From Fennellomyces sp. T-0311 (Eukaryota; Mucoromycota; Mucoromycetes; Mucorales; Lichtheimiaceae): 64,000 nucleotides of DNA. Position numbers and translations under genes: made by a program. Positions 1 to 64,000 of the stretch are shown piece by piece; the first letter of the stretch is position 1; every line of letters begins with the position of its first letter. Under the pieces are notes generated by a model that saw only the letters and a program-made list of their open reading frames with translations, made no database searches and was not told the DNA's origin. Where the stretch lies: assembly GCA_025266875.1 (NCBI GenBank), contig JALLLT010000052.1, positions 186,001-250,000 of the forward strand. Reading direction: 5' to 3'.

Positions 1-2
1 CA

Positions 3-677
3 CCCGAACACGTTGACATTACCGAGGATGCAATGGTCCCAGAAAGACCCGAGGACATTTCGCTCCCGTCCTGGACTGGCAATAAAGGATTACATGTCCG
101 CTGGCTATTTCATACCGGAGAGGACATTTCTCTTGAATCCTTTGGAATATCTGCCGCAGATTATACCGTTTCTGGGAGTTCCATTTCGCTCACTTGCACC
201 AGTATTGCGGTTTCCGTCCAAAAGCAAAATACGTATGACCAAAGTCCGAAACGGTGGACCTGGGCCAATTGGGACATGCTGGACTGGACAATAAGTTCTT
301 CTAGCTACAACAATCTTAAATTTGTGGCTACAACAGGGAATAATGCCTATGACCGCTTTCGTATAGGGGAAAGGTACGGAATGAAAGGAACACATTTTCT
401 TCCTCTGAAAAAAGAGTCTTCTGGAACTTTGGTCAACGATCTATCGACACCGAATATTTACGGAGCCGTGATGTCACTTACAGAAGACTGTGAAGAATGT
501 ACTATACTTGTTGGTGTATGCTATGAGGACCCTTGCAACCGAAACTTCCATGTATCACCAGTTATTATGAGAAATGCGGACCACTACAAAGCCATTGGAA
601 TATGCCTATTATTCAACGTTTCCAACATATTTACCAATGTTGTAACAAAACGAAAGCAGAAATTTATCATTAAATAA
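3..677 (+). CDS. HET-like protein, C-terminal part (5' end outside window)
   Basis: The frame is open from the left edge to TAA at 675-677, giving about 224 residues, so the N-terminus lies outside the window. It aligns by eye with the C-terminal half of the broken HET-like gene at 41554-43024. Both have an LP-x-WTG motif near the start of this part, a similar region about 85 residues from the end, and a terminal KQ-x-FIIK. The HET core (fungal incompatibility/cell-death signalling domain) is not visible here; membership rests on the similarity to the other locus, which does show HET motifs. I see no stop or frameshift in the visible part. Function is inferred only from family membership. An internal ATG at 33 exists but there is no reason to start there. 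Confidence 0.6.
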   Translation, partial: PEHVDITEDAMVPERPEDISLPSWTGNKGLHVRWLFHTGEDISLESFGISAADYTVSGSSISLTCTSIAVSVQKQNTYDQSPKRWTWANWDMLDWTISSSSYNNLKFVATTGNNAYDRFRIGERYGMKGTHFLPLKKESSGTLVNDLSTPNIYGAVMSLTEDCEECTILVGVCYEDPCNRNFHVSPVIMRNADHYKAIGICLLFNVSNIFTNVVTKRKQKFIIK

Positions 678-1560
678 ATACTTATTACCGTGAAGGTTTG
701 TGAGAATTTTGGCTATGGATAGACTTCTGACGATACCAGTAGAAAGCCTTTCATAAGCGGGATACGTTTGGTTTTCGTTTGTCCAGCACCATTTGTGTGA
801 TGGCTAGATCGACTTTGCAACATGTATAGAAAATGGATGCAGATTGCCATCAATCGCGCGTGAGACAAATAATGGCGACAATGCTAATATGGAAGTGAAG
901 GGAGGCAGGTTCATGCCTAGTTTCAATTCGGAATTACTTATTCGGAAAAAAAAGCGCCTAATTGACAGACATTTTTTCAGTTTTTTATCTCAGTTAAGCT
1001 CCTGCGGTATGGCACATGGATAGTTTACACATTTGGCATACTTTATCCTCAAAGATTCTTCGTGGTACAAAGCATAATAGCTATTGTCATAGCCGGCATT
1101 TACCTATACGATACGGCTTTGCATGATTTGGTGATTGCCTATATAAATAGTCGTGAATTCGGTTTATACCAAGTGATGATCAACCACATGACGGCGAACG
1201 TTAATATATACCTGTGGCCAACTCTAAATTTGCGACTACATATTTCTGCAGCTGCTTCGGTGATCTGGCAGTATTGATTGGATGACTTAAACGTGCTTCT
1301 ATCGATACTGTCTTTGATCAGTGGTTGTTTTAACCGACTCTGAAACTATTATGCATCTATTGTTTGTTCTACAACTGTACCATGTGATTTACAGCTTATG
1401 TAAGCCGAACATAGAATAATAAAAAATTAAGTCATTGAGAGCAGTGCACTCGAATAGTGCTAGGGAGACAAATAGTACTGTGCTTTGTGTTTCTGGCCCT
1501 CGCTTCAGTATTTTATATACCAGGAGTCTGTCCAAGCTTCCATAAAATTCAAGGATTTCG
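678..1560. other. intergenic, nothing recognised
   Basis: AT-rich sequence with only short open frames (for example 1062-1277), none with recognisable motifs or consistent splice sites. Confidence 0.5.
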
Positions 1561-1564
1561 CGTG

Positions 1565-2089
1565 TATGAACACGGAACGAATGTGTCATGCCAATTCAGT
1601 TTTCTGGAAAACTGTTTTCCGTATTTGGTAAGCTACTGTCTATCAAAAGTTTCACAGGTCGAGCTTTGCAATGAGCCCATTCACCATTGCCATTGCGAAT
1701 GCCAATACGCAATGTCGTCAGCTTATGTTTTTGAAGTGCAAGAGACTTTTTTTAGCAGCTCGATTACCAGCGCGTTCCTGTTACATGCTTTTGAAATAAA
1801 TTAGCTTTTTTTGCCATGGCATGACTAGAACTATCAAGAGTGTGTTCAGGGGCTTAAAGGGATGGGGATGAAAGATCTGTGCGTAACCAATTTGTTTCTT
1901 GGGGCGATCGTTTCCATGCATACAAGTTGTTTCAGATCAAAGAAGTTGAGCCTCACGTTACACTTCCTCGATTTTGTTGCTGCGGCTTCCAAGATGAACA
2001 GAGAAAATTGAAAGACCGAGAAAATCAAACACTGACCTGGGGGATTTTCTGCCTTCTTTTTTTCTTCTTTTCTCTTTATCACGTTGACA
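1565..2089 (+). promoter_or_regulatory. conserved upstream region of the acidic-protein family
   Basis: This 5' flank is recognisably similar to the flanks of the family members at 7450 (from about 6905) and 59264. Shared blocks include GTTTTCCGTATTTGG versus GTGTTCCGTATTTGG, a block with CATTGCCATT followed by CGAAT, GTGTTCAGGG followed by a TTAA(A)GGG block, and a pyrimidine-rich run with TTCTTTTCTC just before the start. Conservation across diverged copies suggests it holds the promoter and 5' leader. No TATA box was assigned. Confidence 0.5.
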
Positions 2090-3414
2090 ATGTCCGGATC
2101 TTGCGCGCGCTCTTTTGCTGCTGCTGCCATTGCCTCTGCTCTAATGCATGCCACTCACGGTTTTTCCTTCTTTTGCAATCCTCTCCCCACTGCTTCTTCC
2201 TCACCACAAGGTAAGCAAACAAAAGAGTCAATGAGAAATCAAGCAGAATCGATGAGCTGTTTCTTACGATGAAACTAGGTGTTGTATTCCGCCCAGCTTC
2301 CTTTGTTCTCGGTGGTGATTTCGGCGCTGTCGGTGACGTTAGTTTCGAAGGCGTTTTTACAGATTTCAATGTCCCGGATGTTGTGTTTGATTACGAAGGT
2401 GTGAACGAAGGCGAAGCGATGTTTGAAGAAGCTGGTGAAGATGAATCGCGTGATGATGATGAAGAGTCTGGTGACGGAGAGAAGAAGGAATACGACGATG
2501 ACGAAGAGTGGAAGGAGTGGATATACGGAGTTGATGAAGGTGTCGATGATGAAGAAGATGAAGGTGACGATGATGATGAAGGTGACGATGATGATGAAGG
2601 CGAAGAAGATGAAGAAGAAACGGACGACGACGATGAAGATGATGATAATGCCGAAGAGAAGCAAGAAGACTACGATGAAGATGACGATGAAGAGCTGATT
2701 ATCAGTTTGAGCGACGATGGTGAATTCATTGGTGCGTATGATGACAATAACGACGGAAACTGCGATGAAGACGAAGTTAAAGGCGCCGATGAACACGAAG
2801 GTGACAACGAAGGAGCGAAGAAGGTTGACCAAGTTGAAGAGGAAGAAGAACACAAAGACGACGACCAAGCGGTGGAGTCTGGTGTTGATGAAGAAGCAGA
2901 GGAGAGCCCTCAGGAGGGAGGCGATAACGTAGATGAACTGGTGGTGAACGCCCAAGACGAACTGGACAAGTACGATGACCATGCCCACGAGACAATCGAG
3001 GAAGCGGCGACAGTTGCAGAGGAGCAGGAGATCGGTGATAACTATGGCGATGACGATGTTGTTGACTATGGTGATGACGAGAATCAAGGTTGTCAAAATT
3101 CTGCTGAGAACGTTCTGGCCCTGGTGGCTGGTATTACGAACGACGAGTATGACGAGGGGGTGCTGGAGGCGGACGTGGTGATCGGAGACCCTGTTAATGA
3201 CGTACAACACGATATTCCCGAGACGCAAGTTGGTGACGAGTACGATGACCTGATGCAATACATCATTGAGCATATGGAGTCCTTGCTGTTATTGGATGAA
3301 GATATAGAGATGCCGGATGCCCCAGACGATGAAGATACGTACATGACGCGGGCTCCACCACTCGGTCCCGAACATATGGTTGTAGATCAACCCTGGCCAG
3401 TGCTCTTGCCTTGA
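2090..3414 (+). CDS. acidic putative secreted protein of an unrecognised family (stand-alone member)
   Basis: Two exons, 2090-2210 and 2279-3414, with intron 2211-2278 (GTAAGC...CTAG, phase 1), give 418 aa. The start ATG at 2090 matches that of the paralogues (MS-x-SCAR). Residues 1-25 are Cys/Arg then Ala-rich hydrophobic, compatible with a signal peptide or anchor. Residues about 80-330 are extremely Asp/Glu-rich, encoded partly by GAYGAW microsatellite-like repeats (2559-2640). The C-terminus carries the family signature: LLLDEDIEMP, a DED block, then RAPPLGPEHMVVDQ and WPV. The same signature ends the proteins at 7450-8283, 11352-12185 and 59264-60091. I do not recognise a known domain. 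Unlike the paralogues it has no tandem array after the stop and is much longer because of the acidic expansion. Confidence 0.7.
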
Positions 3415-3454
3415 GGTTTTTTTTCTTTATTATCTACTCACCCTCCCCTGTATG

Positions 3455-3506
3455 GTAAGTTTCTATATAGCGACATAATATTCATAGCTGACGTTTTAAC
3501 TTACAG
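3455..3506 (+). other. 3'UTR intron of the acidic gene
   Basis: ATG|GTAAGTTTCTAT ... CTTACAG begins 40 nt after the stop. The same ATGGTAAG-YTTCTAT donor context and a TAGCTRAC-containing body with AG acceptor recur at 8866-8915 and, inverted, at 62980-63033. Conservation across copies supports a real intron in the 3'UTR. Confidence 0.6.
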
Positions 3507-6500
3507 GCCGCTTATGGAGAGAAGGCGCCGATGGAGCGGCACATGATACAGGCTTCAACAAATCGACTCGCGAGCGGCGTTGGACCACCAGCACCACCTC
3601 CAGTAAGAACAAACAAATGGAGGTGGTCCATCCCAGCACAGCAATCAAGGACCTCGCCATGTGTACATAGTGTCTCGCAAACCAGAAAAAGCGAGGTGCC
3701 AAGCAAAAGCAAAAACGGTGGTATCTTCTATCCCTGGAGACCCCACGGCCAAGAACTCAACGCCGAGCTTGGACTACGCGGCGGGGTCCAATCTTTACAG
3801 CAACGTCCCACACCAAGAAGGATTCAAACGCATAGAACCTCTCATTTGCAAATTGCTCAGTATACAAGATTTTTGTTACGTTGTAAACAATATCTCCCCA
3901 TCAATTAAAATATGAACACGTATACCTGTTTTGTGTTGAAACTTGAAAGCGCGTGTCGCACAATGTGAGGAAGGGTCTTGAATGTTTGTTTGTTTGCGCG
4001 TGTTGAGTCTACGTAAAAATACATGTGATCGTCGGAACACTTTGACCGTCTCCTACTCGTAAATAAAAAAAAATGAGACTGATGTTTGCATGGGTGGCAC
4101 CGGCATAGCTTAAAGTTGTTTAGCGCGACATTGATAACACCAACAATGTCCATATGAAACATTGAAAGCTGTCTTTTTTTGTTTTGTCTATGTTTGTTAC
4201 ACCGTCGACCCTCATGGAAGGCTATCAGGGTCTCAAACCTAAGACTGACTAGAAGAGCATGCCACAACCCTTTCAAAACAAAAGCACCGTCAGTGATTCT
4301 CAGCAAGAACTATGTGGTTGCCAAGCGTACCGTACCGTACCGAACTCGTACCGGGCATGCCAAAAGCCTAGCAAAAACACACTCATCATGATAAACTGTT
4401 CAATATGAAGCATAAATATCGGGTGTCTGCTATTTGGCCTGGCCATGTGATGCAGCCGCATTACGCTGTATGCCGTAATTTGTATTCAACAAGTGCGGCG
4501 ATCGGTACGACCAGGATTTCAAAACAAAATAAGCTTACTCGTCGTATTCTGCCATGGCTGAAAACGACAGTGCTGAGGTAGCGTTGTTCTTCACAAATCG
4601 GATCAGATAGAATCCTTCCGCATGTTATACTAAGCGTTTGCAGTTGAACTTCGCTCATTGTAACTCAAAACGCAAATTCCTCTCAGTTTTGAAAAATGCG
4701 CGTTGCTCTTGACAAATGTAACGCTATTGGTGTTGTGATTAAAGGGGCTTGACTGCAGTGAGTATCGATCATCTGAGCCACAGATAGTTCAAAAGTTATA
4801 TATTATGGACTACAGATACTGCAACAATAAAAATGTAATCAGTCGTCTGACATCGCATGCTAAGCAGTCCATTAATGTGTTACAGTGGTAATGTGACTAT
4901 TCTATGTATTTATTTACAATAAGTAAAGTGCGTAGTGCTTTTAGCCTACTTGATCCTCTCACCAACGGGCCGAACCTCTTTGCGGCGTTTATATTCATCT
5001 CACGTCGTCGTCAGATCGCCAAGCAGCCAACCTATCCGACCTGTGTCTCCTCCTCACCGAAACGCAGTTACGCTACGAATCAAAAAGCAGCCGGACACTT
5101 GTCCAAAACGCCTTGCACACGGAAACTGTGAAAACGCCGATAATGCCGTTTCGCAGTGATTCTACGCGGCCAAGGGCAGTCCTGAAATTCACCATGGCAC
5201 TTGCAAGTCAGAAGGAAATAGTTGCGTCGATCGACCTCTCTATATAACGCAATTCATCGCTCAGCGGATCTGATTTCACGCGCAATGAACATACAAACGA
5301 AAGTAACTTAACTGTTTGCTGAAAGAAAACGCGGAAGACCAAAAAGGCGATCAGAACGAACCACTTTTTTTTGTGTAGGCACGGAAGCGCAACTATGACA
5401 ATAGTAAAAGTTGTCATGACCAAAACGCGTACAAGTGTTTGATTTCGAGTAGGTTTTCTTACATCAGCTAACTTCCCCATTGCTTTCAATCGCTCAAAAA
5501 CGATCCGTACCCCATCGGCCCCCTTGTCCTCCGATTCCACCCACGCTCGCCTTTTGTTAACAAAAAAACTTCTTTAACCCATATTACTAATGCTCATACT
5601 TGACTCATGTTGAATCCACTCCACCTCTTGATCCATGAACAATCCGACATCTATTGGCATTTTAACCCCTTTACAGCGTCTTAACCATTGACGCTTTAAT
5701 CGTGAAATAGAGTCAATCTTTCGCGTTCGATATCCTACCCAAATATCCATAGGCCTACACTGAAGATATTATTTTTTCGATCATAAGTCAACCCCAAGAA
5801 GTGTTGGATGGGCTACAAAACCAATTAATTTGCCACGTTTACGGTTTTGATCAATGCCTTCGAGATCTTTGCTTAAGATTACTTCGGCTTCACGCTCATG
5901 TAAAGACAAGAAAAAAAGGCACCTTTTACTATTAAGCTTCTTCTACTATCGCTGGATCGTTTGTTACGTATTTCGTAGTATAAAGGCCTCTTTATAAACC
6001 TGCCATCTTTGACTTGAACATGATAGTTGTTGGTACGTACCTCCAACTAGCAATACAAATAAACTCTCCGTTCCTTTATTTAATATGACTATTACCTCGG
6101 ACTTGTTCCATTCAAAATGGTTTGGATCTACTCTCATTTTGCAGAAGCTGATCCCTTTTCGGTATTAACTCGGTCCCAAGTTATGCTAGAAAGTCATACG
6201 CCACGGTGCCATAACGAGTGCATTATGGAGTATTTGATATAAAAGTATACACAGATCGGTATATGTTATAGGTGCTTTGTAAACCACGTTTATAGGCCAA
6301 AATTGAATTTTTTCCAAATAAACTTTTCCTCTGTCACCATTCCGTTGATCCGTCATTATCACTGGATACGCCTATAATTTCTCTACAAAACATACTTATA
6401 CCTCAAGGAAATCCAGCCGCTGGCCACGTCAGTTAATCCGCTCAACAATATCTGATGGATGCCACTGCCGGTTCAGAACAAAGAACATAAAAAGTCAGCA

Positions 6501-6760
6501 TTTCTAGCTCGGACTAACTTTACCCAATTCTTTAGTGGTTAATTTACTTATGGTATGCGTTCATCAGTATGGACACACCTTTGAATCGCTGAGATTGGCC
6601 CGGAAATAACTTTACGATCTTTATCTCGCCAGTAATATAAGTAAGTTCGTCGAATTTGACTTTCTACCTATTTTCCACCCTCGTACTAGTAATTCTATTC
6701 ATTAACCCCATCATTAAAGCACCGAATGATCTATAAAACGTGCTTACAACCGACATTTAC
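3507..6760. other. 3'UTR end and gene-poor intergenic region
   Basis: The first few hundred bases are probably the 3'UTR of the acidic gene; the open frames at 3531-3908 and 3661-3915 overlap in different frames and neither resembles a protein I know. From 3920 to 6760 the sequence is AT-rich with no supported gene apart from the weak candidate at 5208-5540. Confidence 0.4.
5208..5540 (-). other. possible membrane-protein fragment
   Basis: An open frame of 110 codons without an ATG at its 5' end. Its first 40 residues are charged, followed by a hydrophobic stretch (TTFTIVIVALP) and another hydrophobic run that may be intron (a TTTCTTTCAG acceptor lies within). The layout loosely recalls small two-helix ER proteins, but no family is assigned. 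It may be a gene relic or chance. Confidence 0.15.
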
Positions 6761-7449
6761 GTTTAAGCGAAATTAAACGGCGTAACGGAATAGTGCTCCG
6801 TATGGAAACAAGGTACACTGTGCCTTACATACCTGATTCTTGCTTCAATAATCTTCGGAAACGGAGTACGCAGACAAAGCACTGATAAAAGGAAACGATG
6901 CCCTTAATGTATCAGCATGGCACAAAAGATTGCATTGTGAAACGTGCACGTCAATTCAGCTTGCCGGAACTGTGTTCCGTATTTGGCTACCGACGATCAA
7001 CCAATAGCTTCACAGTGAAAGTGTTTGTTGCAATGAGCTCATTCGCCATTGCCATTTCGAATCCCAATGAACAATGTCGCGAAGTTGTGTTTTTAAAAAC
7101 GAAATGTACTTTTCAGTTGCGCGATCGGCAACACGTTCCGGTTGTATGCTTTTAAAATGGGTTTGCTCTTGTCCTGCAATGACTTGGGTTGTCGACCGTG
7201 TGTTCAGGGTTTAAGGGGGTGGCGAAGGTCTGTGCAGGATTTATTTGTTTCTGGGACAACCGTTGCTGGTGGATACGACAACTTGTCTCAGGTCAGAGTT
7301 GCGGTTCGCGTCGCGCTTCTTTGATCTTCATATTACTGCGGCTTCCCAGCATGAGCAGAAAAGAGAAATTAAGATACCGCTAAAAATCAAAAGGGCAAAG
7401 AGGTCATTTTCTACCTTTTCCCTTTCTTTCTCTTCTTCACTCGTTGACC

Positions 7450-8283
7450 ATGTCCGATTCTTGCGCGCGCCTCGCTGCTGCTGCTGCCTTCACCATCATT
7501 GCTATTGCTACCTTCCACCGTCTTTCTGTCACCATGCCTTCTCTGCCCACCCTGCCTCCGCTGTCTTCTCTCCCGCTCCTTTCCTCTCTCCCGACCCTCT
7601 CACCAACCGGTGTTGAGGCTGTCAAGGAACTCTCCTCCTTTCTCTTCCTTTGCTTCTACTTTGTCGCCGCTTGTATGCAACCTCCCCGTTGCAGTCATCC
7701 TTCTCCGCCTCCCGCCCGTCCTTCTCCTCCTCGCACCCTTCCTTTGCCGTCTCCCGCCCGTCCTTTGCCGTCCTCAGGTAAGAGTGTCAAAAATGAAAGT
7801 GAAAACAAAACTTTCGTACTGACTTTTCCTTAAATCAAATCAGGCGATGACGAAGCTGACGATACCGCTGCTGCCTGCCTTGATGTGGCGAACGAAGAGG
7901 AAGACGAAGTTGGTGCTGTTCGTGCTCGTGTGCCGCTCTTTTCGATTACCTTCGTCGAGGAAGACTACGACGACATCGGTGATGAAGAAGTTGCTGAAGA
8001 GAACGACGGAGCTGGTAACGAAAAAGTTGGTGAAGGCGCGGTTAAACATGTTACTGACAATGACAAAGATGACGCGGTAGGTGACCTCATCAACCAATTT
8101 GCTCGGCTGAGTGTCTTTGACACGATGGACCACCTCGCCGAAAGATTCTCAATGATCCTGCTCCTTGACGAGGACATTGAGATGCCTCAAGCCAAAGCTG
8201 ACGAGGATGTCGTCATGGTGCGTGCTCCCCCGCTCGGTCCAGAGCACATGGTGGTCGATCAACGCTGGCCAGTACAGCTTTGA
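7450..8283 (+). CDS. acidic-family protein A1 (left arm of element 1)
   Basis: Two exons, 7450-7777 and 7844-8283, with a 66-nt intron (GTAAGAGTG...CAAATCAG), give 255 aa. The start is the ATG giving MSDSCAR, conserved in all copies; the in-frame TTG six bases upstream is not needed. Residues 1-25 are Ala-rich and hydrophobic. Residues about 28-110 are Pro/Ser/Leu-rich with PSLPTLPP- and SPPPARP-type repeats and one further hydrophobic block (FLFLCFYFVAACM). Exon 2 encodes an acidic domain with VEEDYDDIGDEEV and the C-terminal family signature RAPPLGPEHMVVDQ. The protein at 11352-12185 is identical. No known domain is recognised; secretion or membrane anchoring is inference. The stop is followed by 37 bp and then the tandem array. 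Confidence 0.7.
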
Positions 8284-8320
8284 GGCAACGGTGACGTCTT
8301 TGGGAGACAACCCATCAAAC

Positions 8321-8676
8321 CGCTAGGCCGCGTTAAATACCCGTTCGGATTCGTCAATGTCCCGTTCGGATTCGCTAATGCCCACATCGCTAGGCCGCGT
8401 CAAATACCCGTTCGGATTCGTCAATGTCCCGTTCGGATTCGTTAATGCCCACATCGCTAGGCCGCGTCAAGTACCCGTTCGGATTCGTCAATGTCCCGTT
8501 CGGATTCGTTAATGCCCACATCGCTAGGCCGCGTCAAGTACCCGTTCGGATTCGTCAATGTCCCGTTCGGATTCGTTAATGCCCACATCGCTAGGCCGCG
8601 TCAAATACCCGTTCGGATTCGTCAGTGCCCACATCGCTAGGCCGCGTTAAATACCCGTTCGGATCCGTTAATGTCC
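8321..8676 (+). repeat. tandem array, 67/46-bp units, in the 3'UTR of A1
   Basis: Six units begin CGCTAGGCCGCGT. A full unit is 67 bp and contains two copies of a 20-21 bp sub-repeat, CCCGTTCGGATTCGTYAATG; short units of 46 bp have one. Units start at 8321, 8388, 8455, 8522, 8589 and 8635. The array lies between the stop codon and the 3'UTR intron. Confidence 0.9.
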
Positions 8677-8865
8677 TGCCAGGTCTCTATCCTCCAATCG
8701 CTTTATATACCTGACTGTCTTTGTACCCACCCATATATATCTTTACCATCTTCGCATACTTTTCATCTGTACAAACTCTTATCATCTTGAATTCCGCATT
8801 CTACCATACTCTTATTTACTTTTGTATACCTGCCATTTTTGACAATATTTTTATTATTCTGCATG

Positions 8866-8915
8866 GTAAGCTTCTATGCAATCATGAAAATATTTGTAGC
8901 TAACTTGATTTATAG
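8866..8915 (+). other. 3'UTR intron of A1
   Basis: Donor context GCATG|GTAAGCTTCTATG, acceptor GATTTATAG. It is homologous to the introns at 3455-3506 and 62980-63033. Here the donor is 583 nt past the stop codon because the array lies in between, compared with 41 nt in the stand-alone gene. Confidence 0.55.
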
Positions 8916-10391
8916 GCTCCCCCTCAAGAAGCCAATATCGAGAAACAAGGCACGGCACAAATGAATTGGTCCGTTTCCTTTATCGTGGCAAAGTCAGCCT
9001 AGCATCCTGCTTTATCAAAGGCTATCGTTGTCATCTATATTTTATGGGAATAGCCTCCTAGGTGCCGTCATATAAATATCACGGGTTACATCAAGGAAAA
9101 AGCAGCCGCAAGTCATCATCATCTATCAAGGTCAAGCACTGAAACCCACACATCTACGGGAATAGCAAGGTTCCGATCCGGAGCAATGAAACACTGTCAT
9201 CATTATCACAATCTCTAAGCTTATATGGTACATTTGCTTGGAGATACTGCCAGATATTTGTCGTCGCCAAACAGCGGAAGCAATCAACGCAGCATATACA
9301 GCCAAAGTTATCCTCATTGTCACCTTTACAAGAATTGTCACTGCTTTGGTACTTTTTATCGAATCGTTGGTCGGGCACATAGCGGCATATGTCATCAGGT
9401 ATATACTTTTATTGCCAATCAACAGAGATCAATATGACTCAATTGTTTATTCACATAGTTAACGGCCACGGCAGAGAAAGAGTAATTATTACAAACGAAA
9501 GGTCGTTGTCAAAAACCACTGGAGCGGAACTTTTCTACACAAGGCTAGAACGGATAAGATCAACCAACAATCTTACTTCCAAACCACTATTATCGGGAAG
9601 CACCATCATCGAACTCAACTACAAGATGGGGAGCAATGCAACATCACCGTTCATCAAGTCATTATCAAGCACAGTACACAAAGTGGAACGCACAGTAATA
9701 TAACTAATTGCATTCAAACTTTACCGTGCACTGATACACTGATCAATAGTAACCGGTACAGCTCCAACGCAAATTGCGATAGCCGTCTTGCGTAACGCAT
9801 AACATTATCGGTAAGCTGGGTAAAGTTCCGCCAGCAGGGAGTTTATATGGTATAATTTCAGTGCTCACAATGATAGATATAGGTTATTATTGCTTCAGCT
9901 TTCAAAAGAGAACACAAGCACCACACACGAATACAGTACAAGAACATTCCGGTGTAATTGTCGCATCTTCGATATACCATTATCCATGGTTACATACCTT
10001 CCCTGGATCATCGACTATATTCACTGTTATTACGAAGTCAACAACCGTACAGTTATCGATTGCGCTATATGCTTTATGTGCAACCTTGATTCGGTTTTAC
10101 CGATCAAGTAAGGCAACTCCGTTAACTTGGTCTCTGATCTTCAATCTCTTCGACAATATGGCAACATGATGTTTACTTTGGTTTCAAGAGATTCGAACAA
10201 GCATATCCGAATTTGGGGAAAAAGCAAGAATTCAAAGTTAAATAATAAAAAAGAAAAACTCGTTTTATTAATATTTGATACCGTATCTTTGCATTTGAAT
10301 GATACCGACATTAGCAGTGGCAAAATCTGGCTGTGCTGAAAAATAGATTGGAACTACTGCATAGTCGACTTTGACATGCAAGGTATTTATA

Positions 10392-10581
10392 CAGTCGAAC
10401 CCCGGTTTCTGCAGCTCCCGTTTCGTGCAAAACCTCATTATATGCATCAAAATATTTGGAATTCTCAAAGCGGTACAAAGCAGGTATGACTGTATCGACG
10501 GCCTCCCAGTTAGTGCACGACCTCACTGTATGCAATAAAATGTTTGGATTTCCCTGTTCTGCACAAAGAGGGGTTCGACTG
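10392..10581. mobile_element. pogo/Tc1-type MITE, 190 bp
   Basis: The ends are CAGTCGAACCCC-GG-TTTCTGCAG and, inverted, CAGTCGAACCCC-TC-TTTGTGCAG, about 23-bp terminal inverted repeats. A TA dinucleotide flanks both sides (10390-10391, 10582-10583), the target duplication expected of Tc1/mariner/pogo elements. It has no coding capacity. The same insertion, also 190 bp, is present at 61068-61257, so it predates divergence of the two large elements. Confidence 0.7.
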
Positions 10582-10955
10582 TATTTTATAATATTTTCAG
10601 TCACTGCTTTTATCGCCTATAGGTATGTTTTCAACGCCCTTTGGGTCGTGCATTCATGTCGAGCGCATTTGATTTTCATTGTGATATAATAAATGTCATT
10701 TTCACAAGACTATATCTGCAATCGATAGAACAAGAGCCAACCCTGATAACAAATTACAATAATTATATCACGATCATAAGGGGGATATAGCACGCATACA
10801 CATGGCTAAAAAAGGGATGCAAACGAAATAATATACGTATGTAATGTGAGTATATACAAGGCGTTTATATATTTCAGCTATATAGCCATAGTTTAAATAG
10901 AGGGCTTTCAGAGTTGCACAGTACTCCATCCATTCAGCTTTCCTTGCAGCAATGA

Positions 10956-11314
10956 GAACGGGTATTTAACGCCGCCTAGCGATGTGGACATTAACGAATC
11001 CGAACGGGACATTGACGAATCCGAACGGGTATTTGACGCGGCCTAGCGATGTGGGCATTAACGAATCCGAACGGGACATTGACGAATCCGAACGGGTACT
11101 TGACGCGGCCTAGCGATGTGGGCATTAACGAATCCGAACGGGACATTGACGAATCCGAACGGGTACTTGACGCGGCCTAGCGATGTGGGCATTAACGAAT
11201 CCGAACGGGACATTGACGAATCCGAACGGGTATTTGACGCGGCCTCGATGTGGGCATTAGCGAATCCGAACGGGACATTGACGAATCCGAACGGGTATTT
11301 AACGCGGCCTAGCG
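10956..11314 (-). repeat. tandem array, 67/46-bp units, downstream of A2
   Basis: Inverted counterpart of 8321-8676, with the same CCGTTCGGATTCG sub-repeat. It differs by a CTA deletion near 11243-11248 and by having an extra 21-bp sub-repeat at the inner end, so the arrays are the first place where the arms diverge. The inner junction (GAGAACGGGTATTTAACG) matches the left inner junction of element 2. Confidence 0.88.
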
Positions 11315-11351
11315 GTTTGATGGGTTGTCTCCCAAAGACGTCACCGTTGCC

Positions 11352-12185
11352 TCAAAGCTGTACTGGCCAGCGTTGATCGACCACCATGTGCTCTGGACCG
11401 AGCGGGGGAGCACGCACCATGACGACATCCTCGTCAGCTTTGGCTTGAGGCATCTCAATGTCCTCGTCAAGGAGCAGGATCATTGAGAATCTTTCGGCGA
11501 GGTGGTCCATCGTGTCAAAGACACTCAGCCGAGCAAATTGGTTGATGAGGTCACCTACCGCGTCATCTTTGTCATTGTCAGTAACATGTTTAACCGCGCC
11601 TTCACCAACTTTTTCGTTACCAGCTCCGTCGTTCTCTTCAGCAACTTCTTCATCACCGATGTCGTCGTAGTCTTCCTCGACGAAGGTAATCGAAAAGAGC
11701 GGCACACGAGCACGAACAGCACCAACTTCGTCTTCCTCTTCGTTCGCCACATCAAGGCAGGCAGCAGCGGTATCGTCAGCTTCGTCATCGCCTGATTTGA
11801 TTTAAGGAAAAGTCAGTACGAAAGTTTTGTTTTCACTTTCATTTTTGACACTCTTACCTGAGGACGGCAAAGGACGGGCGGGAGACGGCAAAGGAAGGGT
11901 GCGAGGAGGAGAAGGACGGGCGGGAGGCGGAGAAGGATGACTGCAACGGGGAGGTTGCATACAAGCGGCGACAAAGTAGAAGCAAAGGAAGAGAAAGGAG
12001 GAGAGTTCCTTGACAGCCTCAACACCGGTTGGTGAGAGGGTCGGGAGAGAGGAAAGGAGCGGGAGAGAAGACAGCGGAGGCAGGGTGGGCAGAGAAGGCA
12101 TGGTGACAGAAAGACGGTGGAAGGTAGCAATAGCAATGATGGTGAAGGCAGCAGCAGCAGCGAGGCGCGCGCAAGAATCGGACAT
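11352..12185 (-). CDS. acidic-family protein A2 (right arm of element 1)
   Basis: Exons 11858-12185 and 11352-11791 on the minus strand, with a 66-nt intron, encode 255 aa identical to A1. Domain layout is the same: N-terminal hydrophobic Ala-rich segment, Pro/Ser/Leu-rich region, acidic exon-2 domain and the RAPPLGPEHMVVDQ signature. Its 3' side differs from A1: after the array it runs into the other end of the spacer, which has no counterpart to the family's 3'UTR intron nearby. Transcripts of A1 and A2 would therefore encode the same protein with different 3'UTRs. Confidence 0.7.
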
Positions 12186-12714
12186 GGTCAACGAGTGAAG
12201 AAGAGAAAGAAAGGGAAAAGGTAGAAAATGACCTCTTTGCCCTTTTGATTTTTAGCGGTATCTTAATTTCTCTTTTCTGCTCATGCTGGGAAGCCGCAGT
12301 AATATGAAGATCAAAGAAGCGCGACGCGAACCGCAACTCTGACCTGAGACAAGTTGTCGTATCCACCAGCAACGGTTGTCCCAGAAACAAATAAATCCTG
12401 CACAGACCTTCGCCACCCCCTTAAACCCTGAACACACGGTCGACAACCCAAGTCATTGCAGGACAAGAGCAAACCCATTTTAAAAGCATACAACCGGAAC
12501 GTGTTGCCGATCGCGCAACTGAAAAGTACATTTCGTTTTTAAAAACACAACTTCGCGACATTGTTCATTGGGATTCGAAATGGCAATGGCGAATGAGCTC
12601 ATTGCAACAAACACTTTCACTGTGAAGCTATTGGTTGATCGTCGGTAGCCAAATACGGAACACAGTTCCGGCAAGCTGAATTGACGTGCACGTTTCACAA
12701 TGCAATCTTTTGTG

Positions 12715-14155
12715 TCGTGGTTCATCAATGAGATTACCCTTTTGCTTTGGCAGTTCTTTGACAAAACCCTTTCCTATACGACCACTGAATGAAAGAATCA
12801 TAAAAGCAAGACACATAAGATGTGTATTACGGATGCATCCATAGCTACAATCAAATACAAAGCTACTCAACTTCGTTTCATTGATAATATTTGGATTGAT
12901 GGAAACTAGTAAAGACCAAAACAAAGCCGGTTCCGGAAAGCGCCGTTCTACTTACGATATTCGTAAAGAAAAATCACATAGTTTACAGTGTTTGTTTACC
13001 CATCATCAACCCTACCAAATCATCAGCACACAGCACAATAGGGAAAAAACACATACTCTAAAGCTGTAATCAAATATCAAATATAAAATATGCTTTACTG
13101 TGATGAGTATCACTACTCATATATCAAACAAAAGGGTAGTAATACATGAAGACAACACAATCGAATCATGGAAAGCTAGATCGCACGGTTTGAATGCATG
13201 ATATGGTATAAAGCTGACTTCGCGGTAAACCTTAAATTCTGTATCAGCAAAAGTTTCAAAAGCAGGAAATACCAGCAGGGAAAACCGCCACCATTCCACG
13301 GAAGCTCGACAAGCATGCCAAGATAGTAGAGTTGCCGGCCATTGCATAGTTCCATCAGCAGCTTCTTTCATACCATATTGAATTGTCGTCATCGATATGG
13401 GTCGTAGTTCCATAAAACAGCAGTCTATATATCCTTAAAGTAAGGAAATCGATCTGTGCATATAGACATCAAATGAAGTACTTTTTTTTTTTGCAAACCT
13501 GGAAGTCTTTGAGATAATAATTCTTCTCCGGTATGGACCATCCGGTATCCGTATGAAACGAACCTTTTTCACATCGCCAAATATATTGAGTTCATTTTAA
13601 AGTATTCAATTGGGTAATAAAGAGCGTTTGACGGCACTCACCTGTATATAAATGGAGTGATCGGCAAGCATTTCGGATGCAAACCGCCGTAACCACTCGA
13701 GGTAATGCTGGACGCACGTGTCATTCCTCACGTGATGCAAAACCCTTCACAACTCGTTTCATACAGTTATGCAGTTATACGCTCATACAGATGTTCGACA
13801 AGTTCCTGTAGCTAGCGTATACTTTTTTCATTGTGTTTCCACGGGTCGGCGATCAGCATCCTTCTGCCAGTCATATTTTTAAAGAAGGCAGAACCCTTCA
13901 TGACCCGGTCTATACAGCCATAAACTAACACAGATATTCAACAGGTTGCTTACTCTAGGCAGCCGTAAGCAATTCAGTCCATAAAATCATCTATCTATAT
14001 TATAATAGCGACATCCAAAAATTATTAAGAAAACCTCCTTCCTTTTTTGGAATCACTCTGTCCCTCACTTTATAGGAAATATTTTTTTTGTATCTTTAAA
14101 CTATATATTAAGTACGTCGCTAAGCTCTTTTTGTCGTTAATATATACGTAGAGTT
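12715..14155. other. intergenic, nothing recognised
   Basis: AT-rich sequence directly outside the truncated right arm. Open frames such as 13117-13413 (minus) have no recognisable motif. An oligo-A/T run lies near 13483-13492. Confidence 0.45.
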
Positions 14156-14159
14156 TAGG

Positions 14160-14330
14160 TAGTTAGTCCGAGTTGACTCACCGTTGAGTGACCCGAAGCG
14201 TAGCGAAGGGACTCAATCAGTCGAGCATAGCGAGACAGGTGACAACTCGGCCATAAGGTTTAGGTGAAGAGCCGGCTCACCGCGAATGACCCAGAGCGCA
14301 GCGTAGGGGCTCATTCAGTCGGTGACGCGC
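14160..14330. repeat. dispersed hairpin-forming repeat, two diverged copies
   Basis: Two successive units each hold an imperfect palindrome: TTGAGTGACCCGAAGCG paired with CGAAGGGACTCAA, and GAATGACCC paired with GGGGCTCATTC. They are followed by CAGTCGAGCATAGCGAGACA and CAGTCGGTGACG. A third copy with GGCTCATGCAGTC and AGCGAAGCGAGACAGG lies at 41390-41455. This is a small repeat family of unknown type. Confidence 0.5.
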
Positions 14331-14372
14331 TCGTATTGCTAATATCGATAAATACTCGACAAGTTGCTGTGG

Positions 14373-15596
14373 CTAGTGTAGACTTTTGCCCAGTGACTCT
14401 ACAGATTGGCCCCAGAACCACCAATAAGCCATAGAGCGAAATTCGTATGATGGTGAAACAACCTCACAAAGACCCTTCCTCATGAAATAGCACTGTCCGC
14501 GCAATAAGTCCTCTAAAAAACACGTATTTTCAATTGGATACACATTGATATATACGAAAAGAAACCTACTGGAGTTTTCTGACAGAAAACACGATAATCG
14601 ACCAGCTAATACATGTGCCATCCCACGGTAAGGACCTATACAACGAGGTCCGTTGGCATTCAGTCAGTTGCTATTGCAGATGTAGCTACTAAGTGTTGAA
14701 GCCACGGATTGGGACCAGCACATTCGACAATTCATACCATAGCGATCATTATGGGGTAGCACTTGAATTAATCAAAAGCGAAGTAATTGAGTTCTTTAAT
14801 CAGCAAATCCCTGATGGCCAAATTTGGAACTCCTGTATGCCGCCAAACCAACCTCCAACCAGCACAGAGCTTAATTCATGGATGTGGAGATCCGGCGTTT
14901 CCGCCCGCGCAATAACGGCAAGTGTCCATGATCGAGATTCTCGGCTTGTAATAGGCGCAGCAGTTTCACGCGCGCAATATTAACGTACGCATAGCCATTG
15001 TAACACCTCATCGGTTGTATGGCCAGGGATGACACGTGTAAAAGTGAAGCGTGTAGAAGTTTCGAAGAAACGAATGAGCGAGGATTCTGTGAGTGAGAAG
15101 CACTCAGTTCACTCCACAGCAGCAGAATAATTTTGCCAACCAACTGCTAACACATGACCCATTTGATATACATCCTTTCGTAGCGATTTGAAATCGACAC
15201 AAATAGCGGATGTATTACAATGGAGATAGCTGGCAAACATCTTGTCGATAGCTAATCTATTGTACAAAGGACCCTGGAACGACGTCATATACTTCATCTG
15301 GCGTTTCGCCATCAAACTTCGGCGGTAGATCGTTACAGTAATGCGATGTTAAAAGTTAGCACATGGCAAGGGAAGTTGACAGAGTTATTACACTGCGAGA
15401 CGGTTGCTGCTAGAGAATGGTTTGAGAAAGGCTTATGAACGGCATGTTACAATACCAGTTGTCTTGCGACCACGTGTTTGCGTCCAACGCTCAGAAAAAT
15501 GTCCAGTGTTATACTTGCATTCAATCGGTATCATGTCCCTTGACTGGATGCCAAGGAAAAGCAAAGTGATGCCCAATAGAACGTACTATAATGGTA
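14373..15596. other. gene-poor stretch next to a pogo-like fragment
   Basis: Several 60-95 codon frames on both strands (14693-14983 plus, 14871-15143 minus, 15109-15315 minus), none recognised. Because 15597-15762 looks like a transposon end, this could be an eroded internal region of the same element, but I cannot see transposase motifs. Confidence 0.25.
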
Positions 15597-15762
15597 GCTT
15601 TATATAACGATACAATGGTGCAGCCCAAAATTTATCGTTATATCAAAATATCGTTATATAAAATGGGATATGGCAGTGATTGCCGTTTCGGTGCATCGAA
15701 AATAATATCGTTATATCGAATTACCGTTATATAAAATATCATTATAGCGAGCGGCCACTGTT
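15597..15762 (-). mobile_element. terminal fragment of a pogo-like element
   Basis: Read on the minus strand it begins CAGTGGCCGCTCGCTATAAT and contains four spaced TATAACGRT repeats. Sub-terminal TATAACG repeats after a CAGTGG end are typical of pogo/Tigger-type transposons. Only one end is visible. Confidence 0.4.
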
Positions 15763-16932
15763 TTACCTGAAATTCTAGTAAAACTCCGTATATTTTAGAT
15801 ACTTCTCCGTGAAGACTGGCTCGAACGGAGTATAACCAGGGCTTACCGTATAATCACCGCGCTTTACTGAATTTCACCGGGGAAGACAGAACCGAGCCGG
15901 AAAACTATTCACTGTGATATATTCTTTTTATATATTTCTGATAAGTGACATATATACGCAGTTATGCACTGATTTCCAAAGTACGTAGTTCGACCCTCCC
16001 ATTTTCCTTACAGAAAATTTTCTCCAAATGGTATTTTTCGTATATAAAAGCGGTGGAGAGAAATTGTTTCAAAGTTTTACCATAATACGTCTAAGGATTC
16101 GTAAAAGGACAAAGTTCATAAATGTGCACTAGCAATCGGACATATGTTGTAGTGTGAACGCAATCCTTGACACGTTTTTTAAGTAGTTATACAACACTAA
16201 TAAGCTAAAGTAATCTAAAATGCTGTGAAAAGGATATTAAATCGTCGTCATTGCGCCGAAATGCAGGCTCTCCATTGGAAAGTTAAAATGCACGAACACA
16301 GCGTCGACCCCTTATTTAAGACTTCGTGAGGGGAATCTGAGTACACCGAGACGGGGAAAATAAGAGATACGTATTGGTAGGTAATACGTACTGTAATTAT
16401 TGATAGGCTATCTCCCTATATTTGTCATGTCGCAAAGCAGAGCGTATTCTCTTTCCAGAGACAACACTCCATGTTGCTGTACTAACTGGGTCAGTCATGG
16501 CAAGTAAAATAAATTGTATCGCAAACATTGAGCGTCATTAAACCCAACCAGATAAAGAGCGCCACCATCCAGACAACTTTAGATACGATGGCACGTCCAG
16601 ATGCTTTAACACATTCTGCGTTTGGTAATATGTACCTGCCGATTGTACACTATTCCTGAATAAGATGCGCGTGTCATCAAAATGCGCCTTTCATAAGAAC
16701 CCATAGCCATGGACATTTGGACTACCAAGCAATACCCAAGCATTGAAGCACAAGGGCGAAATATCGCGATACCAATGTAGCCATGAACATGCGCCGGGAT
16801 GGGCTTAACATATACGGAACCAAATGGTGCCCACGAATACTAGCTTCTTGAACTTCGTCCCCACCCCCCAAATCCTGGCAATTTGAATGTACCATTGATT
16901 ATACCCACGATCAAAACTGCTACGGCGTTTGT
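15763..16932. other. intergenic, nothing recognised
   Basis: AT-rich, no frame above about 60 codons with any motif. It ends at the target site of the MULE. Confidence 0.5.
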
Positions 16933-16940
16933 TTCTGGAT

Positions 16941-17060
16941 GGGTTTTACTTCGCGCACCACGTTTTCTCACCTCGCGCACCACATTTTACCGGCCACTTT
17001 AGTAAGTTGTGCTGAGAATAAAATAAATGTAACCTCGTACACCATGCGCACCACACTTCA
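16941..17060 (+). repeat. left TIR of the MULE
   Basis: Matches the reverse complement of 20728-20815, but the left end has an extra ~23-bp tandem duplication of the CGCGCACCACRTTTT motif right after the terminal GGGTTTTAC, and a few more bases at the inner end. Confidence 0.85.
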
Positions 17061-17116
17061 GCCACAACTTTCGCATCTGTCACACGCTCCTGCGATCTAA
17101 ATCTCAACATTTGACA

Positions 17117-20100
17117 ATGGAGCAAATTGTTAACAAAAGATATAATAATCGTGAGGAAATTCTCAATGATCTCAAGAAGTTGGCCAACAAGAAGTTCGAA
17201 GTGAAAATTGGGAAGAGCTGCTTGAGTTCTAAGAGCGAGAAGGCAACCATTTTTACGAACTTCATTTGCGGTCACGGTGGTGACTATCGCGAACACCGCA
17301 GTAAGAAGGCATCAATCGCGGTTGATAAGGAAACAAAAGGTATTGCTTATCTGAATAATAGAATTACATAGAATGAACGCTTTATTAATCTACATGCTGA
17401 TGTTGGAATAAAGATGAAATGAACGTGGCCGATGACAATAATAATGCTGTTGATGACTTGCCTTCAGTGGATGATACAGTTAATATATACTATGAAATGA
17501 GATAAATAGGGTATTGATGTGTATGTCATCAGGATGTGAAGCGCGGCTATCATAAATGTAGTAACGGCGTCGTGAAAAAGAACCCTACGCGCACCTCAAA
17601 GAAGCTCGGTTGTCCTTGGCTCATATATGCTTCTCTAAGCAAGAAAACTGGATTATGGACAGCACAGATCAAGAGCTCGGAGCATTCGCATCCACTGTCA
17701 TCTACCAACCTTTTGTATCACAAACACCGTAACGATGATTTGGAAAGACGGGCAAATGTTATTGAAATGTCACAAAATATGTTGACACCAGCACAAATTT
17801 TGCTCCAAACGGCAGACTTAGATGGGAAGCAATCCATGATTTCTAAGGACATCTATAAAATCAGAGAGGAAATGGCGAAAATGGAGAAGTCTTCTTCTGA
17901 CGCACTTGCACTGCACAACTTCCTCAAAAGCCATGGCTATACAATACGATTCAACCACGTGGATAACACCATTGACAAGCTTTTTGCAACACATAAGACA
18001 AGCATTCAGCGCGCAAGAAAATTTCCCCATGTTGTAATCATCGACGCGACATATAAAACGACAACGAGCAAGATGCCTTTAGTCAACATTGTCGGTATCG
18101 ACAACATCGCATCAAACCATTCGAACAATTCGCTCCGGTCGTTTTATATTGGATCAGCCCTAATTGCCAACGAAAAAGAAACGGCGTACCGATGGATGCT
18201 TGATCAGCTAAGGTCCGTTGTTTTTGATAATGACATGGTTAAGCCAGGCATCTTCGTCACCGATGATGACAAAGCGCTTGGTGCAGCTCTACGAGCTGTA
18301 TATCCAGATGTTCCTCATACTTTGTGTGCATGGCATATAGCCAAAAACTTTGACGCGCACACCTCTCGATGTTTTGTAAGCGGCTCTGATGACGATACTG
18401 AATTGTCAAGGGTCATTAAAGTTATGCTATGGAGCCGCACCATTAAGGAATTTAATGAAGCGGTCGCCGATTACCGGACGCTGGTTGGCAAAACAAAAAA
18501 GTCGCAAAAGCTAAATAGCTACATGGATAGGTAAGTGCACATCTCATATCTCTATAAATTACTTAACATTGACCACAAAAGCTTGGAAGAATATAAAGAA
18601 CGCTGGGCTGGAGCTTGGGTTGAAAAGTATGCCCATCTTGGCGCGCGCACCACTCAACGTATTGAAGGTGCACATTGGAGTATCAAGCAGATTCTAAGCA
18701 CACCTGGAAGTCTGAAGAAACTTTTCAACGCAATTCATATATATCTGCTGAAAAATGTATAGTACAAAATGGTACATCGGGATATTGGTTACTAATGACC
18801 TTATTCAAATTTTTCAAGGACTTTTCTGTGGAGTATGGTAATAACAAGGAGCAACTTAGTTTTTTGCCGTTCAAAGACGAAGATAACTACATTGACAAGG
18901 AGATGCGAGCCGCACTACGTCCACTGCAAGGTACTATATGCCATTTTGCAATCCGTCGCATCAGAGACGAGCTGTACAAAAGTTGGTCCCTTGATCAAAA
19001 TGAACGACAAAATGTGCTAGAGGAAGGTTGCGATTGCGTAGCTCGTATAAATTATCTACTACCATGTCAACACGAACTTCATGCCGATAAAAGCGAACAG
19101 GTTCTACCAGTGAATATTAATGATAGATGGCGGCTTGAGTTTGCGGCAGGTATAGAACATGTCTATTATTCTTTTTCTGCACCAAATGTACACCCTCTCA
19201 CTCTTTTCCCTAGTTAATGTTGACAGCCTACCAATCTCTAACCCAGACGAAGTGAGCCTAGGCACTGAATTCTCTGAGGTCATGAGTTCGGTTGCGAGCC
19301 TCTATCAAGAGCTTAGTAATAGCCAACAACAAGCCGACCTTATTGCATCACTCCGAGGTCTGATAGAAAGGTTCAAGCCGGTTAATATAGAAGACCTATC
19401 CTTTCCGAAGCATATCACCACAAAGGGCAGACCGAAAGGTATCAAAGGCACAAGGTTACCATCGGCGTTCGAGAATGCGGAGCACGAAGAGAAGCAGAAG
19501 GAGAAGGCTCGCAAAGAAGCAGCGAAAAATGATGAGGATCAACAAGGGGATAATACCCTCAAGTTCTCAAAAAAGAGAAAAGTGCCCACTGAGGATGACC
19601 ATGATGATCTCTGGCCTCAAAAGAAAAGCTACAGGAAAAAGGCACTGACATCCGTACCAAGGTAGGCAAGGAACAAATGAAGTTAGAAATTTCGCCAATA
19701 TCGGGTTTCTTTAGTTGGGTTCATGAGCAAGTACCGCGGCACGCGATATGCGCTGTAATTACCGTTCGTAGCGATGGGTGGTGTGGATGGAGAGCACTTG
19801 CTGCTCAATACGAGAAGTGCAAATTCGACGAGAACCGCTTCATTGAGGTGAAGGAGAGGATGCTCTCCACTGCCAGAGCTAATGCAGCAATTTATCTCAA
19901 ATATGTCTGTATGGCTTCGGAAAGAGAGTATCAATATCTTCTTGAAACCCTTGAGTATGGTGTCGCTCTGAAGACAGCCCATCTGCGTACGAAGTCTTGT
20001 CCTCTCAAATACTGGTTTGATGCCAATACGATGGCCCAGATTGCAGCAGATGCACTGGAAACACCTATAGCTGTATTCATTACCGGGACTGCGTCCGAGC

Positions 20101-20360
20101 ATACACCCACACTCTACTTGCCATTATCACCACCACCATCTGGTGCGAAGCCACAACCATTTGTTTTGCACTTAGTCGGTAACCATTACTTCGGGCTTGA
20201 GATGCTTTCAACTATTAAAGTTGAGTGGCCCATGGTTGCACGCTTTCACCAAGATGCATGGAATGAACTTCAACTGGGAGGGCACTATAAGTCTGCATGG
20301 CGCCATGTTCATAGGGCTAAGACTGTGATTAACCAGTCCTTTTACACACTTGACGAATAA
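17117..20360 (+). CDS. MULE transposase fused to an OTU-type cysteine protease domain
   Basis: Exons: first exon from 17117 (end unresolved, about 17300 or 17339), then 17533-18530, 18582-18756, 18819-19149, 19214-19661 and 19715-20360. The last five join in frame for 866 codons. Order of domains: FAR1-type DNA-binding region (CGHGGDYREHR; then SKKLGCPW), MULE transposase core with IDATYK, TDDDKAL and RIEGAH as the DDE residues and CAWHIAKN in between, a SWIM finger (CDC ... CQHEL), a basic linker, then an OTU domain with DGWCGWRA (catalytic Cys) and GNHYFGLE (catalytic His). Joining the first exon to the second in frame runs into TGA at 17515-17517 with either donor, so this copy may be disabled by one nonsense change or spliced differently. 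Confidence 0.8.
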
Positions 20361-20727
20361 AAGCAAGTCAAACTCTCTTTATCCTCACCATCAATTAATT
20401 TCTTAAACACTTAATTAAGATGTTATCAATAGGAGGAGCATCCTTCTGACTTTTCTGTAACACATTTATCGAATAACACTTAAATAGTAGAGCTCAAACC
20501 AATTTAATTCATACTTCAGTCTAACATACGGTTGTCGTCCAATATTTCACTCAACAAAGGTATAGAAATTCCGTTTTCATTTCTTTTTAGAATAGTGGTC
20601 GGGAGTAATGGGAGCTCCAAGTTATAATACGTACAAAATTAGTTCCATCAAATCTCTTTGGCATATTCCAAGCAGATACAACACGATAGACGAACTATAT
20701 GGTGTGATGACCAATAACCCTTTCAAC

Positions 20728-20815
20728 TGAAGTGTGGTGCGTGAGGTTACATTTATTTTATTCTCAGCACAACTTACTAAAGTGCCGGTAAAATGTGGTG
20801 CGCGAGGTAAAACCC
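20728..20815 (-). repeat. right TIR of the MULE
   Basis: Inverted match to the left TIR with TGAAGTGTGGTGCG, TTATTTTATTCTCAGCACAA and CGCGAGGTAAAACCC. The element ends at 20815, followed by the target duplication. Confidence 0.88.
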
Positions 20816-20823
20816 TTCTGGAT

Positions 20824-21238
20824 TCAATGGAAGTATGGGACTGGTTACCCCAGATATGGGCGCTGAGTCCAATTTAGGCCACATTATCAACTGCAGAAAA
20901 ACAGTTTGTCATACATAAATATTCTCGTATCAACTGCTTCACCTTTTTGATAACAATCCCAACTGCCTAGTTTATCAATTTTCTCAACGATGCTCTCAAT
21001 ATATGCTCCATCGCATATGCTCTACATACTCACCATCGTTAGAACAGCCAAATGATTACCGCCTAATTATTTTCCTGACATAAGCTCCGTTATGCTATAA
21101 CGGATGCTCATGACTACTAGTCTGATTCTTTTAACTTGTAATCCTTCAAATGCAACACAGTCATGTATATTCGTAAGCGAATCTTACAAAAGTGATGTGA
21201 TAATAATTAGTAAATAAAGAGTTTCAACGAATCGACCG
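20824..21238. other. intergenic, nothing recognised
   Basis: Between the MULE and the 3' end of the ArAE/BRE4-like gene; presumably contains that gene's 3'UTR. Confidence 0.5.
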
Positions 21239-24200
21239 CTACAGTAAAGCATCGATACGTCTGGCTCTGTCGGCGTACTTGCTCTCGCCGACGATGAAAC
21301 GAATAAGGTCGTTCAAATGCTCGAGTTCCTCGATAATTTCCTCCGTCGAACTGGCCATTGCAAACCAACACAAGTTTTTGAATCGCACAAATTGCTGTGT
21401 ACTTTTGGCTTCCTTTCTGCGATACCGAATTAAACGTGTTCGAGCGGATCTTGCAGACGGCATATAAGCAGGTAAGGGAATCTTGGAATTAAGAGATCTA
21501 AAGAAACATAATGTTAGTCTCAATCCTAGTAAGCAAGTAGATAATCCACATACGATTGCAGGGTATAAAAATGAAGTAGCATGGATGCCGTCTACACGAA
21601 AAAAAATAAAGGTTGGCGTTTTGCGCTACACCAGAAAAAGATTTATACTTACCATATCTCGGCGATAGACGTTATAATCTTGAAGACAGATATCCTTCTT
21701 GACAGAAGATGGCATGGAGATAAGCGCCGTTCGCATGGATAGTAATCGGTCCAATATATTGCGTGTCGAGACGATCATTTCCTTGTAAAAATCTTTGGGA
21801 AACGGCCCCTTGAGTCGCGGCTCGTGATCCGTCAGCTCTAAAAGGACAGCACAGGCGTCGATCGATTTTTGGATTTTGCTTTCTATTTTTTGGGCCTTCT
21901 TAACGTCATCATCGGATGCTTGCAACTCGTTGAAAAGAAAAGTTCCCATCAAGTAGGTATAATAGTCGCCCAATTCGCCAATGGTGCCGGAGATGGATTT
22001 GCGGACTGCATGTCGAGCAACAAATGGCCAGATCACCCTTAAAAAAGAATTTTAACTATTTTCGTACACGTACGTCTTTTTTTTCCTTTACCAGTTGAGA
22101 GATACAGCAACTAAAATGCCAACCACGACTGTAGCGGTACGTTTCCTATTACCCTTTATCGTCAGCGACTTCTCCCACCAAAAAGTCCTACATGAACATA
22201 CCAAACCGTTTCTGAAATTGGTTCGTCCGGTGATTGGACGTATCTGCTCAATGCAACAGCCATATAGGTCATCAAAACAACGGTCCCAACCTTGTTAAAC
22301 GTGCTTGCCAGGTGCATATAAAAGAAGGGTATAGCTGTAAAAAAAGCAATGTTAGCAAGGAATCTTTTATCAATAAAATATATATCTTACATAGCAACAC
22401 GGCAAACAGTGCCAATAAATACGGACTACCGCCATCAGCTTCAAGCGCTGCCCAACCCGCTAAAGCGCCCGTTAACGTACCAACAATACGCCAAAAGCTT
22501 GCTTCGAATGTACCGCCACTGTAGAAATCGAAAATCTCAGTACCTCTAAAAATATCCACCTGCTCTCGGTTATCCTTTTTACCTAGTAGGGTTCATGATG
22601 GCAATGATCGTCATGCAGGCCCACTGCCCACGTACACTGTTGGAATACCAATACATAGATGCGGGTATAAACGCCGGGATTGACAAGCCCAGCACCGCCA
22701 GACCCATTTTCAGCGCAAACTTGAATTCGTACTTTTTAAGAAACTGTAACGATTGCCACGTGCTGTAACGTATCCGTAGGATCAACGGTGGTTTAATCTC
22801 GGGCTCTTTATTCTCCATGGCTGCTTCCATGGCACTTAGTTCGTGATCTTCCACTGGTGGAGAAAGCTGTGATGAATTTTTGGTTGTGTTGGTACGTTGT
22901 CTGCGCAATGTCATTGTCGATGATAACTTTTCGAGGTTTGGTGCAATATTGCTGCTCGTCTGTGATGCTACTGATGACATGCGTCTCGCCTTTTTGCCGC
23001 TGAAGGTTTCGCTCGTTTTGATACGTCTCAAACGGTACTCTTCGGTCGCATCTACTTTGCGATCATCTTTTGGGATAGCTGGCTGCAAATTTGCTACAGA
23101 AAGTGTGAGTTCAGCGTATGTTGATTTCCATAGTCACAACTTACAGAGAGAGTAACCGCCTTTGTCGCGGACACTCTGATGATCGTTGGAACTGGCCCAT
23201 TTTCTCCACCACTTTTGGGTAAACTGTGGCATGTATAAATGTCGTCGACGGCGATCGGGTCTCGAACTTCTCAATTCATCCATCGCCTTGGCCATACTTT
23301 CCAGCTCGGTAGCAACCTGGCGCAACGAAAAGATGAAAAAGAAGACCAGAAAGAGCTCTTCACGCATGCCAAGATCTAATACTTCATTTCCGATTCTCGA
23401 CATGTTGAGCTTATACAGTGTATGCATGCGGTCACCTTCCGTCTTGTCAAACCGCTTGATTGCCTCGCTCATTGTCTTTGCACAGTCGCAATCCTTTGGC
23501 TCATGCTTGTACTTTGACTTTTTCGGCTCTTCATTCTTCTTTCTCTTTTTGATCTTGAACGTATGGAAAATATACGCCTTCCATGTCTTCCAAATCGACT
23601 TGTCATCATCGTCATCCATATCCAATTCAACCTCGATACTGTGACTGACGCAATCTAGAACCGGTGCACATTCCATGGATAACCGCATCAAAGGATCGCG
23701 TAAACTTTCCAGATACGTCACAAGCAGCTCACCATCACCATGTTCGATGAGATGCCGATTCTTTTTGCGAGGAGGTTTGGGTGCTGGTGAACTGAGTTTG
23801 GCCAAATTCAGGAACGATCGCAGGGACGACACGGATTTCTGGTTTTGGTCTTCGTGGTCAGTGTCATCCAACGAATTGCGTCGTGACCCAGCGCGAGACC
23901 CGGCCCTGGATCCGATTCGTGAATTGGGTCTCGAGTTTTGAGGACTATGACCAGCGGCCAACATGGCAGCTCGTCTCAGATCTAATTCATCTTCGTTGGT
24001 GAGCCATCGTAACGTTGATTTTCGAGGCTCATCGTGAGGGTGCGTCAATTGATGCTCATCGTCGGTGCTGTCGGAACTATCTGTGTCCTCATCTGTGGAA
24101 CTCGCCGCTTCAGCTGCATGAAGTGATGCGATCGCAGTTTCGAACAGGACGCGTTCGGTTTTCAGGCTGCCACCCAGAATGTTCAGATGCTTCGTCAGCC

Positions 24201-25540
24201 GGTCGAGGGATTTCTGGATATTGCCCAGTTCGTAAGGTCGAATGTAAGTGTACGATATTTCGTACTTGGCTTCCTTGTACGCGGTCTTGACCTTGGTCAT
24301 ACCCTTACGCATCTTCTCGGCCGTCTCGTCCACAACTTCGCCAGGCACCATTTCGGACTCCGGATCAAGAAAAAACTGCTTGGTGATCATATCCAACATT
24401 TCCTTACTGCTTTTGGATGTCTCCTTTAGCGCACGCCCTATTAGATGTAACCGATAAATCAACAGCTGATAAAAATAATAAAGGGAGTGGATAACTCACC
24501 AAGACCTTCCACGGCCGTTTCTGGCCAAACACATAAATTCACTAGCTGAGAAATAGCAGCGCCGCACAATAACGGCAGACCAATTTGCAGCGGCAAGTCT
24601 TTTGGTAGCACAGTCTGTCCCATACCTGGAATTGTGCTAAAGTTGAAAATAAACATAATCATGGCTTGCAGCGAAAAGAAAAAGAATCGTGGATAGAACT
24701 GGCGGAGCATCTGTGCTGAAAATATGCCGAGAAACAAGAATAAAGCGTTGATGATAGCGCCATATTGGATGGTATCTGGATGTCTGACATTGTACGCTAC
24801 CGAGCATGCCAGGCCAGCGAAACAAAAGCCCATGCCACAGCAGATACCGAGAGCCGAAGTAAGGGTAGAGTCGAATTGTGCGCCCATGGTTCGCCCAGGA
24901 TGGTTAAAGAGCATGCCTGCTGTGGTCATAGAAGCCGACGTTCCGAGGGCCTGCGCGACTGGGTTGATCAAACTGAACAGAGTTGAAATGAAATAAGCCA
25001 AGGTGCATTTGAGAACACGACGAACAATTCGAGTGGGAAAACGACGATGCAAAAAGTTAATGGCCCGTTCCTTCCGGGATCGTGGTTGGTCGTCAAGTGT
25101 CGTAACTGAAGCTGCAGTAGAATAAACGCGACCAATATATTCGAGTTTGGGCCGGAACTGCACGCGAGGCTTTTCATCGTTGGGCGGTCCCTGGTTGTTA
25201 CCGTTGTTGTTGCTAGGTACCTCTGTTTTGTGGTCGTCGTCTTCGAGACTTGAAATACTCGGTTCGATAGTAAATATCCTGGGTCCGGGTAGTTGTTGTG
25301 GCCGAGCATCTTGCGATGCATCGTCCCCTACAGACAGATCAAAGTACCTGATTCGCCCATTGCAATTAGTAAACTTTTCGCCTGAATCTCCTTGAAAGTT
25401 GGTCTTTACCCTTGACGCTTTTCCATTGGCGTGGGAGAATCCTCGTCAGAATTGTTTTGGTTGGAATACTGCTTATTATCTGTTGAAGAGCGCCTTCCAA
25501 ACTGGTACGAGGCCCAATTGTGGCCTCGTGGCCCTGTCAT
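21239..25540 (-). CDS. ArAE/BRE4-like multipass membrane protein
   Basis: Nine exons on the minus strand: 25410-25540, 24500-25347, 23145-24437, 22583-23093, 22391-22518, 22202-22334, 22092-22145, 21653-22037 and 21239-21481, all in phase, giving 1241 aa. The start ATG at 25540 is followed by a hydrophilic Asn/Gln/Ser-rich N-terminus. A first hydrophobic block (from about residue 110, RVLKCTLAYFISTLFSLINP) corresponds to the fungal ArAE_2 N-terminal six-helix region. A long cytosolic linker follows, with Ser/Arg repeats (GSRAGSRAGSRR) and acidic tracts. A second block (RGQWACMTIIAIMNPTSGGT ... WKRTATVVVGILVAVSLNWVIWP) is the FUSC/ArAE-type C-terminal membrane domain, then a soluble DUF2421-like tail. 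Yeast Bre4 has this architecture. Substrate unknown; an export or organelle transport role is inferred from the family. Confidence 0.85.
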
Positions 25541-26694
25541 ACGCTTCAATTGAGATGATTAAGAGAGAGTGTAAAAGAGACGTTACAAGATCATCTTGAT
25601 GGTTGAACCCTTTTTTTCTTCGATGAAACAAAAAGCGGGGTCGGGATCGAATTGTTTCATCACCGTTAAATCAATATTACTAAAGGGCCATCGCCCGCTT
25701 AGCAATATATCCGTTCGCCTCTCACGTCAAAATTTTTTTGCTCATAAAAAAAATACGAGTAGACCCAATTTGGGATTCAAGTGGCACGAGAACATAATCG
25801 TTCCCATTTCCGCATGCTAATAACATGCAGCACAAGCGGGCGTTGCATCTTGCAGCACCGCAGCAAAAAAAAAAGCTCCTGGATTGCGATAGTAATAAGA
25901 GAGGAAAAGAAGACTTTTTTTTTTTAAAAAAAAAAAAAAGAAGGTTGAGGGCGCTGTATCACAATATGAGATGTATGTTGCATATCATCTGGTCACTGCA
26001 CTGGCAGGCTTTTTGTTGTTTGTTGAAGCGGCCGATAGATCTTTATGGTAAGCACACGATGATAAGGATCATCGCAGCACATAAACATGTCACACACACG
26101 CGGCGGATTGAGAACAATCGATAGTCAGGGCTGAAATGTCCTTCGCAGAGGCGTGTCTGTGTGTGTGTGACAATGCGGCGATCGGCAGGGACAATATGAA
26201 GACGCTTACCTTTGTGGGAAATGCACGGTGGCAGATAGAGTATCGGTCCTCATGGAGGCTATGCTATATGCGGCCCACGGATAGGGAGAAGCAAGACCAA
26301 GGGGTGTGGGGGGAATGCAGCTCCCCCCAGGCTTGGGGAGGCCGATGTGTTGGACCTATTAATATAAATTATTCGACACCAACCCGCACAAATAAAGTAA
26401 CTCTATTGTTATACGACTGTTGATCTGTGCTGAGAACAACAACAACAACAATGCAACTTGTTAAAAAAAAAGTGTGTGCGCTAGTCGACTGACGAAAATG
26501 AGCGCACTGTAAGTTCCATATGTGGGCGTCCCCGACGCACAGCTACTTGCTGCTAGTTTCTTGTCACATTACAGTCCAATTATCATGCTTGTCTGTTCTG
26601 ATGAACAATTATTTAAGCAAGCCTTTTGCTTGCAGCTTTTCTCTCTCTCCCTCACCACATCTTTTTTCCTTTTTTTTTCTATTTTTAATATATA
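25541..26694. promoter_or_regulatory. divergent promoter region between the BRE4-like and PUF genes
   Basis: 1.15 kb between two divergently transcribed genes, with A-rich runs (25863-25940), an AAC-repeat run near 26430-26450 and a pyrimidine-rich leader (26636-26690) immediately before the PUF start. Short frames here are not supported as genes. Confidence 0.45.
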
Positions 26695-28870
26695 ATGTTG
26701 ACACCAGCTACAGACGAGAGCATTTTGACAATGACCAGCAAGTGGCAGCAGCACGTATCTGTCATCAATGATAATGACATGCCATTGTTTCCTCTGCCTC
26801 CTGCATCCTCTTCTTTGAAATCCAAACGATCCTTTGGGTCCAGCTCCTTGGATGAGCTAGATTACTTTGGACGCCTCACAACACGTCTTCCGACGCCACC
26901 CTCTGCGTTCCCAGGCAACGTTGCCGACCTCGGATCGTCGGGTACACCGTCTCCCAAGGAAGAAGGCTACGACTTGAAAAGCGGCTCGCTCGATTATTTC
27001 GACCCGTTCTATTCGCCACTCATTGGCAAGGTAAATTTTCTGAGCACAATATTAGCTCCCTTATTAACACACATATATTAGGACACAACACCTAACAAAT
27101 ACTGGCGCGACGAGACTTACGACTACCGACAGCTTATGGTGTCTGTGTTCAACGAAGAGGAAAGGCCGGCCGTTTCCTCCAACCTGAATCGCGCAATCTC
27201 CTCACTGCTCTCGCTCACCATGCCAACAATGTCAGCAATGCCAAACGACAGCCTGCGACATCATCTCAGCAGCGCCATTGACGTGATTCACAATCTTGTC
27301 AAGTCACTTGAAAGCACACAAGCGGAATTTGATAAGGTTTGTGCTGTGCACATGGACATGTTTGGACATTTGTCATACTTACCAATTTCCGATCCAGAAA
27401 TGCCACCAGATGTGGAGCCTGCAGTCCTGCCTTTCATCCAAGGAACGTGAAATCCAAAATATCAAACAGCAAATGGCCGTTGTCACCCAACTTTGCGATG
27501 CGCAGGCGGCTCAGCTTCATCAGCAACATAAAAAGAAGGACGACAAGATGATCTGTGATCAGTCATCACTGCGGCAAACAAAGTAAGTTTGTTCTTGTTC
27601 CGGAAAACAATGAAAAAATATTAAGTATCTTTGAGCAGATCTTTGCGTAACCTCCAAGACAGCAAGCAGCCTGCTGCAGAAAAACCTAACGCCCGACGAC
27701 GCGCATCTGCCGAGGTAATGTGTGCACTACCAAAAGTCATGCACTATAAATATTAAGTAATGTTTTGTATACTAGAAGCAAAGTCGTGCACAGCCCTCGC
27801 AGAATGCAGAGTACCGGCGAAAACTTGACAAGAATGCACTGGTTGACTGGGACGCCATGATCGACAAGATCATCCAACGAGGAGACCAACAGGCGTCCCT
27901 CTTTCTGCAACAAAAACTCAAGGCTGCCACCGAAGAACAAAAGCATGCAATCTTTGAATCCATTTTACCTCAGGCATACCCGTTGATGACCAGTCGATTC
28001 GGCAACTTTCTCGTCCAACGCCTGTTCGAAGTGGGCACCTCCGAGCAAATTGCTGCGTTGATCGCAAAAATGCAAGGCCGCATCGTTTCAATGACTTGTC
28101 AGCCATTCGGTTGCCATGTTCTGCAAAAGGCATTTGACTGCTGTCCCGACGAATCAACACGAATTGCCATGGTCCGCGAACTGTTCGAAAATATTGGCGA
28201 GACCATCACTCACAAACACGCATGCCACATTTGGCAAAAAGTGTTTGAGATGCAGTGGGAGCAACAGCCGCCCCCTGTCATGGATCATGTCAACCAAGCC
28301 TTGAAAGGCCGATGGACGCAGGTCGCTCTCGATGAAACCGGCAGTCTGGTCATTCAACACATCTTTGAAAATGTCAGCCAAGTTGACAAACGCCCAGTAC
28401 TCGATGAAGTCCTTGATAATATCATGGTGATCGCCAGGGGTCAGTGGGGTAACTGGGTCGTGCAGCATATTCTGGAACAGGCTCAAGACAGTCGCGACCG
28501 CGAACACGCTTTTCGGGTGGTTCTGGAACACGCCGCAGCCCTCAGTATGGATCAGTTCGCATCAAAGGTCGTTGAAAAGGCCCTGCGAACAGGTGGCCCC
28601 GTGTTCCTCGAACAGTTTATGAACAAAATTATGCTCAAGCACCAACAGCGACGCGAACCACTCATCGATATGGCGTCGGACCAGTATGGTAATTATGTCG
28701 TCCAATGGCTTATCAATCACTGTGGTCCCGAGCATCAGGTCAAGATGTGTCGACTGATTAAACGCCATATGGTCTCGCTCCGTGGTTCCAAATATGGTCA
28801 ACGCGTAGCCTTCTTGGTCGAAAAGGTGCTACGCTCGCAAGAAATCACAACGTATCCCGGTCAATCTTAA
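26695..28870 (+). CDS. Pumilio/PUF-family RNA-binding protein
   Basis: Five exons, 26695-27030, 27082-27336, 27425-27582, 27639-27714 and 27776-28870, in phase, encode 639 aa. The N-terminal ~275 residues are low-complexity with LPTPPSAFPG and a coiled-coil-like Gln/Lys-rich stretch (KEREIQNIKQQM). Residues about 290-630 form the PUM homology domain; repeat cores visible in order are FGNFLVQRLFE, FGCHVLQKAFD, ACHIWQKVFE, GSLVIQHIFE, WGNWVVQHILE, FASKVVEKAL, YGNYVVQWLI and YGQRVAFLVEKVL, that is eight helical repeats. Such proteins bind 3'UTRs sequence-specifically and repress or localise mRNAs. No RRM is visible, unlike yeast Jsn1/Puf2. The His/Trp in repeat 3 and Ser/Leu in repeat 4 depart from the canonical N-Y/F-x-x-Q base-reading residues. 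Confidence 0.92.
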
Positions 28871-31481
28871 AAACGAATGAAGGGCTTGCCCTGACTTCTC
28901 ATCCCTTTTTTTCATATTATGACAACACAGCATATTCTTCCTTTATGTAACATAGCGAGAGAGGAGGAGTTATTCCTTTTGTTTTTTTAAAAGCTTTTTC
29001 CCCAAAAAACCCCTTACCCCCCTTTCATAGTATCTTGTCCGTTATTTAAGCCAAGCATAAGAGATCATGTGTACATGATTGATTGATCGATCTACAATTA
29101 AAAACAGTGCGTCATTTTGAAAATGTAAATGCTAATGATTGACATCTACTATTGTATACAAAGACGTTGTGTAATGCTTCTTATCTTAAAAGTTTTTTGT
29201 CTATATCTGATCATGCTTGATACTCCTTTTTAACGCTTTGATGCGGGGGAGATCACGATCGTCCTCCAGCTCTTAAATGGTCCTGCCGTACTTTTGTTAG
29301 GGGAATCACCAATGGCTTTTTTTTTTACCAATTCCATCCGAGGTATATGTTGGCTCACCCAAAACAGACACATGGACGTTTTAGGGTACATCCCTAGTAA
29401 AAGTTTCTTTTTTTTTTGAAAACATAGTATCGCCAATTCAGAGTCACAGTGGTTAGACAATATTCCCAACGCGAATCGTGATGACCACGCGTCTATGTCG
29501 ATTTAAAGTACTCCACCGCAAGTTCTCACGAGCATACACGAAGTCGGAATACTTTGCGGGAGCTGCCAACCTCTACAAAATGCCAGATAGTGCAGTAGCG
29601 ATGCCTAATACATTACCCAGGCATACGATGTACGGACGTGTGTGACAAACAGCCCTCAATTGTTGCATGAACGATGCTTGTATGCACCTCGATCTTTTTT
29701 TGCACAAATAACGTTAGCCTACACGAATCGCGACAATTTGGAATGTACTTCAATATAATTCTTAGATTCTTAATCCTCTGATACAATGCGCTTGTTTATT
29801 TGATAGCATATTCCCATTTATCTGCGCATTCAACCAACCAAGGATACACTTTATAGGAGTAAAAATCATTGCTTTGCGATGCATTTCGTTAGCATATAAG
29901 CATAGACAGGTTTTTTTTTCATCTCAAGACCACATAATGAATAGCAGCTGATTCCCATGGGAAAGGACGCTAGGAGAAATAATGTAGCTGCAGATAAAAC
30001 CAAAAAAAAGTTGCCTGCATAATCAATCAGCTTGAACTTTGTCCTCGTTGGATAATCAATTATTTCGTTTGGTGCCACTCTTTGGCTACCTGGTATAAAG
30101 TTTTATCGCAAACACAACAAACGATCGATCTTACCTGATCCGCTATGCAACATAATTACCAACTGACGTAAAACTTTCGCAATATGCTGTAGCTTTGTGC
30201 TTTTACAATCAAGAGTCACGTACTCTTACGGAATGCTGCGCTTGGGGTGCAATTTATATCCATTTTGCGGTCATTTTGCATTTAATCTGTGTACGACTCA
30301 ATTGTCGATAGTAAAAACAGCTGGATCATACATGAAAAGTATAATCATCATGATGCCTCACCTAGACAAGATGATGCAGTCGTTTCCCCCGTATTACTCA
30401 TGGATAGCTTCACTTAATATTGTCGTAGTGACGATCACCCCAACAATCCTCTGTTTACGCGTATTTCAAAATCCCGCAGACGGCTCTGGTACACACTTTT
30501 ATCGATGAAGTCCGTCATACTGATACGTACACCACATGGTCATGCGACTTTGAAAGGGATCGTTATCCCTATGTACTCTATATCGTATGCTCACTTTTGT
30601 TTTTATGACCAACAACGAGACAATTATTACTTTACGTCATTATTGAATCAAAGTTTCATCACAACGCGTAAATTAAACTGCACAAGGTCAGTATATATGA
30701 TCAGGATACTGCATTTTATATCGCTGGTCAAACACGGATGAAAAAGTACTTCTTCTGTGTCAGACCAGTAAGCTTCCGTGTCAATCGTTTCAACTCAACT
30801 GTATATTCATAATTTCTCATTCGTTTCACATCTAATTCCCCGGTTTATGTGGTGCTCCGAGAGAGATTTTTTTGACTTGCCCATCACAATGATATACATA
30901 TCAATGCCATAAGTTACATAGTATCCGATCGTAGAATTTGATGTACGATCTCTATGAAATTCTTTTATAAGCCAATACTAATCATACACTCAGTTCTTCT
31001 TTTTCACTGCAATAAACTAAACTCATCTTAAGGATCATATGGTACATAAGGTAAGGTCAAGAAAGGAAGCTAATTCACTGACCCCAATGATATTACGCAG
31101 TGGCTGTTTGTCACGTAATTTGTACAACGATTCTGCATTAGGAAGCAGTCCCTTTTGGCCCCGCCGCATAGGATCTGTAACTGTATTCCGTTGGCTTCTT
31201 CAAAATCGCTGCATTCGGCTAATGCCAACTTACGTCCAGTTTTTTCATGCATGCACTTGCAAGGGTGTTTCCATTACCAATACCCCGCGCTTTTGCACTG
31301 CAGTTAATAATGGCTCTCCACTATTTATAATAAATAGGTGTAAATTAAAAATAGATTTAATATAGTACAGATGGTGTTGAACACGAAAAGAATGCTATGT
31401 AATTATACTGATACAAATAAATGCGCTTGTTGAATGCTTGATGAAAAAAATATGTCTTGTTATAAAATACATCTTTTTTCC
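28871..31481. other. gene-poor stretch containing an MFS relic
   Basis: The first ~300 bp is the likely 3'UTR of the PUF gene. Apart from the MFS fragment at 29890-30078 (minus) I see no coding signal; frames such as 31039-31365 lack motifs. Confidence 0.4.
29890..30078 (-). pseudogene. fragment of an MFS transporter gene
   Basis: The minus-strand frame includes KLIDYAGNFFLVLSAATLFLLA followed by FP, closely matching one transmembrane block of the transporter at 31482-34085 (there RIDYAGNFLVLAAATLFLLA). Neighbouring transporter segments are not found, so this is a relic of a partial tandem duplication rather than a gene. Confidence 0.55.
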
Positions 31482-34085
31482 TTAGTCGCGGCATGGGCGA
31501 ATAGGCGTATCATCTTCCACCTTGACAACGACTTGACCCTTTCCATTGGAATCACCAGGAATTGAACCATCAATGATTGTACCGTCGCTTTGATCAACCA
31601 CTTCATCCAAAGTTTCCGCCTTCTTTTCTTCCGGCTTGGGTGGGCTAGGTCTACGCAATGGATAATGTTTCACCAAAAGCGAAGACAAGAAACCTATTCC
31701 AATCCATCAATAAAAAAATCTTTGGATACTTTCAAAGTATATATATATCTACTTACCAATACCCGACATGATGATCAAAATGTGCCACACGAACCGCAAT
31801 CCATCAACATAAATACGAATAGTTGTTTCAAAGTATTCTTCAGGTAATCCTTCACGAATGTACTCGGGTGACTGGAAAATGAGTTGGGCATATTCCATAG
31901 GAATGGCTTGGGGTAAATCCTTTTGCAGCGATGAGTTGAGTACAGCTGATGCAATGGCAACACCAAGCGCGCCACCCAAAACACGCGAAAAGTTGTTGAG
32001 ACCCGTGACAACAGCTAAACTTGTTTGTGAGACATTGCTATAACGGTGGGGTGCAGGTATAACTTACCAACGTCACGTGGTTCAGCGGCGGCTTGAATTG
32101 CAATAATCGTGGATGAAAAAAGACAACCCATACCAGCACCACCAATAACTGTGATACCGTAAATCACTATAAAATTAATTGTTCAGTGCTAGCTCCGTCG
32201 AGCGCCTTCACCCTGCGTAAACTTACTCGACCAGCTAGTATCAACTTCGAATAAACTAATAAGACCAATACATAGAGTAAGGAGAGCCAAACCAATTGTG
32301 ATACTATAAAAAAGCACGACCTACTTAGCTATCCAGTTATTGCCTTATAGCAGCATATCACTTACATTGGTCGGTAGAATCCAATTTTGGAAATAGTGAT
32401 ACCGCTAATGGTTGAAATGACGCAAACAACCATTTGCATTGGAATCAAACGAATACCCGACCAGGTTGCCGAATCGCCACGCACAGCTTGGAAATAAATA
32501 GGGAGATAGTACAATGCAGCAAAGAACGTCAAGCCAAACATGAGGTTAACAACCAATATAGCAACGATCGATCGGTTCTTGAAAAGGCGTGGCGGCATCA
32601 ATGGTTCCTTGGCAAATTTAACTTCAACAACGACCAATGCTGCAACGAGAACACCCGTAAGAACAAATGGTGCCTGCAATGAATCCGTCAGTTCCCACGT
32701 GATGTGCATGCGTCTTTCCAAAAGCTTACAATGACAGCTGCGGACTTCCATGGGAATGTTTGACCACCAAAATTCATGGCTAAAAGGAACAAGGTAGCAG
32801 CAGCCAAAACCAAAAAGTTACCAGCATAATCAATACGCTTCAACTTTTCCTTCAGGTTTGACTTTTCCATTGGCAAATGCAGGAAAAAGAACAGAATGAC
32901 GGTAGCAACACCACCAATTGGCAAACTAAAAATTGGATGAGAATCAAACAAGTTTTCTTTTTTGTAATATGTATACTTACTTGATGTAAAAGTTCCATCG
33001 CCATGTCACGTAATCTGTCAAACTTCCCTATTGTTTTCACGGATTAGCGATCCAACCAAACATAAACAAGTGACTGAGTCAGTGCACTTACGCCAATCAA
33101 GGGTCCAAATACACTAGCCAAAGCAAACACTGCGTTGATAATACTATAAACCCACTCAGTACCTTTTTTCAATCGACAATGTGAAATATCTTTTACCCCT
33201 GGTAGCTTCCTCGCTTTTCCAATGGCACCAGATCGGATATAATGACGAAAACCTGTACAACGAGACGATGTTTTAGTTCTCCGAACCGACGGGCCGGATT
33301 TTATGTCACTTACCATCGAGAAAATCTATTACCATCAGAAAAAAAAAGTGAGTAAAAAGGATTGATCAGATGAGATACCGTGGGGATTCACTTACGCCTG
33401 CTGCGCCGATACCTTGGATTGCACGACAGACAATAAGCATGATCATGGACTGTTCAGCAAGTTTTGAGTCACTGTGTTACGTTTCCGTGAAAGATTTGTA
33501 ATACCTGAGCAGCACCACACAGGACCGATCCGACAAGAAAAACTGCAATGCCGAACATGAGGATGTATTTGCGTCCAAAAATATCGGAAAATTTCGAAAA
33601 CAACGGCTCTGTGATGATATATAAATTCAAACTGTCATCTTTTGATCTAAATAAAAAAAACTTACGAAATGCGTCTAATGTCAACACATAGCTATGCTTT
33701 ATGTGAGTTTTTTTTTGTTATGTATATAAACTACCAAAACCTAAAACTGTACCTATTGACAACCCAGGACGAAATAGCCATGGCTTCAAAATCGGATCCG
33801 ATTTTTGGTAACGAGGTAGCAACAATGGTGCTTTGTAAAGTCAATACACGTTGAAAAAGATCAAGATCAAACAATATGCATTTACTTGTCGAGAGCAGCC
33901 AAGAACAACGAAAGTTGAAGACTGAAAAACGTTAGAATGACAGCAATTCGTTTCTTTCGCGCAAGCTTCTTTTCATCGTCGATCTGTGCTTTTTCATTGG
34001 CTGTTGAAGCAGAATGAATGGATGCAGTTTCAGTAGCAATGCCTGGCGCAAGGCTGCTGCGCTGTTCTTCCGGTGTTGATCCCAT
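31482..34085 (-). CDS. MFS drug:H+ antiporter (DHA2-type, 14 TM), 15 exons
   Basis: Exons from the start: 33886-34085, 33753-33830, 33666-33691, 33505-33608, 33396-33449, 33314-33325, 33197-33252, 33092-33143, 32981-33027, 32730-32925, 32366-32673, 32227-32303, 32068-32166, 31757-32014 and 31482-31693, in phase, 592 aa. Residues 1-50 are hydrophilic. Then come LAALDNTIVATSLPKIGSDF, the MFS motif A (SKFSDIFGRKYIL), CRAIQGIGAAG, FGPLIG and TDYVTWRWNFYINLPIGG, all landmarks of fungal DHA2 multidrug/toxin exporters. The C-terminus ends with an acidic tail. The sixth exon is only 12 nt (IFSM). Likely plasma-membrane or vacuolar export; substrate cannot be told from sequence. Confidence 0.9.
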
Positions 34086-35966
34086 GTAACGTATTGAAGA
34101 AAAGAGAAAAAAAAAAAAAGAGCAGAAAGCGGTAACAAATCACAGAGACATCTATATATGAGAAAGGTTTTTTTTTACGATCGTTGATCCTCCGCTCAGT
34201 GTTTTTTTTTGTTCTCCAACGGGGTAACTAAGGCCCGAATTGAAGAGAAATATAATATAAAGCCATAGGATTCATTAAAGTGGTACATGCATGACATGTC
34301 CTTACATTAGCTCTTCTCAATTTTCTCGACGATTGAGCGATCAGGAAGGAACGAAATAGTCATGTTTGCAGGCGCGGATGTTCGGTTTTGGATCAAGAAA
34401 CCAGCATGGTAGCACAGACCGGGTAAACTCTAGTACATGTTTAGGTTTACCGTCCGTCCTGCCGGTGAAAAGGATCTGACTTCGGACTATATGTCCGCTC
34501 TTCATTGGGATGGATTTGCATGGGTTTACGGATGGGAAAAAAATTGCTGTGTATTCAATGATTGATATGACGCGAGACCACATCCAACAAACATTTCGAA
34601 AATAGCCATCCATTATGTCAGCCTCATTGACAGATTATCCGTTTGCTCGCAATGCATTCTGCTATATCACGTGGATATTGCCAAGCGACTTCTTGGCCTA
34701 TGAGCAACGGTGGTCCACTGTACTTTACGCCAGCAAGATTTGTTCAATAAGTAAACGCATATGAACTTCTTTAATATTATTATGCGAACATGAAAAAAAA
34801 ACGACCAGGAAACGAGAATTTAAAATGATACAGCTTCAACACACGCGTACATGGGAGGGTTGATCTTCTTTCTCTAGTACTCACACTTCATGCAAATATG
34901 TAAGGCACATCCTTTGTTGATCCATCTTTAACTTCTGAGCAATCAAATTCCCAGGCCCGGCAAAAATCAATACCATTTTCGGCTTCCCTTAATAGTGATG
35001 TCCTCTTCCACCAGTAGCCCGCTTGAAGCGTAAACAATGCAGCGTACATATTACTGTCGAACCTATAGCTCGGTTGCCGATTTGAAGTATCGCGCTATTC
35101 CACAAACGTACTTGTCTCACCTATCTGAACCATCACTCAATATGAACGATCATTACCACGTCTACGCTTGTTCGCAATTCTGGGCAAGATGAACAGCCAA
35201 AAAATCATTATACCACTATCACCCATTGCTTCGTGGTATATTATTACCATGTAGGCCTAGCCCCACCCCGCCCCTCACCGTGTCGTCGAAACGCCTCAAT
35301 GTGCCTGGTGGGGCAAAAAGCACTACAGGTCATAGGTTACACTATACTGTTTTAGAGAGTGATATCAGCAGGTGATGTCCTGGATTGATCGAGGTAGATT
35401 GGCTTTGACCGTGCTCATCTAGGTACGGGTGGCGATGAGGCCAAATAACATGAAAACTTGCGTCGATGCTTCGGAAGAAAGGTGAGCACTTCTGGAGCAT
35501 TATTGAAATGACCTGATTGGCAAAGGTCAGCATACGATTGAAGCTGTAGAGTTTGATTTCTATTGCATTAATGTACCGACTTCCATCCCGCTTTGCGATC
35601 CGTTTTGATCAGACTTGAATTTTGATGGACAATAGACTTAGGCTTTGATGGCATAAAGTTGGTTAAAAAAAAGTTTCGCGTTTCGAAACCTTTTGTCGGA
35701 AGCATGAATCATCTGAGCCTGATATCAACGTCATCGATTAATCTGTAAGCTGTTCCTGGAAGTTTATGTAACTTTGGATATGCAGGGCAAACTTTTTTCT
35801 CCGTGCTTGCTACATACATGACAGGATGGATGTCAAGGATGTCCACAGATCGGTACGATCAGAACAAAGCAAAAGATCCATCCCGTTCAAGCGATTCTAA
35901 AGACAAAACGCAGTCTAAACTGCAAATGAAAACCCTAACAGAAGCGTCACCGCTTTTATTTTTTGA
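34086..35966. other. intergenic, nothing recognised
   Basis: Upstream region of the MFS gene with poly-T/A runs near 34110 and 34170-34210 that may belong to its promoter or leader. No supported coding frame. Confidence 0.45.
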
Positions 35967-36262
35967 TCACTGTGATCTGCGAACATGATCCTTGGTATCT
36001 GAAACATGGAATTCCTTTGTGTAAACATCCAATGCGCTGAAATACTCGTGTATGTCTTTCTGGCTCAAAATGCCCAAGCTCTACCAAAAAAAAAGCATAG
36101 ATAACAGGGGTTCCATATTGTCAAAGCTCACGTTACCTTGATGTACACGGGCACCCATTCGTTGTTACGGTTGTCGTTAACCACCCAGACCTCATAATCA
36201 CAGAATGTAAAAAGCGAATTGGGGCAAAGTTTGCGAAAGGCAGTTAGTTCATGTGATACCAT
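35967..36262 (-). CDS. small two-exon hypothetical protein (79 aa)
   Basis: Exons 36137-36262 and 35967-36080, with a 56-nt GTAACG...GGTAG intron in phase 0. The protein begins MVSHELTAFRKLCPNSLF, has an aromatic-rich stretch (CDYEVWVVND) and ends VRRSQ. It is too short to stand out as a single frame but the splice is clean, the start and stop are in place, and the composition looks coding. It lies 123 bp downstream of the TPR/F-box/LRR gene on the same strand. No family recognised. Confidence 0.45.
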
Positions 36263-36385
36263 TATGGAACTTGTGATGACCATTCATATTGAATGTAACT
36301 GAAAATTTTAATAGGATTGACTACAGAATATAGGTTTCACAAATATTGTATGTACTATATTACATTTAGGAGAATCCTTCTTCCG

Positions 36386-38464
36386 CTAAAATAGAGTGTG
36401 TGCGGAAGTATATTCTTCGTTGGGACTATATCGAACAACTTTAACTTTCTTCTTTGCATAACGCAATCCTTGCTCGGTGACATTGGGACAACCGGTAACT
36501 GTAAGCTCCATTAATTGATTGTTGCTTAAATTGTCGATAAATCGTCTTATGCCTTGATCAGTTACGTTTTGCAAGGAGCATAATTCCATATAAGCTAATC
36601 GCTTATAACTTGCAATGGCAATGACGCTGTCCTCCGAAACATCAATAGCAAAAATCTTTAGTTTCGTCAACTGGTTTCCACATTTCTCAAGAAACGTTTT
36701 GATTCCATCAGACGTAACCCGTCTGAGCTTTATCAGCTTGACGATCCCCAGAGTTCGTATCTCACCTAAAGAAGCAAGCACATCATCCGATACCAAGTCA
36801 CTGCAATCTAGTATTATAGATCGTAATATTGGACCAGATGACGTTGCATATCGCCTAAATAGTTGTGCCATCATGTTGGGTACCGGGCTGTTGCGTCGGA
36901 GTGAGCAAAACGATGATATTAAGAGGGTTCTAAGCGGCGGCAATTCCATGAGGATGGCGATCAATCTCGAGAAGTCCTGTATGGAGTAGATAGAAAGATC
37001 CTTGAGTGACACCGACTCGCAGATCCCATCTAATATCAATTGCTCTATTGGAAAGGTGAGGCCAATACATAAACACGACAAGTTTTTGAACCGGAGTCCA
37101 TCAGGTGTGCGTATTGCCACATTTGAAGCATAAACCAGTTTGTTGGTACTGATATCAATGACCTCGAGAGTATTTGAGTAAGTGTGGAGGAACCGTGCGA
37201 CAGTTGAGATACCATCTACCGGAAGATGGGAATGAATTATTCGTAATCCTGGTGGCGTCCTGGTATTGGTGGCATGCAGTGGAGGCACTTTGTATCCTCG
37301 GAAAGTGTTATACCCCAAAATCTCGAGCCTGGGAGCGTAATTGATAATTGTATCTAGGATCGGGAAATCGCACCGGTTCACCACAAGCCGCCGCAGTTGC
37401 TGACACTCCTTTAAAACGCATTCGATTTCATGTGGCATAATGGAAGTGGATATCAATTCAAGGTTGACAAGTGGATGTGACCCGTCAGTGATGACGCCAA
37501 CCATCTTGACCAATTTGTGGTTTGTGTCGTACGTAAGACTTGTCAATGTCCTGCAATGTGCCAATATTTCTGCCAGGGAAGCTGAACCATCAAGTTCGCG
37601 TTGCTCAACCGTGAGATGACTCAAGGTGTGTCTGGCTTCCTGAAGCGCCAACGATAACGGTATCAAAATGTGGCCAAGCTTTCCAGTTGCACATTCTAAA
37701 AATATAAGTCAATAAGGCACCTTTGGGGTTTTGCGATATGTACCCGTCATTCTAAGCGACTTGATCTTGACAAATTGTCCACTTTTAATAAGATCCAAGT
37801 AGATCGAACGAACATTGTCGTCACGAGTGTTCAGCGTCAAATTCTGGACGCTTTGAGCGATACTCGCTGCCGCATCAGTGATAAAGACACCAGCACGGTT
37901 ATCAGAAACCTGTAAATCTTGCCATAGACATGGACATCCGCCGATATATTCCCGCCAAAGATTAGAAACAACTAGACAGTGGATGACTGTATCCCAGGGC
38001 AACTGCGAGAAGATGACATCAGCAATTTCTGTAGGTAGTTTGGTGAAAGGGTCAATACGGATTTGTTGCATATGCATAGCTGATGCTTTTGTCGCAAGAA
38101 TCAGGGAACGTTGCTCATCGCTCAGCTCTGCAACCCGGAGCGCATTGTCACAGGTTTGTATCACATCACCATGACGACAGGCCATGGAAAGTATGATGGC
38201 TAATTGAAGGTATCCAGCTCCATCTCTCGGTGCGATATCGATTATTTTCTGAGAGTCTGCACAGGCAGCATCAAATCGTCCTTGTTTGACATTAGCTCGA
38301 GCATCAATACCAAGAAGATTGAAAGTCGACGTCCTGGATGAGTGGTCAATAGCGATGAACAGCGGATGAGTAATTGGACAATCAGCCACAGGGTGAATGA
38401 CCGTGTCCTGCACTTCAATATACTGCAGAGTTGGATCGGTGATGATGGAATACATTGGGCTCAT
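36386..38464 (-). CDS. TPR / F-box / leucine-rich-repeat protein (Pof3/Dia2-type architecture)
   Basis: Two exons, 37744-38464 and 36386-37695, phase 1, 676 aa. Residues about 45-125 resemble TPRs (GRFDAACADSQKIIDIAP). The F-box is at about 138-185 (DPFTKLPTEIADVIFSQLPW ... LWREYIGGCPCLWQDL). The remaining ~450 residues are degenerate LRRs of the AMN1/SCF type (LAYMELCSLQNVTDQGIRRF; MELTVTGCPNVTEQGL). By family, it would be a substrate receptor of an SCF ubiquitin ligase, binding Skp1 through the F-box and substrate through LRRs. Yeast Dia2 and fission yeast Pof3 share this domain order, but such genes are numerous in some fungi, so orthology is not claimed. Confidence 0.85.
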
Positions 38465-39127
38465 TGTTGCAATTGGACGCGTAAGTGTGTCCGGTGAAAA
38501 TTCAGTTTGTTGGAAATATGCAAGTTTCTGTTACACAATATGCTGCGGTAATGTTTGCTGGGATAATCGGCCCACTGACTTGGCATTAAAGAATATTCCT
38601 GGATCTCATATTAGAACCAGTGTCATTGTGAAAGCAATAGAATGCAAGTAGTGTGTTCCTAATATTCGTTAAAGATGTGCAGGTCATTTGGGAAGGCTAT
38701 TGGACCTAACAGCTACTAATACATTGAGATAAACATGTCGATCACTTGGTTGCTGTTGAGAAGGAAATTTACTCTCTGCCATATCTTCCTGGTTTGTCTT
38801 GAAAATGACTGCGCATTATATCACCTTTTATAAGATCTTGATGGTCGGGCTATGAGGTGGTCGTAAAACAGTCGAATCATGTACCTGTTACTCATGTTAC
38901 TATTGGTAACAGCAAACATTTATACTGGATATACTGTAAAAGGGTTCTGTACCGCTAGCGCTGCTTGTTCCTGAAAGTGGTTTTGTTGTCCAAGTGATAC
39001 TGAGTAGTATACTCGGTATAAGGATGGTGCTTCCGACAGACCTTCCTAACTTAGCCTTTCTAAAGTGACTCTTCTATCCACTGGACTGCTCCACACCTTT
39101 GGGACACCCGGCCATGTTTCTAGTGGA
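38465..39127. other. intergenic, nothing recognised
   Basis: Upstream region of the F-box gene; no coding or repeat signal noted. Confidence 0.5.
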
Positions 39128-39590
39128 ATGACACACACTTGGGATAAATTCAAAGAGGAGAAAATCGTCACTTTTAAGGATGTCAGTTCGATCGATTCCA
39201 TCATCACTGATCATACACCCTGCCGATCCCGCCGCCATTGATTGTGCACCTTTTGCTGTCGAACTGGATAAGAATCGAGCAACATTGGCGGCTATTTTGT
39301 CTGAAAGTATCGCCAAAGCCGACGACAACGATGCTCTTGCGGTTATGGATGAACTTTGTCGTTGTTTTGCCAAGTCAATGAACAACTTGAAACTTGTGTT
39401 TAACTGGCATCTGGACAAAATCCCTACGCTTGTCGAGCGTGATTTGAAGTGGAAGGCCCAACTTGACAAATCCTTTGATGAGCTTGGGCGAGAGAGGGAC
39501 TAGCATCGACGGATTCAACAACAGCGGTATGCTGAGACACATGCGAAGCTGCATGGGGCGGCCGATAAGTCTTGGGCAATTCCAGGAATT
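39128..39590 (+). pseudogene. decayed small coding region
   Basis: An ATG at 39128 opens a coding-like frame (MTHTWDKFKEEKIVTF), which then dies at a stop near 39240. A second frame (ATG at 39180, to 39503) carries a plausible Ala/Leu/Asp-rich helical protein (107 aa, ending DELGRERD), and after its TAG the same frame continues with HRRIQQQRYAETHAKLHG. The pattern suggests one gene with a frameshift and a nonsense change. The 107-aa frame could alternatively be a real small gene. No family recognised. Confidence 0.35.
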
Positions 39591-39599
39591 TGAGAGACA

Positions 39600-41553
39600 C
39601 AAAGGTAGAAAATCGCAAACACTCATTGCACGGGTACCTGCTCCTGGTGAGAGTTTACTTCATTGCAAGGAAACCTCCCAGGAGAACCAATGAAATATTT
39701 TTTTTTTCCTTTTCCTATTCGTCCGGTAAGTGTACGCAGAGCATGCGTCATCTAGATCCATTGCATGGTATTCTTCTCTGTCAACGCGATAGCTTTGGAA
39801 GTAATTGTGCTTTTTACTACATCATAAAAAAACCTTTCTCTACTCATTTCGATACATAATGCTCCTTTGTTTAATTACGTGCATGCTTTAGTTCTGGGGT
39901 TATGGCCCCATTGCTACGCTTCTTGTGTTTGAAAGCACATTGATGGGCGAAACAGAAACAACAGCCGACTTTGTCTGTTCATCATACAAACGTGATGATC
40001 AAGAACCATGACTCGTGGGTGAAAGACTAGAGAGGAAATGATGTATTTGTGAACGGATGGTAAGCAGCAGGAGTCTTGCCGGTGTTGTTACATCTATGCT
40101 TCATGTACATATCGTTGCTGCGATACCACTGTGGATTATGATGTTAAACGCCTTCAGTTCCAATTGTAAGCCAATCATTTCATATATTTCTGAGGAAATA
40201 GAGAGAAAAAGAAATGCTGATACTATTGTATTCTAATATGACGTTGTCTTACATACTGTAAAAATCGGTTGCAAATAAAAAATGACGTACGGAAATAACT
40301 ACATACAGTTATACCACGGCGACTCTGATGATTTTTGTACTCGTGTATACTTTGTTTTTCACTGATATTCCTTGCGTCCTATCCTTTGGTTCTTGACATC
40401 CGAACTGTCACGGGAAACTAAACTGTACGGGTGTTGCGACCACCACATATGGATGATGCGTGAGTGTTGGAAAACAACGGGTCATGGGCGTTGACCGCCT
40501 ACGAAAGTCAATAATAAAGGCATGCGTTGTACAGCTCCTTCTTTCAGTCATGCAGCCAAAATGGTCGTGCTGCCGTCGGTAAAGAGGAAAACCCGATGTA
40601 TTCATCATTCACCATCCTCAGGTACGTTCTTGAAATTGCGAGACTCAGTTAATCACGATGGAGGCGATGTAAGATGAAAACGATATATCATGTAACCTTG
40701 GCTGGGATACACTGCAGTAAATTTGTATACGCCTCCGTAATAGTTTTATTGAGCACTCTACAGAAAAGATGAAATTCAAACGCGAGCTAGCCATGACAAT
40801 GAGAACCGTAGTGGCCAATCAAAGTTTCCTATCACCATCATCATTATCATCACACCATCGTCTTTGGTTTGAAAGATAGTACAGTGTAATGTGTCATCAG
40901 ATCAGTTTTGTTTAACAAAGGTTAATAGTGCAGGTCGGGGATTATTTTGTACAGTGACAATAGAAGCAGCAGAATTAGCGGAAGGAAGATGTATTTTATC
41001 TACCACGAATGTGATAGAAAAAGACATACGGCATCGAAAGGATCGATATATAATAAGGTAAGATTTCGATACACGCGGAAGCAGCAATGCACTATATTTG
41101 AACTTTTTTACAATGTAAATAAGCAAGCGTGAGCCTACAATACAGACACTCTCTCTACCTAATAAATCGGCTTAATCGAACCGTATTGAATATTCAAAGG
41201 TCTCTTTTTATCCCAAATGTACTTTTAAATGTCGGAAGTACACAAGGTACGTTTTCAGTACATTTTCAGAGTATCTTCAATGCGAGTGCAAAGTGAAGAT
41301 ACGAGTATTCAGCGATTCTCTGAGGATTTTCTTAAGCTTTCTTTTTTTTTTAAAAAAAATGTGTTCCTTACGATATATATATTAAGACTGGCTCGCCGTT
41401 GAATGTTCCGTTGTGAAGCAAAGAGGCTCATGCAGTCAAGCGAAGCGAGACAGGTTAGGCTAGTTTCCTACAATTTCTCTCCTCTACACGATATTTACAT
41501 AAAAGTTTATGGCTTAGAGTTATGTTTCTAGTTACTAATAAAAAAATTATTTG
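39600..41553. other. gene-poor stretch
   Basis: No supported gene. It includes the third copy of the dispersed hairpin repeat (41390-41455) and a TTTTAAAAAA run just before it. Confidence 0.45.
41390..41455. repeat. third copy of the dispersed hairpin repeat
   Basis: GACTGGCTCGCCGTTGAATG, AGGCTCATGCAGTC and AGCGAAGCGAGACAGG correspond to the blocks seen at 14160-14330. Confidence 0.45.
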
Positions 41554-43024
41554 CTATTTAATTATAAATGTTTGCTTTTTCTCGAGTTTTGTATAAAGAG
41601 AGTTTCTAATAAAACTTATGTCTTCTTCAATGTACGTCCCGATACAGCAATAAAAGCCATCGTTATCTTGCTTGACAACAGGCATGACCTTAACAGGGTT
41701 TATCATACTGGACCCGCAGGACCGAAAGCCAAGCTCTGAGAGGATAAAGCATTTTGTGTAGCCTTTATCGGTAAGTGATAGCGTAATCCTTGTAATGTTG
41801 GTTGGATTCAATGTAGTATTAGTCCATGTATTGTCCTCTTTGGCAATTAGAAGGTGGTGGGTAGTCTTCAAGTCTACAATAGTGCTAATTCCTCCGTATC
41901 GTCTCGTAGTATAGTCAATAGCTTTGATAAATACAAAGGAGCTGCGGTTGTATGGACTTGTATGTGTAAACAATGTAGTTCCACCAATCTCGTCAAAACG
42001 ACGTGATTCACTTGAATACGTATAGCTTCTTTGCTCAATCGAGATAGGAATGCAGTTGCATGTCAAGTGCAGGAGCCGCCCGTCCAGCTTAAAGTGAATA
42101 GCAGATCGATCGAAAGTGGAACCATCCGCAAGCAAATGTGTGGCATGAGAATGCATAGCACCGGTCCAGATAGGCAGTAACCTGTCTTCTTGTCGCTGAA
42201 AGCAAATACCGTTTTCAGTTCAGTCTTTGTCTGGAACACCAAAACATAGCATCGAGAGATCATATAGGACAAGGAGACCGTAAAAATGGAGCATTGTGGC
42301 AAACAGAGGCTGATTATAGTCAAAGGAGAGCTTCTGTGTTACTTTAGGGAGTAGATTTGCAAGAGCAAAGACCCAATCGTGCTGTTGGCTACGTACGTTG
42401 ACGTGCATGCCACAAAATGGTACTGACAGATAGTTTTGCTGGTTTGGTGCAAATGGCATCAAGAAAAGCAAAAATGGGCTTGGGCATGAAACCGGGTTTC
42501 CGTCATATGTATAGGACCACATATGAATGTCCAAATCAACCAAAAGCAATCTTTTGGACAGGATGGCTTCTTCGAATGTCCATACGCGTTTACTCCACTC
42601 TGACATTTCTGTCACTATATGGGGGTGTCTCGTACGGTATTCTGGAACTAATACCAGGGTGCATTGTGCGTTGCCATAATCTGGTGCATCTGGCGTATTT
42701 CGTGTCGTTTTCCCTCTCGATTGTCCTGATCGATGCATTTCTGATCGCACCAGATATATCGAATGTTGAAAGTTTGACATATCTGCTGGATGAGGCCCTC
42801 GAACTTCACCAACCGTGTCTTTGGCATGAGAAGAAACTGACGTCTTCTTGGTATCTTCTTTCGCATCACCTTTTTCCGATGATATATAATCCTGTGTTTG
42901 CCGTTGCCGACTCGCGTGGACTTTTCGCTATCATTGCCTTGTTGGAGGATGTCACCAGATTGGTTCCAAGAATATGAAAGTGCGTAATACGGCTCTTGTA
43001 TATCGGATCCCGTACTTTCTTCAT
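41554..43024 (-). pseudogene. broken HET-like gene
   Basis: Reading the minus strand, motifs of a Mucorales-type HET-like protein appear in order: YYALSYSWNQSGDI, VKFEGLIQQIC, YIWCDQKCIDQD, EIRQMHQI, then CTLVLVPEY, SEWSKRVWTFEEAILSK and finally a C-terminal part like 3-677. The gene is interrupted. A one-base frame change is needed around 42675-42680, between the MHQI and CTLVL blocks. A TGA at 42220-42222 lies in frame before the C-terminal 220 residues. No start codon is found upstream, with a stop at about 43027. HET domains trigger incompatibility-type cell death in filamentous ascomycetes; their role in Mucorales is not established. A sequencing error could explain one lesion but not all. 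Confidence 0.75.
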
Positions 43025-43917
43025 GTTACCTGTCCGAATGAGTCAAGTGGGTTTAAATTCTGGTGTGAAGCGAGTCGATGGGTGAAACGATGATGATTCC
43101 TGAATATGTCTCAGATCATTGCGGTACATGTATGTTTGATAGGTATCATATGTGATGTACATTCTTCAATTACCAGTCGTTAGTTTATATATGAACCCTT
43201 GAACATCACTAGCGTCTACTAACGTTTTCTGCTGTGGGCACCGGTCTATACCAGCTCAGCTTATGCGATAAATGGCGCGATAGGGTGTATGGCAAGTAAA
43301 AGCAGGTCAAACAAAGGGGGAGGGGATGGTTGAAAATGATTTCAGAGTGGAAGAGAGAATGAGAAACAGAAACGCTTAGAACCTGTGCTTTTGTATAGCC
43401 AGCTTCTCGGCTGTGCCACCATAGTCCTTGGCAGCGCCCATCCACAATGTCCCAACCTTGTATTTTGTGAACACTGCTCGCTACTGCGACGGTTCAAAGG
43501 AATCCGGAGCAATGTTTGCGCGCAGTATCTAAGGCGGGACTGCACAAGCCATGCTGATTGGTATCGTAGGCTGCTGTATTCACTGTCAGTATGAAACTTG
43601 CTCGATCCAACAATCCAAAGCTGCGTTCGGCAAAGATATACGGATGCGCTTAATTTGTTCTGTAATAAGGGTAGGTGTGCGTTTGAATCCTGAAACTGTA
43701 TCATTGCATGCCCGGAAATGTAAGAACGGTGTATATCTTGTGGGGGACTGCGCTTAGCCCATGACTCTAAAAGATTATGCAAATTCTTGATCCGACGTAT
43801 GACAAGCACCACATGATCATTACCAAGGAAACCAGATTCAACCCTGCAAACACGCACACACACACCCAGTATTACAAAAAGAAAAGGAGCAGTTTGAATT
43901 TATTAACAAAGAAGCGA
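43025..43917. other. intergenic, no supported gene
   Basis: Overlapping frames on both strands (43342-43863 minus, 43385-43757 plus) lack motifs. A CA/AC-repeat run lies at 43853-43866. Confidence 0.4.
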
Positions 43918-44439
43918 TTAAATGGTAGCGTTTCGTACAACAAGGACAGGACAAGGGCATTCGTGGATACACTTATCCGAGACGGAGCCCAGAAAGACAC
44001 TCTTGACAGCACCCAGGCCGCGGGAACCAACAATCAAGAGATCGACGGGATGTTGCTGGGTGAACCGTGGGACCAACGCCTTTGGTTCGCCCCAAAGGAT
44101 ATGTTCTTCGGAAGAAATCGAGAGCTGACGCAAATGGTCGCCCATGCTTTCGAGTCGCTCGCGGGCGGTGGCGCCACCTTGCGGATGCGCTTCGGCCTGT
44201 TGGATGGCATCGTTGATACGCGTGGGCGAGGTGGACAGCATGGGTAAGCCAGAGGTACGTCGTTGATGATGACGTTCGGTATCGGCACCTCGATCCACGG
44301 CCGAAAGCAGAATGAGATGGTCGGATTCGGGGCGAATAATGTTCTTTAGTGACCAGTCGAACAGTTTTTGAGCATCTTCGGTGCCATCATAAGCAAGCGC
44401 GACCCGACGTTTTTCGGTAATGGGAATGGTGGTTGACAT
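43918..44439 (-). CDS. universal stress protein (UspA domain)
   Basis: Single-exon 173-aa protein starting MSTTIPITEKRRVALAYDGT. The opening beta strand and Asp (VALAYDGTEDA), the central LILLSAVDRG strand, and the nucleotide-binding motif GSRGLGAVKSVFLGSVSD near the C-terminus (G-x2-G-x9-G-S) mark the ATP-binding USP fold. The protein ends CPVLVVRN. The frame stays open far upstream, but the extension is Lys/Arg-rich without family similarity, and the chosen ATG is the normal USP beginning. Soluble, stress-linked; the exact role in fungi is poorly defined. Divergent from CHS7. Confidence 0.9.
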   Translation of the reverse strand: MSTTIPITEKRRVALAYDGTEDAQKLFDWSLKNIIRPESDHLILLSAVDRGADTERHHQRRTSGLPMLSTSPTRINDAIQQAEAHPQGGATARERLESMGDHLRQLSISSEEHILWGEPKALVPRFTQQHPVDLLIVGSRGLGAVKSVFLGSVSDKCIHECPCPVLVVRNATI

Positions 44440-45078
44440 TGAGCGAAAAAAATAAAAGAGAAAAGGTTGTCTGAAACACGCTTGATGCAGCTTTGACTCG
44501 CTTTTTATGCGCGGTCGATTTTTTAGAATCAGATGATTTTCGGAAAGTCGAGCCCAAACGTACGATTTTTGCCAGCTCTCTTTTTGTTCACAAACCTCTC
44601 TCTTTTTATTATTTTTAATGAACCATGCATGGATTCCGCGCTTCTTCTTTTTTTTTACGCCACGTTTCTTTTTGACAGCGACTGATTTTTTTTGTTTGGG
44701 TCTGTCAGGGTTGTGAGGCCCACGTTGCCTAAAGCGGATGGACGGCCGATCGTTCCATTTCCGGAGCACGGACGACGACGCGTGCTGTGAGTCATTTACC
44801 GACGCTGTGGGCCCACTGTTTCGCGAAAACGAAAACACGCGGTCCAAAGTAGTTTCCGATGCGAGTGGCGTTGTGGTATTGCATTACCGTATCGTTGCGT
44901 GACTCCCCCACGGCTTCACGACGTTGGATCCTTGGGACACACCGGGTGAAACATGATCCAGTCCGTGGGCGGGCGAATGACGACACCGACTGGCTTGCGT
45001 TGGATGGATTGCAAACGAGCCCACGGATGTATTAGAGCAATGCTTTGTAAAGCCTCCTCTATTTCTTCTTTCTGAAAA
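44440..45078. promoter_or_regulatory. divergent promoter region between USP and CHS7
   Basis: 639 bp shared upstream region. A minus-strand frame at 44916-45098 has a coding-like composition but no partner exons, so no gene is called. Confidence 0.45.
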
Positions 45079-46278
45079 ATGTCGCCGGTTCCATTCACTT
45101 TTCAGCTTTTCAAATTTGATGGTGTATGTCAAACCGTGGCCTTGACCGTGTGTCCGCTCATCGGAAAATCCGACGGCATTGAACCACTCTGCTATTCGCG
45201 CAACGTGGACTTTGCCGGCATGCTGATCTTTCAGCCAGGTAAAGAAAGACATGCATCCGTTTTTTTTTCGCAAAAGCAGACAATTAAAGCCCTGCGCGCC
45301 AAGGCACCTTAATCATGGACATTATATCGATATTTATGACTAGCATCATGATTTACCACATAAAAACCAAATATACCGCCATAGGTAAACAACCCGTGGA
45401 CCGCTGCAGCAGAGAGAAGAGACTGATTCACTGTGCAATAAAAAAAAGGTCGAAAAGAAATAATCATGTTCTTTCAACTCTACTTGATGACCAACCTTCT
45501 CGACATGTTGCTGGTCACCAGCATTATCCCCAAAGCATCCATCCTTTATCCCGTACGTGTTGACCATCGGGACCGCCGCTGTGCACATGATTGACGCCAA
45601 ATGTTTGTTCATTAGTACTTCACCGCAGCCCACCTGGGCTTGATCAGCACCACCTTCTGGTGTCTCTTGCTGAACGGCTTCGTAGGCTTTCAATTCGCCG
45701 AGGATGGCACGCCCATCAGTCTCTGGGTAAGTGAAAACGCGCATCCGTTTTTTTTATATGGCAACTCACACCACCACACACCCAACCTACAGTCGATCCG
45801 AGTGACGAGCATGAGCGTCTTCCTGACCGTGACCCTGATTGCCATTGCCACGTTCAACAACCTTGGCCCCTTCAACTATGAGAAACCCATGGTGCTGTGG
45901 ATCATTTACTTTATCGTCAACAGCGCCGCCTTTGCGATATACGTAATCATGCAGCTGATTCTGGTCGTGTTTACGCTGGACGATCTGTGGCCACTCGGTG
46001 ATATTGCGTTCGGAACACTGTTTTTCCTCATTGGACAGGTGACAATGTATATTTTCTCGGTGGCCATTTGCGAAGAGCTGAAACATTACATGGATGGACT
46101 GTTCCTGGGAAGTGGATTCAATCTGCTGGCCGTCATGATGGTGTACAAGTACTGGGATTCCATCACAAAGGAGGATTTGGAATTCGCTTTGGACTCCAAA
46201 CCCCAGCACTGGCAAATCCTGCAACAAGTTCGAGAAGAGGAGGAGGAAGAGGAGAAACAATCGGCTTACCCAATGTAA
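45079..46278 (+). CDS. CHS7: Chs7-family chitin synthase export chaperone
   Basis: Five exons, 45079-45238, 45304-45384, 45449-45552, 45616-45726 and 45793-46278, in phase, 313 aa. Family landmarks appear in order: CPLIG ... GIEPLCYSRN near residue 40, MTSIMIYHIKTKYTAIGRKE, WCLLLNGFVGFQFAEDGTP, LILVVFTLDDLWPLGDIAFG, and KHYMDGLF ... VMMVYKYWDSITKEDLEF at the C-terminus. Seven hydrophobic segments fit the ER-resident seven-helix chaperone that lets chitin synthase (Chs3-type) leave the ER. Length matches the family. An acidic Glu-run precedes the end. Start ATG is preceded by an A-run and gives the expected N-terminus. Confidence 0.94.
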
Positions 46279-46595
46279 TAAAAAAAACGGAAGGCTTGGT
46301 GTGAAGAAAACAAGAGGAAGGCCGTGTGACTCCCTGACACACACGCACACACACACTCAAAAAAAAAAAACGCGAACTGTGAATCCGCCCCTTCCTTCTT
46401 CTCTCTCAGACCGTTTTTTTTTTTTACCTGCTTTGACTCCTGCTGTGTGCTGTTTTAAGGTATTTTCTGCAACTTCTCCTTTCGACACACACACACATAC
46501 ACACATACCTCGTAATGACCCATTGAATTGTTTTTTTTTGTTTGACACTATTAAGCAAGTTTTTTTTTAAAACAAAAAGGCACGCAATTCGAAAC
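46279..46595 (+). promoter_or_regulatory. CHS7 3' end and upstream region of the GATA-SET gene
   Basis: Contains CA-type microsatellites at 46335-46357 and 46484-46507 and several poly-T/poly-A runs; a further CA tract lies just after the next gene (48580-48614). Confidence 0.5.
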
Positions 46596-48560
46596 ATGAC
46601 GGCAACCAACGGTTCAGTGTCCATTGAGTTCCAATGGCAAGCGCTTCCTCCGTTGAACGACGTAACAAATAGTACAGGACTACATGATATCGAGGATAAT
46701 AACAGCGTATCGCCCACTACCGATAAGACCAATCCAATGCTTGATGGATCATTCTTATCCACAACACATGCCATCAAGCCGAATGACGCGTATCAATTGC
46801 TCGTCGACCCAAAACCCTCGGTGCCTTGCAAACGCACATGCGACGATTCCCCGGTCGCCAGCGATACCGATGTCAAACGAGCGCGCGCCGAACCCGCGGC
46901 TGTCCCAAAAGAATGGTGTCGACGATGTGGTACAGTTGAAACATGTCGATGGCGCGGAGGTCCTTTGGGTTCCCACACGTAAGTTCTTCGTATTACACAC
47001 ACGCGCAACACTCAACTCATGGCGCGCGGATAGATTGTGCAATGCATGCGGTCTTCGTTGGAAAAACGTAGGCAAACCAACGGAAGGGTATAGCCATCCA
47101 ACCTATCCTCCGCCCGAACTTCCTGCCGAGTTGAAACCAAAGATCAGTCGTCCCAAGCCAAAGACCCCATCACAACCAAAGAACAAAGGTAATCGTCACC
47201 CTGGTGCTTCTTCGCCTGCCATTAAAGCCAGGTCGAATCTAGACAAACAAAGTGTCAAACCTGTTGAAAAGACGATCGACAAAAGCATATCCATCCCTGA
47301 GCCAAGCGCCAGTCATACCATCATCCCAGACGAGTAAGTGTTTGGTCATGGCCTGGATGCGTAGACTAAACATACTACTTTTGGGAACTCCAGTCTATCC
47401 AAATCCTCCGTGTTCCTGTTGAGAAAGCAGAAGCAGTTTCTCATTGCCGGCATGTACTCTTCGACGTTCAAAGAAGCCACCAAAGCCTCGCCGACCAAAC
47501 GGCCACCGCGCGTGTCTTGGAAGAAGGGCTTGACAGGTTCGCGGTTCAAAGTACCACTGCCCATGCATCAAGGTGACATCATGATCAATACCGAGACGGA
47601 TTTTCGGCTGCCCGCCGATATCATTCAGGAACACAAGGCCGGTCGCTTGCGAAGGATGACGAGCTTTACCCGCATCAGAACGAGTGCGTAACCTTCTTTC
47701 TCGGGACAAGTGCGTGTCTAACGCAAAGCGTGTAGATATCTATGTTGGAAGAAAGCCAAGCAAAGCCGAACAAAACGTTGTCTGTCAATGCACACCGTCC
47801 TCTGACGGCTCATTGGGATGTGGCGAGGATTGTCTGAATCGGTAACCACCCTGCTTTCTTTTTCCTTGCATGGTTTCTGTATGGATCAACTAACAAGAGC
47901 CATACAGGATGCTGTTTTACGAATGCGATCCCAAAACGTGTCCATGCGGCGATCAATGCTCCAATCAGCGGTTCCAGCAGAAAAAGTACATTACCGAACT
48001 TGAACCTATCCTGGTAAGCGTCTCATCCACAGACAATCTTGCAAAAAAAAAACACTCAATCCGTGATAGACTGCGCATCGAGGATGGGGCCTGCGTACCC
48101 TGGTGGCCGTTGCAAAGGGCCAGCTGATTACCGAATACCGTGGCGAAGTCATCACCCACAAGATGGTCAAGGAACGTATGGACAGCATATACAAAGGACA
48201 TCAGAACTTTTACTTTCTGGACTATTGCAATGGCGAAGTGATCGATGCCGGGTTGAAGGGAAGCGAGGCGCGGTTCATCAATCACAGTTGTGATCCCAAC
48301 TGTCACATTGAGAAATGGTAAGCTCTTGTTTTTTTTTTTTGCTATGGGTGTGCGCTAAGCGGCTGCACAAATATAGGGCGCTGAAGGGAGAACTCTTTGT
48401 GGGCGTGTTTGCATCCAAGGATATCACAGCCGGCGAAGAATTGTTCTACGATTACAACTTTTCCACCTTTGGCGGCAGCGGCGATGATCAGCCGTGTCAC
48501 TGCGAGAGTCGCAAGTGCAGAGGGCGAATAGGAAAGAAACCGAATCGTCGAGACGCTTAA
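46596..48560 (+). CDS. ASH1-like AWS-SET histone methyltransferase with an N-terminal GATA zinc finger
   Basis: Seven exons, 46596-46978, 47034-47333, 47394-47683, 47736-47841, 47908-48013, 48070-48317 and 48377-48560, all in phase, 538 aa. A GATA-type finger spans residues about 108-133 (C-x2-C-x18-C-x2-C; CRRCGTVETCRWRGGPLG then LCNACGLRW), split by intron 1. A basic Pro/Lys linker follows. The AWS domain (CQCTP, CGEDCLNRMLFYECDP, CPCGDQCSNQRFQ) lies at about 340-385, the SET domain at about 396-515 (GWGLRT, EYRGEVI, RFINHSCDPNC, FYDYNF), and a post-SET CHCESRKCRG ends the protein. AWS+SET+post-SET is the ASH1/Set2 class that methylates H3K36; the motifs fit ASH1 best. The finger suggests DNA-directed targeting (inference). 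Confidence 0.92.
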
Positions 48561-49327
48561 AAAAACATTATAAAGAAAAAACACACACGCACACACACAC
48601 ACGCACATACATACATTGATTTTTATATCCTATGGACCCATACGTTGCATTAATTTCAACAGACGGCTTGTCTAACATATCCTGGGTTAATCCCAATTTA
48701 GGTAAAACCACTCACGCCATCCCTAACTGATGAAGCTAGCTGCGGGGCGATAAGAGCACCAGGGCAAAGTAGATTGGCCTTTACGTTCTCATGATCTTCA
48801 AGAACCATGTATCCAACACTGACCTACCACATGTTTGAAGCAGCGTTCATATTTCGGTTGAGAACCTAAAGCAAAAACACCTTACTACAATTTAGTTAAA
48901 GTGCCACTTGTTGTCGGGCGTTGCCTCTGGATGGGCTGCTGCCCTTCTTCATTGAGCACTTACTTTGTCCAAGACGGAAAAACCCCATTGGGACAAACAA
49001 GTTGGAAAGTCTTTTTATCGCACAGGCTTCCGGTCTCCTTCAGCTACCACCAAAAGTGCATGGATTAGAAATAGAGCAGCGGACACGTAAAATTACGCCA
49101 ACGGCTGACGCCTGTGACACTGAAAGGTCCGGTGCATGGCCTCTTCGTTTTCCCTCGAAACAAAAAGCCCCGTGCTCTGTGCTTAGCACTCACCATTCTT
49201 TTCAGTTGGGCTCTACAAAATGAAAGCAAAATTGGTTACCACGTAATGAAAGTGCAGACGTTCTTTGTCCGTTACTTGTGCTCACAGCAACAAGCATCAG
49301 TGGTATCGAAAATCAGTAATTTCTAGT

Positions 49328-50093
49328 TACACCTTGCCCCTATTTTGCTCGTATGGAATTCGTCAACAAGATCAAGGCGCGTCTGCCCAAGCACCTACGA
49401 AATTCCTATACGGGACATTAGTGAAATGTAACTCCATGCTGCTTCGTAAGCATTCGTACGTAGCGTACATACCTTGATTGGAAGAAAGAGATCGTGATAC
49501 TTGATTGTCCCTTGCAGATCCGCTTCACCGTAGGCTACAAGAGTCGACCTACTCTCAACTTGAAGGACTCCTTGTTGATCCATGATGATGTTGCTCCTGA
49601 TAGAACGTGCGTCATCTGTCGCGACATGTTGTCTTTGACTCCGTATGAACTCGCTGTAAAAATGGAATCTAAAAATACGAATTGTTGATATAAACTTTGA
49701 ATATGTTTCACAAGTAAACATTACCCTTGGTCCGGGTTGAACGCTATCGTATGCTATAGCATTCAAGCACCCTATGGCGATACGAGGATGTGACTTGACG
49801 CCATGCACAATGTCCAAAATGACAGTTGAACAGGTGCATTCTAGAAAGTATTTGGTAAAACAATGCCAAAATACAATATACGGAAAAAGTACTTGCTGCT
49901 GATGGACTCGGTGCAAAAAATGGAGATACTTGAGAAATCCAGCAAGGGGTTGCCAATGACAATCAATCGTAGATTGGCTGGATAATGTAATCCTTCTGAC
50001 ACCTAACGTACGTTGTGCTAAGGCTCTGAACGTTGATTGTTGTCGATATAGTTGAGGCACAGCAAACACATCAAGGTAATGCGAGATACACAT
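49328..50093 (-). pseudogene. coding-like remnant, family unknown
   Basis: Several minus-strand pieces look spliced: a piece around 49750-49920 (including CTCSTVILDIVHGV), a piece at 49473-49680 (HVATDDARSIRSNIIMDQQG to LFLPIK), then GTATGT...CGTATAG and a last exon ending at TAG 49328-49330. The middle pieces cannot be joined in frame with the visible splice sites. Either it is an eroded gene or my exon model is wrong. Confidence 0.25.
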
Positions 50094-50661
50094 ATTTTAT
50101 AACTTATGGTATTTGTGGTATCACTTCACGAGAAAAGGCTTTTGAATGACGAGATCAGAAATAAGATTATGTTTTAGTGAGGAAATCTACTCTCTACTTA
50201 TACTAATGATGCGTCAGGACGGAGGAATGAATACTTCTGTCTAATAGCCCAAAGTTCCATGTTATCCCCCGAGACTCTAATGATCTTGCCATCTAATATT
50301 AATGAGGCCGAAGGTCATACAGAGTCTTAGTTCACGAAGTTGCCCTGCATGATCGGTAAAGCTGGATCAAGGTTGCACACGCAAGCAAATAAGACAATCA
50401 ATAACTATACGTTGTTAATGTCTCAATAATAACAGATAAAAACAAGGACCAAAGAAAACAATTTAACCATGCATGATAGTGTATGTCGGGAATACGACAG
50501 TATTCCGGGTTAGAGATCCTTTTTGATATATCTTTTGCGCCAATCAACATTTTGTACATGAATTTCTTGGTTCCCATCTACAGCTGTAACCATACCCCGA
50601 TATCCTATAGGCATAAGTATGGCTCAATATATGTGCCCAACATAAATCACAAAGATTATAT

Positions 50662-50731
50662 GGTAGGAAGGGAAGGATAGGGTGGGAAGGGTGGAAAGGG
50701 AAGGAAAGGTTGGTAGGGTGGAAAGGGAAGA
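50662..50731 (+). repeat. G-rich purine tract
   Basis: 70 bp of GGGAAGG / GGTGGGAAGGG-type repeats with many runs of three Gs, capable in principle of G-quadruplex formation. Confidence 0.6.
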
Positions 50732-53175
50732 GAATGCCGACAATGGCATAAGTTCTTCGTCTTGGAAATTGCGTACAAGTATACCAGCCCACCAGGAATA
50801 ATTCAGCAGATGCATACATTACCTTGGCCACTATTAACAAAAAAACAGCGTCTTATGAAAAAGAAGCCGTATTGGGTAAAAGCAAATTATACAAATTAAT
50901 GTTTTATGTGTCCGTGTGAGAAACGAGGTGGTAAATGGTGACCGGTTGGTATGCTTCTACGGTGGAAAAGTTAGTATTGCTCAGTGTGGAGATACAAAAG
51001 TGATGATGCATCTTGTTCCGGTATAAGGCGGTCATTATCGGCGGAATTGCTGCAAAGTGGTTGTTGTAACATCCCAGTAGTTGGTGATGCCGCTTCTTAA
51101 TGTTATGAGGTAATTGTGTTGCGTGGCTGTTCTGTAACTCGTACAGATATGATCCACTTGGGTGAGACGAGAAACATAATACAATTTGATGGCCCACAAT
51201 AAGGCACCAGACAATGGTAGGTTATCCTGTAACGTAATTGGTCGAATGGTTTAGAACAAGACTTCAAAAGAGGTGGTGGGTATATAGGGCATCTAGAGGG
51301 AAACGTGATCGTCCAATGCTAATTAGGCGAATACATGAACTTGGTCCATCCCAAAGGATACGGTTCTAACTATCGCAGTTCCTTATAACGCCAAAAATTC
51401 CTATACTGACAAATAGTAGAAGAGGCTCTTGTTAGTATTGGGGTCTGGGAAAGTTCTGTAAGGTATTGTTACACCATCGGCATCGCAAAGCGACAACCTC
51501 TCTCTTCTCTATAATATACTTTACCTAAAGTAATAGAATTGTTTGTACTTTATATATGTGTGGGATAATGATAAATATTCATACGTCGGCATCGATGCGG
51601 ATACGAACATTGTGTTCGACTCTATCGCAAATTTGAAAGACTCGCCTCCTATAGGCATCATCCGCAAGTAGGCGAAGTGCACAGAAATATCCGTTCTAGT
51701 GTATCTGGTCTTCAACGTAAAGCCGTATATGCAAATTACCCAGGTTCAGTGCATCACGGCGTCGTTGCTCGTAGGTCTAGTCCAAGAACCTGGGTCAAAA
51801 AATTTCAACAATGCCGATTCTGCACAGTTTGCACAATAATCAAAAAATATGTGTGGTGATAAGCTCCGTCATTGGAAGCTATTATCGTTTTCATGGCTAC
51901 ATAGGAGCTCTAGACCGAATATTACGGATGTTCTCCATTTACATATAGATGTTTGATCGCATTTTAGATAGATTAGCTCAGTAATTTAAGACAACGCTGG
52001 AGATAGCTTTGACAACACCTTCAACTATTGTATCATTCAGTCGTCAGTGACCCAGGTGTAATCATGTTTGTCAACAGCAAGTCTAATATGTAGGGTAACA
52101 ATACGTACGTATTACTCGCACTGATCCCAAAAAGGACCTTCTTGTGTCGAAGGATTATTATAGTAGTAACGATGCTACGTATTTTGATTTTGCAAGAGCA
52201 GCTTTAAATTTGCCGATAAAACAAAGCATTATTTCTGACGTAAAGGGCCATCTGTCTTTATCTCATTTCGTAGCTTGGCGTTCTCTGCAAATTTCTCTTT
52301 TTAAAGAGCAGCGTTTTCTCAGGGCAGACTCTAGATTATATTCAAATAGTTTTTTCTACATCTGTACTCATATACATTATCTTAGGAACTCAAACGCTTC
52401 CGAATTCGGCTTACCGAATGGGTTATAGCAACGACGATTGATATGGATCAAATGGTACAAAAAACAAAAGAAAAGTATTCAGTATTGAATTAGCGATGGA
52501 GGACGTATAGGATCCTTTGTTTTGCTCTTATTATACAGTACGGATCTGAGGATATCCTTTGACATATGCCCTGCAGTGTACTGATCGCGTAGTTATATCG
52601 GAGTCAATTCCACGTTCCGTCGAGTTTATCACATCCGTTCATCGATGTAATTAGAACCCTGTGTAGACAAGTTACCATACAAGTACACTTAGAGATAATG
52701 TTAAATCGATTGTGTTACGTATTCGGTAGGAAGTATCTTTTACTATTGTCAGAGTTGTTGTTTGAACACGCGTCGGACAATAGTTAAAAGGTAGATATAC
52801 AAAGCAACGTATGTTTCGAATATATATTCTCATATCATCGTATCAATAATGGTATTGTTGTCAATAACCTCATTTACCCTGTAACCTTGATCCATGGTTG
52901 CCATGAATGATTAACTATAAACTGATTTGATGTTAAATAACTGTGGATGCCTTATAGAGCACACAGATATTCGGAAATCAGTGCGCACACTCCAATTGAA
53001 CAAAGCAGATCGATAGCTCTTCACACTGATTTTTTACTGGCCTTGTCCATGCGCACCCATACGACTGTTGGGTAATACTAGCCGCATCAGTCGTTTTTAT
53101 TGGCACTAGACCCCCGGGACATTTTAGGCGTATCATGCTCTCTTTCTCTTTTATTTTTTTGTTCTCAGCAACGTA

Positions 53176-53597
53176 ATGACCATGACCAGCAACAACACTC
53201 CGTCCGAATACGTCAAGCTCATTAGTGCCGATGGCTTTGAATTTGTCATTCATCGCGAAGCTGCCATGCGATCTGGCACAATCAAAAACATGCTCGTGGG
53301 ACCAGGTCGGCGTCAAACCCATCCGTCTCGCTTGAACTGACAATTGTTCTATAGTCCAATTCAAGGAGTCTGTTGAAAACGAGATTCCCTTCCGTGACAT
53401 CAAGTAAAAAAAAAAACCGGACATATCTAAAAGAAGAAGCTAACATCAACGATAGAGCAGTGATCCTAGAAGTGGTGTGCAAATTCCTCTATTACAAGTG
53501 GCAGTACGAAGGATGCGTAACGGAAATCCCCGAGTTCAAAGTAGATCCCGAAATTGTGCTGGAGACATTGATGACAGCCGATTTCCTCGAATGTTAA
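53176..53597 (+). CDS. ELC1: elongin C
   Basis: Three exons, 53176-53305, 53355-53403 and 53456-53597, encode 106 aa, the normal elongin C length. Key matches: [20 protein letters not shown] at the N-terminus, [12 protein letters not shown], and the C-terminal EIPEF ... [16 protein letters not shown]. Elongin C has a Skp1/BTB fold and links substrate receptors to cullins, and in animals also forms the elongin elongation factor. A second ATG two codons downstream could be used instead. The gene converges on LEO1 with only 30 bp between the stop codons. Confidence 0.93.
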
Positions 53598-53627
53598 AAC
53601 CTTTTTCCTTTTTTTTATAAAGACACA

Positions 53628-54891
53628 TCAAAAATCGGTTGTCCGTTTCAATCGATTCAACCTTCGTTCTCGTTCCTCTTCCTCGCCCGACGAATACTCC
53701 TGCTCCTCCTCTTCCTCCTCTTCCTCCTCGTCATCATCCACAATATAATCGTATTCGTAATTATCCGTGCTTCGATGCGACGTGTACCGATCATCCGCCC
53801 GTCGCCGTTGACTTTCCAGTTTCTTTTGTGCTTGCAAACGCTCCCGCTCCTCTGTTTCCAAATCATGCTTCAATGACTCGGGATCCTTTTCCGTAAAGAA
53901 CATTTTGGTCTTGCTCCGCTTGACCTGTTCGGCCACCGATCCTGAAAGGTTGCGATGCGTGTCGCTGTGGATGTCGTAGGGTCGGAACGTCATTTGGTCC
54001 GTCACCTCGAGATGACTTTCCAGCACACCCGATGTCGTTTGATGCGCAAGCAGGTACGTGTGTTCGTCTGATGAAAGCGACTTTTTGGGTGCGTCAAAGA
54101 TCTGTGTCCCAACAACAAGTGACATGGTCCCGTCTTCCCATTCAACGAAATGTGCGTTGGATTCCACCGTCTATTTGTCTTAAAGTAAGGACCTTTTTTG
54201 AGCTGTCCGTCTTGTAACATACCTCATCACCATAATCGTCCACTCCCTTTCGCCACCGAATGTTGTGTTCCATCGTCTGCAGCACACGTTGATCCTGGCC
54301 TCGTCCAAGCAGCGGCTCGTTCTGTGCGCGGATTTGGTCAATGTCGAATTCATCCGTCTCGATATCCAAGAACCGTGGCACTTTGGCTAAATAAAACTGT
54401 TTCCCAATGATTGAAGCCTATCTCTCTCTTTATCTCAACACTCTTTTATACCTTTCCATCCGACGATACCGGCAGCGGCAACGAAGGCATCTGCACGTCA
54501 ATCTCGATACGCTGCTTTTTCGCTGTTCCGAATTCCTGATCGCTGCCGTAATCTTGTTCTTCGTCATTGAAATAATCAACTCGCCCACTGTCATCGTTGT
54601 CCGAGTCAAAATGACTGGATCTATGTTTTTTTTTAAAGAAAAAAGCAAAGAACAAAATTAAAAAACAAAAAGCAAAAAAAAAAAAACCGGAATGGATTAC
54701 GTTGCCGGTCGCTTGCTGGGTCGTCGTTCAGGTTCATCACTTTGCTCTGCTTCGCTTTCGAACGCGTTGTTTTCAGGACTCGCTGAACGAGGTCCAGGTG
54801 AAGGTGATAAAGATTGATCGCCTTCTAAATCCGACGCCTCATCACCAGAACCAAAGAGGTTTCCAAAGTCGTGTCCGTCGTCGTCTGACAT
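53628..54891 (-). CDS. LEO1: Leo1, Paf1-complex subunit
   Basis: Four exons, 54701-54891, 54452-54620, 54223-54396 and 53628-54170, in phase, 358 aa. The N-terminus (MSDDDGHDFGNLFGSGDE) is the acidic low-complexity start typical of Leo1. The conserved core begins at FYLAKVPRFLDIETDEFD (about residue 120), continues with HNIRWRKG, FVEWEDGTMSLVVG and TDQMTFRPYDIHSDTHR, and ends with a Lys/Glu-rich coil, a nine-Glu run and a basic tail. Leo1 acts in the nucleus in the Paf1 complex, which travels with RNA polymerase II and supports histone modification during elongation. The ATG chosen is the first in frame after a TAA-containing upstream stretch. Confidence 0.92.
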
Positions 54892-57800
54892 TAAGTTCTT
54901 TTTTTTTGGAAAAAGAGTGTCGTTTAGTGCCAGCAAGAAATTTTGCTGTCCCTTTATGCAGTCTGGGTATGGGTCAACTAGTGCGAAAAAAAGTAGAATC
55001 GGTTGCTTGATTATGGAGCGATCTACTTTCTGGATTGTAGCGCCAAATGAATAATTCGCCCAAGTTATCAGTTTCGTCCACTCGTCAGGCGAACCTGGCC
55101 GAGAGAAAGCGGTGCTCATTCTGCTCGTTGCTACAACTTTACCGCAGACGTAAGACATTTGCAAGCATCCTCGTTGTGCACGTTGGCCTATCGTTTTCTG
55201 TGTCCCTGCCAACAATTCTGTGCAGCCAACACTTGTTCTCCCTTCTGATTCAACTTTGCATATGGACTTGTCTGATTCGGCGTGCTTTTAATATATTTTC
55301 CAACGGTTGTCTCGCTGGCGATACAGCGATCATTGTTACCTATGGCGTTCGGATCGCCATTTACTTTTCTGTGAGTCCTTTTCTGGAAAACTACCACTTG
55401 ACGCTTAAAAAATGATCCTAATCAAGAGTGTATCATAGAAACTCACAGTCACCGCACTATTTGGTTCCTACGTTACTTATGTAGCGACTATATCTCGCAA
55501 CCAGCTTGTTCACGATGCAGCGCTATTACTCCAAAGTAATGCCATCTCAAAGAAAGCTTCATCGCTTACACAACAGAGAAACTTCACTTGCCAGTTTTGG
55601 TTGTTTAGATAATGCTTTCGCACTAAGACAAATCAATGTTGCTCGATGCTACGCATCAGGAGTGTACCAAAGAACAATTCATCTGCCCTCTCCTCTCTGT
55701 CCCACGTTAACCCATATGCAAATGTATATTTCTACATTATCTCCATTGCAGCCACATCCCAGCCTGTTCAAGAACAGCTGCGCGTACGTGTCGATGCAAC
55801 GTAAGCTTGATAGTAGCAATGTCAAATCTCAAACAACGACTAATTGGACGTCCACCAAACAAAAAGCTTGTCGTTGATTGGGTTCGATTTCACTATCATA
55901 ATCGATAACAACGTTTTCATTGGTATGTGTACCGTTTGGTTCTCAGAGCTATCAACACGGATCCAAAGTTTGGCCTGGGCACTCGAGTTGTGCACATGAC
56001 GCATCGAAAATGGGATCAGTAGATGACTCTTTTATCATGTCACCAAGGTCTCGATTCTTGATCGCTTCGACAGTCCTGATTCGGTTGCCCGCGTTTACTA
56101 GAGCAAAAACCATATTTTTCGACAAGTATACTACTCTACCTGTTTTTACGGTGTCTACCAGTTCATTAGGAACCAGCATATCCCAGTCATCGCTTCCTAG
56201 CCGTCCTCGCAAGCGTGGACAACAATGTCAAAGGCACTAGTTTGTTCACAAGCTAAATTACCCTTTGCGAGGACCTTTTCTCGAGTTGTGCTCATGGAAG
56301 AATGGCTTGCAAAAGCATTCTTGTTTTTTTCTTTATGCGCGATGAACCAATTTTTTCATATTATGATCTTCAGTCGACATAGCTACAGCTCTTGGTATCC
56401 CTGCTGACATAGTACTTGGTATGGCTTTTTCTTTTGTTGGAACCTGGATAGCTTTTGGTAAGCCCATCCTGCTCAACTTTGTTGTGCGTTTGACGCGCCG
56501 CACTACTGATTCTGACGGTTGCTCCACTTGTTCTGTTGTTGAAAGGCCCTTCATTTCTCGGTACCATAACTGGATCGCGCTCTACACATAGTATACATGG
56601 GTTATTGGTTAATGCTACCCATCTCAATGTGCTTTATTGATTACTATTGTCTTTGTTTTTCGTCACTATACAAAAAAAAGAACAAAATAAATTCCAAACT
56701 ATCTGTAAATATAATTGCCTTTGTTGTATCCACAACTTAATCACGGCTCATGCACCACTTACCCTTGTTTGCTTATTGACAACAGGTTACTTTAATTTTC
56801 CAATCTACAGCCACATCCCTGTTCCTGACATGGGCTCCTTATAATAACCTTACGTATCTCAGTGAAGCCCACATAACCCTAGTTAGCGCAGCGGTTCATA
56901 TGTCTTTCAACCATGACAATGATGCAACCCCTCAAGAATAAGCTTTTATTATTTAAAGTGATGATTCAGCATAAAGGTCTGGAAAAAAAGACGCTGCCAA
57001 TTTTTCAGCGTTCAAACCATTTCCCCATTATATCTCTTTTTTGACCAATGAAATCTGTCTTCTGCGCTTAATAAAATTTGTTCCTGCGATGTAGACGCGT
57101 ACTTTTGCTTAAACATATATCCCGCTGAAGAGGAATGGAAGCCTCCTACACGCAATGGCGCTGCAATATCGACAAACGAATCTTGTATGGCAATGAACAT
57201 AATTTATTTTCTCCAGAAACATAAAAAGGTCCTGAAACAAGCTACCGGTCACACCCTCCGTGGACGTGTATCCAAGGTCAATGGCATTGGAAACAGCACG
57301 GCACTGAAGGTGTTAGTTATGTACAAAGTCAATGAAAACCCATCGGCCATTAAAGACCGAAACTCCAGCTCGAATCTGGTTACGTTGCTAATGTGCACGA
57401 AACCGTCGTAGAAAAAGCAAATTCTGCAATAGATTGACTTTTGAGCCTACCTTAGTCTAGTTATACAAGAAGCACAGTCCTTGGGGTGGGCCCCAGACTT
57501 TTGGAAACCATCTGCATCAAATGGGTCTCTATTATGGTGTAGCCATAAGGCTAAACGCACTTCATAACGCACTGAGTATTGTCAAATATCGTCACCAATA
57601 TGTTACAGTGTGACTCTGTAATCTTACTAATGGTAAGAGAAATTACTACCCCAAGTTTTCAAAAGCTTTTTTTAACGATCGTACTGCCATATTGGCCATA
57701 CTAACCGTCTGATCTGACTTCCGCATTGTGGATTTACGATTGAAAAAGGAAGAAGGCATCAGTTGGTGATTTTTGGTGGATTCCTCATATATTGTCAAGA

Positions 57801-58572
57801 CAACCGCCTCTGTGCTAAGACCCGTTAAGGATAGAAATGATATTATTATTTGGCCAGTAGCAGATAGAGCACGCCATTCGAACCAGCCAAAGCGTGGAAG
57901 GCCCTTTCAAGATGCAGAAGAGTTGAAATTCCTACTGAAACGTGTCAGAAAAGCTGGAATTACACCAGATCTGTATGACTACTATGGCAATTTCACTGTA
58001 GATCTCTTTGAAGCAATTTTTAAGGATCTTTGCAAGCGTTTGGGTGACAAATACCCCAATGGATTGAAAAGTTTTCGGGTTCAGTGAAAGAGCAAGTTCG
58101 CGACAAAGGTCCTGACGACGAAGATACTGCATTGCAGCTGCGAAACACTTTATTAGAGCTTTTTTTCTGCGACTGAAAAGTCGAGTCTGGTTCTTATGTG
58201 CAGGGAATCAGTTTAAACAGACCGTAGCTACGAAGAACTGCAAGAGAAAGGCTTTAATGTTGGCGTCGATCTGTGTAAGGTTGACTTCAAATCCTGAAAA
58301 ACCTACTCTACTTTTTTCGATGACATACCATTTTCCCTTCTATAGTAGCTACCACTAAAAACAAATGAGCACGTAGTCCATTAAAGTGAATCTTTAGAAA
58401 AGATATAGGAGTGTATTCTAGTTTTTGAACTGCAGCACGCGGATGCTTAGTACATGAGACATTGGGATTTGAAAAAAAGTGATTGCATCTCCTTTATCCA
58501 GATCTCTGCTTGTTATCTGATACATTATAAGGCTAAAATGTGTTGATTACTGTCTAAGCTGAATCTTTATTT
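54892..58572. other. gene-poor interval
   Basis: The first ~200 bp is the LEO1 5' region. Beyond it I see only fragments: frames at 55506-55877 (plus), 55952-56212 (minus), 57187-57411 (plus) and 57773-58087 (plus; contains RGRPFQDAEELKFLLKRVRK but lacks an ATG). None is recognised; they may be decayed transposon or gene pieces. Confidence 0.35.
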
Positions 58573-59263
58573 GTTTAAGCGAAATTAAACGGCGTAACGG
58601 AATAGTGCTCCGTATGGAAACGAGGTACACTGTGCCTTACATACCTGATTGTTGCTTCAATAATCTTCGGAAACGGAGTACGCAGACAAAGCATTGCTAA
58701 ACGGAAACGATACCCTCAATGTATAAACATGGTGCAAAAGATCGCCTGTTGTGAAACGTGCACGTCAATTCAGCTTGCCGGAACTGTGTTCCGTATTTGG
58801 CTACCGACGATCAACCAATAGCTTCACAGTGGAAGCGCTTCCGTAATGAGCTCATTCGCCATTGACATTTCGAATCCCAATGCACAATATCGCCAATTTG
58901 CATTTTTAAAAACGAAATGTACTTTTCAGTTGCGCGATCGGCAACACGTTCCGGTTGTATGTTTTTTAAAATGGGTTTGCTCTTGTCATGCAATGACTCG
59001 GGCTGCCGACCGTGTGTTCAGGGTTTAAGGGGTTAGCGAAGGTCTGTGCAGGATTTATTTGTTTCTAAGACAACCGTTGCTGGTGGATACGACAACTTGT
59101 CTCAGATCAGAGTTGCGGTTCGCGTCGCGCTTCTTTGATCTTCATATTACTGCGGCTTCCCAGCATGAGCAGAAAAGAGAAATTAAGATACCGCTAAAAA
59201 TCAAAAGGGCAAAGAGGTCATTTTCTACCTTTTCCCTTTCTTTCTCTTCTTCACTCGTTGACC

Positions 59264-60091
59264 ATGTCCGATTCTTGCGCGCGCCTCGCTGCTGCTGCTG
59301 CCTACACTGTTATTGCTATTGCTCCTATCCACCGTGTCTCTGTCACCATGCCTTCTCTGCCCACCCTGCCTCCGCTGTCTTCTCTCCCGCTCTTTTCCTC
59401 TCTCCCGACCCTCTCACCAACCGGTGTTGAGGCTGTCAAGGAACTCCTCTCGTTTTTCTTCCTTTCCTTCTACTTTGTCGCCGTTTGCATGCAACCTCCC
59501 CGCTGCAACCATCCTTCTCCGCCTCCCACCAGTCCCTCTCCTCCTCCCACCGGTCATTTGCCCTCTCCCGCCAGTCCCTTGCCGTCTCCAGGTAAGAGTG
59601 TCAAAAATGAAAGTGAAAACAAAACTTTTGTACTGACTTTTTCCCCAATCAAATCAGGTGATGACGATGATGCCGCTGTTGTCTGCCTGGATGCAGCGAG
59701 CAAAGAGGAAGAAGAAGTTGGTGCTGTTCGTGTGCGTGTGCCATTGTTCTCGATTGCCTTCGTCGAGGAAGACTACGACGACATCGGTGATGAAGAAGTT
59801 GCGGAAGAGTACGACGAAACTGGTAACGAAAAAGTTGGTGAAGGCGCGGTTAAACATGTTACTGACAATGACAAAGATGACGCGGTAGGTGACCTCATCA
59901 CCCAATTTGCTCGGCTGAGTGTCTTTGACACTATGGACCACCTTGCCGAGCGATTCTCGATGATCCTGCTCCTTGATGAGGACATCGAGATGCCGCAGGC
60001 CAAAGCTGACGAGGACATCGTCATGGTGCGTGCTCCCCCGCTCGGTCCAGAGCATATGGTGGTCGACCAACGCTGGCCTGTAGTGCTTTGA
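59264..60091 (+). CDS. acidic-family protein B1 (left arm of element 2)
   Basis: Exons 59264-59591 and 59658-60091 with a 66-nt intron give 253 aa. Same layout as A1: Ala-rich hydrophobic start (MSDSCAR), Pro/Ser/Leu-rich region, FFLSFYFVAVCM block, acidic exon-2 domain with VEEDYDDIGDEEV and C-terminal RAPPLGPEHMVVDQ. The intron length is a multiple of three and here has no stop in frame (A1's intron has TAA), so retaining it would give a 275-aa protein with a 22-residue insertion. No known domain; substitutions against A1 cluster in the Pro-rich region while the C-terminal signature is kept. Confidence 0.68.
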   Translation: MSDSCARLAAAAAYTVIAIAPIHRVSVTMPSLPTLPPLSSLPLFSSLPTLSPTGVEAVKELLSFFFLSFYFVAVCMQPPRCNHPSPPPTSPSPPPTGHLPSPASPLPSPGKSVKNESENKTFVLTFSPIKSGDDDDAAVVCLDAASKEEEEVGAVRVRVPLFSIAFVEEDYDDIGDEEVAEEYDETGNEKVGEGAVKHVTDNDKDDAVGDLITQFARLSVFDTMDHLAERFSMILLLDEDIEMPQAKADEDIVMVRAPPLGPEHMVVDQRWPVVL

Positions 60092-60128
60092 GGCAACGGC
60101 GACTTCTTTGGGAGACAACCCACCAAAC

Positions 60129-60694
60129 CGCTAGGCCGCGTCAAGTACCCGTTCGGATTCGTCAATGCCCACATCGCTAGGCCGCGTCAAATACCCGTTC
60201 GGATTCGTTAATGCCCATATCGCTAGGTCGCGTCAAATACCCGTTCGGATTCGTCAATGTCCCGTTCGGATTCGTTAATGCCCATATCGCTAGGCCGCGT
60301 CAAATACCCGTTCGGATTCGTCAATGTCCCGTTCGGATTCGTTAATGCCCATATCGCTAGGCCGCGTCAAATACCCGTTCGGATTCGTCAATGTCCCGTT
60401 CGGATTCGTTAATGTCCACATCGCTAGGCCGCGTCAAATACCCGTTCGGATTCGTTAATGCCCATATCGCTAGGCCGCGTCAAATACCCGTTCGGATTCG
60501 TCAATGTCCCGTTCGGATTCGTTAATGCCCATATCGCTAGGCCGCGTCAAATACCCGTTCGGATTCGTCAATGTCCCGTTCGGATTCGTTAATGCCCACA
60601 TCGCTAGGCCGCGTCAAATACCCGTTCGGATTCGTCAATGTCCCGTTCGGATTCGTTAATGTCCACATCGCTAGGCCGCGTCAAGTACCCGTTC
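60129..60694 (+). repeat. tandem array, 67/46-bp units, downstream of B1
   Basis: About nine to ten units starting CGCTAGG(C/T)CGCGTCAA with the CCGTTCGGATTCG sub-repeat, longer than the arrays of element 1. The inner junction (CCCGTTCTCATTGCTGC) matches the A2 side of element 1. Confidence 0.9.
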
Positions 60695-61067
60695 TCATTG
60701 CTGCAAGGAAAGCTGAATGGATAGAGTACTGTACAACTCTGAAAGCCCTCTATTTAAAATATGGCTATATAGCTGAAATATATAAACGCCTTGTATATAC
60801 TCACATTACATACGTATATTATTTCGTTTGCATCCCTTTTTAGCCATGTGTATGCGTGCTATATCCGCCTTATGATCTTGATATAATTATTGTGATTTGT
60901 TATCAGGGTTGGCTCTTGTTCTATCGATTGCAGATACAGCCTTGTGAAAATAACATTTATTATACTACAATGAAAATCAAATGCGCTCGACATGAATACA
61001 CGACCCAAAGGGCGTTGAAAGCATACCTATAGGCGATAAAAGCAGTGACTGAAAATATTATAAAATA

Positions 61068-61257
61068 CAGTCGAACCCCTCTTTGTGCAGAACAGGGAAA
61101 TCCAAACATTTTGTTGCATACAGTGAGGTCGTGCACTAACTGGGAGGCCGTCGATACAGTCATACCTGATTTGTACCGCTTTGAGAATTCCAAATATTTT
61201 GATGCATATAGTGAGGTTTTGCACGAAACGGGAGCTGCACAAACCGGGGTTCGACTG
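61068..61257. mobile_element. pogo/Tc1-type MITE, second copy
   Basis: 190 bp with CAGTCGAACCCC-type ends, the same insertion as 10392-10581 in the opposite window orientation, as expected from the inverted spacer. Confidence 0.68.
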
Positions 61258-62979
61258 TCTAAATACCTTGCATGTCAAAGTCGATTATGCAGTAGTTCCA
61301 ATCTATTTTTCAGCACAGTCAGATTCTACCACTGCTAATGTTGGTATCATTCAAATGCAAAGATGCGGTATCAAATACTATAAAACGAGAGTTTCTTTTT
61401 TATTATTTAATTTTGAATTCTTGCTTCTTCTCCAAATTCGGATATGCTTGTTCGAATTTCTTGAAGCCAAAGTAGACATCATCTTGCCATATTGTCGAAG
61501 AGATCGAAAATCAGAGACCACGTTAACGGGGTTGCCTTACTTGATCGGTAAATCCGGATCAGGGTTGCACATAAGAGCAAATAACGCAATCGATAACTGT
61601 ACGGTTGTTGATGTCGTAATAACAGTGGATATAATCGATGATCCAGGGAAGGTATGTAACCATGGATGGTGGTATGCCGAAGATGCGACAATTACAAGCG
61701 AGTTGTCCTTGTATTGTATTCGTGTGTGGTGCTTGTGTGCTCTTTTGGAAGTTGAAGCTATAATAATCTATGTATAGCATTGTGAGTACTGAAACTATAC
61801 CATAAATTTCTCCGTTATCGGAACCCTACCCAGCTTACCAATCATGTTATACGTCACAGAAGGCGGCTATCTCAATATGCCTTGGAGATGTACCGGTTAC
61901 TATTGATCAGTGTATCAGTGTGCTGTAGAGTTCGACCGCAATTAGTCATGTTACCTTGATTTATACTTGTGTACGGTGTTTGATAATAACTTGATGACGA
62001 TGACATTGTATTGCTTCCCATAGTTTGTTCATGGTTCTCAACTCCCGAATAAGTTTGGATGACCGGTGCTTTGGTATTGCAAATAACGACAATGGTTTGA
62101 AGTTGTGTTCCTACACCTTAATTCACCCATTGGCGGTGTAGTGGTGGTATCTGTTGGTGTAATGACGGCGGTTCTTGATAATTGTATCGACCATTGAGGT
62201 TGTTGAATGATGTGTTCCCCAAATTTTGGCAATTACGTAGGTGGTTTCGACGACGAGGCGTCTTGACAATCGTTGACTTGGAGGTAAGCTTGGTTGTGAA
62301 GATGTGCGAAGTGCACCTTCGGTTGCTGGTTGACCGTATCCGCTCTAGCCTTGTGTAGAAAGCTCCGCTACAATGGTTTTTGACGACGATCTTTCGTTCA
62401 TAATAATTGCTCTTTCTCTGCCGTGATTCGTAGACTATGTGAATAAGCAATTGAGTCATGCTAATCTCTGTTGATTGGCAAAAAAGTATATACTTGACGA
62501 CACATGCCGCTGCGCGCCCGACCGACGATTCGATAAAAAGTACCAAAGCAGTGACAATTCTTTAAGATGACGCTGAGGATATGCTGGTTGTATCTGCTGC
62601 TTTGATCGTTTCTGCTGTTTGACGATGACATTTGTTTGGCAGTACCTCCAAGCAGATACCATATAAGCTTAGGGATGATGATAACGATGACAGTGCTTTA
62701 TGGCTCCGGTTTGGAAGCTTTGGCTTTTCCCTGGATCATGTGGTTTGATGCTTGCTATTCCGGTAGACGCGTGGATTTTAGTGTTTGACCTTGATTGATA
62801 ATGATATTTATATATGACGACCCCGAGGAGGTTGTTTCCATAACATATAGATGATAACGATGGCCTTTGATGTTGCGGGATGATAGGCTGTCTAACTTCC
62901 GCCTTCGTCGTGATAAAGAAAGCAGATCACTCATTTGTACCGTGCGTTGTTTCTCAATATTTGCTTCTTGATGAGGAGC

Positions 62980-63033
62980 CTATAAATCAAGTTAGCTACG
63001 AATATTTGTATAAATAACTGTATATAAGCTTAC
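62980..63033 (-). other. 3'UTR intron for the predicted right-arm gene of element 2
   Basis: On the minus strand: CTGTATG|GTAAGCTTATATAC ... TTGATTTATAG|GCTCC, homologous to 8866-8915. It would serve the inverted gene lying beyond the right edge. Confidence 0.5.
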
Positions 63034-63258
63034 CATACAGAAATAATAAATATATTCTCAAAGATGGTGGGTATACAAAAGCAAATACGTGTATGATACA
63101 GTGCGGAATGCAAACCGATGCAATTTTGTACAGATGAGGGGTATCCATAAATGAAAGCAGTATATACAGATGGAAAATATACGACGATGATAAAGATATA
63201 CATGGATGGGTGCACAGGCAGTCAGATATATAACGCAGTTGAAGGATAGAGGTTTGGC

Positions 63259-64000
63259 AGGACATTGACGGATCCGAACGGGTATTTAACGTGACCTAGC
63301 GATATGGACATTAACGAATCCGAACGGGTACTTGACGCGGCCTAGCGATGTGGGCATTAACGAATCCGAACGGGTATTTGACGCGGCCTAGCGATATGGG
63401 CATTAACGAATCCGAACGGGACATTGACGAATCCGAACGGGACATTGACGCGGCCTAGCGATGTGGACATTAACGAATCCGAACGGGACATTGACGAATC
63501 CGAACGGGTATTTGACGCGGCCTAGCGATATGGACATTAACGAATCCGAACGGGTACTTGACGCGGCCTAGCGATGTGGGCATTAACGAATCCGAACGGG
63601 TATTTGACGCGGCCTAGCGATATGGGCATTAACGAATCCGAACGGGACATTGACGAATCCGAACGGGACATTGACGCGGCCTAGCGATGTGGACATTAAC
63701 GAATCCGAACGGGACATTGACGAATCCGAACGGGTATTTGACGCGGCCTAGCGATGTGGACATTAACGAATCCGAACGGGACATTGACGAATCCGAACGG
63801 GTACTTGACGCGGCCTAGCGATATGGACATTAACGAATCCGAACGGGACATTGACGAATCCGAACGGGTACTTGACGCGGCCTAGCGATATGGACATTAA
63901 CGAATCCGAACGGGACATTGACGAATCCGAACGGGTACTTGACGCGGCCTAGCGATATGGACATTAACGAATCCGAACGGGACATTGACGAATCCGAACG
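63259..64000 (-). repeat. tandem array, 67/46-bp units, right arm of element 2
   Basis: More than ten inverted units of the same family, running off the window. It shows higher-order structure: a block of about 310 bp near 63300-63610 (including two GGGACATTGACG variants) appears repeated once. Confidence 0.88.

What the first reader, a model, noticed from the sequence alone, without database searches (positions are those of the whole stretch)
6761..12714. Large palindrome carrying two identical inverted copies of an unknown gene
The arms 6921-8676 and 10956-12714 mirror each other; feature coordinates pair to the constant sum 19,635 over the gene regions, and multiple overlapping frames translate identically, so the DNA is identical over at least 1.1 kb. 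Element 2 has the same design but a visibly different arm sequence. Identity within an element with divergence between elements points to arm-to-arm gene conversion or recent arm duplication. I know of no described fungal element with this layout.
Basis: partly seen in the sequence, partly recalled or inferred. Interest (0 to 1): 0.85.

Follow-up and report, generated by a model that had tools for sequence, protein, structure and literature searches.

The report
Self-homogenising palindrome of orphan fungal genes
In a mould related to Lichtheimia, two copies of a gene known only from this genome face each other in a mirror-image stretch of DNA, and one copy appears to have overwritten the other recently, which is a known kind of process seen here in a new gene family.

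Summary
The palindrome is real. Its arms match base for base over 1,469 bp (6921-8389 against 12714-11246) and, after one 2-bp gap, over 233 more. The genome is Fennellomyces sp. T-0311 (Mucorales), judged from protein names and contig lengths.

GTTTAAGCGAAATTAAAC is not a transposon end: in the second palindrome homology runs 1.6 kb beyond it on both sides. The arms carry a two-exon orphan gene under purifying selection, returned only from this genome in three protein searches. Three palindromes share one layout: gene, 3' minisatellite, middle, minisatellite, gene.

Best reading: arm-to-arm gene conversion. Other pairs among eight homologous arms are 91.5-97.2% identical; the element 1 pair is 100%. 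The left arm switches from its own flank type to the right arm's type between 6920 and 6921, so the right arm was probably the donor. Flanks are swapped relative to the middle in a third palindrome, suggesting a past crossover.

Gene-bearing palindromes kept alike by conversion are known, also in a fungus (Cryptococcus pheromone genes). The gene's function is unknown.

The parts
6761..6920 (+). A-type flank of the left arm; 94-96% identical to the A flanks of 5 other arms (one of them over 145 of 160 bp); homology to other A arms stops at 6761
6921..8624 (+). converted stretch of the left arm: no substitution against the right arm, one 2-bp gap after 8389
7450..7777 (+). exon 1 of the left gene (MSDS start, two hydrophobic stretches, proline-rich end)
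   Evidence: the public model BJV82DRAFT_583289 starts 28 codons later
7778..7843 (+). 66-nt intron, GTAAGAGT...ATCAG
7844..8283 (+). exon 2 of the left gene: acidic tail and family C-terminal motif, TGA stop at 8281-8283
8321..8676 (+). left minisatellite array (67-nt unit = 21 + 46), 37 nt after the stop codon
8677..10955 (.). middle (spacer) m1-m2-m3-repeat-m4, shared in whole or part with the other palindromes; contains dispersed repeats
10956..11314 (-). right minisatellite array
11013..12714 (-). converted stretch of the right arm (probable donor)
11352..11791 (-). exon 2 of the right gene
11792..11857 (-). intron of the right gene
11858..12185 (-). exon 1 of the right gene
12715..13142 (-). 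B-type flank of the right arm; relatives at C135:231649-232082 (93%) and C98:190036-190949 (82%)
56972..58572 (.). element 2: outer A flank, mirrored at C131:251648-253242 outside the window (86%)
58573..60694 (+). element 2 left arm: A flank, gene, array
60695..63259 (-). element 2 middle, in the opposite orientation to that of element 1
63260..64000 (-). element 2 right array; its arm continues beyond the window to C131:253242
2090..3414 (+). distant paralogue with the family C-terminal motif; upstream and start region 1592-2128 is 68% identical to the arms; exon 1 and intron read by eye

Best explanation
Element 1 is a convergent pair of paralogous orphan genes in inverted repeat, whose arms recombine with each other. 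SHOWN by sequence: the two arms have different outer flanks (A and B), each with relatives elsewhere, and different inner array ends, yet they are identical in between; the left arm changes from A-type to B-type between 6920 and 6921. INFERRED: a recent non-reciprocal copy of about 1.7 kb from the right arm onto the left arm, by ectopic gene conversion within a chromosome or between sister chromatids; exchange of shorter patches among the other arms; and an older crossover between inverted arms that turned the middle relative to the flanks in one of two related palindromes. The gene encodes a protein with two N-terminal hydrophobic stretches, a proline-rich stretch, a probably disordered acidic tail and a near-invariant C-terminal motif, and is under purifying selection. 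Its cellular role is not known; a membrane-anchored protein is my guess.
For: Element 1 arms 1400/1400 identical in the gene region against 91.5-92.8% to the other six arms. Of 29 diagnostic columns in 6861-7000, the 23 up to 6920 are A-type and the 6 from 6921 on are B-type in the left arm. The B flank has its own relatives on C135 and C98. dS is 0 within element 1, 0.056 within element 2 and 0.13-0.27 for the remaining pairs; dN/dS is 0.27-0.51 in every pair that differs (6 of 8 arms used: one is frameshifted, one, though intact, was missed by the script's intron pattern). In 12 of 21 arm pairs the longest run of shared polymorphic sites had a shuffle p below 0.005 (e1R dropped because it equals e1L, 2,000 shuffles, uncorrected). 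Element 1 reads A-m1...m4-B, element 3 reads B-m1...m4-A.
Against: No reads were available, so consensus polishing that made the arms alike cannot be excluded. The B-type diagnostic states rest on two sequences, one of them the right arm itself. Variation of rate among sites can lengthen shared runs in the shuffle test, and 9 of the 21 pairs did not reach p 0.005. Converted arms are not GC-richer than the others (0.504 against 0.499-0.507). The arms of elements 2 and 3 are not homogenised to identity. The flank swap could also come from separate duplications, and only a 155-bp piece of m4 is left in element 3.
Confidence: 0.8

Rival explanations
1. Recent inverted duplication: one arm was newly copied in inverted orientation, so the arms are identical because they are young, with no conversion.
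For: Perfect identity over 1.4 kb is what a fresh copy would show.
Against: Both arms carry their own flanks with homologues elsewhere, the inner array ends are of two types that recur in other palindromes, and the same gene-middle-gene layout exists in two diverged palindromes.
Confidence: 0.08
2. Assembly or polishing artefact: a hairpin, or consensus correction that made two diverged arms identical.
For: No reads were available; near-identical arms about 2.4 kb apart are hard for short-read polishing.
Against: The arms have different flanks, different array ends and a private 2-bp gap. Arms at 97.2% and 92.4% in the same genome were not made alike, and an inverted pair on C128 keeps 1.7% divergence.
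Confidence: 0.08
3. A mobile element (foldback or terminal-inverted-repeat transposon) bounded by GTTTAAGCGAAATTAAAC that carries a captured gene.
For: The 18-mer is present at five places, and the outermost A flank has dispersed relatives on other contigs.
Against: At four of five places the homology continues past the 18-mer. Outer boundaries differ among copies. Element 1 has unlike ends, A and B. No Pfam domain in the two open frames of the middle that were scanned. Long matches to the arm (over 800 bp at 72% or more) lie on C131, C135 and once on C98 only.
Confidence: 0.04

Closest known systems
Cryptococcus MF pheromone gene repeats at MAT (PMC526376, passages seen; PMC12510652, passages seen)
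   Same: Short gene-bearing repeats, usually in inverted orientation, in a fungus, thought to be kept alike by intra-allelic gene conversion.
   Different: Those are pheromone genes at the mating-type locus. Here the gene is an orphan with a 3' minisatellite. None of 24 HMG-box matches in the genome lies on the four contigs that hold the 17 strong family members, so linkage to a sex locus is not indicated.
Mammalian X and Y chromosome palindromes (PMC8981503, abstract and outline seen; Rozen et al. 2003 seen only in reference lists)
   Same: Inverted arms with genes, arm identity above that of other copies, arm-to-arm gene conversion.
   Different: Arms here are under 4 kb, only one of three palindromes is homogenised to identity, and no GC gain was seen.
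[quoted passage not shown]
   Same: Fast-changing multicopy family with repeats and non-allelic gene conversion.
   Different: No sequence relation was returned, there is no evidence of drive or of two transcripts, and dN/dS is well below 1.

Membership tests
Gene-bearing palindrome with arm-to-arm gene conversion | Inverted arms more alike than other copies of the same sequence | tested here: met
   Element 1 arms 100%, others 91.5-92.8% to them. Element 2 arms 97.2%, more than to any other arm; element 3 arms only 92.4%, less than to some others
Gene-bearing palindrome with arm-to-arm gene conversion | Conversion tract edge between unlike flanks | tested here: met
   Switch at 6920|6921 in element 1; not examined for the other palindromes
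Gene-bearing palindrome with arm-to-arm gene conversion | Raised GC from biased conversion (not a necessary feature) | tested here: not met
   0.504 against 0.499-0.507 in the other arms
Gene-bearing palindrome with arm-to-arm gene conversion | Support from single long reads | not testable with these tools
   No reads held
Terminal-inverted-repeat or foldback transposon | Constant termini | tested here: not met
   Homology continues past the 18-mer at 4 of 5 places; boundaries vary
Terminal-inverted-repeat or foldback transposon | Target-site duplication | tested here: inconclusive
   Outer flanks of element 2 printed: no obvious duplication by eye; no empty site available
Terminal-inverted-repeat or foldback transposon | Own transposase | tested here: not met
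   No Pfam family at E<=0.1 in the arm gene or in the open frames 9783-10166 and 61127-61774 of the two middles; shorter frames were not scanned, and non-autonomous elements would also fail
wtf-like meiotic driver | Sequence homology to wtf | tested here: not met
   Protein searches returned only this genome; no direct comparison with a wtf protein was made
wtf-like meiotic driver | Poison and antidote from two transcripts; transmission bias | not testable with these tools
   No transcripts or crosses
Sex-locus palindrome | Linkage to the HMG-box sex locus | tested here: not met
   0 of 24 HMG_box matches on C131, C135, C128 or C98; contigs are fragments, so distant linkage is not excluded. 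That the Mucorales sex locus is an HMG gene is recalled

The most novel reading that the evidence does not exclude
The family is a selfish or recognition gene system peculiar to this lineage, in which convergent inverted pairs with a 3' minisatellite act as a device for concerted evolution: breaks in the array start conversion, which keeps a pair matched while pairs at different loci drift apart, as would suit a poison-antidote or allorecognition specificity.
Probability: 0.06. Interest if true: 0.8.

Novelty: new member of a known kind. Interest (0 to 1): 0.42.

Why it matters
Gene-bearing palindromes that keep themselves alike are best known from sex chromosomes and from a fungal mating-type locus. 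Here several palindromes of one layout lie in one genome, one freshly homogenised and others diverged, in an early-diverging fungus and with no sign of sex-locus linkage. That makes tract length, direction and the link to inversions measurable. The orphan family itself, with a variable middle and a near-invariant C-terminal peptide, is a clear target for functional work.

Tried and rejected
Transposon reading: rejected because the supposed terminus is internal to longer homology in the other copies.

Positive selection on the gene: the coding region varies more than most of the A flank (6761-6880), but dN/dS is 0.27-0.51, so it was rejected for the gene as a whole; single sites were not tested.

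Function by family or fold: no Pfam family for the arm gene or the distant paralogue, no PDB sequence match at E<=1, and an AlphaFold2 model of the C98 relative P0009 (five relatives aligned) with mean pLDDT 55.5 and pTM 0.23, whose main features are N-terminal helices at 4-28 and 50-69 and shorter ones later. No fold search was run on so weak a model.

Telomere proximity: no exact TTAGGG x3 in the assembly, so no conclusion.

Second haplotype: (10 kb query) did not list its own place, so it was discarded. One search (1.1 kb of a PUF gene) found only itself, which argues against an allelic copy of that stretch.

HET genes near the arms: median distance to the nearest HET match 14.4 kb against 25.4 kb under circular shifts, p = 0.11, on the four contigs that hold the family; not significant.

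Literature: ten searches. Searches returned nothing. In the lists shown by the others (only the top 8-15 of up to 463 papers) I saw no title on this gene family or on palindromes in Mucorales; no search used the gene's locus names. Only openly licensed PMC papers are held, so this is weak evidence of absence.
Full report
WHAT IS THERE. Around window 6761-13142 two copies of a gene face each other tail to tail. From 6921 inwards the left arm equals the reverse complement of the right arm from 12714 for 1,469 bases, to 8389. The right arm then lacks 2 bases, and 233 further bases are identical, to 8624. Over the full aligned stretch, arrays included, identity is 98.5%.

WHERE IT LIES. The window is C131:186001-250000 of a 45.6 Mb, 182-contig genome. 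The arm gene and its relatives are annotated as hypothetical proteins of Fennellomyces sp. T-0311, on contigs whose lengths match C131, C135, C98 and C128.

THE GENE. Two exons, 328 nt and 440 nt, around a 66-nt intron, give 255 residues. The public model P0001 starts 28 residues later. Seven of eight arm copies have an open frame to the family C-terminus; the C135 195-197 kb copy is frameshifted, and the C135 232 kb copy is open but shorter, 244 residues (gap seen). Among six copies dN/dS is 0.27-0.51 wherever there are differences (the frameshifted copy and the 232 kb copy, which the script's intron pattern missed, were left out). No Pfam family or PDB match was found. Hydropathy shows hydrophobic stretches near the N-terminus, between residues 4 and about 76, and the model of a relative has two helices there, at low confidence.

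THE FAMILY. A near-invariant C-terminal motif, around RAPPLGPEHMVVDQxWPVxL, recurs at 22 places at E<=10, of which 17 have E below 1e-8: 7 on C131, 4 on C135, 4 on C128 and 2 on C98. Three protein searches returned only this genome: 7 of 4,547, 7 of 7,997 and 3 of 7,990 candidates, the last two capped to the candidates sharing most words. Since the search needs shared 5-residue words, distant relatives could be missed. Of the 17, eight lie in tight inverted pairs: elements 1, 2 and 3, and a C128 pair with arms of at least 6.8 kb at 98.3% and about 14.5 kb between them. Four more are in looser inverted arrangement (C135 196 kb and 225 kb; C128 1079 kb and 1308 kb). The remaining five are not known to be paired.

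THE LAYOUT. Mapping landmarks of element 1 gives element 1: A, gene, m1-m2-m3-repeat-m4, gene, B. Element 2 (C131:242972-253242), read in reverse, is: A, gene, m1...m4, gene, A. Element 3 (C135:231468-240412) is: B, gene, m1, m2, a 155-bp piece of m4, gene, A. The arrays start 37 nt after the stop codon and are made of 21-nt and 46-nt units; array matches were found at 18 places, all within 9 arm loci on C131 and C135. The inner array ends are of two kinds, one joined to m1 and one to m4, and each recurs in other palindromes.

WHY CONVERSION. First, identity: 1400 of 1400 in the gene region of element 1, while all other pairs of the eight arms lie between 91.5% and 97.2%. Second, the edge: in 6861-7000 there are 29 columns where five A arms agree, two B arms agree and the two types differ. 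The left arm is A-type at the 23 columns up to 6920 and B-type at the 6 columns from 6921 to 6934. Just outside the edge the two arms match at 29 of 60 ungapped positions. Third, each outer flank has relatives: the B flank on C135 (93%) and C98 (82%), the A flank on five other arms. A fresh duplication would not easily give this. The direction, right to left, follows if the A-type junction was ancestral on the left arm; that is an inference. Fourth, patchy sharing among the arms: 12 of 21 pairs had a shuffle p below 0.005, the other nine did not (uncorrected, e1R left out because it equals e1L).

INVERSION. Because element 1 has A next to m1 and element 3 has B next to m1, the middle and the flanks have changed partners. 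A crossover between inverted arms does that. Independent duplications could also do so, and I hold this step at about 0.6. The opposite orientation of element 2's middle is not itself evidence, since both its flanks are of type A.

RESULTS AGAINST. Element 2 and element 3 arms are not homogenised to identity (97.2%, 92.4%), and the element 3 arms are each closer to some other arm than to each other. There is no GC gain in the converted arms. No reads were available. The first haplotype check did not find its own place and was replaced by a smaller one.

WHAT IT IS LIKE. Fraser and colleagues describe Cryptococcus MF genes in about 500-bp repeats, usually in inverted orientation, likely maintained by intra-allelic conversion, and compare them with Y palindromes (PMC526376, passages); a 2025 study suggests the same as unconfirmed (PMC12510652, passages). 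Mammalian sex-chromosome palindromes keep arms over 99% alike (PMC8981503, abstract). The present case works like these. It differs in carrying an orphan gene with a 3' minisatellite and in showing no HMG-box match on its contigs (0 of 24). I file it as a new member of a known kind.

Noticed in passing
C131:185226 into window 3-677; window 41554-43025 (-); genome-wide: HET (heterokaryon incompatibility, PF06985) genes: 145 matches over the cut-off in this Mucorales genome, some with stops. A group with 52 HET-domain members is reported in Lichtheimia corymbifera and called absent from the other zygomycete genomes then sequenced (PMC4133162, passages). One copy lies in the window and the likely C-terminal part of another at its left edge.
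   Followed up: partly
17518-20360 (+): MULE-type transposase (PF10551, E 1.4e-23 in 17518-18531) followed by further open frames without a confident domain.
   Followed up: no
56721-56973, 10376-10583 and 9958-10170: Dispersed repeats of about 200-250 bp, present on many contigs.
   Followed up: no
56972-58572: Outer A flank of element 2 has 72-79% relatives on C106, C113, C101, C79 and beside the paralogue at C131:160 kb; possibly an old transposon.
   Followed up: no
6761 and C135:225587: Two A arms lose homology to the others within about 15 bp of the same point, at the 18-mer GTTTAAGCGAAATTAAAC, with unrelated sequence outside. Unexplained.
   Followed up: partly
7301-7480 and mirror: Upstream and start region of the arm gene is nearly invariant among the arms (57-60 identical of 58-60 per window) and recognisable in distant paralogues at 66-73%: probably a conserved promoter.
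   Followed up: no
P0003, P0005, P0006: Public models of sister copies run past the usual stop; by eye P0003 and P0005 continue into array sequence and P0006 into the middle, unlike P0001, P0002 and P0004. Annotation of the 3' end is inconsistent.
   Followed up: no
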